Shown in pieces: positions 1 through 42,049 of a stretch of 42,049 nt of DNA. Source of the DNA: Methylibium sp. (GTDB lineage: Bacteria > Pseudomonadota > Gammaproteobacteria > Burkholderiales > Burkholderiaceae_C). The notes below the pieces were generated by a model. The model did not search any database. It had not been told where the DNA came from and saw only the letters and a list, made by a program, of their open reading frames with translations. The stretch spans positions 1 through 42,049 of the forward strand of contig NZ_JACDCW010000027.1 in NCBI RefSeq assembly GCF_013817345.1. The letters are read 5' to 3'. Each line of letters starts with the position of its first letter. Within the stretch, counting starts at the first letter, position 1. Position numbers and translations under genes: made by a program.

Positions 1-373
1 CGGTGATGTCCTGGCCGAGCTGGCGCAGGCCGTCGGCCACGCCGATCTTGGGCTTGGCCACGAAATCGACCGCGCCGAGCTCCAGCGCCTTGAGCGTGAC
101 TTCCGCGCCGCGCTCGGTGAGCGTGGAAACCATCACCACGGGCATGGGCCGCAGGCGCATCAGCTTGCCGAGGAAGTCGATGCCGTCCATGCGGGGCATC
201 TCGATGTCGAGCGTGATGACGTCGGGGTCGAGGCTGCGGATCATCTCGCGCGCGATGAACGGGTCTGCAGCTGCGCCGACGCAGACCATGTCGGGCTGGC
301 GGTTGATGATCTCGCCGAGCAGGCTGCGCACCAGCGCCGAATCATCCACCACCACTACACGCGTCTTGATCAT
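1..373 (-). CDS. cheB: CheB chemotaxis methylesterase, N-terminal receiver part (cut by window edge)
   Basis: Only the first 124 codons are inside the window; the gene runs off its left edge. They encode a CheY-like receiver domain starting [19 protein letters not shown], with the acidic pair DD near residue 10, the phospho-acceptor in [10 protein letters not shown] (about residue 56), a Thr in MVSTLTERG and the Lys in FVAKPKI. CheB is a response regulator whose C-terminal methylesterase removes methyl groups from chemoreceptors, reversing CheR and resetting sensitivity. The catalytic domain would lie outside the window. The start lies 28 nt after the cheD stop, so cheR-cheD-cheB read as one minus-strand operon. 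The TERG(A)[18 protein letters not shown] stretch is typical of CheB rather than of a generic receiver. Confidence 0.93.
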
Positions 374-401
374 GCTGCGCCCTTGTCGCTGGTTCGGGTT
401 C

Positions 402-1118
402 TCAGAAAAGTTCGACCGAGCCTGCGCCGCTGGCAGCAGGCAAGGGCTTGCGGGCGGCCGCGCGATCCTGCGCGACCAGCGCCTCGGGGTTGCTCGCCGC
501 CAGGCGTTTCACCATCGCCTTGCCGCTGGCCGGAAAGAAGCAGACCTTGCGCGGATAGATGTCGAGAACGTCCATGCTCACCACGGGGATCCGCTCGGTC
601 TTCAGATAGTCGAGCACGAAGGTGGTGTTGCGCTCGCCGACGTTGAGGCTTTCCATGCCGGAAATCACGGCGCCGCCGCCGAACACCTTGGCCTCGAGGG
701 TCAGGCGGCTGGCACCGCGTTTGAGCAGCTCGTTGATCAGCAGCTCCATTGCGTAGGAGCCGTAGCGGCCCGAATCGAGGCCGGTGGCGGTGGCGCCCAG
801 CTCGGGCAGCATGAAGTGGTTGAGGCCGCCGATGCGGCGCTCGCGGTCCCACAGGCATGCGGCGATGCACGAGCCCAGGGTGGTCAGGATCGCCAGGTCC
901 TGGTCGTGCACGAAGTATTCGCCGGGCAGCACCTTGACCGCGTCGGCCCCGAAGTGCGGCTCGAAGAAGAAGAACGACGCTTCGCCCGGTTTGCGCGGCG
1001 CGGCCTTGAGCCGCTCCAGCTGCGACGCGTCGCGCGCGAAAGGCACGGGCGGGCGCCCAGACGAGGCGCCGTTCGCGCGGGGGAGGGGCGCCGTGCGGCT
1101 GCGGCTTGGCATCGACAT
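402..1118 (-). CDS. cheD: CheD chemoreceptor glutamine deamidase
   Basis: The 238-residue product is a CheD protein, which deamidates specific glutamines of chemoreceptors and, in some bacteria, works with CheC/CheY-P feedback. The motif [12 protein letters not shown] gives the catalytic Cys (Cys84) and GGLNHFMLP the catalytic His (His101); [12 protein letters not shown] and IGERNT-like NVGERNT are further family signatures. About 45 residues of basic, low-complexity sequence precede the domain, so a later start cannot be excluded. I chose the ATG at 1118 because it follows the cheR stop after 5 nt. The C-terminal 20 residues are Ala/Pro-rich and probably disordered. It sits between cheR and cheB, as in many beta-proteobacteria. 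Confidence 0.94.
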
Positions 1119-1123
1119 GATGG

Positions 1124-2002
1124 TCAGCCGCCGACGCGCTCGTAAACCGTCTTGCCGCGCAGGCGGAACAGCTCGCGCATGTCGGTGAAATTTTCGGAGT
1201 GGCCGACGAAGAGCAGTCCGCCCGGCTTCATGGCGCGGTGCATGCTGTCGAGCACGCGTCGTTGCGTGGCAGCGTCGAAATAGATCATCACGTTGCGGCA
1301 GAACACGATGTCGAAGGGCTCGCCGAGCGACCAGCTCGGCGACATCAAATTGAAGCTGCGGAACTCGATGAGCCGCTGCAGCTCGGGCTTGACGCGGATG
1401 GCGCCCGCGTTCGCACCCATGCCGCGCAGGAAGTGCGCCTTGAGCCGCTCGGGCGTCAGGCCGCGCGCGTCGGCGTCGTAGACGCCGCGGCTGGCGGCGG
1501 CGAGCACCTTGGTGTCGATGTCGCTCGCAAGAATCTTCACGCCGGCCTGCTCGCCGAGCGTCTCGGCCACCGTCATGGCCAGCGAGTAGGGCTCTTCGCC
1601 GGTGGAAGCGGCGTTGCACCACATCCGCAGCGGCTTGCCGCGCCGCTGCTGCAGCGCCTGGGCGAGCAGCGGGAAGTGATGCTCCTCGCGGAAGAAGCTC
1701 GTCAGGTTGGTGGTCAGGCAGTTGACGAACTCCTGCCATTCGGCTTCACCCGCGCCGCCGCGCTCCAACTGCGCAAGGTACTCGGCGAACGAGCGGTGGC
1801 CCGTCTCGCGCAGGCGCCGTGAGAGGCGGCTGTACACCATCGCCTGCTTGCCGGGCTGCAGGCTGATGCCGGCACGCTGGTAGATCAGCTCTCGCACACG
1901 CTCGAAGTCGGGGCGATCGAAGCTGAACTCGCGATCGGGTGCGGCCGGCGCGGCCATCGCGGCATAGGGTTCGAGCAAAACGGGAGACAGCGCGGCGCTC
2001 AT
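1124..2002 (-). CDS. cheR: CheR chemoreceptor glutamate methyltransferase
   Basis: The 292-residue protein methylates glutamates on methyl-accepting chemotaxis proteins using S-adenosylmethionine. An N-terminal helical CheR domain (about residues 28-85, including RAGISLQPGKQAMVYSRLSRRL) is followed by the SAM-binding domain: WCNAASTGEEPYSLAM (about 128-143), ILASDIDTKVL, and FCRNVMIYFD. The last residues, RLRGKTVYERVGG, are a usual CheR ending. The frame stays open far upstream into the divergent gene, but the ATG at 2002 gives the normal family length and starts just before the conserved domain. It is the first gene of the cheR-cheD-cheB operon. The 186 nt between it and the divergent diguanylate cyclase must hold both promoters; I found no convincing sigma-28 or sigma-70 box there. 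Confidence 0.95.
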   Translation of the reverse strand: MSAALSPVLLEPYAAMAAPAAPDREFSFDRPDFERVRELIYQRAGISLQPGKQAMVYSRLSRRLRETGHRSFAEYLAQLERGGAGEAEWQEFVNCLTTNLTSFFREEHHFPLLAQALQQRRGKPLRMWCNAASTGEEPYSLAMTVAETLGEQAGVKILASDIDTKVLAAASRGVYDADARGLTPERLKAHFLRGMGANAGAIRVKPELQRLIEFRSFNLMSPSWSLGEPFDIVFCRNVMIYFDAATQRRVLDSMHRAMKPGGLLFVGHSENFTDMRELFRLRGKTVYERVGG

Positions 2003-2188
2003 CGGCAAGGGGGCTCGGACAGGTCGAACGATCGGCCGCTGCCGCGGAGGCGGCACGGTTCGTGGTTCGTGGTGAGGTTCGCCGGCAGTTTGGCCGTCCA
2101 CGGGATGTTCGGAGCCCGCGAGAAAGCAGGCGGATCGCGGCCAGTTCCCCGTCTGGCGGCGGGCGGGCACCGCTAGACTGCGGCGATC

Positions 2189-2935
2189 TTGAGCCTGCCC
2201 CGTCCCAATTCGCCTGAGGGCCTCCAGCTGGAGGCCGCGCTGCAACTCCTGCGCCGCGCGGGGCGTGCCCCCGCGCCCGGGCCGCGCGATAACGTCTGGC
2301 TGCAGCAGGTGATCGATGCGCTGTGCGATCTTTCCAGCCGCGACGCACTCACCGGCCTGGCCAACCGCCGCCAACTGGAAATGACGCTCGAGCGCGAGGC
2401 CGACCGCGTGGCGCGCTCGGGCGAATCGGCCCTGGTGCTCCTCCTCGACATCGATCACTTCAAGCGCGTCAACGACACCTATGGCCACGCCGTGGGCGAC
2501 CTGGTGCTGCAAGCCGTGGCGGCCTGCCTGCAGCAGTGCGTGCGGCCGATGGACACGCTGGTGCGCTACGGCGGCGAGGAGTTCGCCATCGTGCTGCCGA
2601 GCTGCCCGCCGCTTTTCGGGGCAGCGGTTGCCGAGCGCATGCGCCGCACCGTCGAGTCGCATGTCATCCGGGACGGTGCCGCCACGGCATTGAGCGTCAC
2701 GCTCAGCGCCGGCGGGGCGTTTGCGCCGCCCTGGGTGCGATCGTCGGCAAAGCTGTGGATGCAGCGCGCCGACGCGCAGCTCTACCGCGCCAAGGCCGAG
2801 GGCCGCAACCGCAGTTGTCTCGAGCCGGCCGCGGTGTCGCAAGTGAGCGCCGAAGAAAAAAGCCTGCTGTTCGCTGTCAGCGCCTTTGCCTCATTGGATG
2901 GCCCCAACGCGCTTCAGTCCGCTAGCCAGCCCTAA
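2189..2935 (+). CDS. GGDEF diguanylate cyclase with product-inhibition site
   Basis: The 248-residue protein makes cyclic di-GMP from two GTP. Residues 1-45 are a short leader with no transmembrane segment or recognisable sensor, so the enzyme is probably cytoplasmic. The GGDEF domain begins at DALTGLANRR (about 52-61), contains LLLDIDHFKRVNDTYGH and has an active-site GGEEF at 128-132. An RxxD motif (Arg119-Asp122) lies exactly five residues before GGEEF, the spacing of the inhibitory I-site. The start is a TTG at 2189, chosen because no ATG lies upstream of the domain in frame; its exact position is uncertain. It is divergent from cheR and 16 nt upstream of a MinD-like ATPase, which suggests a role in the motile/sessile switch. 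Confidence 0.9.
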   Translation: MSLPRPNSPEGLQLEAALQLLRRAGRAPAPGPRDNVWLQQVIDALCDLSSRDALTGLANRRQLEMTLEREADRVARSGESALVLLLDIDHFKRVNDTYGHAVGDLVLQAVAACLQQCVRPMDTLVRYGGEEFAIVLPSCPPLFGAAVAERMRRTVESHVIRDGAATALSVTLSAGGAFAPPWVRSSAKLWMQRADAQLYRAKAEGRNRSCLEPAAVSQVSAEEKSLLFAVSAFASLDGPNALQSASQP

Positions 2936-2951
2936 CCAGCGACCCGTCGCC

Positions 2952-3743
2952 ATGAACGCGCCCGCCTCTCCTGTAAATCCCGCCGCTTCGCGCGCGCGCA
3001 TCCTCGCCGTGACCAGCGGCAAGGGCGGCGTCGGCAAGACCTTCTTCTCGGCCAACCTCGCCGCCGCCCTGTCCCGGCGCGGGCTGAAAGTGCTGGTGCT
3101 CGACGCCGACCTCGGTCTGGCCAACCTCGACGTGGTGCTCAACCTGCACCCGAAGGTCACGCTGCATGACGTGTTCACCGGCACAGCCACGCTGGAGCAG
3201 GCGGTGCTGTCGGCGCCGGGCGGCTTTTCGGTGCTGCTGGCCGGCTCGGGGCTGGTCGAGTATTCGCGGCTCACGCCGGAGGTGCGCGAGCGCTTGCTGG
3301 GCGTGATCGAAGAAGTGAAGCCGCGCTTCGACATGGTGCTGCTCGACACCGGCGCGGGCATCTCCGAAGTGGTGCTCTACACCGTCTCGCTGGCCGACGA
3401 GGTGCTCATCGTGGCCACTCCCGAGCCCACCTCCATGACCGACGCCTACGCAACGATCAAGGTGCTGGCCTTGCAGCAGTCGCGCCGTGAGCTGCGCCTG
3501 GTGGTCAACCAAGTGGCGCGCGGCGGCGACGGCCGCGGCGTGGCAACGCAGCTTCAGCAAGTCGTGGACCGTTTCGTGAGCCCGTCGGTCGAGGCGCCGG
3601 TGCGCATCAACCTGCTCGGCGACGTGCCTTACGACATCGCCGTGCGCGAAGCGGTCAAGAAACGCCAGCTCGTCGTCGAGACGCTGCCCGGCTCACCGGC
3701 GGCACAGGCGATCGTTGCGCTGGCGGCGCGTTTGAGTCCCTGA
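2952..3743 (+). CDS. MinD/ParA-family ATPase, FlhG(FleN)-like
   Basis: The 263-residue protein is a deviant-Walker P-loop ATPase: SGKGGVGKTFFSANLA (Gly23 to about 37) carries the signature Lys, LDADLGLANLD is switch I and VLLDTGAGIS is Walker B. The NLDVVLNL segment and the C-terminal PVRINLLGDVPYDIAVREAVKKRQLVVE resemble FlhG/FleN, which sets flagellar number and position, more than MinD or ParA proper. The chemotaxis and c-di-GMP neighbours support a flagellar role, but FlhF and other flagellar genes are not in view, so the assignment is an inference. No C-terminal amphipathic MinD membrane helix is obvious. The ATG at 2952 puts about 15 residues before the core; the ATG follows the GGDEF stop by 16 nt, so the two genes are probably cotranscribed. 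Confidence 0.85.
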   Translation: MNAPASPVNPAASRARILAVTSGKGGVGKTFFSANLAAALSRRGLKVLVLDADLGLANLDVVLNLHPKVTLHDVFTGTATLEQAVLSAPGGFSVLLAGSGLVEYSRLTPEVRERLLGVIEEVKPRFDMVLLDTGAGISEVVLYTVSLADEVLIVATPEPTSMTDAYATIKVLALQQSRRELRLVVNQVARGGDGRGVATQLQQVVDRFVSPSVEAPVRINLLGDVPYDIAVREAVKKRQLVVETLPGSPAAQAIVALAARLSP

Positions 3744-3792
3744 TCGTCCGATCGCTTGCAAGCGCAAGCCGCGTCCTCACCTGTTCATTGCC

Positions 3793-4215
3793 ATGTCCGC
3801 GATTCTTCCCGACCCTCGCCTGCGAGCCGACGCCAGCGACACACCGTATGCGCAACTCGGCGGCGAAGCCGCGCTGCGCGCCCTGGTCGATCGCTTCTAC
3901 GACCTGATGGACCTGGAGCCCGGCTTGCGCGAACTGCGCGCGCTGCATCCAAGCACGACCGAAGGCTCGCGCGACAAACTCTTCATGTTCCTGAGCGGCT
4001 GGCTCGGCGGGCCGGACCTCTTCGTCGAGCGCCACGGCCATCCGCGGCTGCGCGCGCGGCATCTTCCGTATGCCATTGGCGTGCGCGAGCGCGATCAGTG
4101 GCTGGCCTGCATGGCGCAGGCGATGCAGGAATGCGGGGTCGATGCGGTGCTCGCCGAGCGGCTGAAGGCATCGCTCGCCAACACCGCGGACTGGATGAGA
4201 AACCAGGGCGTTTAG
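3793..4215 (+). CDS. Group II truncated haemoglobin
   Basis: The 140-residue protein is a TrHbO/YjbI-type globin with a 2-over-2 fold. Evidence is the helix B motif LVDRFYDLMDLEP with Tyr B10 (Tyr36), the FLSGWLGGPDLF segment, the proximal haem ligand in HPRLRARHLPYAIG (His90) and the ERDQWLACM helix with Trp G8 (Trp103). Such proteins bind O2 or NO and have been linked to peroxide or nitrosative stress; the physiological ligand here cannot be read from sequence. It begins 49 nt after the MinD-like gene and may belong to the same transcript. Its stop lies 10 nt before a large inverted repeat that probably ends transcription. Confidence 0.93.
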   Translation: MSAILPDPRLRADASDTPYAQLGGEAALRALVDRFYDLMDLEPGLRELRALHPSTTEGSRDKLFMFLSGWLGGPDLFVERHGHPRLRARHLPYAIGVRERDQWLACMAQAMQECGVDAVLAERLKASLANTADWMRNQGV

Positions 4216-4224
4216 CTGGTGTTT

Positions 4225-4259
4225 CCCCTCTCCCTCTGGGAGAGGGCAGGGTGAGGGCC
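4225..4259 (+). repeat. Dispersed palindromic intergenic repeat, copy 1
   Basis: This GC-rich unit contains the short hairpin CCCTCTCC-CTCTGG-GAGAGGG and a GGGTGAGGGCC tail. It is the reverse complement, with few mismatches, of the unit at 4305-4340, and the same unit occurs again at 31711-31746. The pair can fold into a long stem around a 45-nt loop between two convergent genes. Confidence 0.85.
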
Positions 4260-4304
4260 AGCCGGGCCGTCTTCGGCAGCCCGGAAGTCGCATCAGTTTC
4301 GGCC

Positions 4305-4340
4305 GGCCCTCACCCCAACCCTCTCCCAGAGGGAGAGGGA
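4305..4340 (-). repeat. Dispersed palindromic intergenic repeat, copy 2 (overlaps the end of the smr gene)
   Basis: The unit reads GGCCCTCACCCCAACCCTC then TCCCAGAGGGAGAGGG, which is the inverted partner of copy 1. It lies over the last codons of the minus-strand Smr gene and supplies its Pro/Ser-rich tail and stop codon. Convergent transcription towards it suggests a bidirectional terminator. Confidence 0.85.
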
Positions 4341-5062
4341 GAAGGAGAGTTGGCAGGCTTGGAGCCGTCGCCCAGCAGCACTACCAATGCCCCTGCGCCG
4401 CCCTCCGAACCCCGCGCCTGAACGAAAGCGAGCACCTCGCTCTTTTGCACCAGCCAACTCCGCACCTTGCCCTTGAGCACCGCCTGACGACCCGGCGAGC
4501 CGTTGCCCTTGCCGTGCACCACGCGCACGCAGCGCAGGCCGTGTCGGGCCGCGTCGCGCAGGAAGCCGGCCAGGCGCTCGCGGGCTTCGTCACGGCGCAG
4601 GCCGTGCAGGTCGAGCTGGGCCTGGATCGTCCAGCCGCCGCGGCGCAGTTTTTTCACCACGTCGATGCCGACACCGTCGCGGCGAAAGGACAGTGCCTCA
4701 TCGGTATCGAGCAGTGATTCGACGTCGAAGTCGTCGGACAGCGCCTCGCGCAGCACCGCGGCCTCGTCGCGCTGGCGCTGCACCGGCACCGGCTCGGGCC
4801 GTGGGCGGGCCATCGCCGCGCGGGCCGCGGCCTTGAGCGGCGTGACCGGGCCGACGCTGTGCACGAACAGATCGCGCTCGCGGCGCAGCGCCATTTCGCG
4901 GGCAAGCTGCTGTGCTTCACGCAGCTTGCTTTCGCGCGCCGCCTCGTCGAGCTGGCGCTTGAGCGAGCCCAGCCCATGCAGGCCGGTGGACGGGGCGGCG
5001 GGGCGCTCACGCTCGCTCGCGCGGGACCTCGGGCCTCGACGGCGCAAGGGCGGTGCGTTCAC
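4310..5062 (-). CDS. Smr-domain protein (MutS2-type endonuclease domain)
   Basis: The 250-residue protein has a long charged N-terminal half (residues 1-135, rich in Arg/Ala/Glu, partly coiled-coil-like) and a C-terminal Smr domain with the signatures [15 protein letters not shown] and [20 protein letters not shown]. Smr domains are found in MutS2 and stand-alone proteins with DNA- or RNA-nicking activity; the target here is unknown. The start is a GTG at 5062 whose GTGA overlaps the radC stop, implying translational coupling. The last 12 residues ([12 protein letters not shown]) are encoded by an intergenic palindromic repeat that has extended the frame into non-coding DNA, so the original C-terminus was probably at or before the [12 protein letters not shown] segment. 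Confidence 0.9.
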
Positions 5063-5733
5063 AGCAAGCCCCGCTCGGCAAACGACACCACGCCGCCGCG
5101 CGAGACGACGAAGTGGTCGAGCACGCGCACGTCCACCAGCGCCAATGCGGCCTTGAGCGTCTGCGTGAGCACGTCGTCGGCCCGCGAGGGCTCGGCCACG
5201 CCTGAAGGGTGGTTGTGCGCCAGGATGGCAGCTGCAGCGTTGAGCGCAAGGGCGCGCTTGACCACCTCACGCGGATACACGCTGGCCTGCGACAGCGTGC
5301 CGCGGAACAACTCTTCGAAGGCGAGCAGCCGCTGCTGGCTGTCGAGAAAAAGCACCGCGAACACTTCGTGCTGCAAGCCGGCGAGCTGAAGCCGCAGGTA
5401 GTCCTTGACCGTCTGCGGCGCATCGAACACCGGCGCTGTACTCAACCGCTCGACCAGCGTGCGGCGCGCGATCTCCAGCACGGCGGCCAGCTCGGCGCGC
5501 TTGGCCGGGCCGAGCCCCCGCACGCGCAGCAGTGCCTGCGGCTCGGCCGCCATCAGGCCGCCGAGACCGCCGAACTGATCGAGCAGGGCCTGGGCCATCT
5601 GCAGCACGTCTTGCCCCGCCGTGCCGGTGCGCAGCAGCAACGCCAGCAGTTCGGCATCGGCCAGCGCTGCCGGCCCGCGGGCGAGCAGCTTTTCTCTGGG
5701 GCGCGCCTCGAGGGGCAGCTGATCGAACGACAT
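5059..5733 (-). CDS. radC: RadC family JAB/MPN-domain protein
   Basis: The 224-residue protein has an N-terminal UPF0758/RadC region ([28 protein letters not shown], residues 11-38), a helix-hairpin-helix at [20 protein letters not shown] (about 69-88) and a C-terminal JAMM metal-site motif with His173, His175 and Asp186 in [16 protein letters not shown]. The length matches the family. RadC was once linked to DNA repair but its biochemical role is unsettled; a nuclease or other metal-dependent hydrolase activity is only inferred. The ATG at 5733 is the first residue of the conserved [15 protein letters not shown] start. Its stop overlaps the GTG of the Smr gene by 4 nt. It is divergent from the FKBP gene. 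Confidence 0.95.
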
Positions 5734-5860
5734 GGCGGGAGGGCTCGGGTGAGGCAGGGCGCGGACGCGGCGCTTCGGCCCGCCGGCCGGTGGCCGACCC
5801 GGGAAAGCGGAGCGGCGTTTCTGGCAAGCCGGTGCCCCGCGAGGGGCGGAACGCAAAAAC

Positions 5861-5866
5861 TACAAT
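5861..5866 (+). promoter_or_regulatory. Possible -10 element of the fkpB-ispH operon
   Basis: The hexamer TACAAT, preceded by an A-rich run, lies 33 nt before the FKBP start in the radC/FKBP intergenic region. It matches a sigma-70 -10 box. No good -35 box is visible at 16-18 nt upstream, so the call is tentative. Confidence 0.35.
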
Positions 5867-5898
5867 CGCTGCAGTCTATCGAAGCGAAAGCGCTGCCC

Positions 5899-6359
5899 TT
5901 GGAACAGCTTCAACAGGTTCGCTCGGGGTCTTTTCTGACCTTGCACTACCGGCTCGCCGGCCCCGATGGCGCGGACCTCATCAACACCTTTGGCGACAAC
6001 CCCGCCACCTTGTCGCTCGGTTCAGGCGAGCTGGCGCCTGCCATGGAGCAGCGCCTGCTGGGCTTGACCGAGGGCGCCCGCGCGCGCTTCGAGCTTGCGC
6101 CGGGCGAAGCCTTCGGCGAGCGCAATCCCGAGCTGCTGCAGCGCGTGGCGCTGGCAGTGCTGCGCGAACACGGCGACCCGAACGAGACCTACAGCGTGGG
6201 CGATGTGGTGCAGTTCCCCACGCCCAGCGGAGAGGGGCGCTTCGCCGGCGTGCTGCGCGAGCTGGGCCCGCAGGACGAAGATTGGGCGCTGTTCGACTTC
6301 AACCATCCGCTGGCCGGCCGGCCGCTTTCCTTCGAGGTGCATGTGATCGGGGTGCTCGA

Positions 6360-6363
<4 letters not shown>
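5899..6363 (+). CDS. fkpB: FKBP-type peptidyl-prolyl isomerase, SlpA/FkpB-like
   Basis: The 154-residue protein is a SlyD/SlpA-class FKBP that catalyses cis-trans isomerisation of prolyl bonds and has chaperone activity through an inserted flap domain. Family features are [18 protein letters not shown], the flap-containing [37 protein letters not shown] region and the closing [21 protein letters not shown]. The metal-binding His tail of SlyD is absent, which favours SlpA/FkpB. No ATG precedes the domain; I chose the TTG at 5899, which gives the expected MEQLQQVR start. Its stop overlaps the ispH start by 4 nt (ATGA). The fkpB-ispH pairing is widely conserved in proteobacteria. Confidence 0.93.
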
Positions 6364-8727
<2,364 letters not shown>

Positions 8728-8741
8728 TCCCCCTGATCCCC

Positions 8742-8747
8742 TATACT
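8742..8747 (+). promoter_or_regulatory. Possible -10 element for tRNA-Ser
   Basis: TATACT lies 44 nt before the mature tRNA and is followed by a GC-rich discriminator (TCGCGGC), as expected for a stringently controlled stable-RNA promoter. No clear -35 box is visible, so readthrough from serS is an alternative. Confidence 0.4.
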
Positions 8748-8791
8748 TCGCGGCTTCGCCGAACCCGGCGAGACCACGGTTTTTATCATCT

Positions 8792-8882
<91 letters not shown>

Positions 8883-8906
8883 AACCTGCAGCGAAAACAA
8901 CAACTT

Positions 8907-8934
8907 AGGCCGCTTTCCGAGCGGCCTTTTTGTT
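8907..8934 (+). terminator. Rho-independent terminator after tRNA-Ser
   Basis: An 8-bp stem AGGCCGCT/AGCGGCCT with a 5-nt loop (TTCCG) is followed by TTTTGTT. It lies 24 nt after the encoded CCA of the tRNA. Confidence 0.88.
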
Positions 8935-9105
8935 GGCCGTAGCGGTCTCCGACCTATTTTTTTTGTGGGGCCGCATCTGCCGCCGACCAATGGGCTGCGC
9001 CGTTCACCATTCCGCTCCGATCGGCGCTGAATCGGGTGGGGTTCAGGGACTGCAAATCCCCGAAAATCTCCACGCACACACGCTAACGACAAAGGTAGAT
9101 GTTCC

Positions 9106-9354
9106 ATGAACGATGCAGCTTGCTCGCCATCACTGCCCGACCGTCTTTCGACGGACCCGCGCAGTCCTCATCACGTCGCTGCAGTTTTCGAACGTGCCAT
9201 CGGCATTCGCCTGAATGGAAACGAGCGCTCGGATGTCGAGGAGTACTGCGTCAGCGAGGGTTGGGTGAAGGTGCCGGCGGGCAAGACTCGCAACCGAGCG
9301 GGTCAACCATTGATGATCACGCTGAAAGGCAAGGTCGAAGCGTTCTATCGCTGA
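9106..9354 (+). CDS. DUF3297 family small protein
   Basis: The 82-residue basic protein matches the DUF3297 family as I remember it: PDRLSTDPRSPHHVAAVFERAIGIRLNG, then SDVEEYCVSEGWVKVPAGKTRNR and the ending LMITLKGKVEAFY. The function is unknown; homologues are often mislabelled as glutathione peroxidase without supporting residues. There is no signal peptide or membrane segment, so it is probably cytoplasmic. A likely ribosome-binding site (AAAGG) lies upstream of the ATG. The preceding 171 nt after the tRNA terminator hold no gene that I can see. A 7-bp hairpin follows the stop. Confidence 0.88.
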   Translation: MNDAACSPSLPDRLSTDPRSPHHVAAVFERAIGIRLNGNERSDVEEYCVSEGWVKVPAGKTRNRAGQPLMITLKGKVEAFYR

Positions 9355-9356
9355 AC

Positions 9357-9386
9357 GCTTCGGTACATCGTCAGCTGCGCCGAAGC
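9357..9386. terminator. Hairpin between convergent DUF3297 and LysR genes
   Basis: GCTTCGG (9357-9363) pairs with CCGAAGC (9380-9386) around a 16-nt loop, exactly filling the space between two convergent stop codons. There is no T-run, so termination is inferred from position only. Confidence 0.35.
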
Positions 9387-10298
9387 TCACGGCCGCTGCC
9401 CGCCGCCCGGCCGATGGCGCGGCGCCCTCGTCTTGAAGTGCTGCTTGATCTCCTCGGTGAAACGCGTGCGCGAATGGCTCGTGCGCTCGATGAGGCCGAC
9501 GTGGCGCTGGATGCGGTTGCCGGGCACGGGGACGACTTCCAGGTCGCGGTCGTGATCCCAGTCGACGTTGTCGAGCTGCGGCACGATCGACACGCCGAAG
9601 CCCTGCCGCACGAGTGCGACGATGGCCTCCACGGAATTGAGCTCGAGGCTTTCGTTGACCGTGACGCCGGCGCGCGACAGCACCTGCTCGACGAGCTGGC
9701 CGGTCCAGGTGTCGCGGTCGAAACGCAGGTAGGGCGCCTGGCGAAGCGTGTCGTGCGCCTGCAGGCCCATCTTGAAATGCGGCCGGCGCGGCACGATCAG
9801 GATCATCGGTTCCGAATACAGCGGCGTCCACTTCACGCCGGTGGGCAGGGCGCGCGGAGGCTGTGTCACGACGGCGGCGTCGAGTTCTCCGCGCTCGACC
9901 TTCGGTGCGAAATCCGCCGACAGGCCGGCAAACAGCTTCACTTCAAGCCCGGGGTGCTCTCGCTTGAGCGCCCACAGCGCATCGGCGAACGCGCCCATCA
10001 GCGCCGAGACCAGCGCGCCGACCACGACGGTACCCGACAAGCCGTCGGTGTCGACCGTGGCGAGCGCTTCGTAGCGGCGCACGAGGTCGGTGATGGGCGC
10101 GACCGCCAGCCGGCCGGTGGTGTTGAGCACGACCCCGCGCCCGGCCCGATCGAACAGCGCCTGCCCGAGGTCTTCTTCCAGGGCGCGCATCTGCAGGCCG
10201 ACGCCGGCGGCCGTCAGCCCGATCTCCATGCCGGCTGCAGCAAAGCTGCCGTGCTTGGCGACGGCCAGAAAAGTCTTGAAGACGCGAATCGAGGGCAC
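9387..10298 (-). CDS. LysR-type transcriptional regulator (divergent to the SDH-like operon)
   Basis: The 303-residue protein has an N-terminal winged helix-turn-helix (residues 3-62: FKTFLAVAKHGSFAAAGMEIGLTAAGVGLQMRAL...) and a periplasmic-binding-protein-like effector domain. The HTH is slightly atypical, with LTAAGVGLQMRALEEDLG in place of the common LSQSAVSxQIxxLE. I chose the GTG at 10298, which starts VPSIRVFKTF at the usual distance from the HTH; the frame remains open another 28 codons upstream through a tandem repeat. It is divergent from the SdhB-like gene, so it probably controls the 10.5-17.1 kb dicarboxylate operon, with an intermediate or substrate of that pathway as effector. 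Two TTGCG-containing palindromes in the shared promoter are candidate binding sites. Confidence 0.9.
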   Translation of the reverse strand: MPSIRVFKTFLAVAKHGSFAAAGMEIGLTAAGVGLQMRALEEDLGQALFDRAGRGVVLNTTGRLAVAPITDLVRRYEALATVDTDGLSGTVVVGALVSALMGAFADALWALKREHPGLEVKLFAGLSADFAPKVERGELDAAVVTQPPRALPTGVKWTPLYSEPMILIVPRRPHFKMGLQAHDTLRQAPYLRFDRDTWTGQLVEQVLSRAGVTVNESLELNSVEAIVALVRQGFGVSIVPQLDNVDWDHDRDLEVVPVPGNRIQRHVGLIERTSHSRTRFTEEIKQHFKTRAPRHRPGGGQRP

Positions 10299-10335
10299 GG
10301 CGGACTCGGCACCTGAAAGGGCGGGCTCTGGGTGA

Positions 10336-10374
10336 GGGGCAAGGAGCAGGGGCAAGGAGCAGGGGCGAGGGGCA
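10336..10374. repeat. Short tandem repeat, 13-bp unit
   Basis: GGGGCAAGGAGCA occurs twice in direct succession (10336-10348, 10349-10361), followed by a degenerate third unit. It lies upstream of the LysR start, in its leader or promoter. Confidence 0.75.
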
Positions 10375-10381
10375 AGCGTCA

Positions 10382-10420
10382 CGCAAGGCGTTTGCGCGCC
10401 CCTCGAGACTCTTGCGCAAG
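10382..10420. promoter_or_regulatory. Candidate LysR operator: paired TTGCG palindromes
   Basis: Two palindromes sit between the divergent LysR and SdhB-like genes: CGCAA-GGCGT-TTGCG (10382-10396) and the perfect CTTGCGCAAG (10411-10420). They share the TTGCG half-site and are about two to three helical turns apart, as expected for the recognition and activation sites of a LysR tetramer. An AT-rich segment follows at 10446-10525, where the promoter of the plus-strand operon probably lies. Confidence 0.45.
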
Positions 10421-10547
10421 GCTTTCACACTCCCGCGGCCGGCTCTCTTTGTAAAGCATTCCTTGTCTTTCAGCGAAGTTTTATTCGCTTTTCATTTCGC
10501 TTTGTCTCATCAATCATTGCTCCTTTGTTGGGCCTACAGCGCAGTCG

Positions 10548-11264
10548 ATGACGAAGAACCTCACGGTCAGGATCTGGCGAGGCAAGGAGCGGGGCGAGTT
10601 CACGAGCTATCAGGTGCCGCGCCTGGAAAGCCAGACCGTGCTGGACATCGTCACCTACGTCCAGCGCAATCTCGAGCCTTCGCTCGGCTACCGATTCGCC
10701 TGCCGTGTCGGCATGTGCGGCTCGTGCGCGATGACGGTGAACGGCGTTGCACGTTGGACCTGCCGCACGCATGTGGCCAAGGTCGTCACAGGCGACCAGC
10801 TCGAGATCGCTCCGCTGGCGAACCTGCCGGTCGTCAAGGACCTCGTCACCGACATGAGCGAGTTCTTCGACAAGTGGGCCAAAGCCAAGGGCAGCTTCAA
10901 GGGCAAGCGCACCCGTGCCGATGATTTCGAGCCGGTGAAGCCGGACTCGCCCGAGCGCAAGGCCGCCGACGCGGGCGTCGAATGCATCGGCTGCGGCGTT
11001 TGCTACGCCTCGTGCGATGTCGTGAGCTCGCGGCCCGACTACCTCGGCCCGGCGGCGCTGAACCGCGCCTGGACGCTGGTCAACGATGTGCGAGACACGC
11101 AGCAGCTCGAGCGGCTGCGGGCCGTCGCCGGCGACGCCGGCTGCCACGCCTGCCACACGCAGGGTAGCTGCACCGTGCACTGCCCGAAGCAAATCTCGCC
11201 GACTGCCGGCATCGCCGGGCTCAAGCGGGTGGTCGGTCGTGCCGCCGTGCGGGGCAGACTGTGA
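10548..11264 (+). CDS. Succinate dehydrogenase/fumarate reductase-like iron-sulfur subunit
   Basis: The 238-residue protein is an SdhB/FrdB homologue that passes electrons between the flavoprotein and the membrane quinone site. Ligands for all three clusters are present: [2Fe-2S] Cys52, 57, 60 and 72 (CRVGMCGSC...C); [4Fe-4S] Cys146, 149, 152 with Cys156; and [3Fe-4S] with Cys199, 202, 208 and 212 (CHACHTQGSCTVHCPKQ). The third [2Fe-2S] ligand is Cys, as in FrdB, where E. coli SdhB has Asp. It is the first gene of an operon that also encodes two membrane anchors, a Bug receptor, a two-subunit hydratase and the flavoprotein, an order unlike the standard sdhCDAB. Confidence 0.92.
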   Translation: MTKNLTVRIWRGKERGEFTSYQVPRLESQTVLDIVTYVQRNLEPSLGYRFACRVGMCGSCAMTVNGVARWTCRTHVAKVVTGDQLEIAPLANLPVVKDLVTDMSEFFDKWAKAKGSFKGKRTRADDFEPVKPDSPERKAADAGVECIGCGVCYASCDVVSSRPDYLGPAALNRAWTLVNDVRDTQQLERLRAVAGDAGCHACHTQGSCTVHCPKQISPTAGIAGLKRVVGRAAVRGRL

Positions 11265-11331
11265 GCCGCTCACAGGCCGGTGCGTATTCCGTCGCGGGTT
11301 GCCCGACGTCGCCGGCGAGCGGGAAAGCTCG

Positions 11332-11679
11332 ATGAGCACCGACGCTGTCGCCGAGGCGCGCCGCTGGTACCTCCAGCGCATCAGCGCCATGATGCTCGCC
11401 GTGTGCGTGCTGGTGCACCTGGCGGTGATGATCTACGCCGTGCGCGGCGGCCTCAGCGGCAGCGAGATCCTGGGGCGCACGCAGGGCAGTTGGAGTTTCG
11501 GCGCCTTCTACGCGTTGTTCGTCGTCGCGTGCGCGGTGCACGTCCCGCCGGGGCTGGCCAATGTTGCCGTCGAATGGCTGCGCTGGCCGGCGGCGCGTGC
11601 GCTGCTCGCCGCAAGGCTGTTCGGGCTGCTGATCCTCGTCACCGGCCTGCGCGCGGTGTACGCCGTGGTGGCGACATGA
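11332..11679 (+). CDS. SDH/FRD-like membrane anchor subunit 1
   Basis: The 115-residue protein has three predicted transmembrane helices (about residues 16-38, 56-80 and 88-112) and begins with a short polar segment. The LVHLAVMIYAVRGG stretch places a His near the end of helix 1, a possible haem b or quinone-site ligand. It resembles small SdhD/FrdD-type anchors only weakly, and its identity rests largely on position between an SdhB-like and an SdhC-like gene. A GGAAAG ribosome-binding site precedes the ATG. The 67 nt before it carry no gene. Confidence 0.75.
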   Translation: MSTDAVAEARRWYLQRISAMMLAVCVLVHLAVMIYAVRGGLSGSEILGRTQGSWSFGAFYALFVVACAVHVPPGLANVAVEWLRWPAARALLAARLFGLLILVTGLRAVYAVVAT

Positions 11680-11713
11680 GGCATCCGTCGTCCCCGTCGA
11701 GCGGGCGGCTCGC

Positions 11714-12070
11714 ATGAAAAGATCCAACGACGCACGCGCCCGCGGCCATGCCGCGTACTGGGCTTTCGTTGTGCACAGAGTCTCGGGGCTGCTGCTGGCG
11801 TTGTTTCTGCCGCTGCATTTCTGGGTGTTGGCGCAGGCGCTGCATGGCCACGCGGCGTTCGACCGTTGGCTGCGCCTGGCGGACATGCCGCTGTTCGAGT
11901 TTGCCGAGTGGGGCCTGGTCGTGCTGCTGTCGATGCACATGGTCGGCGGCGTTCGTCTGCTGCTGATCGAGTTCACGCCCTGGAGCGGTTTGCGCAAGAA
12001 CTGGATCGCCGGCGCGGCGGGTTTCTCGGTAGCAACCGGGATGGCGTTTGCGTTGGCCTTGGTCACATGA
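11714..12070 (+). CDS. SDH/FRD-like cytochrome b membrane anchor subunit 2
   Basis: The 118-residue protein has three transmembrane helices and the SdhC-type signatures HRVSGLLLALFLPLHFW (residues 21-37) and LSMHMVGGVRLLLIEF, where the His is the usual axial haem ligand preceding a conserved GxR. It would anchor the SdhB-like subunit to the cytoplasmic membrane and form the quinone site with subunit 1. The segment NWIAGAAGFSVATGMAFALALV forms the last helix. It starts 34 nt after the previous gene. Confidence 0.83.
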   Translation: MKRSNDARARGHAAYWAFVVHRVSGLLLALFLPLHFWVLAQALHGHAAFDRWLRLADMPLFEFAEWGLVVLLSMHMVGGVRLLLIEFTPWSGLRKNWIAGAAGFSVATGMAFALALVT

Positions 12071-12122
12071 TGTCGGGCGAGCCGCGCCATCCCGGTACGG
12101 CACCCTTGGAGAGGACAGATCG

Positions 12123-13121
12123 ATGAAATCCACGCCTGTATTGCGATCGCGTTCGAAGCGGCTTATGTTGGTCGCCGCTTGCAGCCTTGCATTGCCCTTC
12201 GCTGCGCCGCTGCATGCGCAGACCGCATGGCCGACCAAGCAAGTGAGGATGATCGTGCCGTTCGCGCCCGGCGGCAGCACCGACGTGGTCGCGCGCATGC
12301 TGGCGCAGCGTCTCTCCGACAAGTGGGGCCAGACGGTGGTGGTGGAAAACCGTTCCGGTGCCGGCGGCAATATCGGCTCCGATGTCGTCGCCAAGGCGCA
12401 GGGCGACGGCTACACGTTGCTGATGGCCTCCGGCAGCATCACGATCAATCCGCATCTGTACGCGAAGATGCCGTTCGACACCGAGAAGGACCTGATGCCG
12501 ATCAGCAACATCGCCAGCGGCCCGATGCTCGTCGTCGTGCAGGACAAGTCGCCCATCAAGTCGATGAAGGATCTGATCGCGACCGCGAAGGCCAAGCCCG
12601 GTGCCTTGAGCTTCGGTTCGGCGGGCGTCGGCAGCCAGGTGCACCTGGCCGCGGAGAACTTCGCCGATGCCGCCGGCATCGATATTCAGCACGTGCCCTA
12701 CAAGGGCGAAGCGCCGGCCTATACGGACCTGATCGGTGGCCAGACGCAGCTCATGGTCGGCAACATCGCCGTCGCCGCTTCACTCCTCGGCCCGGACCGG
12801 CTGCGTGCGTTGGCGGTCACCGGCAAGGAACGCTCGAAACTGCTGCCCGATGTGCCGACGGTGGCCGAGAGCGGCCTGCCGGGTTTCGAGAACACCGGCT
12901 GGTTCGGCTTGTACGCGCCGGCCGGCACGCCGCCCGAAGTGATTGCCAAGGTGCAGCGCGACAGCGCCGAGGTGTTGAGGAACACCGAGATCAAGGCACG
13001 CCTTTTTGTGCTCGGCATGGTGCCGGTCGGCAACACTCCGGCTCAACTCGACAAGCAGATGGACACCGAGTCCGTCCGCTGGGCGCAGGTGGTGAAGAAC
13101 CGGAACCTGAAGACGAAGTGA
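12123..13121 (+). CDS. Bug/TctC-type tripartite tricarboxylate solute-binding protein
   Basis: The 332-residue periplasmic receptor has a signal peptide (about residues 1-33, cleavage after LHAQ or just before it) and the Bug-family motifs WPTKQVRMIVPFAPGGSTDVVARMLA, VVENRSGAGGNIGSDVVAKA, HVPYKGEAPAYTDLIGGQ and LLPDVPTVAESGLPGFE. Bug proteins bind small carboxylates; no TctA/TctB membrane subunits occur nearby, as is common for the many orphan Bugs of Burkholderiales. Its position inside the SDH-like/hydratase operon suggests that it binds that pathway's dicarboxylate. A GGAGAGGA ribosome-binding site precedes the ATG. The TauE/SafE-like permease at the operon end could be the partner, which would be unusual. 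Confidence 0.93.
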   Translation: MKSTPVLRSRSKRLMLVAACSLALPFAAPLHAQTAWPTKQVRMIVPFAPGGSTDVVARMLAQRLSDKWGQTVVVENRSGAGGNIGSDVVAKAQGDGYTLLMASGSITINPHLYAKMPFDTEKDLMPISNIASGPMLVVVQDKSPIKSMKDLIATAKAKPGALSFGSAGVGSQVHLAAENFADAAGIDIQHVPYKGEAPAYTDLIGGQTQLMVGNIAVAASLLGPDRLRALAVTGKERSKLLPDVPTVAESGLPGFENTGWFGLYAPAGTPPEVIAKVQRDSAEVLRNTEIKARLFVLGMVPVGNTPAQLDKQMDTESVRWAQVVKNRNLKTK

Positions 13122-13164
13122 GTTTGCTGTCCGGCAGCACCGCCATCCACGAGGAGTCGAAACC

Positions 13165-14040
13165 TTGAAGATCGATCTGCAGCGCGTCGAGGACGCAGCC
13201 AAGGAGTTGTACATCCGCGCGCTGAAGGTGCTGCCGCCGGACATCAAGCAAGGCTTCGACCGTCTCGCCGCAAGCGAGACGGCGCCGACCGCCCAGCGCG
13301 TGCTCGGCACGATGCTGACCAACATCCGCGTGGCCGAGGACACAGACAACCTGCTGTGCCAGGACACCGGTGTGCCGATCTACAACGTGGCGATCGGCCG
13401 CGGCATCGAGCTCGACGGCCATGCGCTCAAGCAGGCGGTGCGGCGCGGCTGCGAGCGCGCCACGCGCGAGTACCCGCTGCGCTCGTCGGTCGTGCACCCG
13501 CTCACGCGCAAGAACGAGCACACCTCGTGCGGCATCGAGGTGCCGGTGATCCACATCGACTTCATCGACGTGCCCGACCGGCTCGAGATCGAAATGATCC
13601 CCAAGGGCAGCGGCTCGGAGAACAACTCCTTCCTGAAGATGGCGATCCCGGCCGAAGGCATCGACGCGATCAAGGCCTTCGTGATCGACTGCGTGCTCGC
13701 CGCCGGCGGCAAGACCTGCCCGCCGACGATCGTCGGCGTGGGTCTGGGCGGCACCTCGGACCTCGCGGTGGCGCTGGCCAAGCGCGCGGCAACGCGCGAG
13801 TTGGGCAGCGTGTGCAGCGATCCCGATGGCGCCGCGCTGGAAGCGCAACTGTCCAAGGCCGTCAACGAACTCGGCGTCGGGCCGCAGGGGCTCGGTGGCG
13901 ACTCGACCGCGTTCGCGGTACAGATCGAACTGGCCGGGACGCACATCACGATGAATCCGATCGCCGTGAACATGCAGTGCCATTCGGCGCGTCGCGCGCG
14001 CGCCACGTTCACGCCGGACGGCGTGAGCTACGGCTTCTGA
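13165..14040 (+). CDS. Class I fumarase/L(+)-tartrate dehydratase-type hydratase, alpha subunit
   Basis: The 291-residue protein corresponds to the N-terminal (iron-sulfur) half of class I fumarases, as in TtdA. Three likely [4Fe-4S] ligands are Cys65 (NLLCQDTGVPIYN), Cys185 (GKTCPPTIVGVGLGG) and Cys272 (NMQCHSARRA). Other family motifs are LTRKNEHTSCGIEVPVIH, PKGSGSENNSF and GPQGLGGDST. Members hydrate or dehydrate fumarate, tartrate, mesaconate or related diacids; the substrate cannot be fixed from sequence. The start is TTG at 13165, supported by a GAGGAG site 8 nt upstream. The beta subunit starts 14 nt downstream. Confidence 0.92.
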   Translation: MKIDLQRVEDAAKELYIRALKVLPPDIKQGFDRLAASETAPTAQRVLGTMLTNIRVAEDTDNLLCQDTGVPIYNVAIGRGIELDGHALKQAVRRGCERATREYPLRSSVVHPLTRKNEHTSCGIEVPVIHIDFIDVPDRLEIEMIPKGSGSENNSFLKMAIPAEGIDAIKAFVIDCVLAAGGKTCPPTIVGVGLGGTSDLAVALAKRAATRELGSVCSDPDGAALEAQLSKAVNELGVGPQGLGGDSTAFAVQIELAGTHITMNPIAVNMQCHSARRARATFTPDGVSYGF

Positions 14041-14054
14041 AGGAGCAGGCCGCC

Positions 14055-14666
14055 ATGGCGCACCACGAACTCACGACACCGGTCGATGAAGCGCAGGTCA
14101 GGCGCCTGCAGGTCGACGACACGGTCACGCTGCAGCACACGTTGTTCGGCATCCGCGACGCGACGCAGATCCACATGTTCGACCGCGGGCGCAGGACGCG
14201 CTTCGACCTGCGCGGCCATGCGGTGATCCACACCGCGCCGAACGTCAAGCGCGTGCCCGAAAGTTCGGAGCACCCGGCCGGCTATGCGCCGGTGTGCATC
14301 GGCACCACCACCTCCGACCGCATGGAGCGCTTCACGCGCCCGCTGATGACGCGCGAAGGCGTCCGCCTCATCATCGGCAAGGGCGGCATGCGCGACGAAA
14401 CGCTGGCCGCGTTCCGCGAGATCGGCGGCGCCTACCTGGCGATCGTCGGTGGCACTGCGGCGCTGGAGACGACGTGGATCGAACAGATCGAGGACGTCGA
14501 CATGGACGACCTGAATCCGGAGTCGCTGTGGCGCTTCAGGATCCGCAACTTCGGCCCGCTGCTGGTGGCGATGGACAGCCATGGCAACAGCCTGTACGAC
14601 GTTGTCATGAAGGACGCAAAGGACCGTCGAACCCAGGTGCTCGCGAGCCTGGGAGTGAAGGCGTGA
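14055..14666 (+). CDS. Class I fumarase/L(+)-tartrate dehydratase-type hydratase, beta subunit
   Basis: The 203-residue protein is the C-terminal, swivelling half of a two-subunit class I fumarase (TtdB-like). Typical motifs are PVCIGTTTSDRMERFTRPLM, RLIIGKGGMRDETLAAF, and AYLAIVGGTAALET with the closing FPLLVAMDSHGNSLY-like FGPLLVAMDSHGNSLYD. It pairs with the preceding alpha subunit to form the active enzyme. An AAGGAG ribosome-binding site precedes the ATG. The stop overlaps the GTG of the flavoprotein gene (GTGA), so the hydratase and the oxidoreductase are translationally coupled, which supports consecutive steps on one substrate. Confidence 0.92.
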   Translation: MAHHELTTPVDEAQVRRLQVDDTVTLQHTLFGIRDATQIHMFDRGRRTRFDLRGHAVIHTAPNVKRVPESSEHPAGYAPVCIGTTTSDRMERFTRPLMTREGVRLIIGKGGMRDETLAAFREIGGAYLAIVGGTAALETTWIEQIEDVDMDDLNPESLWRFRIRNFGPLLVAMDSHGNSLYDVVMKDAKDRRTQVLASLGVKA

Positions 14667-16375
14667 AGTACCGGCGCATCCAGACGGATGTCCTGATCCT
14701 CGGCTCCGGCGGCGCGGGCCTCTTCGCAGCGCTGCATGCTCATGCCGCCGATCCCTCGCTCTCGGTCACGGTGGCCGTCAAGGGGCTGCTCGGCAAGTCG
14801 GGTTGTACGCGCATGGTCCAGGGCGGCTACAACGTCGCGCTGGCCGAAGGCGATTCGGTCGAGCGCCATTTCATGGACACGATCGAGGGCAGCAAGTGGC
14901 TCGCCGATCAGGAACTCGCGTGGACGCTGGTCGAGCAGGCGGTCGTGCGCATCCGCGAACTCGAGAACGAGCTCGGCTGCTTCTTCGACCGCAACCCCGA
15001 CGGCACCGTGCACCAGAAAGCGTTTGCCGGGCAGACCTTCGACCGCACCGTGCACAAGGGCGACCTGACCGGCATCGAGATCATCAACCGCCTCGCCGAG
15101 CAGGTCTGGGCGCGCGGCATCGGGCGCCTCGAGGAACACCGGGCGATCGAGCTGGTTCGCACGGCCGACGGCAGCGCCATCGCCGGCGTACTGATGATCG
15201 ACATTCGCAGCGGCGAATACGTCTTCGTCCAAGCCAAGGCCGTGCTGCTGGCCACCGGCGGCGGCCCGACCATGTACAGGTACCACACGCCCTCGGGCGA
15301 CAAGAGCTGCGACGGCCTCGCGATGGCGCTGCGTGCCGGTCTGTCGCTGCGCGACATGGAGATGGTGCAGTTCCACCCGACCGGCCTGCTGGCCGGCTCT
15401 GGCACGCGCATGACGGGCACTGTGCTCGAAGAAGGCCTGCGCGGTGCGGGCGGCTACCTTCTCAACGGCGGTGGCGAACGCTTCATGGCCCGTTACGACG
15501 CACGCGGCGAACGCGCCACGCGCGACATCGTCTCGCGTTCGATCTTCACCGAGATGCGCGCCGGCCGCACCTCGCCCAACGGCGGCGTCTTCATCGAGAT
15601 GTCGCACCTCGGCCCCGACAACGTGCGCCGCCAGTTCAAGGGCATGGTCGAGCGCTGCGCCGACTGCGGTTTCGATCTGGCGGGCGGACGGGTGGAGGTG
15701 GTGCCAACCGCTCACTACCTGATGGGCGGCGTGGCGTTTCGCCCCGACTGCTCGACCGCGCTCACCGGCCTGTTCGCCGCCGGCGAAGACACCGGTGGGG
15801 TGCATGGCGCCAACCGGCTGGGCGGCAACGGCGTCGCCAACTCCACCGTCTTCGGCGGCATCGCGGGCGACACGATGGCCGCGTGGGTCCGCCGCAACGG
15901 CGGCTGGCGAGAGCCGGACGAGGTGGCCATCCGGCAGAGCATCACCGCGCATGAAGTGCCGTTCCAGCAGAAGGCCGGCAGTACCGAAGCGATCCGCGAA
16001 GAGCTGTTTGCCTGCATGTGGGAAGACGCCGGCATCCTGCGCACCGAACAGGGCCTGCGGCGCGCGCAAACGAGGCTGATCGAACTCGACGCCGAACTCG
16101 CGCGCACCGGAGTGTCTGCGGACGACCGCACGTTCAACGTGAGCTGGCACGAATGGCTCAATCTGAAGAGCCTGATCGACGTGAGCCGCGCCATCACGGT
16201 GTCGGCACTGGCCAGAGAGAATTCGCGCGGCGCGCATTTCCGCGAGGATTTCCCGGAGGTCGGCGACCTCGAAACGTCGACCTTCACTGCCGTGCGCCGG
16301 CAGGGCGCGGAGCTCGAGGTCCGCCACGAGCCGGTGCACTTCACGAAGATCAGGCCGGGCCAGAGCCTCATTTGA
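14663..16375 (+). CDS. SDH/FRD/NadB-family flavoprotein subunit, non-canonical
   Basis: The 570-residue FAD protein would oxidise or reduce a dicarboxylate with the SdhB-like subunit. The dinucleotide motif is LILGSGGAGLFAAL (residues 11-24). Catalytic features kept by comparison with E. coli SdhA are His238 (FHPTG), Glu257, Arg287 (TRDIVSR), His351 (AHYLMGG) and Arg385 (GANRLGGNG). Two are changed: the residue aligned with the covalent-FAD His is Cys48 (KSGCTRMVQGG), and the conserved Thr before EGxRG is Glu256 (TVLEEGLRG). FAD is therefore probably non-covalent and the substrate may differ from succinate. The GTG at 14663 overlaps the hydratase stop. NadB is unlikely because the partner Fe-S and anchor subunits are present. 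Confidence 0.9.
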   Translation: MKYRRIQTDVLILGSGGAGLFAALHAHAADPSLSVTVAVKGLLGKSGCTRMVQGGYNVALAEGDSVERHFMDTIEGSKWLADQELAWTLVEQAVVRIRELENELGCFFDRNPDGTVHQKAFAGQTFDRTVHKGDLTGIEIINRLAEQVWARGIGRLEEHRAIELVRTADGSAIAGVLMIDIRSGEYVFVQAKAVLLATGGGPTMYRYHTPSGDKSCDGLAMALRAGLSLRDMEMVQFHPTGLLAGSGTRMTGTVLEEGLRGAGGYLLNGGGERFMARYDARGERATRDIVSRSIFTEMRAGRTSPNGGVFIEMSHLGPDNVRRQFKGMVERCADCGFDLAGGRVEVVPTAHYLMGGVAFRPDCSTALTGLFAAGEDTGGVHGANRLGGNGVANSTVFGGIAGDTMAAWVRRNGGWREPDEVAIRQSITAHEVPFQQKAGSTEAIREELFACMWEDAGILRTEQGLRRAQTRLIELDAELARTGVSADDRTFNVSWHEWLNLKSLIDVSRAITVSALARENSRGAHFREDFPEVGDLETSTFTAVRRQGAELEVRHEPVHFTKIRPGQSLI

Positions 16376-17118
16376 TGGATCCGACGCTGCCGGCCTACGT
16401 CGGCATGGCGGCCGTCGTGTTCCTCGCCTACACGGTGTTCGGCCTCACCGGCTTCGGCTCCTCGATCGTCGCGGTGCCGATCCTTGTTCAGTTCGTTCCG
16501 CTGAGCTTCGCCGTGCCGCTGGTGCTGCTGTTCGACCTGGCGGCGACGTCGGCGGTGGGCGTGAGCAACTGGAAGCAGATATCCCGCATGGAGTTGCTTC
16601 GCCTGCTCCCATGCATGCTGATCGGCATAGCGATCGGCGCGATTGCGCTGGTCGGCGTGCAGGCCCGGTGGCTGCTGCTCACGCTGGGCGTCTTCGTGCT
16701 CGCGACCGCGACGTGGAGCCTCGTCGCGCCGCCGGCTCGCCACGCCATCGGCACGCTGTGGGTCGTGCCGGCTGGTCTTGTCGGTGGCGTCTTCAGCGCA
16801 CTGTTCGGCACCGGTGGGCCGATCTACACCATCTATCTGGCGCGCCGCATCCAGGACGCCGGGTCGCTTCGCGCGACGATGTCCGCGGTCGTCCTGATCA
16901 GCGCGCTGTGCCGGCTCGCCGCCTTCGCCGGCGTCGGGCTCCTGCAGCAGGACCACTTGCTGCTCAGTGGCTTGTGGCTGCTTCCGGCCTGCGCCGCGGG
17001 TGTGTTCGCAGGCAGCAGGCTGCGTGGTGTACTGCCGCCCGCACGCGTCAAGCAGGCGCTCTTTGTCGTGCTGATGCTCGGCGGCGCAGGCGCCATCGTG
17101 CGGGCGTTGTCGATGTAG
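16375..17118 (+). CDS. TauE/SafE (TSUP) family membrane permease
   Basis: The 247-residue protein has seven to eight predicted transmembrane helices and the internal repeat typical of TSUP transporters: the GLTGFGSSIVAVPILVQFVPLSFAVPLVLLFDL half and the GGVFSALFGTGGPIYTIYLARR half. The family exports or imports sulfite, sulfoacetate and other organic anions; the GTGGP motif in the second half is characteristic. Its ATG overlaps the flavoprotein stop by one base (TGATG). As last gene of the dicarboxylate operon it may carry the substrate or a product across the membrane. It is convergent with the ThDP enzyme, with only 15 nt between the stops. Confidence 0.9.
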   Translation: MDPTLPAYVGMAAVVFLAYTVFGLTGFGSSIVAVPILVQFVPLSFAVPLVLLFDLAATSAVGVSNWKQISRMELLRLLPCMLIGIAIGAIALVGVQARWLLLTLGVFVLATATWSLVAPPARHAIGTLWVVPAGLVGGVFSALFGTGGPIYTIYLARRIQDAGSLRATMSAVVLISALCRLAAFAGVGLLQQDHLLLSGLWLLPACAAGVFAGSRLRGVLPPARVKQALFVVLMLGGAGAIVRALSM

Positions 17119-17133
17119 CGGAGAACAGGCGGC

Positions 17134-18771
17134 TCAACGCCGACTGACCGCGGGCGCAGGCAGGCCTTCGATCATGAGGTTGAGACACGCGGGCAGCCTG
17201 CTTTGCAGCGCGCGCTGGGCCGCTGCCGCTACCTGCCCCGGGTCGGTGACGAGTTCGCCATGGCCGCCGAAGCCGGCCGAGACCAGGTCGTACCGGGTGG
17301 GAAGCAGGTCGCAGCCGACCAGTCGCTGGGCACCGTAGTCGCGAAGCTGGATCTGATATTCGGCGTTCCAGCGAGCATCGTTGCCGACCACAGCGACAAA
17401 CGGGAGCTGGTAGCGAACAGCCGTGTCGATCTCTGCGGCATGGAAGCCGAAGGTACCGTCCCCCAGCACTGCGACGACCGGTGCATCGGGTTTTGCAACG
17501 CGCGCGGCCAGCGCAAACGGCAGCGCCGCACCGATGGCACCTGCTACGCCGTTGATGACACGGTTCGGCGCTTTCAGGCAGGCCTGCGCCCACTGGCCGA
17601 TCTCGCCGCCATCGGAAACGAAGACGGCATCGGGATGCCTGTCGAGCAGGCTTTGCAGAGGCCGCAAGGCCTGCACGGGATGCATGCGGCCGGGTTCGGC
17701 GGACGACGCCTCGGTCCAGCTAGGCGGTCTGAAAGCAACCGCATCACGGACCTCGCCTCGCCAGGCGGAAGGGCCGACACGCTGTCGCGATGCGAGTCCG
17801 GTCAGCGCGGCGATCGACGACGCGGCATCGGCGACTGCGACGCCTTCCAGCCGCGAGCCGACCGCCCTGCGAGTGCGATCGAGTTCTTCGGTCTCGGCAT
17901 CGATCTGCAGAAAAACGCAGTCGGCGTGCAAGGCCGGCGCCTGGCCGAAGCGCAGGGTGAAGTCCAGGCGCTTGCTCAACAGCAGCACGCAGTCGGCCTG
18001 GGCGAGCACCTCCGCGAACGCGCCGAGACTCGGGTCCTGGATGCCGCGGGGGCTTTCCATGCCGATGACCGGGATGCCGGTCGCGTCTTCCAACGCGGCC
18101 AGGCGTTGGCGGCTCTCTTTGCTGAGACTGGCTGGTCCCACGAGAACGAGAGGCCGCTTTGCCGCGCCAAGGCATTCCAGCATGGAAGCCGCGATGCTCG
18201 GATCGAGGGACATTGCCGTGGCCTTGGATTGCGCCGCGTCGGGCAGGCCGGCGGATTGCGCCTCGGCTTCGATCACGTCGGTGGGCAGGCTCAGGTGCAC
18301 CGGCCCGGGACGCCCCGAAAGGGCCGTGCGCACGGCCCGAGCGAGGTCGCTTGCCAGCGCATCGGTTCGTTCGCTCGTCCAGCTCGCCTTCGTGACCGGA
18401 CTCGCCAGGTCGGCCTGCCGCATTTCCTGAAAGGCGCCCATGCCGATCTGCTTGATCGGCGCATGCCCGGAGAGCAGGACGACCGGGGACTCCGACATCT
18501 GCGCCGTGTACAGCGCAGACACGGCATTTGCATGCCCCGGTCCCCCGGTCACCATCGCGATGCCCGGCTCACCGGTCAACCGCGCATAGGCATCGGCCAT
18601 GTGTACCGCCGCCGCCTCGTGCCGCGTGTGGATCAGACGCAGGCCCGCGTCGAGTGCGGCGTCGAACATCGGCATGATGTGATTGCCCGACAAGGTGAAG
18701 ATCTGCCGAACGCCGATGCTGGCCAGCGATGTCATCAACGCATCGGCACCTCGAAATTTGCCTCGGGTCAT
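17134..18771 (-). CDS. Thiamine-diphosphate-dependent enzyme, acetolactate synthase/decarboxylase family
   Basis: The 545-residue protein has the three ThDP-enzyme domains. The N-terminal PYR domain has the catalytic Glu52 in HTRHEAAAVHMADAYAR and GGPGHANAVSAL. The middle domain covers about residues 190-330 and the C-terminal PP domain has the ThDP-binding motif GDGTFGFHAAE...VVGNDARW. Relatives include acetolactate synthase, oxalyl-CoA decarboxylase, 2-hydroxyacyl-CoA lyase and benzoylformate decarboxylase; I cannot tell which reaction applies. It is the last gene of the minus-strand CoA operon and may process a 2-oxoacid or aldehyde released by that pathway. The ATG at 18771 is chosen because the domain starts there; a Bug gene lies 56 nt upstream. 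Confidence 0.9.
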   Translation of the reverse strand: MTRGKFRGADALMTSLASIGVRQIFTLSGNHIMPMFDAALDAGLRLIHTRHEAAAVHMADAYARLTGEPGIAMVTGGPGHANAVSALYTAQMSESPVVLLSGHAPIKQIGMGAFQEMRQADLASPVTKASWTSERTDALASDLARAVRTALSGRPGPVHLSLPTDVIEAEAQSAGLPDAAQSKATAMSLDPSIAASMLECLGAAKRPLVLVGPASLSKESRQRLAALEDATGIPVIGMESPRGIQDPSLGAFAEVLAQADCVLLLSKRLDFTLRFGQAPALHADCVFLQIDAETEELDRTRRAVGSRLEGVAVADAASSIAALTGLASRQRVGPSAWRGEVRDAVAFRPPSWTEASSAEPGRMHPVQALRPLQSLLDRHPDAVFVSDGGEIGQWAQACLKAPNRVINGVAGAIGAALPFALAARVAKPDAPVVAVLGDGTFGFHAAEIDTAVRYQLPFVAVVGNDARWNAEYQIQLRDYGAQRLVGCDLLPTRYDLVSAGFGGHGELVTDPGQVAAAAQRALQSRLPACLNLMIEGLPAPAVSRR

Positions 18772-18827
18772 TGTGCTTTCCAGTCTGAAGGGGCTTGGCA
18801 ATCGCAGGTTGCGCGGCCTCGCGCAGG

Positions 18828-19841
18828 CTACTTCTTGCTGTCGATGATATTGAGCTGCTCGCCCAGCGACCGATAAAGCTCGTGCTGTTTGCGGGCGAAC
18901 TCCTTCGTCTCGCCGGGCGTCGTCACATACGGGATGGAGCCCGTTTGCGCGGTGCTTTTCAGCCATTTCGGGTCTTTCGAAACGGTCTTCAGCACGGACA
19001 CCCACTTGTCACGCACGTCGTCGGGCAATCCCGGCGGGCCGAAAAGGGCGCTCCAGCCGACGATGAGCTCCATGTCCTTGAAGCCGAGTTCACGGGCGGT
19101 CGGCACATCGGGCAAGGGCTCGATGCGCTCGGCGGTGGTGACCATCAGCGCACGCAGCTCACCACTCTTGATCAGGCTGAGGAAGGGCCCGAGGCTGCCG
19201 CAGGAGAATTCGGTCTCGTTGCCCATCAGCGACATCGTGGTGTCACCTGTGCCTTTGTAGGGAATCTGCGTCGGCACCTGGTCGGTGACCTTCAGCAACC
19301 TGAACAACTGGCGCGGGCCCATGTCGTTCGTCGTCAGGCTGCCGGCCGTGGCGTAGTTGAGCGTCTTGCCTTTGGTGCGGATGGCCTGGGCGAGGTCCTC
19401 GAACTTCTTGTAAGGCGACTTCGCATTGACGACGCAGCCGTAGGGGTTGAGCTCCAGCGTGCCGATGAAGGTGTAGTCGTCCCACTTGTACTTCGTCGAG
19501 GTCGGCTCGATGGCCGGCAGGATGGATTGCGATCCCGTTCTCGCGAGCAGCAGCGTGTAGCCGTCGGGTGGGGCGGCGACCACCTGGGCGGACCCGATCA
19601 CGCCGCTGGCGCCGACCTTGTTCACCACGACGATCGTTTGACCGAGGACGTCCTGTGCGGCAGCGGCCAGGCCGCGCGCGGCGAGGTCGGCGTCGCCGCC
19701 CGTGCTGTAGGGCGAGATCAGCGTGACGGGGCGGTTGGGATACGAGCTTTGCGCGAAGGCGGTGGTGTTGACCGAGAACGTCGCGGCGATCGCTGCGCCG
19801 GCGAACAGTCGGGACATCAGGCGTCGGGATCCGTATTGCAT
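18828..19841 (-). CDS. Bug/TctC-type solute-binding protein
   Basis: The 337-residue periplasmic receptor has a signal peptide (residues 1-30, ending TTAFAQ) followed by YPNRPVTLISPYSTGGDADLAARGLA, VVVNKVGASGVIGSAQVV, IPYKGTGDTTMSLMGNETEF and PLPDVPTARELGFKDME. The anchoring PFxxGG loop is PYSTGGDAD rather than the common PFAPGGSTD, a likely difference in the ligand pocket. There are no TctA/TctB genes nearby. It lies between the acyl-CoA synthetase and the ThDP enzyme genes, so it probably collects the acid that this operon degrades. A GGAG site precedes the ATG at 19841. Confidence 0.93.
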   Translation of the reverse strand: MQYGSRRLMSRLFAGAAIAATFSVNTTAFAQSSYPNRPVTLISPYSTGGDADLAARGLAAAAQDVLGQTIVVVNKVGASGVIGSAQVVAAPPDGYTLLLARTGSQSILPAIEPTSTKYKWDDYTFIGTLELNPYGCVVNAKSPYKKFEDLAQAIRTKGKTLNYATAGSLTTNDMGPRQLFRLLKVTDQVPTQIPYKGTGDTTMSLMGNETEFSCGSLGPFLSLIKSGELRALMVTTAERIEPLPDVPTARELGFKDMELIVGWSALFGPPGLPDDVRDKWVSVLKTVSKDPKWLKSTAQTGSIPYVTTPGETKEFARKQHELYRSLGEQLNIIDSKK

Positions 19842-19891
19842 GGTTTTGTCTCCAGGTGAATATCGGTCGAGGTGGGGCGGGCTTGTCTTGG

Positions 19892-19933
19892 CTATCTGTC
19901 GTTCTTCATCGTGCGTGCTTCCTTCGTCTTCAT
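19892..19933 (-). other. Possible 13-codon mini-ORF downstream of the acyl-CoA synthetase gene
   Basis: The codons MKTKEARTMKNDR-stop begin at an ATGA overlap with the acyl-CoA synthetase stop. The ORF contains most of a TCTTCATCGTGCG direct repeat (19903-19915 and 19927-19939, 24 nt apart) that may have arisen by local duplication. It has no ribosome-binding site of its own, and expression is doubtful. Confidence 0.2.
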
Positions 19934-22083
19934 CGTGCGGGGTGGCGCTGATCCTCGAGCACCATCACGCAATCCACGGCGATCGGCCCATCGGCGCCGA
20001 CCAGCACCGGGTTCAGATCGAGTTCGGCCAGCAAAGGGTGCATCGCGGCCGCCCAATGCGAAAGTCGGGAAAGCATGTGTGCGATCGCTGTGCGATCCAC
20101 GGCAGGCTGCCCGCGCACGCCGTCGAGCAAGGCGGTCATGCGCAGTTCGCGAAGCATCGCTTGTGCTTCGTCGGCATCGAACGGCGCGTGGCGGAACGCC
20201 ACGTCCTTCAGCACTTCGACCAGCACGCCGCCCAGTCCGACCATGACGATCATGCCGAACACCGGATCGCGCTGCACGCCGACGACGAGCTCCAGATGCC
20301 CCTGCGCCATGCCTTGCACGAGCACGCCTTCGAGGCGCGCATGGGGCATCGCCTCGCGAGCGCGCTGCATCAGGGTCCGATAAGCCTCGCGCACCGCGCC
20401 TTCGTCGTTGAGCTTCAGGATCACGCCGCCGACTTCGGTCTTGTGCGTGATGTCGGGCGACTCGATCTTCAGCACCACAGGCGAACCGACGGCGCGCCAC
20501 TGCGCGACCGCCTGGTCTTCATCGCGCGCCAGCGACACCGCTGCCATCGGCACGCCGGCGGCGCGCAGCCATTCGGTCGCCTGAACGCTGGGTTGCACGC
20601 CGTCGACGATGCCGCCTGCGGTGGCATCGACAGGCATGATGTGCAAGGCCTTTACCGCGGCGGATTTGTCAGCGAGCGCCTTGCGCTGGAACGCGTGGTG
20701 CCGGGCCAGCGCGGCTGCCGCCTCCACCGCGCGTTCCCCCGCGGTGAACACGACGATGCCCTGGGCGCGCAGCTTTTGCATGGCATCGGCCGGCGCGGCG
20801 ACCCAGCAGACGAAGAGCGGCTTGGTCGTGCGATCACGGATCTCGCAGAAGATGTGCACCAGGGTATCGACGTGCGCCGTCATCAGCTGCAGCCAGACGA
20901 TCCCGATGTGGATGTTCGGATCGTCCAGCAGCGCCACGACCGACTCGCGCAGCAGTTCGGGACGCGCCACGAACTGGCCGGTCACATCGACCGGGTTGCC
21001 TGCGGCACCGAACGCGGGCATGACCTCTGCCAGACGCGATGTCGTTGCAGGCGTGAGCTCGGGCACCACGAGGCCGACTTCTTCGGCACGGTCGGCCATC
21101 ATCACTCCGGCGCCGCCGGACTGTGTCGCGATCCCCAGGCCGTTGCCGCAGGGACAACGGTCCTGGCTGAGCGCCTCCAGCATGTCGAGCATCTGCTCTT
21201 CGTTGCGAGCCCGCAGCACGCCGTACTGGCGGATCACAGCGTCGAACACGGCGTCGGTGACGGCCAGTGCGCCGGTATGCGACGCCGCGGCGCGCTGGCC
21301 CGAGGCCATGCGGCCGACCTTGGTCAGCACCAGCGGCTTGTTCAGTTCGCGGCAGCGCCGGGCCAGGCGGATGAGCGAGGCCCCGTCGTCCAGGCCTTCC
21401 AGGTAGCCGGCCGCCACCCGGATGCGCGGATCCTCGATCACGCTCAGCATCAGCTCGCTGAAGTCAAGGTCGGCCTGGTTGCCGGTGTTGATGAAGTAGC
21501 CGAGGCCCAGGCCGCGCTCGCGCGCCAACGCTGCAATCGCGGTCCCGAATGCGCCGGACTGTGTGACGAAGGCGATCGGTCCCGGCCCGGTCTCGCCGTC
21601 CGCGTACTGGCTGAAGGTCGCGTAGACGTTCTCGAAGGCGTTGACGAAGCCCAGGCAGTTGGGGCCGCACAGCACCATGCCGTGCGAGCGGGCGCATTCG
21701 GCCAGCGCGTGTTCCATCGCCAGGCCCTCGGGCCCGGTTTCACCGAAGCCGGAGCTGAAGATCACGGCAGCGCGCACGCCGCGTTGGCCAAGCGCGTCGA
21801 TGCTCTTGAACACCTCGCTCGCCGGCACCGCCACGATCGCGAGATCGGCGGCCTCGGGCAGGTTCGCGACTGTGGGGTAGCAGGTAAGCCCCGCGATCTG
21901 CGCGTACTTGGGGTTCACCGGCAGGATGCGCCCCGTGTAGCCCTTGTCCATCAGGTGCTTGAGCGGTCGTCCGTTGATCTTGGAAAGGTCGGACGAAGCG
22001 CCGATCACGGCGATCGACCGGGGATGGATCAGTGCGGCGATCGCATCGGCGCGATGGCAGGGAAGGGGAGTCATGGCGCGCAT
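19930..22083 (-). CDS. ADP-forming acyl-CoA synthetase (acetate-CoA ligase family)
   Basis: The 717-residue single-chain enzyme should activate a carboxylic acid to its CoA thioester with ATP, giving ADP and phosphate. Domains in order are: CoA-binding Rossmann fold (IHPRSIAVIGASSDLSKINGRPLKHL, about 19-44), succinyl-CoA-ligase-like domain with the phospho-His in AAASHTGALAVTD (His269), a flavodoxin-like domain (about 310-450), and a C-terminal ATP-grasp domain (PVVLKIESPDITHKTEVGGV and onward to LAELDLNPVLV). The ATG at 22083 follows directly on the TAA of the acyl-CoA dehydrogenase gene; a second ATG lies at 22074. Its place beside dehydrogenase, hydratase and thiolase-like genes makes it the probable entry step of the pathway. 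Confidence 0.93.
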   Translation of the reverse strand: MRAMTPLPCHRADAIAALIHPRSIAVIGASSDLSKINGRPLKHLMDKGYTGRILPVNPKYAQIAGLTCYPTVANLPEAADLAIVAVPASEVFKSIDALGQRGVRAAVIFSSGFGETGPEGLAMEHALAECARSHGMVLCGPNCLGFVNAFENVYATFSQYADGETGPGPIAFVTQSGAFGTAIAALARERGLGLGYFINTGNQADLDFSELMLSVIEDPRIRVAAGYLEGLDDGASLIRLARRCRELNKPLVLTKVGRMASGQRAAASHTGALAVTDAVFDAVIRQYGVLRARNEEQMLDMLEALSQDRCPCGNGLGIATQSGGAGVMMADRAEEVGLVVPELTPATTSRLAEVMPAFGAAGNPVDVTGQFVARPELLRESVVALLDDPNIHIGIVWLQLMTAHVDTLVHIFCEIRDRTTKPLFVCWVAAPADAMQKLRAQGIVVFTAGERAVEAAAALARHHAFQRKALADKSAAVKALHIMPVDATAGGIVDGVQPSVQATEWLRAAGVPMAAVSLARDEDQAVAQWRAVGSPVVLKIESPDITHKTEVGGVILKLNDEGAVREAYRTLMQRAREAMPHARLEGVLVQGMAQGHLELVVGVQRDPVFGMIVMVGLGGVLVEVLKDVAFRHAPFDADEAQAMLRELRMTALLDGVRGQPAVDRTAIAHMLSRLSHWAAAMHPLLAELDLNPVLVGADGPIAVDCVMVLEDQRHPAR

Positions 22084-23301
22084 TTACTTGAAGGCGGAGA
22101 TGCCCGTCTGCGCGCGGCCGAGCACGAGCGCATGGATGTCGTGCGTGCCTTCGAGCGTGTTGACGGTTTCCAGATTGAGGACGTGTCGAATCACGTGGTA
22201 CTCGTCGGAGATGCCGTTGCCGCCGTGGATGTCGCGCGACATGCGCGCGATGTCCAGCGCCTTGCCTGCGCAGTTGCGCTTGAGCAGGGAGACCATCTCG
22301 GTGCTCGCCTTGCCTTCGTCGCGTAGCCGGCTCAGGTGCAGGCAGGCGATCAGGCCGAGGTTGATCTCGGTCTGCATGTCGGCCAGCTTCTTCTGCACGA
22401 GCTGGTTCGCGGCGAGCGGCCGGCCGAACTGCTTGCGGTCCAGTGCGTACTGGCGTGCCGCGTGCCAACAGAACTCGGCCGCACCCATCGCACCCCAGCA
22501 GATGCCGAAGCGCGCATTGTTCAGGCAGGCGAAGGGGGCGGCGAGGCCGTCGGCGCCGGGCAGGCGCTGCGCCTCGGGCACGAACACGTCGTCCATGTGG
22601 ATCTCGCCGGTGGGCGATGCGCGCACGGAGAACTTGCCCTCGATCTTGCTGGTCGACAGGCCCTTCATGCCGCGCTCGAGAACGAAGCCGCAGACCTTGC
22701 CGTCGTCGTTCTTGGCCCACACGATCATCAGGTCGGCGATCGGCGCATGGGTGATCCAGGTCTTGTTGCCGCTGAGGCGCCAGCCGCCCTCGACCTTGCG
22801 CGCGCGGCTGATCATCGAGCTCGGGTCGGAGCCGTGGTCGGGCTCGGTCAGGCCGAAGCAGCCGAGCTTGTCGGCGCGTGCCATCGCCGGTAGGTACTTC
22901 TCGCGCTGCTCCTGGCTGCCGAACAGGTAGATCGGCATCATGCTCAGCGTGCTCTGCACGCCGAGTGCGGAGCGATAGGCCGTGTCCACGCGTTCGAACT
23001 CGCGGGCGATCAGGCCGTAGCCCACGTAGCTGATGCCGGCACAGCCGAAGCCGTCGATGGTCGCGCCGAGGAAGCCGAGCTCGCCCATCTCGCGCATCAC
23101 TTCGATGTCGAAGCGCTCGTGGCGGTGCGCCTGCAGGATGCGCGGCATCAGGCGCTCCTGCGCATACTTGTGCGCGCTGCCCTGGATCATCACTTCTTCG
23201 GGCGTCAGCAGGGAATCCAGGCGCAAGGCGTCCTGCCAATCGAAGGCCACGTCCTGCATGGCGGCCTTGCGCAGGGTCGCTTCGTCGGGCGCGGCGTTCA
23301 T
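22084..23301 (-). CDS. Acyl-CoA dehydrogenase, glutaryl-CoA-dehydrogenase-like
   Basis: The 405-residue FAD enzyme oxidises an acyl-CoA to the 2,3-enoyl-CoA. The ending [20 protein letters not shown] supplies the catalytic base Glu384 in the GcdH context, and the GcdH-typical [13 protein letters not shown] (Arg110) is present, together with [13 protein letters not shown] and the [14 protein letters not shown] core. In human GcdH the equivalent Arg contacts the distal carboxylate of glutaryl-CoA, so a dicarboxylyl-CoA substrate is plausible; GcdH also decarboxylates to crotonyl-CoA. Whether this copy is the housekeeping GcdH or a paralogue is unknown; the neighbours (DUF35/thiolase-like pair) are not those of the usual lysine/glutarate locus. 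The start overlaps the DUF35 stop by 4 nt (ATGA). Confidence 0.93.
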
Positions 23302-23747
23302 GCAGGGCGAGCCTCGGGGGCGGCTTGCTGCGAGGGCCGGAATTTCGGGATGCCGGCCTCCTCGCTGATCGCTTCGAAGTACGCCTCCACGCGCATGCCG
23401 ATGCGGAGTTCATCGGGCTTGCAGTGCGTCACCTGGCCGTACATGCGCGCGCCGTCGTCCAGGTCGATCAGGCACATCAGCACCGGCAATTCGGCCTGCC
23501 AGCCGGAGAAGTTCATGGCCACCGAGCGCGACACGGTGTACGAGTAGACGGTGCCGAAGGGCTTGGCCTCCGTCCATGCAAGCTCGCGGCTGCCGCACTC
23601 GATGCACCACGGCTTCGGATGGAAATTGAAGGTGGCGCAGCGCGGGCATTTCTGCAGCATGAGCTTGCCGTTCTTCGCGCCCGTCCAGAAGGGGCGAGTC
23701 AGGTCGGTGATGACGGGCAGCGGTTTGGAGAGGGCGGTCTCGGTCAT
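23298..23747 (-). CDS. Zn-ribbon/OB-fold (DUF35) acyl-CoA-binding partner protein
   Basis: The 149-residue protein has an N-terminal helix ([20 protein letters not shown]), a zinc ribbon with Cys34, Cys37, Cys48 and Cys51 (CPRC...CIEC) and an OB-fold ([11 protein letters not shown] to GMRVEAYF). DUF35 proteins bind acyl-CoA and form obligate complexes with thiolase-like proteins, as in the ChsH2-Ltp2 retro-aldolase of steroid side-chain degradation and BbsA-BbsB of toluene degradation. Its gene starts 1 nt after the stop of the thiolase-like gene, which fits a two-subunit enzyme. Confidence 0.93.
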
Positions 23748-23748
23748 G

Positions 23749-24957
23749 TCATTGCTCCGTTCCGAGAACCAGGGAAATGCAGCTGCGGCCCGGGCGCCCG
23801 TACGGGATGCCGCCGAAGCCGCAGGCCGTGCCGACCGTGGCGTTGGGCACCTGCCGTTCGCCGGCCTCGCCGCGCAACTGCGTGACGGCCTCGACGAGCG
23901 GCATGAAGCCGCCGATCGCCCCGCCGGGCTGGCCGCCGGAGAGCTGACCGCCGTCTGTGGACATCGGAAAGTCGCCGTCGAAGCTCAGGTCGTGGTCTTC
24001 GACGAATTGGCCGCCTTCGCCTTTCTTGCAGAAACCGTGGTCCTCGATCGTCATCATCGCGATGAAGGGGTAGTCGTCGTAGGGCTGCAGGAAGTCGATG
24101 TCCTGGTGTGTCACGCCGGCCATCTTCATCGCCTGAGGCGCGGCCTGGACAAAGCCGGTGGCGGTGATGTCGGGCAGGGTGCGCGAGCCGTGGTAGTAGT
24201 TGTTGGCTTCGCCGAAGCCGCGCAGGTACACCGGGCGGTCGGTGAGCGTGCGCGCCGTCTCGGCCGAGGTCACGATGTAGGCCAGGCCGCCGTTGACGAT
24301 CGGCACGCAATCGAGCAGACGGATCGGGTCGGAAAGCATTCGCGACTCGAGGTACTCCTGCACCGTGAACGGCTTGCGGTAGATGGCGCCCGGGTTCAGC
24401 GAGGCGTGAAAGCGTGCATTGACGGCGATCTTGCCGAGCTGTTCGAACTTCAGCGCGTGCTCGTGCATGTAGCGCTTTTGCACCAGCGCGAACTGCGCGC
24501 TCGCGCCCATGACGCCGAAGGGTCCCTGGAAATCCCAGTAAACGCCGCGGGTGCGCTCGGGAGAAAGCGGCAGCCCGGGGGCGACCGACGGAATGTTCAA
24601 CGGCGTGTCGGCGCCGACCACGAGCACGCGATCGACGATGCCCGCACTGATCATCGCGGCCGCGCGGATGAGCATCGACGAAGCGGAGGCCCCGCCCTGA
24701 TCGCCGCGTATCAGCGCCTGCGGGCTGATGCCCATGTTTTCGGCCACGGCTGCCGACCAGTTGACGGTGTGCGCGACCTCGGCGTGCGCCACGCCCAGGC
24801 CCTGACCGTCGAAGTCGTTCTTCGACATGCCGGCTTTTTGCAGCGCGAGGTCGGCGGCCCAGGCGATGTAATCGTCGGCCGTCAGCACGGGCTCGCCGGG
24901 CTTGGCTCGGCTGTAAGGCGTTCGGCCGTAGCCGACGATGGCGACGTCTGGGCGCAT
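23749..24957 (-). CDS. SCP2/Ltp-type thiolase-like protein lacking the nucleophilic cysteine
   Basis: The 402-residue protein has a complete thiolase fold: VAIVGYGRTPY start, VDRVLVVGAD, the STDGGQLSGGQPGG loop (about 334-346) and the closing GTACGFGGIPYGRPG. The position where thiolases carry the acyl-accepting Cys reads GDQGGASASSM (Ala90/Ser91), and the usual His motifs are replaced by QPYDDYPF (Tyr293, Tyr296) and GGQPGG. Loss of Cys and His with Tyr present is the pattern described for Ltp2-type acyl-CoA retro-aldolases, which need a DUF35 partner, encoded next door. An aldolase is thus more likely than a thiolase. The ATG at 24957 has an AAGGA site 8 nt upstream. Confidence 0.88.
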   Translation of the reverse strand: MRPDVAIVGYGRTPYSRAKPGEPVLTADDYIAWAADLALQKAGMSKNDFDGQGLGVAHAEVAHTVNWSAAVAENMGISPQALIRGDQGGASASSMLIRAAAMISAGIVDRVLVVGADTPLNIPSVAPGLPLSPERTRGVYWDFQGPFGVMGASAQFALVQKRYMHEHALKFEQLGKIAVNARFHASLNPGAIYRKPFTVQEYLESRMLSDPIRLLDCVPIVNGGLAYIVTSAETARTLTDRPVYLRGFGEANNYYHGSRTLPDITATGFVQAAPQAMKMAGVTHQDIDFLQPYDDYPFIAMMTIEDHGFCKKGEGGQFVEDHDLSFDGDFPMSTDGGQLSGGQPGGAIGGFMPLVEAVTQLRGEAGERQVPNATVGTACGFGGIPYGRPGRSCISLVLGTEQ

Positions 24958-25013
24958 GAAGCTCGTTCCTTGAAAAGTGGATGGCGTTGTGTCGAAGGGC
25001 AGGGCGGCCGGGC

Positions 25014-25823
25014 TCATCGGCCGACGAAGGCAGGCGGGCGGCGCTCGACGAAGGCCTGCATGCCTTCCTTCTGATCGGCCGTGTCGAACAGCAGCTCGAA
25101 GGCGCGCCGCTCCAGCATCAAGCCGGTTGCGAGAGGCGCGTCGGCGCCGGCAAGCGCGACTTCCTTGATCAGGCGCAGCGCGAGCGGCGGGCGCGAGGCG
25201 ATGTGCGCGGCAAGTTCCAGCGCGCGCGCTTCGAGGGCGTCGTCTTCGACCACTTCGGTGACCAGCCCCATCGCGAGCGCTTCCTCGGCGTTGACCGGCT
25301 CGCCCGTCAGCAGCAACTTCATTGCACGGTACTTGCCGAGTGCCCTGACCAGGCGTTGGGTCGCGCCGCCCCCGGGCATGATGCCGACAGCGACCTCCGG
25401 CTGACCGAACTTCGCGCAGCGCGCGGCAAGGATGATGTCGGCGTGTTGGGCAAGCTCGCAGCCGCCCCCCAGCGCCGGGCCGGACACCGCAGCGATCAAA
25501 GGCTTGGAAAAGTCGGCGATCGCTTTCCAGTACCGCGGCACGTCGAGCTTGAAGACTTCCGCGCTGCCCAGCGCAGCGATCTCCTTCAGGTCGGCGCCGG
25601 CAGCGAAGTAGCTCGGCGCCCCGCACAGGATGACGCAGCGGGTGTCGGTGTCCCGATCGAGCTCGGTGAGCGCCCGAGCCAGCGCCTCGCGCAGGGCCGT
25701 GTTCAGCGCGTTGCGCGCTTGCGGCCGGTTCAGCCGCAGCCGGGCGACGCCGTCGAGCGGCCAGTCCAAAAGCACCGGTGCCGTGGCTTCGGCCATTGCG
25801 TTCGTCTCCCGACTCGTTGCCAT
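25014..25823 (-). CDS. Enoyl-CoA hydratase/isomerase (crotonase) family protein
   Basis: The 269-residue protein is a crotonase. It has the oxyanion-hole segments FAAGADLKEIA and SGPALGGGCELAQHADIILAA, and two Glu residues at the hydratase positions, one in GGCELA and the other in FGQPEVAVGIMPGGGATQRL. With both acids present, it is likely to hydrate a 2,3-enoyl-CoA to the 3-hydroxyacyl-CoA. It is the first gene of the minus-strand operon, divergent from a LysR gene. The start is either the ATG at 25823 or the in-frame ATG at 25796; the second lies closer to the conserved domain. Confidence 0.94.
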   Translation of the reverse strand: MATSRETNAMAEATAPVLLDWPLDGVARLRLNRPQARNALNTALREALARALTELDRDTDTRCVILCGAPSYFAAGADLKEIAALGSAEVFKLDVPRYWKAIADFSKPLIAAVSGPALGGGCELAQHADIILAARCAKFGQPEVAVGIMPGGGATQRLVRALGKYRAMKLLLTGEPVNAEEALAMGLVTEVVEDDALEARALELAAHIASRPPLALRLIKEVALAGADAPLATGLMLERRAFELLFDTADQKEGMQAFVERRPPAFVGR

Positions 25824-25848
25824 GAAGGCAGTGTCGGAGTGGTCTTGT

Positions 25849-25884
25849 TATTCAGCAACTTTCAATGTCGAATAGGCAGAATTC
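25849..25884. promoter_or_regulatory. Candidate LysR operator in the divergent promoter
   Basis: Within the 82-nt space between crotonase and LysR genes, TATTC (25849-25853) and GAATA (25870-25874) form an inverted repeat with 16-nt spacing, and a GAATTC palindrome follows at 25879-25884. The segment is far more AT-rich than its surroundings. The pattern suits LysR recognition and activation half-sites overlapping the two promoters. Confidence 0.45.
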
Positions 25885-25905
25885 AGATTCCAAATATGCC
25901 GCCGC

Positions 25906-26811
25906 ATGAACCTGCGCACCTTCGATCTGAACCTGCTGCTGGTCTTCGATGCGATTTACGGTGAACGCAGCATCTCCAAGGCGGCGCACAAGCTGCACTT
26001 GTCGCAGCCGACCGTCAGCAACGCCTTGGCGAGGCTGCGCGAGCGGCTGCAGGACCCGCTGTTCGAGCGCAGTGCGCAGGGAATGTGGCCCACGCCGCGG
26101 GCGAAGAAGCTCGCCGATCCGATTCGCCAGGCCTTGAACGTGCTCGAGCGCGGCCTGCGCGGTGACGAGGCCTTCGACTTCGCCCGCTCCGACCGCGAAT
26201 TCGTCATTGCCGTGGAGGACTACGGTGAAGCCGTGATCCTGCCGGGCTTCATCAAGTGGCTGGCCGAGGTGGCGCCAAACATCCGGATCAGGATTCGCCC
26301 GGAGTCGAGCGCCCAACTCAAGGCCGAATTGCGCGAGGGCGCGGTCGACCTGGCGCTCGACTACTTCGTGTTGACCGAGTCGGCCTACCGCAACACCTGC
26401 GTGCTCACCGAAACGCTGTTGAGCCTGACGCGCCGCGATCACCCCCTGGTCAGCGAGCGGCTCACTCTAGAGCTGTACCTGGCCTTGCCTCACGTGGTGC
26501 TGGCCGCCCCTTCCAATGCGCGGCCGATGATCGATCTGGCCTTGCACAAACGCGGGCTTCAACGGCGCATTGCGGTAAGGGTGCCGCATTTCGTCTCGAT
26601 GCCGGTGATCGTCCAGACCACCGACATGATCGGCACCGTGCCCCGGCGAATGGCGTACTTGTATGCCGACAACTTCCGCTTGAAGTCGCATGCAGTGCCC
26701 TTGCGCATTCCGCAGTTTCCCGTGTACCTGATCTGGCACGAATCGGTCGAGTCGGACGAAGGGCACCAGTGGTTCCGCGACCACCTGAGGGAGTTCTGCC
26801 AGCGATTGTGA
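25906..26811 (+). CDS. LysR-type transcriptional regulator (NodD/LeuO-like) of the CoA-ester operon
   Basis: The 301-residue protein begins MNLRTFDLNLLLVFDAIYGERSISKAAHKLHLSQPTVSNALARLRERLQDPLFERS-like sequence, a textbook LysR HTH (residues 5-64) of the subgroup that includes NodD and LeuO. The effector domain follows, with DRE-FVIAVEDYGEAVILPGF and a C-terminal FPVYLIWHESVESDEGHQWFRDHLREF typical of this subgroup. It is divergent from the crotonase gene and very probably regulates that operon and itself. A GC-rich hairpin follows the stop. Confidence 0.93.
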   Translation: MNLRTFDLNLLLVFDAIYGERSISKAAHKLHLSQPTVSNALARLRERLQDPLFERSAQGMWPTPRAKKLADPIRQALNVLERGLRGDEAFDFARSDREFVIAVEDYGEAVILPGFIKWLAEVAPNIRIRIRPESSAQLKAELREGAVDLALDYFVLTESAYRNTCVLTETLLSLTRRDHPLVSERLTLELYLALPHVVLAAPSNARPMIDLALHKRGLQRRIAVRVPHFVSMPVIVQTTDMIGTVPRRMAYLYADNFRLKSHAVPLRIPQFPVYLIWHESVESDEGHQWFRDHLREFCQRL

Positions 26812-26866
26812 GCAGGTCGCGGCGAGTGCTGGAATTCGGCTCCAGCGGTGAAACCGAAGCCGTCGG

Positions 26867-26901
26867 GGCGGGCCTTGCTGCGGCCCGCCTTCTTGGCTTT
26901 T
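26867..26901 (+). terminator. Hairpin terminator after the LysR gene
   Basis: An 8-bp stem GGCGGGCC/GGCCCGCC (26867-26874, 26882-26889) with a 7-nt loop is followed by the T-rich TTCTTGGCTTTT. It separates the convergent LysR and peroxidase genes. Confidence 0.6.
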
Positions 26902-28388
26902 CAAAGGGCCGTCACGACGCCTGCGGCGTTGAGCAGATCGGCTATCGTGAACTGGTCGTTGCTGCCGAGCGTCGGCGTCCAGTCGGGCTCCTGACGAAGG
27001 TAGGACATGGCGTCGCCCTGCAAGACGCCGATGAAGACCTCACCGACGATGCGCCCGCCCACGGGGCCGAGCCGTTTGCCGTCGGCGCGCAGTTCTGCCT
27101 CCTTGAGGATGTAGAACCACAAGGGCGTGCTGTCGTCCAGGTGCAGCGGCGCCAGATCAGCCAGTTCGGCAGGGGTCAGCGGTTCTTCTTTCATGGCCTT
27201 GGCGACGCGTTGGCCTGACGGCAGCTTGAAGGTCAGGTGGCGCAGCAGATTGCGCCCGGCCAGTGATTGCGGCTCCCCGCCCGGCATGCCCGGCAGATCG
27301 AACAGCACGCTCGAAAGCTTGCTGTCGATGCGCTTGTTGTTGCGCGGCGGCGGGCTGCCGAAATCGAAGAAGGTTTGCCAGTCGATGAAGCGGTCGGCCG
27401 CACGTGTGCCACCGCGCATGTCGAAGGCGATCGGACTGACGGCCAGGTTGTCGTTGAAGAGCAGGGCGAACACTTCGCCGGTCGATACGGGGCCGAAATT
27501 GACGCGGTAACTCGAGCGAATTTGCGAATGCCCGAAGCGGTAGGCCGATACCGAGAACTCCACCGGGATGTAGGGCGCGTTGCGCCACTTGTAGAACTTG
27601 CGGCCGTTCTCGAGGATGTCGTCGACCATCGCCTGGCCGATGGTCTTGGGCAGGAACTCGTGCACGATGATCCACTGGTAGTGCCAGCGCACCAGGCGCT
27701 GCGCCTCGGTGAAGATCTCGTGCGTATTGGTGCTGCCGGTGTGGGCCTTCACCTTGGCAACCATGGCGTTGTGAAAGCGCAGCATCGCCACATGCAGCTG
27801 CGAAAGCACCATGTTTTCGTCGTTGCGCGGGTCGCCCATGATCGGCGTGCCCTGGCTGTTGCGTGGCAGGTCGAACTTTTGCGAGCCATCGCGGCACTGG
27901 GCCGGCGAGCCGGGAATGGCTTCGACCAGGAAGGTGGTGCGGCCGTCGTCGATGCTCTGGTCGTAGAGCGCCGGCGAGCCTTGGGGACCCTGGCCATACA
28001 CGCTGTCGAGCTCGAACGCCGGCGTGCGGAAGTTCTGAATCAGCTCCGGATCGACCTGCTGCTCCAGGCTTGAAGTGATGTCGAGCGTGAGATCGTGATC
28101 GAGGAACTGGCCGAGGAACGTCATACCGGCCGGCATGTCGGGGTTGTCGGAATTGTTGAGCGACAGGTTGGCGTCGGTAATGAGGTCGCGCGGGTGTGCG
28201 GTGAGCTGATCCATCGCGTCCATCAGGCCGCCTTGCTTGCCGAGTTCCTTGAGTGCGGCGCGCTTGCTCGGCGTGTCGGCGGCGAAGGGCGGTAAGTTGC
28301 CGAAAAGGCGGCCGAACTTGCCTTGGTCGTAGAAGCTGGAGGTGGGTGGGCTGTCGCCCGATCGATAGACTTTTCCGTGTCCTGCCAT
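26901..28388 (-). CDS. Animal-type haem peroxidase (peroxidase-cyclooxygenase superfamily)
   Basis: The 495-residue protein keeps the catalytic residues of the myeloperoxidase superfamily. GQFLDHDLTL supplies Gln94, Asp97 and distal His98, GDPRNDEN supplies Arg188 and Glu191, and AYRFGHSQIRSSY supplies proximal His287. Asp97 and Glu191 match the residues that form haem ester bonds in mammalian enzymes. No signal peptide is visible, so secretion, if any, would need another route. Such peroxidases are scattered in bacteria and oxidise halides, phenols or lipids; the substrate here is unknown. The ATG at 28388 has an AAGGAG site; a 7-bp hairpin (28411-28430) lies in its leader. It stands alone between divergent and convergent neighbours. 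Confidence 0.92.
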   Translation of the reverse strand: MAGHGKVYRSGDSPPTSSFYDQGKFGRLFGNLPPFAADTPSKRAALKELGKQGGLMDAMDQLTAHPRDLITDANLSLNNSDNPDMPAGMTFLGQFLDHDLTLDITSSLEQQVDPELIQNFRTPAFELDSVYGQGPQGSPALYDQSIDDGRTTFLVEAIPGSPAQCRDGSQKFDLPRNSQGTPIMGDPRNDENMVLSQLHVAMLRFHNAMVAKVKAHTGSTNTHEIFTEAQRLVRWHYQWIIVHEFLPKTIGQAMVDDILENGRKFYKWRNAPYIPVEFSVSAYRFGHSQIRSSYRVNFGPVSTGEVFALLFNDNLAVSPIAFDMRGGTRAADRFIDWQTFFDFGSPPPRNNKRIDSKLSSVLFDLPGMPGGEPQSLAGRNLLRHLTFKLPSGQRVAKAMKEEPLTPAELADLAPLHLDDSTPLWFYILKEAELRADGKRLGPVGGRIVGEVFIGVLQGDAMSYLRQEPDWTPTLGSNDQFTIADLLNAAGVVTAL

Positions 28389-28685
28389 GAGGGTCTCCTT
28401 GAGATTGAAGCGGGCTGTCGGCGCAGCCCGTCGGCTGCCGCGCAACCGGTGGAACTCTTGCAGGCGCAATGCAGCTTGTGTATCCCAAGAAGGTTTGCGA
28501 GCTAGGGGCTACGGGGTGACGTCGAAGACATGCTCTTCGCAGAGTGGCTGCTGCTCGTGACCAAGGGGCGGGCCGGCGAACGTGAGGGGTTCACACATCT
28601 TTACCCCAAGCCCAAGCCGTCTTCACCCCCGCCACCGAGCATGGCTGTACCACCCCGCACCGGGGTGTTCTTGCAGGGACTCACG
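28389..28685. other. Divergent intergenic region, peroxidase to Spy-like gene
   Basis: These 297 nt hold no supported gene. They contain the hairpin CGGGCTG/CAGCCCG (28411-28430) in the peroxidase leader and the CpxR-box-like motif described separately on the Spy side. Confidence 0.6.
28590..28629 (+). promoter_or_regulatory. CpxR-box-like site upstream of the Spy/CpxP gene
   Basis: TTCAC-ACATC-TTTAC (28590-28604) is, on the other strand, GTAAA-N5-GTGAA, one mismatch from the CpxR consensus GTAAA-N5-GTAAA. A further TTCAC at 28622 lies 22 nt on, two helical turns away, and TCTTTACCCC/TCTTCACCCC form a direct repeat at that spacing. The neighbouring OmpR-family regulator is the likely binder. 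Confidence 0.5.
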
Positions 28686-29222
28686 ATGAGACTTTCGACT
28701 GTGTCTTCGCGCGGCATGCGCGGCGTTTTGCTCGGTGTGACCGTGGCACTTGCAGGTGCCAGCGTCGCCGCATGGGCCGATCCCGGCCGAGGCCAGCACG
28801 CCCAGTACGAGCACCACGGCCACCACGGCGGCGCGATGAGGGGCGGCTCGCCGCGCCACATCGAGCGCATGCTCGACAGCGTGAATGCGACCGACGCGCA
28901 ACGTGCTCAGATAAGGCAGATCGCCGAGGCCGCGGCGGCCGAAAACAAGGATCGCCGCGCGGCCGGCCGCTCCTTGCGCCAGCAGCAAATGGAGCTTTTT
29001 GCTCAACCGACCGTCGACGCCAACGCAGTGGAGGCGCTGCGCCGGCAGATGCTGGCCGAGCACGATCAGACCAGCCAGCGCATGACCCAGGCCATGCTCG
29101 ACATCAGCCGCTTGCTCACACCCGAACAGCGCGCGCAGATGGCCGAGAAGCAGAAGGATCGGCGTGAGCTGATGAAGAAGCACCACCGCGAGCGCCGGCA
29201 GCTCGACGCGCCGGCCGGTTGA
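28686..29222 (+). CDS. Spy/CpxP-family periplasmic chaperone-like protein
   Basis: The 178-residue protein has a signal peptide (about residues 1-31, ending SVAAWA) and a His-rich stretch EHHGHHGG just after it. The helical region contains two LTxxQ-type repeats, VNATDAQRAQIRQI and LLTPEQRAQMAEKQ, which define the CpxP/Spy family. Charged helices at the C-terminus (KDRRELMKKHHRERR) fit the cradle-shaped dimer. Spy prevents aggregation in the periplasm, while CpxP dampens the CpxA kinase. The His cluster suggests metal binding. A two-component system follows in the same direction, and a CpxR-box-like element lies upstream, so an envelope-stress feedback role is likely. Confidence 0.88.
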   Translation: MRLSTVSSRGMRGVLLGVTVALAGASVAAWADPGRGQHAQYEHHGHHGGAMRGGSPRHIERMLDSVNATDAQRAQIRQIAEAAAAENKDRRAAGRSLRQQQMELFAQPTVDANAVEALRRQMLAEHDQTSQRMTQAMLDISRLLTPEQRAQMAEKQKDRRELMKKHHRERRQLDAPAG

Positions 29223-29428
29223 GTCTTGCGGTCCACGCGCTTTCCGCACGGCAAGAGAGCGGCGTTCGGACGCCAGGGCCCTCGGCCTCGGCGTCCGGCA
29301 CGTCACCGCTGCACCGCATTGCACAGCGCTGAGCAAGGCTCGTGGCCTATCCTCTCAGACGCCCTGTCCGTGGACCGCCGCAGCGTGCTTTGAAGACCGC
29401 TGCGGATTTCCCCCTTCGAGAAACCGCC

Positions 29429-30136
29429 ATGAGTGCCCGACTGCTGCTGATCGATGACGACGCCCGCCTCACCGCCATGGTGGGCGACTACCTGCGCCAG
29501 GCCGGCTATAGCGTCGAAGCCGTGCCGACTTTGGCCGCCGGCCGCGACCGGCTGGCGCGCGAGCCCTACGACGCACTGGTGCTCGACCTGATGCTGCCGG
29601 ACGGCGACGGCCTCGAGCTCACCCGCGAGCTCCGCGCGGCACCGCGCACGCGCAGCCTGCCGCTGCTCATGCTCACGGCCCGCGGCGAGGCGATGGACCG
29701 CATCGTCGGCCTGGAACTCGGCGCCGACGACTACCTGCCCAAGCCTTTCGAGCCGCGCGAACTGCTGGCGCGCGTAAAGGCGCTGCTGCGCCGCACCTCG
29801 CCGCCGAGCGACGACGAAGTGCTGCGCTTCGGCCGGCTGGAGGTCGACCCCGCTGGCCGCCAGGCCCGCCTGGAAGGCAAGCCCTGCGAGCTGACCAGCT
29901 ACCAGTTCGACCTGCTGCTCGTGCTGGCCCGCGCGCCGGGCCGCGTGCTCTCGCGCGATCAGATCATGGACGTGCTCAAGGGCCATGCGCTGGAGGCCTT
30001 CGACCGCTCGATCGACGTGCACGTCTCGCGCATCCGTGCCGCCATCGAAGACGACCCGAAGATGCCGCGCCGCATCCTTACCGTGCGCGGCGCCGGCTAC
30101 GTGTTCGCGAAGAAGCAGGATGCCGAGGCAGCCTGA
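29429..30136 (+). CDS. OmpR-family response regulator (CpxR/RstA-like)
   Basis: The 235-residue protein has a receiver domain (LLLIDDDARL acidic pocket, phospho-acceptor Asp53 in LVLDLMLPDGDG, Lys in YLPKPFEP) and a winged-helix DNA-binding domain (about 130-228, with SYQFDLLLVLARAPGRVLSRDQIM and RSIDVHVSRIRAAIEDDPK). The closing TVRGAGYVF is standard for the family. It follows the Spy-like gene after 206 nt and precedes its histidine kinase by 36 nt. The context and the upstream box suggest a Cpx-like envelope regulon, but orthology to CpxR itself is not established. Confidence 0.94.
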   Translation: MSARLLLIDDDARLTAMVGDYLRQAGYSVEAVPTLAAGRDRLAREPYDALVLDLMLPDGDGLELTRELRAAPRTRSLPLLMLTARGEAMDRIVGLELGADDYLPKPFEPRELLARVKALLRRTSPPSDDEVLRFGRLEVDPAGRQARLEGKPCELTSYQFDLLLVLARAPGRVLSRDQIMDVLKGHALEAFDRSIDVHVSRIRAAIEDDPKMPRRILTVRGAGYVFAKKQDAEAA

Positions 30137-30172
30137 GCCCGGCGGAGCGCGCCCTGAGCTCGGGGGCGGCGC

Positions 30173-31651
30173 ATGAGAACGCTCTACCTGCGCATCTACC
30201 TCACGGTGGTGGCGCTGCTGCTGCTGTTTGCGCTGATCGCGGGCTGGCTGCTGCAGCACAACATCGAGGCCGAGCGTGAGCGCTTTCGCGACAACGCGAC
30301 CGAGCGGGTCACGGCCTGGGGCGAGTTGATCCGCAACGCCTTGCCGCCACCGACGGCGCCGCCCGAGCAGCAGGGGCAGGCACTGCTCGATTGGTCTGAC
30401 CGGCTGCGCCTGCCGCTCGCGCTCGACGACGAGCAGGGCCGGCGCATCGCCGCCGCGGCGGACTATCCGCGCAGCGATGGGACGCAAGGCACGACCGGCA
30501 CCGCGCCGGCTGCCGGCACTGCAGAAGACGACGCCGACGCACGCCGCGAAGCCGCCGGCGCCGCGCTGGGCCAGCGCCCACCGCAGCGCGTGGAATTGAG
30601 CGATGGTCGCGTGCTGTGGGTGGTGCGTCCCTATCGCACGCGCAGCAGCGCACGGGCGGCCCAGCGCGGGCTGCTCGGCGACCCGCCGGCTTTCATTCGC
30701 GGCACCGGACTGGTCGTCACGCTGGTGCTGCTGTTCGTGGCCGTCGCCGCGGGCGCCTATCCCGTGGTCCGCCGGCTGACGCGCCGCCTCGAAGTGCTCA
30801 AGCAGGGCGTCGAGACTTTCGGTGCCGGTGCGCTGTATCACCGCGTCGATGCCTCCGGCAAGGACGAGGTCGCGGCGGTGGCGACCAGCTTCAACCAGGC
30901 CGCCGCGCGCGTGGAGTCGCTGGTGCTGGCCAGTCGCTCGCTGCTCGCGAACGCCAGCCACGAACTGCGCTCCCCGCTGGCGCGTATGAAGATGGCGGTG
31001 GAAATGCTCGACGGCGCGGCCGGGGCCCAGCGTGCACCGCTCAAGGCCGAGATCGAACGCAACATTCGAGAGCTCGACCAGCTGGTCGAGGAGGTGCTGC
31101 TGGCCAGCCGGCTCGACGCACGCCATGAGCGCTCTCCCGACGGCGTCGATGAGCGGGTGCGCGAGGCGGTGGACATGATCGCGCTGGCCGCCGAGGAGGC
31201 TGCCCGTGTCAACGCGACGCTGGATCTGCCCGAGGCGCCGCTGACGCCGGCTGAACCGCTGGCCACGCCGCTCGCCCCCGAGAACGGCCACGGCGCGCCG
31301 CTGCCGGACACGCTCTCGGGCGACGAACGGCTGCTGCGCCGCGCGTTGCGCAATCTGCTGGAGAACGCCTGCCGCTACGGCGGCGCGGGCGCACCGGAAT
31401 TGCAAATGAGGCGCGCCGGCAACCAGCTTGAACTGCGCGTGCTCGACCGCGGCCCCGGCGTGCCCGAGGCGCAGCGCGAACGCATCTTCGAGCCCTTCTA
31501 TCGCCTGCCGGGGCATGCGGAGCAGGCGGGCGGCGTGGGTCTGGGACTGAGCCTCGTGCGCCAGATCGCGCGTCACCACGGTGGCGAGGCGCGCTGCGAA
31601 GCGCGCGAGGGTGGCGGGAGCTGCTTCGTGATCAGTTTGCCGGTGGCTTGA
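30173..31651 (+). CDS. Membrane sensor histidine kinase (CpxA/RstB-like)
   Basis: The 492-residue kinase has two transmembrane helices (about 8-28 and 178-198) flanking a periplasmic loop of some 150 residues rich in Ala/Pro. A HAMP domain follows (VVRRLTRRLEVLKQGVETFGAGAL and on), then HisKA with the phospho-acceptor His263 in NASHELRSPLARMKMAVEML, and HATPase_c with N box NLLENACRYGG, G1 DRGPGVP, F box IFEPFYRLP and G2 GVGLGLSLV. A Pro/Leu-rich insertion lies at about 345-380 between HisKA and HATPase. It forms an operon with the OmpR-type regulator. The palindromic repeat at 31711 lies after its stop. Confidence 0.94.
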   Translation: MRTLYLRIYLTVVALLLLFALIAGWLLQHNIEAERERFRDNATERVTAWGELIRNALPPPTAPPEQQGQALLDWSDRLRLPLALDDEQGRRIAAAADYPRSDGTQGTTGTAPAAGTAEDDADARREAAGAALGQRPPQRVELSDGRVLWVVRPYRTRSSARAAQRGLLGDPPAFIRGTGLVVTLVLLFVAVAAGAYPVVRRLTRRLEVLKQGVETFGAGALYHRVDASGKDEVAAVATSFNQAAARVESLVLASRSLLANASHELRSPLARMKMAVEMLDGAAGAQRAPLKAEIERNIRELDQLVEEVLLASRLDARHERSPDGVDERVREAVDMIALAAEEAARVNATLDLPEAPLTPAEPLATPLAPENGHGAPLPDTLSGDERLLRRALRNLLENACRYGGAGAPELQMRRAGNQLELRVLDRGPGVPEAQRERIFEPFYRLPGHAEQAGGVGLGLSLVRQIARHHGGEARCEAREGGGSCFVISLPVA

Positions 31652-31710
31652 AGCGGGGTGCCGGCGTGCGAGGTGCGGGCGGTTGGCGCAGGGGATCAGC
31701 GCACTGCGGT

Positions 31711-31746
31711 GGCCCTCACCCCAACCCTCTCCCAGAGGGAGAGGGA
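31711..31746. repeat. Dispersed palindromic intergenic repeat, copy 3
   Basis: The 36-nt sequence is nearly identical to the unit at 4305-4340 (GGCCCTCACCCCAACCCTC followed by TCCCAGAGGGAGAGGG). It lies between the convergent kinase and TonB-receptor genes, as the other copies lie between convergent genes, and probably acts as a terminator hairpin. Confidence 0.85.
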
Positions 31747-31759
31747 GCAGACGGCGACG

Positions 31760-34150
31760 TCAGTAGCGGTAGCGCAGCCCCACGAAGACACCACGGCCGG
31801 CGCCCGGCGCCACGAAGACGGCATCGCGCTCTTCGCCGGGGCCGTTGCCTCGAGCGTCGAACACGGTCTCGGCGAGCGCACCGAAGTTCTCGTAGCGGCG
31901 GTCGAAGACATTCGTCACATTGGCGTAGACCTCCCACGCGCGGTCGGGCTTGTAGCTGGCGCGCACGTTGAGCAGCCCGTAGCCGGGGACCTTCAGGCGT
32001 CGCGCTTCGGGCTCGTCGCCGGGTGCGGTGTCTTCCAGCAGGCCGTCCTCGTTGCCCGACACGCGGCGCGAGGAGACCGCCAGCACGTCGGCCCCGAGCG
32101 AGAAGCCGCCGCCGACTCGCCAGTCGGCGCCGAGCTTGAGCGTGTGGCGCGGGATGCCGGCGATGCGCGTGCCGGGCTCGATCGCCACGTTGCGCTCGCC
32201 CTGGCGCAGCACGCCGTCGGCCTCGTAGGTCGCATCGAGGAAGCTGTAGCCGATGCCCACGTCGAAGCGGCCCAGCGTGAGCGCGAGTTCGGTATCGATG
32301 CCCTGGTTGCGCGTCTTGGAAAAGTTGTCGAAGTAGCCGAGCTGGCCGTTGACGTCGATGCTGCGGAACAGGATGTCGTCGCGGTTGTCGGTGCGAAAAG
32401 CCGCGATGGTGAAGCGCGCGTTCTCGGCGAAGGGCCAGCGCAGGCCGGCCTCGATCGAGGTCGACTTGACCTGTTCAAGGAAGGGGTCGGCCTGCAGCCC
32501 CGCCGGCAGGCGGCAGGGTTCCTCGGGGTCGGCGCAGCCGAGTTCGATGACGGTCGGCGCACGCGAGTTGCGCGCCACGTTGGCGAAGACGGTCGGCGTG
32601 TTGCCCGCCTCGCCGATCCGGTGCGCGATGCCGAGCGCCGGGTTCACGCTGTTGTAGGTGAAGGTCTCGCGCGGCTTGTCTTCGACCACGTCGGTGTCGT
32701 CGTCGCGCGTGGTGAGCTGGTTGCCGACGCGCGAGCGGTTGTAGCGCAGTGTGCCGGTCAGGTGGGTGCGCGGGGCGAGCCGGATCGTGTCGCTGGCATA
32801 AATGCCGTAGTGCGTGGATTCGCCGTCGACGTCGGCCGACAGTTCATTGCCGAAGCCCGGCGCCGGCTCCACGCCGCGATCGGGCGTGAACAGGCCGCCG
32901 CGTTCGAACTGCCGGTAGCCGACGCTGCTGGTATCGACCGTGGCGCCCACTTGCCACTGGTGGGCGCCGATCTGGCTGGCGTAGTTGAGGCCGGCGCCGT
33001 AGCCGGTCTGGGTGGTGCTCGTGCTGTTGAAAGCAGCGTTCGGGTCGCCCGGGTTCTCGGGTTCCTCTTCGGCCTCGTCGCCGTTGACGGTGTCGCGCGT
33101 GCTGTGGCGCACGTAGGCCAGCGCCGAGATCGAGCTTGTGGCGCTGAGCGCGTGCTGCAGGTTGAAGCTGAGTTGCTCCAGCTTGTTCTCGGTCTGGTCG
33201 GGGAAGGTGTAGACCGACTCGCGGCGGCTGAAGTACAGGTCCTTCTCGAGTTCGCCGTCATCAATCGTGTAGGCAGGGATCAGGCCGTTGCCGACCAGGT
33301 CGCTGCGCCCGAGCAGCAGGTTCACGCTCCAGTTGGTGGTGCCGTTGTCGCGGCCGATCTTGGCGAGGAACTGGCCGAGATCGCCTTCGGAATGGTCGCG
33401 CCAGCCGTCTTCTTCGAAGTACGTGAAGGCGGCGAACTGATGCCAGCCGCTGGCTTCGTCGTTGCGGCCGTAGCTCAGGTCCAGTCGCTTGCGGCCGAAG
33501 CTGCCGCCGGAGATCTCGGCGCGTGCGCCGGGTGCGCTGCGGCCATCGTGCGTGGTGTAGGCCAGCGCGCCGCCGAGTGAGTTGAGGCCGAAGGCCGGGT
33601 TGGCGCCGGGCACCAGCGAGATGGTGTTGACCGCAAATTCCGGAATCAGGTCGAAATTGACGACATCGCCGAAAGGCTCGTTGATGCGCACGCCGTCGAG
33701 ATAGACCGACAGGCCCTGGCCGGCGCCGAGCAACGGCGAGGCGCGGAAGCCGCGGTAGGTGAGGTCGCCCTGAAATGGGCTGCCCTGGATGTCGTTGACC
33801 TGCACGCCGGGGACGCGGCGATTGAGGTAATCGACCAGGTTGCCGGCCTGCGCGTCATCGATGCGCTCGCGTTTGATGAGCTGGGTTGAATAGGGCAACA
33901 GGTCGCGGTCGATGCCCTGACCCGGCAGCGGCGAGGTGCCGATGATCTCGACGCGGTCGAGCTTCGTGGTCGCGGCCGGCGTGCCGGGGGTCGGTGCGCT
34001 TTGCGCGGCCGCGACGGCGGGCATTGCGATCAGGGCAACTCCCAGCCAGCCTCGGGCCGCAAGGCTTTTCGACAGCGGTGATAGTGCGGGGCCTCGGGCA
34101 ACGTTCCCCATCGGACGCGTGCCGCCGATTCTTTTCGAGATATGTCCCAT
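31760..34150 (-). CDS. TonB-dependent outer-membrane receptor
   Basis: The 796-residue protein has an extended signal sequence (about 1-50, ending PAVAAAQ; an inner ATG is residue 14). A plug domain follows (LDRVEIIGTSPL to about 200, with NRRVPGVQVNDIQGSPFQGDLTYRGF and GLSVYLDGVRINEPFGD-type motifs), then a 22-strand beta-barrel ending in YRY. The NPAFGLNSLGGALAYTT plug-barrel junction is typical. Ligand is unknown: siderophore, metal chelate or sugar are all possible. It is divergent from a MoxY/MoxX-like two-component system, with 24-87 nt between starts, and near PQQ-associated transport genes, so uptake of PQQ or of a metal chelate used by a PQQ dehydrogenase is an open possibility. Confidence 0.93.
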   Translation of the reverse strand: MGHISKRIGGTRPMGNVARGPALSPLSKSLAARGWLGVALIAMPAVAAAQSAPTPGTPAATTKLDRVEIIGTSPLPGQGIDRDLLPYSTQLIKRERIDDAQAGNLVDYLNRRVPGVQVNDIQGSPFQGDLTYRGFRASPLLGAGQGLSVYLDGVRINEPFGDVVNFDLIPEFAVNTISLVPGANPAFGLNSLGGALAYTTHDGRSAPGARAEISGGSFGRKRLDLSYGRNDEASGWHQFAAFTYFEEDGWRDHSEGDLGQFLAKIGRDNGTTNWSVNLLLGRSDLVGNGLIPAYTIDDGELEKDLYFSRRESVYTFPDQTENKLEQLSFNLQHALSATSSISALAYVRHSTRDTVNGDEAEEEPENPGDPNAAFNSTSTTQTGYGAGLNYASQIGAHQWQVGATVDTSSVGYRQFERGGLFTPDRGVEPAPGFGNELSADVDGESTHYGIYASDTIRLAPRTHLTGTLRYNRSRVGNQLTTRDDDTDVVEDKPRETFTYNSVNPALGIAHRIGEAGNTPTVFANVARNSRAPTVIELGCADPEEPCRLPAGLQADPFLEQVKSTSIEAGLRWPFAENARFTIAAFRTDNRDDILFRSIDVNGQLGYFDNFSKTRNQGIDTELALTLGRFDVGIGYSFLDATYEADGVLRQGERNVAIEPGTRIAGIPRHTLKLGADWRVGGGFSLGADVLAVSSRRVSGNEDGLLEDTAPGDEPEARRLKVPGYGLLNVRASYKPDRAWEVYANVTNVFDRRYENFGALAETVFDARGNGPGEERDAVFVAPGAGRGVFVGLRYRY

Positions 34151-34237
34151 CGATCGTCTCCTCTGTTGTTATGAATGCAAACCTTGAATTCTGAGCGAGC
34201 TGACTCTTCGCGAGCGGCAGGAATTTTTCCCGACTTG

Positions 34238-35842
34238 ATGCGCGCTCCGGCTCCGATCGAGTTGCCGCGCGTCGTCATGCGCGGCGCGCTGGCGGTCGCG
34301 CTCGTCGGCTTGCTGCTCGCGCTGCTGCTCGGCTTGTGGCGGGCGCGTGATGACATGCGCGAGGAAACCGATGCGGCCGTGACCCTCGCCCGCGCGATGG
34401 CGCTGCTGGCCGCGCCGGTGGCCGAGCAGCGCCCGCGCGCCGAAATGCTTCAGGCCCTGCGCTGGTTGCAGACCTCGGAGAACCTGCGGCACCTTCGTCT
34501 GCAGTTGTACGACGACGACGGCCTCGCGCTGTTGCCGGAGGCGCAAATCGAGCCGCCGCCGTTCGCACTCGGCTGGCTGATTGCGCTGAACCAGCGCGTT
34601 TTTCCGCCGCCGCCCGAGCACGTGGTGGACTGGCCCTTGCCGCGGCCGGGCGGCGAAGTCTGGCGCCTGCAACTGCGCGCTTCGCCCGACAGCGAGCAGC
34701 GCGAGGCGCTCGAGCAACTGCTCGAACTGCTCGGCCTGCTGGCGCTGGGCAGCGTGGTCATGCTCGCCGTGATGCACCTGCACTTGCGCCGCGCGTTCAG
34801 GCCGTTGCGTCCGCTGCTCGACGCCATTGCGCGCATCGAACGCCAGGAGCTGGCACCGCTGCGCGGGCTGCCGCCGATGCCGATCCGCGAACTCGATGCC
34901 ATCGCCACCGCGCTGCGCCACCTGAGCGGTGCGCTGGAACAAGCCGAGGAGGCGCGCCGCGGCCTGGCGCGCCAGGTGCTCACCTTGCAGGAGGACGAGC
35001 GCAGCCGGCTCGCGCGCGAACTGCACGACGAGTTCGGCCAGCACCTCACTGCCTTGCGCGTCGATGCCGCCTGGCTGCAGCGGCGCCTGGCTCACGTTCC
35101 CGAGCTCGCCGCCGTGGTGGCCGGCATGGCCGAGCAGTGCGCGCGCATCCAGCAGGAGGTGCGCGGCCTGCTGACGCGGCTGCGCCCGCTCGGCTTGAGC
35201 GACTCGAGCCAGGAAGCAGGCGACGAGCCGGCGCTGCGCTTGCGCGAACTGCTCGAAAGCCTGGTGCAGGCCTGGGCTCAGTCGCCCGGGCAAGCCACGC
35301 GCTACGCGCTGGATTTCGAATGTGCGGGAACGGGCGGCGCCGCCGAGAGCGAACTCCTGCTTCCGCGCGAGTTGATGCTTACGGTCTACCGCATCAGCCA
35401 GGAGGCGCTCACCAACGTGGCACGCCATGCCGGCGCGCGAAACGCGCGGCTGGGCGTTCGCATCGAGAGGGACGGCGAGCGCGGTCTGCTGCAGTGGTCG
35501 GTCGAGGACGACGGCCGCGGCCTGGATGCCGGCGCGTGGCAGCGCGGTAATGGGATGGCCGGCGTGAAAGAGCGCATCTGGGCAGCGGGCGGTGATCTCG
35601 AATGGCGCGCGACCGACGATCTGCGCACCGCCAAGCCGGGACTGCGCCTCGATGCGCGGTTGCCGTTCGTGATCAACACGGTCGGCAGCGGCGCCAACGC
35701 CAACGCCAACGTCAGCGGTAGCGGTAGCGGTAGCGGCAGTCGCGGCATCAACGGCGTCGACAACGACGTCGACCGTGCGGCGCGCGGCGATTCAGCCGAC
35801 GGTGCCGGCACGCAGAACCTGCGCGGCGACACTGCGCCATGA
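34238..35842 (+). CDS. NarL-class sensor histidine kinase, MoxY-like
   Basis: The 534-residue kinase has two transmembrane helices flanking a periplasmic region of about 125 residues (PPFALGWLIALNQRVFPPPPEHV included), a short HAMP-like linker, HisKA_3 with phospho-acceptor in LARELHDEFGQHLTALR, and a HATPase domain with ISQEALTNVARHAGA and DDGRGLDAGAWQRGNGMAGVKERI. The architecture and the LuxR-type partner resemble MoxY/MoxX, which control methanol oxidation, and kinases of Pseudomonas PQQ-ethanol systems. The tail after the ATPase domain is unusual: Ala-Asn and Ser-Gly repeats, then an Asp/Gly-rich stretch. An alternative ATG at 34175 would add 21 residues, but it leaves only 24 nt to the divergent receptor gene. 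Confidence 0.9.
   Translation: MRAPAPIELPRVVMRGALAVALVGLLLALLLGLWRARDDMREETDAAVTLARAMALLAAPVAEQRPRAEMLQALRWLQTSENLRHLRLQLYDDDGLALLPEAQIEPPPFALGWLIALNQRVFPPPPEHVVDWPLPRPGGEVWRLQLRASPDSEQREALEQLLELLGLLALGSVVMLAVMHLHLRRAFRPLRPLLDAIARIERQELAPLRGLPPMPIRELDAIATALRHLSGALEQAEEARRGLARQVLTLQEDERSRLARELHDEFGQHLTALRVDAAWLQRRLAHVPELAAVVAGMAEQCARIQQEVRGLLTRLRPLGLSDSSQEAGDEPALRLRELLESLVQAWAQSPGQATRYALDFECAGTGGAAESELLLPRELMLTVYRISQEALTNVARHAGARNARLGVRIERDGERGLLQWSVEDDGRGLDAGAWQRGNGMAGVKERIWAAGGDLEWRATDDLRTAKPGLRLDARLPFVINTVGSGANANANVSGSGSGSGSRGINGVDNDVDRAARGDSADGAGTQNLRGDTAP
35684..35740 (+). repeat. Hexanucleotide microsatellites in the kinase 3' end
   Basis: Three GCCAAC units run into about four AGCGGT/AGCGGC units, encoding alternating Ala-Asn and Ser-Gly. 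Unit length is a multiple of three, so copy-number changes would lengthen or shorten the tail without a frameshift. Confidence 0.85.
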
Positions 35843-36504
35843 GCGAAACGATCCTCTCCACGACCCTGCGTGTTGCGCTGGCCGACGACCACGCCGTCGT
35901 GCGCGCCGGCTACCGCCGCTTGCTCGAACTCGAGCCCGACATGGCGGTCGTCGCCGAGTTCTCCGACGCCGATTCCGCCTATGGCACGCTCACCGGCGCG
36001 GGCGGCGATGCGATCGACCTGCTGGTGCTCGACCTGTCGATGCCGGGCCGCAGTGGTCTGGAACTGCTGCGCCGCCTGACCCAGCGGCGGCCCGGCCTGC
36101 CGGTGCTCGTGTTCACCATGCACGACGGCGCCGCCATGCTCGACCAGTGCCTGCGCGCCGGCGCGGCCGGCTTCGTGACCAAGAGCAGCGCACCCGAAGT
36201 GCTGGTCGATGCCGTGCGCCGCGCCGCACGCGGCGAAACCGCGCTCTCGCCCGACGTGGCTGCACTCGGCGCAGCCCAGTCCGCGGACGGCCCGCCACAC
36301 CGCAGACTGAGCAGTCGCGAGTTCGACATCCTTCAGCAGCTGTGCACGGGCCGCAGCGTCGAAGAGATCGCCCAGGCACTGCGACTGAGCACGAAGACGG
36401 TGGCGAACTACCAGACGCAGATCCGCCAGAAGCTGGGCGCGGGCAGTGCGGTGGAGCTGCTGCGCTATGCGAGCGAGCACGGGCTGCTCGGGCCGTCGGC
36501 TTGA
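35839..36504 (+). CDS. NarL/LuxR-family response regulator, MoxX-like
   Basis: The 221-residue protein has a receiver domain (ALADDHAVVRAGYRRLLE, phospho-acceptor Asp65 in LLVLDLSMPGRSG, Lys in FVTKSSAPEVL) and a C-terminal LuxR helix-turn-helix (about 155-215: RRLSSREFDILQQLCTGRSVEEIAQALRLSTKTVANYQTQIRQKLG). Its ATG overlaps the kinase stop by 4 nt, so the two are co-translated. By analogy with MoxX, ErbR/AgmR and PedR2 regulators, it may activate PQQ-dependent alcohol-dehydrogenase genes; that role is inferred from the transporter and pqqE-like genes 1-6 kb away. Confidence 0.93.
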   Translation: MSETILSTTLRVALADDHAVVRAGYRRLLELEPDMAVVAEFSDADSAYGTLTGAGGDAIDLLVLDLSMPGRSGLELLRRLTQRRPGLPVLVFTMHDGAAMLDQCLRAGAAGFVTKSSAPEVLVDAVRRAARGETALSPDVAALGAAQSADGPPHRRLSSREFDILQQLCTGRSVEEIAQALRLSTKTVANYQTQIRQKLGAGSAVELLRYASEHGLLGPSA

Positions 36505-36583
36505 TCGTTTGCCGCAGCTGGCACGCGACACAGCCCTTTGAACTGATTCTGTGGTTTGCAGCCTGTGGGCGGCAGACCGAACC

Positions 36584-37585
36584 TCATCCCCCTCGCCGCA
36601 TCAACCCCAGCCGCTGCACGATCAGCTTTTCCGCCGCATACGCTTCCCGGCACGCCTTGGCGTATTCCTCCGGCCCGAGATAGGCCAATTGCTGGTCCGA
36701 CCGCGCCAGCTCGGCGATGTACGCCGGCTCCAGCATCGCCGCCCGAAAGCCTTCGTGGAGGATCTGCACGATCGGCTGCGGCAGGCCGCGCGGGCCGCCC
36801 AGGCCGTAGGGCGAGGTGGCGACGATGCCGTGGCCCAGTTCCTCGAGCGTGGGTGTCTGTGGCCAGCGCTTGCTGCGCTCTTCGCCAAAGGTCATGAGCA
36901 GGCGCAGCTTGCCGTTGTCGACGAAGGGGCCGAAGGCGGTCGAGCCCACGCCCACCTGCACCTGCCCGCTCGCCACGCCGAGCATCTGCTCGGCCACGCC
37001 CTTGTAGGGAATGTGCAGGTACTCCAGCCCCTGCTTGGCGAACAGCTGTTCGATCACGACGTGCGGCGTGGTGCCCACACCGTTGCTCGCGATCGTGATC
37101 TTCTTGCCCTGGGCGCTGCCCTTGCGCGCCGCGGCGAACACGTCGTCCAGCGTCTTGATGGGGCTCTCAGTGGCGACCACCATGCCGAAGGTGGTGCCGG
37201 TGAGCTGGAGGATCGGTGTCACGTCACGGATCGGATCCCACAGCACCTTTTGCGTATAGGGCGCGCGGAAGATCGTCTGCGGCAGTTGCGCGATGGTGTA
37301 GCCGTCGGGCGCGGCCTGCTGCAGGATCGGCATGCACAAGGTGCCGCCGGCACCGGAGCGGTTTTCCGTAACGACCTTCTGGCTCAGGTGATGCGAGGCG
37401 GCCTCGGCCAGCACGCGCATCGACAGGTCGGTGCCGCCACCGGGCGGCCAGGGTACCCATAAGGTGATCGGCCGGGTGAAGAAGTCGCCTTGCGCCCGCG
37501 TGCCCACTGCGGGCAGCGCCAGCGAGGCGGCGGTGCCGCGCAGCAGGGTGCGGCGGCGAAGGAGGTTGCGCGAGGCGGGCTTCAT
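36584..37585 (-). CDS. Bug/TctC-type solute-binding protein with twin-arginine-like signal
   Basis: The 333-residue receptor has an N-terminus NLLRRRTLLRGTAASLALPAVGTRAQ, whose RRRTLLRG resembles a Tat signal where other Bugs use Sec signals. Bug motifs follow: RPITLWVPWPPGGGTDLSMRVLAE, VVTENRSGAGGTLCMPILQQA, HIPYKGVAEQMLGVASGQ and TPTLEELGHGIVATSPYGLGG. No TctA/TctB genes are nearby. An AGAGGA site precedes the ATG at 37585. It lies 100 nt downstream of the ABC-permease stop, in the same direction, with a small hairpin (37629-37643) between them, so it may be a separate unit. Its ligand is unknown. Confidence 0.92.
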   Translation of the reverse strand: MKPASRNLLRRRTLLRGTAASLALPAVGTRAQGDFFTRPITLWVPWPPGGGTDLSMRVLAEAASHHLSQKVVTENRSGAGGTLCMPILQQAAPDGYTIAQLPQTIFRAPYTQKVLWDPIRDVTPILQLTGTTFGMVVATESPIKTLDDVFAAARKGSAQGKKITIASNGVGTTPHVVIEQLFAKQGLEYLHIPYKGVAEQMLGVASGQVQVGVGSTAFGPFVDNGKLRLLMTFGEERSKRWPQTPTLEELGHGIVATSPYGLGGPRGLPQPIVQILHEGFRAAMLEPAYIAELARSDQQLAYLGPEEYAKACREAYAAEKLIVQRLGLMRRGG

Positions 37586-37628
37586 GATTCCTCTGGACAC
37601 AGGCGGGCTGCGCTCGATGCGCCGCTCT

Positions 37629-37643
37629 CGGTGCTTCGCACCG
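37629..37643 (-). terminator. Small hairpin between ABC permease and Bug genes
   Basis: CGGTGC-TTC-GCACCG forms a 6-bp stem with a 3-nt loop, 43 nt after the permease stop. No T-run follows on the minus strand, so termination is uncertain. Confidence 0.3.
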
Positions 37644-37685
37644 TCTTGATGGGCGGCAGTAAGTCGGGGGTTCGGTCCTGTGCGT

Positions 37686-38555
37686 TCATCCGCCGCCGCC
37701 GCCGCGCTTGGCCAGTTGGCCGAAGCCGCGTTGCGGGTCGTAGCCCCAGCAGGCCAGCGCGAAGAACACCGCCAGGCAGCCGAGCACCACGTAGGGCGCC
37801 ATGCCCGGGTCCTTGCCGTAGAGCGCAAAGCGAATCCACTCCACCGCATGCGTGAACGGGTTGAAGCGCGCCGCCTGGTACACCCATTCGGCGCCGGACT
37901 CCTGCAGCTTCCACAGCGGGTAGAGCGCGGTGGAAAGGAAGTACATCGGGAAGATGACGAAGTTCATCGTGCCGGCGAAGTTCTCGAGCTGCTTGATGTG
38001 CACCGACAGCAGCAGGCCGAGCGCCCCGAGCATCAGCGCGCCGGCGAGCACCGCGCCCAGCGCGTGCAGGCCATTCAAGGTGAACACGGGCAGCTCGGTG
38101 CCGATCAGCAGCGCGATGGCCACGAAGGCCAGCGCCTGGATCACCGAAAGCAGCGCGGTCGCCGCGAGTTTGCAGAACAGCAGCCACGGCCGCGGCAACG
38201 GCGCGGTGAGCAGGAGGCGCATCAGCCCCATTTCGCGGTCATACACCATGGCCAGCGAGGACTGCATGCCGTTGAAGAGAAGCACCATGCCGACCAATCC
38301 GGGCGCGATGTAGACCTCATAGGGGATGTAGGTGTCGTAGGGCTCGACGATGGCGATGCCGAACACATTGCGAAAGCCCGCCGCGAACACCGCCAGCCAC
38401 AGCAGCGGGCGCACCAGCGCCGAGACGAGCCGGCCGGTCTGTTGCAGGAACTTCATCAGCTCGCGCATCACGATCGCGCGCAGCGCCTGCAGCGCATGCG
38501 GCACGCCGCGGCGCGCGCCAGAGGCGGTCGGGTTCAACGCCAGGGTGCTGCTCAT
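37686..38555 (-). CDS. ABC-2-type permease of the PQQ-alcohol-dehydrogenase-associated transporter
   Basis: The 289-residue protein has six predicted transmembrane helices. The ABC-2 signature region includes VYDREMGLMRLLLTAPLPRPWLLFCKL and the FPMYFLSTALYPLW helix; the C-terminus ends in a Lys-Arg-Gly6 tail. It belongs to the permease family found with PQQ-dependent alcohol dehydrogenase clusters (PedC-like as far as I recall), thought to export or import a substrate or cofactor related to alcohol oxidation. Its ATG overlaps the stop of the binding-protein gene by 4 nt. Together with the ATPase at 40763 and the binding protein at 38552 it completes a transporter. Confidence 0.9.
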   Translation of the reverse strand: MSSTLALNPTASGARRGVPHALQALRAIVMRELMKFLQQTGRLVSALVRPLLWLAVFAAGFRNVFGIAIVEPYDTYIPYEVYIAPGLVGMVLLFNGMQSSLAMVYDREMGLMRLLLTAPLPRPWLLFCKLAATALLSVIQALAFVAIALLIGTELPVFTLNGLHALGAVLAGALMLGALGLLLSVHIKQLENFAGTMNFVIFPMYFLSTALYPLWKLQESGAEWVYQAARFNPFTHAVEWIRFALYGKDPGMAPYVVLGCLAVFFALACWGYDPQRGFGQLAKRGGGGG

Positions 38556-39718
38556 CGCGGGGCCTTGCAAAGCTTCTCGCCGGCATCGGTGCCGAGCGTG
38601 TCGAGCACGTTGGTCGGGTGGAGGATGCCTTCGATCGGCGCCTGCGAGATCACGCCCTGGCCGTCGGTCAGGAGCATCGGCTGGCGCAGTTGGCCGTCCC
38701 AGGGGCGGAAGGTCATGCTCACGCCCTTGGAGCCATCGAGTTGCGTCTTGCCGAGCGCCTGTTGCCACGCGGTATTCGGGCCTTTGGGCTGAGCCGAAGC
38801 CAGCGCGACCAGCGCCTTGCCGGCCATCCACGCGCTCCAGTCGTGCGCGGTCATCGGCCGATCAGTCGCCTTGTGGAAGCGGCGCGAAACCTGCGGCGCG
38901 CCGAAGCGTTCGAACTGTGCGTGCCAGCCCACGGGCACCAGGCCGGCGTCGCCGACCACCGGGCGCGGTAGCACGGTGCGGTAGGGCAGGGCGCGGGCAA
39001 ATTCGCCGTCGCTGTCGACCACCCAGACGGCGTCGTACTGGGTGCCGGCCGTGAGCAGCAGCGGGTTGGCGAGATTGCGCTCGCGGGGGTCGGCCGAGAG
39101 CTTGAAGGGCTTGTTCGCCACCAGCTGCAGGCCGTAGCGCTTGAGCGCCGCCTGAACCACCTGCGCGCGCTGCTGGTCTATGGGGCTGCTGCCCACGAGC
39201 AGTAGCAGCTTGCTCCACTTGCGCGAGAGCAGCGTCTGCGCGAGCGCGTCGGCGCGCATGCGTTCGCTGGGCATGATGTGGAAAAGGTTCGCACGGCAGT
39301 TCGCACCGCGCAACGGGTCCGCTGCCGCACTCACGTTTAGCACGGGGATCTTCACGGCGTCGGTTACCGCGAGCAGCCACTCGGCCGGCAGATCGGCGAT
39401 CAGCACGGCAGCACCGGCTTTCTCGGCCGCGACGGCGGCGCTGCGCGCTGCGGCGAGGTCGGCGGCTTCCTCGGTCTCGACCTCGACTGCGGCGCCTGCG
39501 GCATCGAGTTCGAACTGGCCTTCCTCGAGCGCGAGCTTCACGCCGTCTTCTGCCGGGCCGGTCGGGTGGCCGAGGTAGGCGCGTTCGGCGCGGCTGCGGT
39601 CGAGCCGGTCGTCGTCTTCTGCCACGATCAAGGTGGCTTTCAGCGTGGCGGCCTGCGTCGCCAACGCCGCAGCCGACAGCGTCAGCGCCGCCGCAAGACC
39701 CAGCGCAAGCCGCTTCAT
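38552..39718 (-). CDS. ABC transporter substrate-binding protein, PQQ-dependent alcohol dehydrogenase type
   Basis: The 388-residue periplasmic protein has a signal peptide (1-23, ending LATQA) and a Leu/Ile/Val-binding-protein-like fold, with ADLPAEWLLAVTDAVKIPVLNVSAAADPLRG and LFHIMPSERMRADALAQTLL. The RNLANPLLLTAGTQYDAVWVVDSDGEFARALPYRT segment is characteristic of the family that accompanies PQQ dehydrogenases. The pairing of a type I binding protein with an ABC-2 permease is odd but typical for these clusters. It overlaps the beta-propeller stop and the permease start by 4 nt each, so the genes are co-translated. Confidence 0.9.
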   Translation of the reverse strand: MKRLALGLAAALTLSAAALATQAATLKATLIVAEDDDRLDRSRAERAYLGHPTGPAEDGVKLALEEGQFELDAAGAAVEVETEEAADLAAARSAAVAAEKAGAAVLIADLPAEWLLAVTDAVKIPVLNVSAAADPLRGANCRANLFHIMPSERMRADALAQTLLSRKWSKLLLLVGSSPIDQQRAQVVQAALKRYGLQLVANKPFKLSADPRERNLANPLLLTAGTQYDAVWVVDSDGEFARALPYRTVLPRPVVGDAGLVPVGWHAQFERFGAPQVSRRFHKATDRPMTAHDWSAWMAGKALVALASAQPKGPNTAWQQALGKTQLDGSKGVSMTFRPWDGQLRQPMLLTDGQGVISQAPIEGILHPTNVLDTLGTDAGEKLCKAPR

Positions 39719-40728
39719 TCGACGATCACCACGCCATAGGGCACGCGGCCGACGGGAATGGACTTGACCGCCTTGACGCCCGCAACGTCGACCACCGTCA
39801 CGTCGTCAGACAGGCCGTTGATGACCCACAGCCGCGACTCGTCCTTGTTGAGCGCCACGTTCCATGCACGCTGGCCGACGAGCACCAGGCCGGTGACCTT
39901 GCGCGCCGGCACATCGACGAAGGCGACGTGGTTGGCCTTGCCCAGCCCGACGAAGGCGCGCTTGCCGTCCTTCGTCATGGTGATGCCCACCGGCGTGATG
40001 TCTTCGCTGCGCGCGCCCTTCACAGTGAACTCGATCGTGTCCTTCACGCTGTGGTCGGCGGTGTCGATGATGGTGGCGCTGGCGTCGAGCTCGCTGGTCA
40101 CCCACAGCTCCTTGCCGTCGGGCGTGATCGCCATGCGGCGCGGACGCTTGCCGACCTTCACGTTCTTGACCACCTTGCCGGTGGCGGTGTCGATCACGTG
40201 CACCAGGCTGGCGACCTCGGAGGTGATGTAGAGCAGCTTGCCGTCGGCGCTGACCTTCACGCCCTCGGGCTCCTCGCCGACCTTCACGGTCTTGAGCACC
40301 TTGCCGGTGGCCGCGTCGATGAAGCTGGCCTCGCCTTCGTCTTCGTTGGAAACGTAGATCGTCCTGCCGTCGGGCGAGAGGTCGAAGGCCTCGGGCTCGT
40401 CGCCGAGCGGCACGCGCTTGACCGACTTGCCGGTGGCGAGGTCGATCACGTCGGCCTCGTTGGAATCGGTGCACGCCACCATGAGCTGCTTGCCGCCCGG
40501 CATGAGCTGCACGTGGCGCGCGCGCTTGCAGGTGGCGATGGTGCCCTTGACCGCGAGCGTGTCGGTGTCGATCAGGGTGAGCGCATCGTCTTTCTCGCTG
40601 CTGACGTAGGCGGTGCCGGCGTGGGCCGGGCCGGCCAGCGTGAGTGCGGTCACTGTCACGGCCGCCGTCAGCGTGAGCAGGGCCCGGGCGGTCGTCGCCA
40701 CGGTCGGAAGCTTCTTCGTGTTGTTCAT
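39715..40728 (-). CDS. YVTN beta-propeller protein associated with PQQ catabolism
   Basis: The 337-residue secreted protein has a signal peptide (about 1-37, ending GPAHA) and about seven blades of the YVTN/NHL-like type, with repeated units such as VIDLATGKSVKRVPLGDEP, FIDAATGKVLKTVKVGEEP, VIDTATGKVVKNVKVGKRP and IYVSNED/LYITSEV strands. It belongs to the propeller family encoded with PQQ-linked ABC transporters. The role is unknown; it may act as periplasmic scaffold or binding subunit. An AGGAA site precedes the ATG at 40728. The gene lies between the ATPase and binding-protein genes in one operon. Confidence 0.92.
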   Translation of the reverse strand: MNNTKKLPTVATTARALLTLTAAVTVTALTLAGPAHAGTAYVSSEKDDALTLIDTDTLAVKGTIATCKRARHVQLMPGGKQLMVACTDSNEADVIDLATGKSVKRVPLGDEPEAFDLSPDGRTIYVSNEDEGEASFIDAATGKVLKTVKVGEEPEGVKVSADGKLLYITSEVASLVHVIDTATGKVVKNVKVGKRPRRMAITPDGKELWVTSELDASATIIDTADHSVKDTIEFTVKGARSEDITPVGITMTKDGKRAFVGLGKANHVAFVDVPARKVTGLVLVGQRAWNVALNKDESRLWVINGLSDDVTVVDVAGVKAVKSIPVGRVPYGVVIVE

Positions 40729-40762
40729 CGGGATTTTTTCCTGTCTTTGTAAATGCACGGCG

Positions 40763-41503
40763 TCAGGCCGCCTTCGAGCGCTCGCCGGCGCCTCCTGTGC
40801 GTGCGATGAAGCCGCGCTCCAGCGTGGCCTCGCCGAGTGCGGCGGTCACCTCGGCCGGCGTGCCGTCGGCCAGCAGCTCGCCCTTGTCGAGCACCAGCAC
40901 GCGGTCTGCCTGCTCCGCTTCTTCGACCAGGTGCGTCGCCCACAGCACGCACACGCCGCGCTCGCGCACGTCGTCTCGCATCGCGGACAGCAGGTCGCGT
41001 CGCGATTTCGGGTCCAGGCCCACGGTGGCTTCGTCCATCAGCATCACGGCAGGTTGGTGCAGCATCGCGCGCACGAGTTCCACCTTGCGCCGGTTGCCGC
41101 CGGAGAGCTCGCGCACCGTGCGGTTCAGGTCGGCATCGACACCGAGTCGCGCGCAGCCCGCCGCGATGCGCTCCTTCGCCAGTGCGCGCGGCAGGCCCTG
41201 CAGATCGGCCTGGAACAGCAGGTTGCGCTGGATGCTCAGGTCCATGTCGAGTGAGATCTGCTGGAACACCACGCCGATGTGGCGCAGCGCCGCCGAAGCG
41301 CCGTGGCGCAGCGAATGGCCGGCCACTTCGACCTCGCCTTCGTCGGCCGCGAACAGGCCGGTGAGCACTTGGAACAGCGTCGATTTGCCCGCGCCGTTGG
41401 GGCCGAGCAGGGCGGTGAACTGGCCGGCGCGCAGCTCGAGGCTCAAGGACTTCAGCGCGACGCGCTCGCCATAGCGTTTGGTCAGACCGCGCACGCTCAG
41501 CAT
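40763..41503 (-). CDS. ABC transporter ATP-binding protein, PQQ-dependent alcohol dehydrogenase type
   Basis: The 246-residue ATPase has Walker A GPNGAGKST (about 34-42), Q loop VVFQQISLD, signature LSGGNRRKVELVRAML, Walker B VMLMDEATVGLDP and H loop WATHLVEEAEQ. The ATVGLDPKSRRD variant and C-terminal length match the subfamily found with ABC-2 permeases of PQQ dehydrogenase clusters. It drives the permease at 37686. It starts 64 nt after the pqqE-like stop; that gap contains a perfect 18-bp palindrome. Confidence 0.93.
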   Translation of the reverse strand: MLSVRGLTKRYGERVALKSLSLELRAGQFTALLGPNGAGKSTLFQVLTGLFAADEGEVEVAGHSLRHGASAALRHIGVVFQQISLDMDLSIQRNLLFQADLQGLPRALAKERIAAGCARLGVDADLNRTVRELSGGNRRKVELVRAMLHQPAVMLMDEATVGLDPKSRRDLLSAMRDDVRERGVCVLWATHLVEEAEQADRVLVLDKGELLADGTPAEVTAALGEATLERGFIARTGGAGERSKAA

Positions 41504-41531
41504 CGGTTGTTCTTCTCCGGGGATGGGGGAT

Positions 41532-41549
41532 CGGGCAGCGCGCTGCCCG
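41532..41549. repeat. Perfect 18-bp palindrome between pqqE-like and ABC ATPase genes
   Basis: CGGGCAGCG/CGCTGCCCG is a perfect dyad with no central spacer. It lies 28 nt upstream of the ATPase start. It may be an operator, or an attenuating hairpin. Confidence 0.55.
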
Positions 41550-41567
41550 GTGCGAGGCCGCGGCGCA

Positions 41568-42049
41568 TCACCGCGCTTCGAGGAGCGCTGACTCTACCGC
41601 CGCAGGCTCGTCCGTGAGGGCGTGGGAGTTTGCGTCGGTGCGCAACCAGAGGTTGCCGCTGCGCGCTGCGCCGGGGATGAAACGCAGGGGCTGGCTCGGT
41701 GCGGATGGGGTGGCCTTTGCCGAACTCACGACGCGGCCGTCGGGTGCGATGACCGTGAACGCGGCGCTCGCATCGGCCATGCCAGGCGTGGGCCGTGCAT
41801 CGAGGGCGTGGGCCGAAATCCACAGGATCTTCATGCGCCCGGCGAGGCGTTGCCGGCTGGCGTCGACCACCGCTTCGGCGTCGGCCAGGTCCTGCGGCGT
41901 GGGCATGAGCGCGTCGCGGTTGAGCCAGGCCCAGCCGTGGTACTGCGTGCTGGTGAGTTCCAGGAAGTCGACGCCCATGCGCTCGGCCATGTCGATGATG
42001 CGGCCCACGTGCGGCAGGTTGTAGCGGTGCATCACGCAGTTGAGCACCA
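41568..42049 (-). CDS. pqqE: PqqE-like radical SAM protein, C-terminal part with degenerate SPASM region (cut by window edge)
   Basis: About 160 C-terminal residues are visible. LNCVMHRYNLPHVGRIIDMAERMG, LELTSTQYHGWAWLNRDALMPT and RQRLAGRMKILWI match the barrel end of PqqE, the radical SAM enzyme that crosslinks Glu and Tyr of PqqA in PQQ synthesis. After this, PqqE normally has a SPASM domain with auxiliary Fe-S cysteines (CMGGWG, LPCH, EPCRSC). Here the aligned segments read PGMADAS and VVSSAKA, the later part is absent, and the stop comes early; only one Cys (in LNCV) remains. It may be an inactive or repurposed paralogue, or a decaying gene. The SAM-binding N-terminus is outside the window. 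Confidence 0.8.
   Translation of the reverse strand, partial: VLNCVMHRYNLPHVGRIIDMAERMGVDFLELTSTQYHGWAWLNRDALMPTPQDLADAEAVVDASRQRLAGRMKILWISAHALDARPTPGMADASAAFTVIAPDGRVVSSAKATPSAPSQPLRFIPGAARSGNLWLRTDANSHALTDEPAAVESALLEAR

Follow-up and report, generated by a model that had tools for sequence, protein, structure and literature searches.

The window, that is, the whole 42,049-nucleotide stretch of Methylibium sp. DNA analysed here, carries a run of genes on its minus strand with a LysR-type regulator divergent from it (Table 1). The intergenic gaps within the run are only -4 to 88 bp, and it therefore reads as a single operon. Pfam backs the family assignment of each gene, so that the eight genes named in a preliminary description of this DNA are all there; the thiolase-like protein has two Pfam thiolase domains, the N-terminal one scoring slightly under its cut-off. 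As that description also held, family models found neither a 3-hydroxyacyl-CoA dehydrogenase nor a genuine thiolase among the genes of the operon. The hydratase has Glu123 and Glu143, which we take to be the catalytic positions.

Table 1. Genes of the operon and its borders, with grounds for assignment and occurrence at 33 other loci
Feature	Coordinates	Strand	Remarks
TauE/SafE-family anion transporter	16375..17118	+	convergent with operon; start codon set by eye, 16396-17118 scanned
ThDP-dependent enzyme	17134..18771	-	nearest 2-hydroxyacyl-CoA lyase/acetolactate-synthase-like families; accessory, not Xsc
Bug/TctC periplasmic solute receptor	18828..19841	-	Pfam; homologue of at least 50% in 15/33 other loci
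ADP-forming acyl-CoA ligase (acetate--CoA ligase type)	19930..22083	-	in 27/33 other loci
GcdH-like acyl-CoA dehydrogenase, 'LEG' subfamily	22084..23301	-	residue alignment
DUF35/ChsH2 zinc-ribbon OB-fold partner	23298..23747	-	Pfam
Thiolase-fold retro-aldolase candidate	23749..24957	-	aldolase-type residues
Enoyl-CoA hydratase	25014..25823	-	PRK08138 just above cut-off; PaaF second, under cut-off
Divergent LysR regulator	25906..26811	+	nearest model BsrA, under cut-off; in 21/33 other loci

Orthologues of the thiolase-like gene were found at 33 other loci (one plasmid and 32 genome contigs) by a search that required the exact peptide GVYWDFQ or EANNYYH and therefore favours close relatives. 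The genes of these relatives came from a simple ORF caller, which set some starts and frames wrongly; residues and neighbouring genes were counted from tblastn matches rather than ORF calls. NH9 is counted among the loci and not among the genomes, since the search covered its plasmid record only. The DUF35 gene adjoins the thiolase-like gene in the window and at 31 of the 33 other loci, the misses being L055, where the gene is cut off by the contig end, and L057, where the match is to residues 1-218 of 402; L057 was left out of the residue counts for the thiolase-like protein, with its genome kept as a carrier. The GcdH-like dehydrogenase accompanies the gene at 27 of the 33, and the ligase is equally frequent. 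In the neighbourhood check suggested with the preliminary description, the core genes thus travel together: the thiolase-like, DUF35, GcdH-like and ligase genes form a conserved core, often with a LysR regulator and an importer alongside, across Burkholderiales, Rhizobiaceae and other proteobacteria. In C. necator NH9 members of the set are annotated 'thiolase family protein', 'acyl-CoA dehydrogenase' and 'acetate--CoA ligase family protein'. A hydratase of at least 33% identity is present at 16 of the other loci, and tblastn matches gave none at the remaining 17. Besides the window, only the sister locus L051 has the ThDP gene next to the operon (94%); L042 has a 44% homologue. It had been proposed to process the released carbonyl product, a role that was dropped as the gene is not conserved with the operon. 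Its scores are 325.7 bits with the HACL model (cut-off 600) and 202 bits with TIGR03457, the model of sulfoacetaldehyde acetyltransferase (Xsc; cut-off 676), and it was rejected as an Xsc on the latter score.

In the alignment of the thiolase-like proteins, the position of the nucleophilic cysteine of thiolases is occupied by Gly89 in 33 of 33 sequences, and that of the His of the GHP motif by Gln343 in all 32 sequences with letters there; Gln338 also belongs to the active-site set. The Tyr base of the YDxx motif, Tyr293, is kept with Asp294 in 33/33, and the motif, YDDY at 293-296, begins with Tyr-Asp-Asp in every sequence, so that Asp295 is equally invariant. Cysteines 34, 37, 48 and 51 of the DUF35 protein are found in 32/32 sequences. 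The top fold match of the predicted thiolase-like structure is Sal; it should be noted that this model has a pLDDT of 71.9 with poor active-site loops, and that true thiolases fit it with TM-scores equal or better. Together these features support a predicted active site of the aldolase type, in agreement with the preliminary reading of the protein as a cysteine-less aldolase. The bile-acid side-chain aldolase CtSal-CtShy (9myr) and Ltp2-ChsH2 (6ok1) likewise combine a thiolase fold lacking the nucleophilic cysteine with a DUF35 partner. Gly89, Tyr293, Gln338 and Gln343 match Sal, and Ltp2 shares the Tyr of YDxx, but the catalytic acid known from Sal (Cys304) or Ltp2 (Tyr344) is absent. Asp295 stands against the essential Cys304 of Sal and the oxyanion His296 of Ltp2, and Gln343 lies at the position of Tyr344 (aldolase residues as given in the part of PMC12329534 available to us). 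We therefore describe the protein as working like Sal or Ltp2, and not as being one of them. The operon differs further from the steroid systems in having a separate crotonase-type hydratase, and Sal and Ltp2 act on steroids, whereas here the importers and the link to Xsc described below point to a small sulfonate. The departures at Asp295 and Gln343 would also suit an acyltransferase, or a structural or regulatory protein, but the four residues shared with Sal, the invariant Tyr-Asp-Asp and the adjoining DUF35 gene argue against these roles and make them very improbable. A thiolase-like gene near tfdA on pJP4 has YDDF and Gln replacing the GHP His; the Asp motif is thus not unique to this operon.

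Against human glutaryl-CoA dehydrogenase (GCDH) the dehydrogenase reaches 567 bits, and it keeps Glu103, Arg110, Ser111 and Glu384, of which the catalytic Glu384 (GCDH Glu370) and the substrate-binding Arg110 (GCDH Arg94) are present in 28 of 28 operon copies. In the same 28 copies, however, Leu383 replaces the pocket Tyr369, a residue that contacts Arg and the released carboxylate according to the available part of PMC3169403. WITNSP is replaced by WITHAP in the window's enzyme (His185 and Ala186). A separate Tyr-type GcdH, at 62-64% identity, occurs in each of five genomes checked, the window's own included; in these genomes the operon enzyme is thus a second gene alongside the normal one. 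A true glutarate pathway, in which decarboxylation yields crotonyl-CoA and 3-hydroxybutyryl-CoA is later cleaved, would fit the strong overall similarity to GCDH, but it was dropped in view of the separate Tyr-type enzyme and is, with Leu for Tyr in every operon copy, scarcely credible.

In five genomes (L094-L097 and L103) the Leu-type dehydrogenase has a 3-oxoadipyl-CoA-type thiolase and a 3-hydroxyacyl-CoA dehydrogenase as its neighbours; of four of these thiolases scanned, three score over the PRK08131 cut-off and the fourth half a bit under. The main rival substrate is for this reason an adipate-type dicarboxylate. After activation, adipate, or a substituted adipate or glutarate, would be dehydrogenated by a chain-length-shifted GcdH and hydrated, and retro-aldol cleavage would then release acetyl-CoA together with succinate semialdehyde or a keto acid, with Xsc a bystander of the host's lifestyle. 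The PaaF model, second best for the hydratase, is in keeping with this, and TctC-type receptors bind dicarboxylates. Adipate beta-oxidation has the ligase, dehydrogenase and hydratase in common with the operon, and the Leu-type dehydrogenase occurs also in apparent Claisen-type clusters, but the 3-hydroxyacyl-CoA dehydrogenase and 3-oxoadipyl-CoA thiolase of that route are absent here. Moreover, no recurring semialdehyde dehydrogenase was seen by eye in the operons, and an aldehyde dehydrogenase near two Cupriavidus operons falls far under the cut-off of the succinate-semialdehyde model (NH9 copy scanned). Given the distribution of Xsc and the sulfur-related neighbours described next, which also speak against a dicarboxylate, we consider it unlikely.

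Xsc was found above its curated cut-off in 31 of the 33 carrier genomes, the window's included, and in 33 of 299 other genomes of the order (Fisher p ~2e-23, kinship not corrected for), where, for each genome, the background searches scored only the few candidates ranking highest at first look and the carrier searches nearly all. It occurs in 62 of 248 genomes of the order to which L037's genome belongs. When carriers were grouped by contig titles, 19/20 of Burkholderiales type and 12/13 of the others had Xsc. The control family, oxalyl-CoA decarboxylase, was found in 9/33 carriers and 50/299 other genomes (p 0.11). Xsc is missing from two carriers, G325 (2.4 Mb) and G329. In the window's genome Xsc lies on a different contig from the operon, and within stretches of at most 10 kb per side, many of them cut short by contig ends, just 2 of the 34 carriers had it close to the operon. 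One of these, G343, has a single run of thiolase-like, DUF35, TAXI, TRAP permease, Xsc (913.7 bits, cut-off 676.4) and acetate-kinase-like genes, the last just under its cut-off, with the LysR, hydratase, dehydrogenase and ligase genes divergent from it. In the other, L049, Xsc and a Pta-like gene lie upstream on the operon's own contig and strand, at a distance of about 3 kb, with two genes between. Because Xsc is found in nearly all carriers and once in the same gene run, it seems that Xsc, a ThDP enzyme other than that of the window, takes the carbonyl product. Xsc is also present in six of seven genomes with a Leu-type dehydrogenase in which no thiolase-like orthologue was seen. Part of the link may reflect sulfonate generalists, since SauS, an enzyme of the sulfoacetate pathway, is above its cut-off in 22 of 34 carriers, with one more in two pieces. 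As a test of aldol against Claisen versions, SauS was also searched in those seven genomes (above cut-off in six) and in 28 Xsc-bearing genomes of the order showing neither the thiolase-like nor the Leu-type gene at the thresholds used (17); the differences were small.

Some other neighbours of the operon also speak for a sulfonate. TauE lies beside it at five loci (the window, L051, L036, L037 and L039), SsuA-type receptors, under cut-off, at L033 and L046, and a SoxC-like gene (under cut-off) with a cytochrome c gene just upstream at L041. Taurine and isethionate are routes into Xsc-dependent sulfonate dissimilation. TauE proteins have also been proposed as sulfonate exporters (PMC11489063, part available). 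Oxidative decarboxylation of 3-substituted glutarates (tricarballylate, 3-methylglutarate) was discarded, as only its chemistry favoured it once the Xsc link had emerged.

From gene content, conservation, residues and the Xsc link, which lie at the level of sequence, we infer every reaction, the products and, above all, the substrate of the following route. The operon probably serves to break down a short acid sulfonated at its omega end, with 4-sulfobutanoate the likeliest candidate, to acetyl-CoA and sulfoacetaldehyde, the latter then being taken up by Xsc. The Bug receptor would mediate uptake of the acid and the ADP-forming ligase would convert it to 4-sulfobutanoyl-CoA. The GcdH-like enzyme would carry out alpha,beta-dehydrogenation with Arg110 holding the sulfonate in place of the carboxylate of glutarate, for which reason no decarboxylation is proposed. 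Hydration would give 3-hydroxy-4-sulfobutanoyl-CoA, and the thiolase-like protein with DUF35 would cut the C2-C3 bond to release acetyl-CoA and sulfoacetaldehyde, with Tyr293 as predicted acceptor of the hydroxyl proton; Asp295 may protonate the enolate. Xsc, normally encoded elsewhere, would convert sulfoacetaldehyde and phosphate to acetyl phosphate and sulfite, and the sulfite would be removed by a TauE-type exporter or by oxidation. The uptake, CoA activation, desaturation, hydration and aldol logic of the preliminary pathway is thus retained, together with the co-occurrence of its core, but not the part given to the ThDP enzyme; a sulfonate substrate did not figure in it. The same Xsc evidence would serve another sulfonated acid yielding sulfoacetaldehyde, such as a 4-sulfobutanoate substituted at position 2, from which propionyl-CoA or a different acyl-CoA would be formed in place of acetyl-CoA, but inspection by eye noticed no gene handling propionyl-CoA or methylmalonyl groups, and we think such a substrate distinctly improbable.

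The proposed route would resemble the Xsc-dependent dissimilation of taurine, isethionate, sulfoacetate and DHPS in converging on sulfoacetaldehyde and Xsc, and TauE and SsuA-like importers are also found at some operon loci; entry by CoA activation, dehydrogenation and retro-aldol cleavage is not, however, among the entry routes in the available parts of PMC11489063 and PMC12890257. ADP-forming ligases for sulfonated acids are described in the same parts of these sources. SauCD, SqwKL and HpfYZ perform the ADP-forming CoA ligation of a sulfonated carboxylate that is likewise proposed here, but the operon has a single fused ligase with a predicted C4 substrate. In the open-licence literature we found no described pathway with this gene set, as the preliminary description had suspected, no account of a retro-aldol route to sulfoacetaldehyde, and none of a 4-sulfobutanoyl-CoA dehydrogenase or a Tyr/Asp thiolase-fold aldolase; matches to names of 4-sulfobutanoate look unrelated, judging by titles and the opening of abstracts. 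We know of no natural source of 4-sulfobutanoate.

It is an evenly balanced proposition that bacteria make unrecognised use of 4-sulfobutanoate, or of a similar C4 sulfonated acid, as a source of carbon, through a GcdH-derived 4-sulfobutanoyl-CoA dehydrogenase and a Tyr/Asp thiolase-fold aldolase releasing sulfoacetaldehyde, with a Claisen-type version (3-hydroxyacyl-CoA dehydrogenase and thiolase) in parallel. If the route is as proposed, it would give a function to a conserved set bearing generic annotations in NH9, could explain the presence of Xsc in carriers without SauS over its cut-off (10 of 34), and would show the mechanism of the steroid aldolases at work on small substrates, with another residue as the catalytic acid. 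The routes that lead to sulfoacetaldehyde bring the sulfur of organosulfonates into the sulfite pool; one that depends on CoA and retro-aldol cleavage would be a new addition to them, and could close a gap in bacterial organic-sulfur recycling.

The operon lies on contig C71 of the source genome (G000), in a window with a G+C content of 64-72% in 2-kb blocks. It is a tight minus-strand run encoding a hydratase, a thiolase-like protein, its DUF35 partner, a GcdH-like dehydrogenase, an ADP-forming ligase, a Bug receptor and a ThDP enzyme; a LysR gene is divergent from this run and a TauE/SafE-family gene is convergent with its end. A tblastn search of plasmids gave a single close relative, C. 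necator NH9 pENH92 (82%), with identical gene order except that the ThDP gene is absent. Relatives were sampled at one genome per species; a scan for exact matches to two peptides from the thiolase-like protein yielded 32 more loci (identity 69-97%) in Burkholderiales, Rhizobiaceae, other Alphaproteobacteria and two contigs titled Gammaproteobacteria. Among 33 loci, DUF35 was found in 31, the dehydrogenase and ligase in 27 each, LysR in 21, a hydratase in 16 and Bug in 15. A number of the misses fall at contig ends; in loci L041 and L032 the dehydrogenase and ligase were not found within the stretch read. The ThDP gene adjoins the operon in just two cases, the window and L051 (94%); L042 has a 44% homologue. 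In L036, L037 and L039 a 3-hydroxyacyl-CoA-dehydrogenase-family gene is located at about 14.8 kb, behind TRAP-TAXI genes (the L037 copy was scanned), and the lack of such a neighbour, remarked on in the preliminary description, is therefore not universal.

Coordinates of the operon and other features in the window and in loci (L numbers) from other genomes
Locus	Coordinates	Feature	Remarks
Window	17134-25823	Operon	Minus strand
Window	10548-14037	SdhB/FrdB-like iron-sulfur protein, Bug-like gene (by eye), PF05681 fumarase-family protein	Strand opposite to operon; a second organic-acid locus, separate from it
Window	26901-28385	PF03098 animal-haem-peroxidase-family protein	Behind LysR gene; copy in L051 (97%)
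L024 (C. necator NH9)	19185-21956	Apparent epoxide-hydrolase fragment (by eye)	At the place of the ThDP gene
L043 (alphaproteobacterial)	3433-5508	Calcineurin-like phosphoesterase gene near operon	Scanned
L053 (alphaproteobacterial)	85-2262	Calcineurin-like phosphoesterase gene near operon	By eye
L025 (pJP4)	8989-10592	Thiolase-like gene with DUF35-type partner	Near tfdA; acyl-CoA synthetase and ring-hydroxylating dioxygenase genes in the same setting
L094	7433-11466	Claisen-type cluster	
L095	9113-13126	Claisen-type cluster	
L096	9751-19500	Claisen-type cluster	
L097	6812-10905	Claisen-type cluster	
L103	4225-15653	Claisen-type cluster	

In sequence the thiolase-like protein is closest, among solved structures, to 4u4e, a 'thiolase' from Sphaerobacter, and to 9myr. 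The latter, the Sal-Shy(DUF35) aldolase, also gave the best E-value with the predicted fold (model pLDDT 71.9). True thiolases match this fold with similar TM-scores, so fold alone is not decisive. Catalytic residues are reported in PMC12329534 as Tyr302 (base) and Cys304 (acid) for Sal, and Tyr294 and Tyr344 for Ltp2. In 33 sequences (the window, NH9 and 31 loci; L057 omitted), Gly89 at the nucleophile position and Tyr293 are invariant, and Gln338 and Gln343 align with Sal Gln347 and Gln352 (32/32 with letters). The protein thus resembles Sal in its Gly, Tyr base and Gln pair, but all 33 have Asp295 where Sal has Cys304. We infer that it is an aldolase with a predicted Tyr/Asp pair. Fourteen more distant homologues from the order carry YDCF (13) or YDAF (1), with a His by the GHP site. 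In the pJP4 gene the motif is YDDF and Gln replaces the GHP His, which makes it another candidate Asp-motif aldolase.

The dehydrogenase scores 567 bits against human glutaryl-CoA dehydrogenase. Glu103, Arg110, Ser111 and Glu384 are retained in all 28 operon enzymes, but Leu383 replaces the pocket Tyr in every one and His185 is a further difference, present in 27. In glutaryl-CoA dehydrogenase this Tyr is described as hydrogen-bonded to the substrate Arg and in contact with the carboxylate lost as CO2 (PMC3169403). Its substitution in other families has been tied to alpha-substituted or bulky substrates, and LEG is given as the motif of isobutyryl-CoA dehydrogenase (PMC8360864). A second, Tyr-type enzyme (62-64% identity) was present in all five genomes checked, the NH9 plasmid record being excluded. 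Given the retained Arg, Leu383 and this separate enzyme, the sequences mark the operon dehydrogenase as a dedicated paralogue with a putative carboxylate- or sulfonate-binding Arg; its substrate pocket is presumably enlarged.

Because the TauE and transporter neighbours suggested a sulfonate, sulfoacetaldehyde acetyltransferase (Xsc), which is distinct from the window's ThDP enzyme, was sought in genomes with the thiolase-like orthologue (carriers). It exceeded the curated cut-off in 27 of the 29 genomes or records searched first, one miss being the NH9 plasmid record, which does not count as a genome, and in 4/5 carriers added later, for a total of 31/33 carrier genomes; it did not in carriers G325 (2.4 Mb) and G329. 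Background frequencies, obtained by scoring no more than the top few first-look candidates of each genome, were 34/300 in the window's order (G000 counted in) and 63/249 in the order of the L037 genome (counting G301 and also G343, a carrier added later). Without kinship correction, Fisher's tests gave about 2e-23 overall and, by title, 8e-16 for Burkholderiales-type genomes (19/20) and 1e-6 for others (12/13); all three values are strong rather than exact. A control family, oxalyl-CoA decarboxylase, was above cut-off in 9/33 carriers versus 51/300 background genomes. In G343, which came up in the dehydrogenase search, a single run holds thiolase-like, DUF35, TAXI, TRAP permease, Xsc and acetate-kinase-like genes. 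L049 has Xsc together with a Pta-like gene some 3 kb upstream; both are on the same strand, and one of the two intervening genes is on the opposite one. The genes just ahead of the thiolase-like gene in L041 encode a SoxC-like protein (336 bits against a cut-off of 420; 315/408 model positions) and a cytochrome c. The sulfoacetate-pathway enzyme SauS was above cut-off in 22/34 carriers and 17/28 other Xsc genomes, so a general sulfonate lifestyle may account for part of the Xsc link; of the 12 carriers with no SauS above cut-off, 10 have Xsc. A gene pair resembling, by eye, CobS/CobT or MoxR-type ATPases (clusters x3 and x4, eight members each) recurs near IclR-Xsc-Pta loci (L073, L074, L078-L083, L085 and L049; L079 and L049 are one contig).

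We infer every reaction of the following route. The encoded steps would convert 4-sulfobutanoate to 3-hydroxy-4-sulfobutanoyl-CoA, and a retro-aldol cut would yield sulfoacetaldehyde and acetyl-CoA. 4-Sulfobutanoyl-CoA can be seen as glutaryl-CoA with a sulfonate in place of its carboxylate, a likeness that would account for the recruitment of a glutaryl-CoA dehydrogenase, for its having no group to remove as CO2 and for the lost pocket Tyr. Precedents for ADP-forming ligation of sulfonated acids are reported (PMC11489063, PMC12890257). No description of the pathway turned up when the open-licence literature was searched for the enzyme type, 4-sulfobutanoate, adipyl-CoA dehydrogenase, and Xsc in combination with either thiolase or acyl-CoA dehydrogenase.

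A Leu-type dehydrogenase (72-77%) also occurs in seven sampled genomes in which no thiolase-like orthologue was seen (six genomes searched; G551 judged from the 20-kb stretch L103 only). In five of these (L094-L097 and L103) it adjoins a 3-hydroxyacyl-CoA dehydrogenase and a 3-oxoadipyl-CoA-type thiolase, an ordinary Claisen set (four of the five thiolases and two dehydrogenases were scanned); L103 also has LysR, hydratase, ligase and TRAP-TAXI importer genes of the operon's kind. Such neighbours count against retro-aldol cleavage of a sulfonate, and suggest adipate as substrate, or the same sulfonate degraded by thiolysis to sulfoacetyl-CoA. Xsc and SauS occur together in the same six of the seven genomes, which favours a sulfonate over adipate, but the seven span few genera.

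Importer type, in part assigned by eye, varies between loci bearing the thiolase-like gene: Bug in 15, every one titled Burkholderiales or a member of it; TRAP-TAXI in L036, L037, L039, L047, L044 and L032; NitT/TauT-type ABC systems in L028, L033 and L045/L046; and TctABC-like genes in L050. The operon thus seems to encode a fixed enzymatic core supplied by an imported acid.
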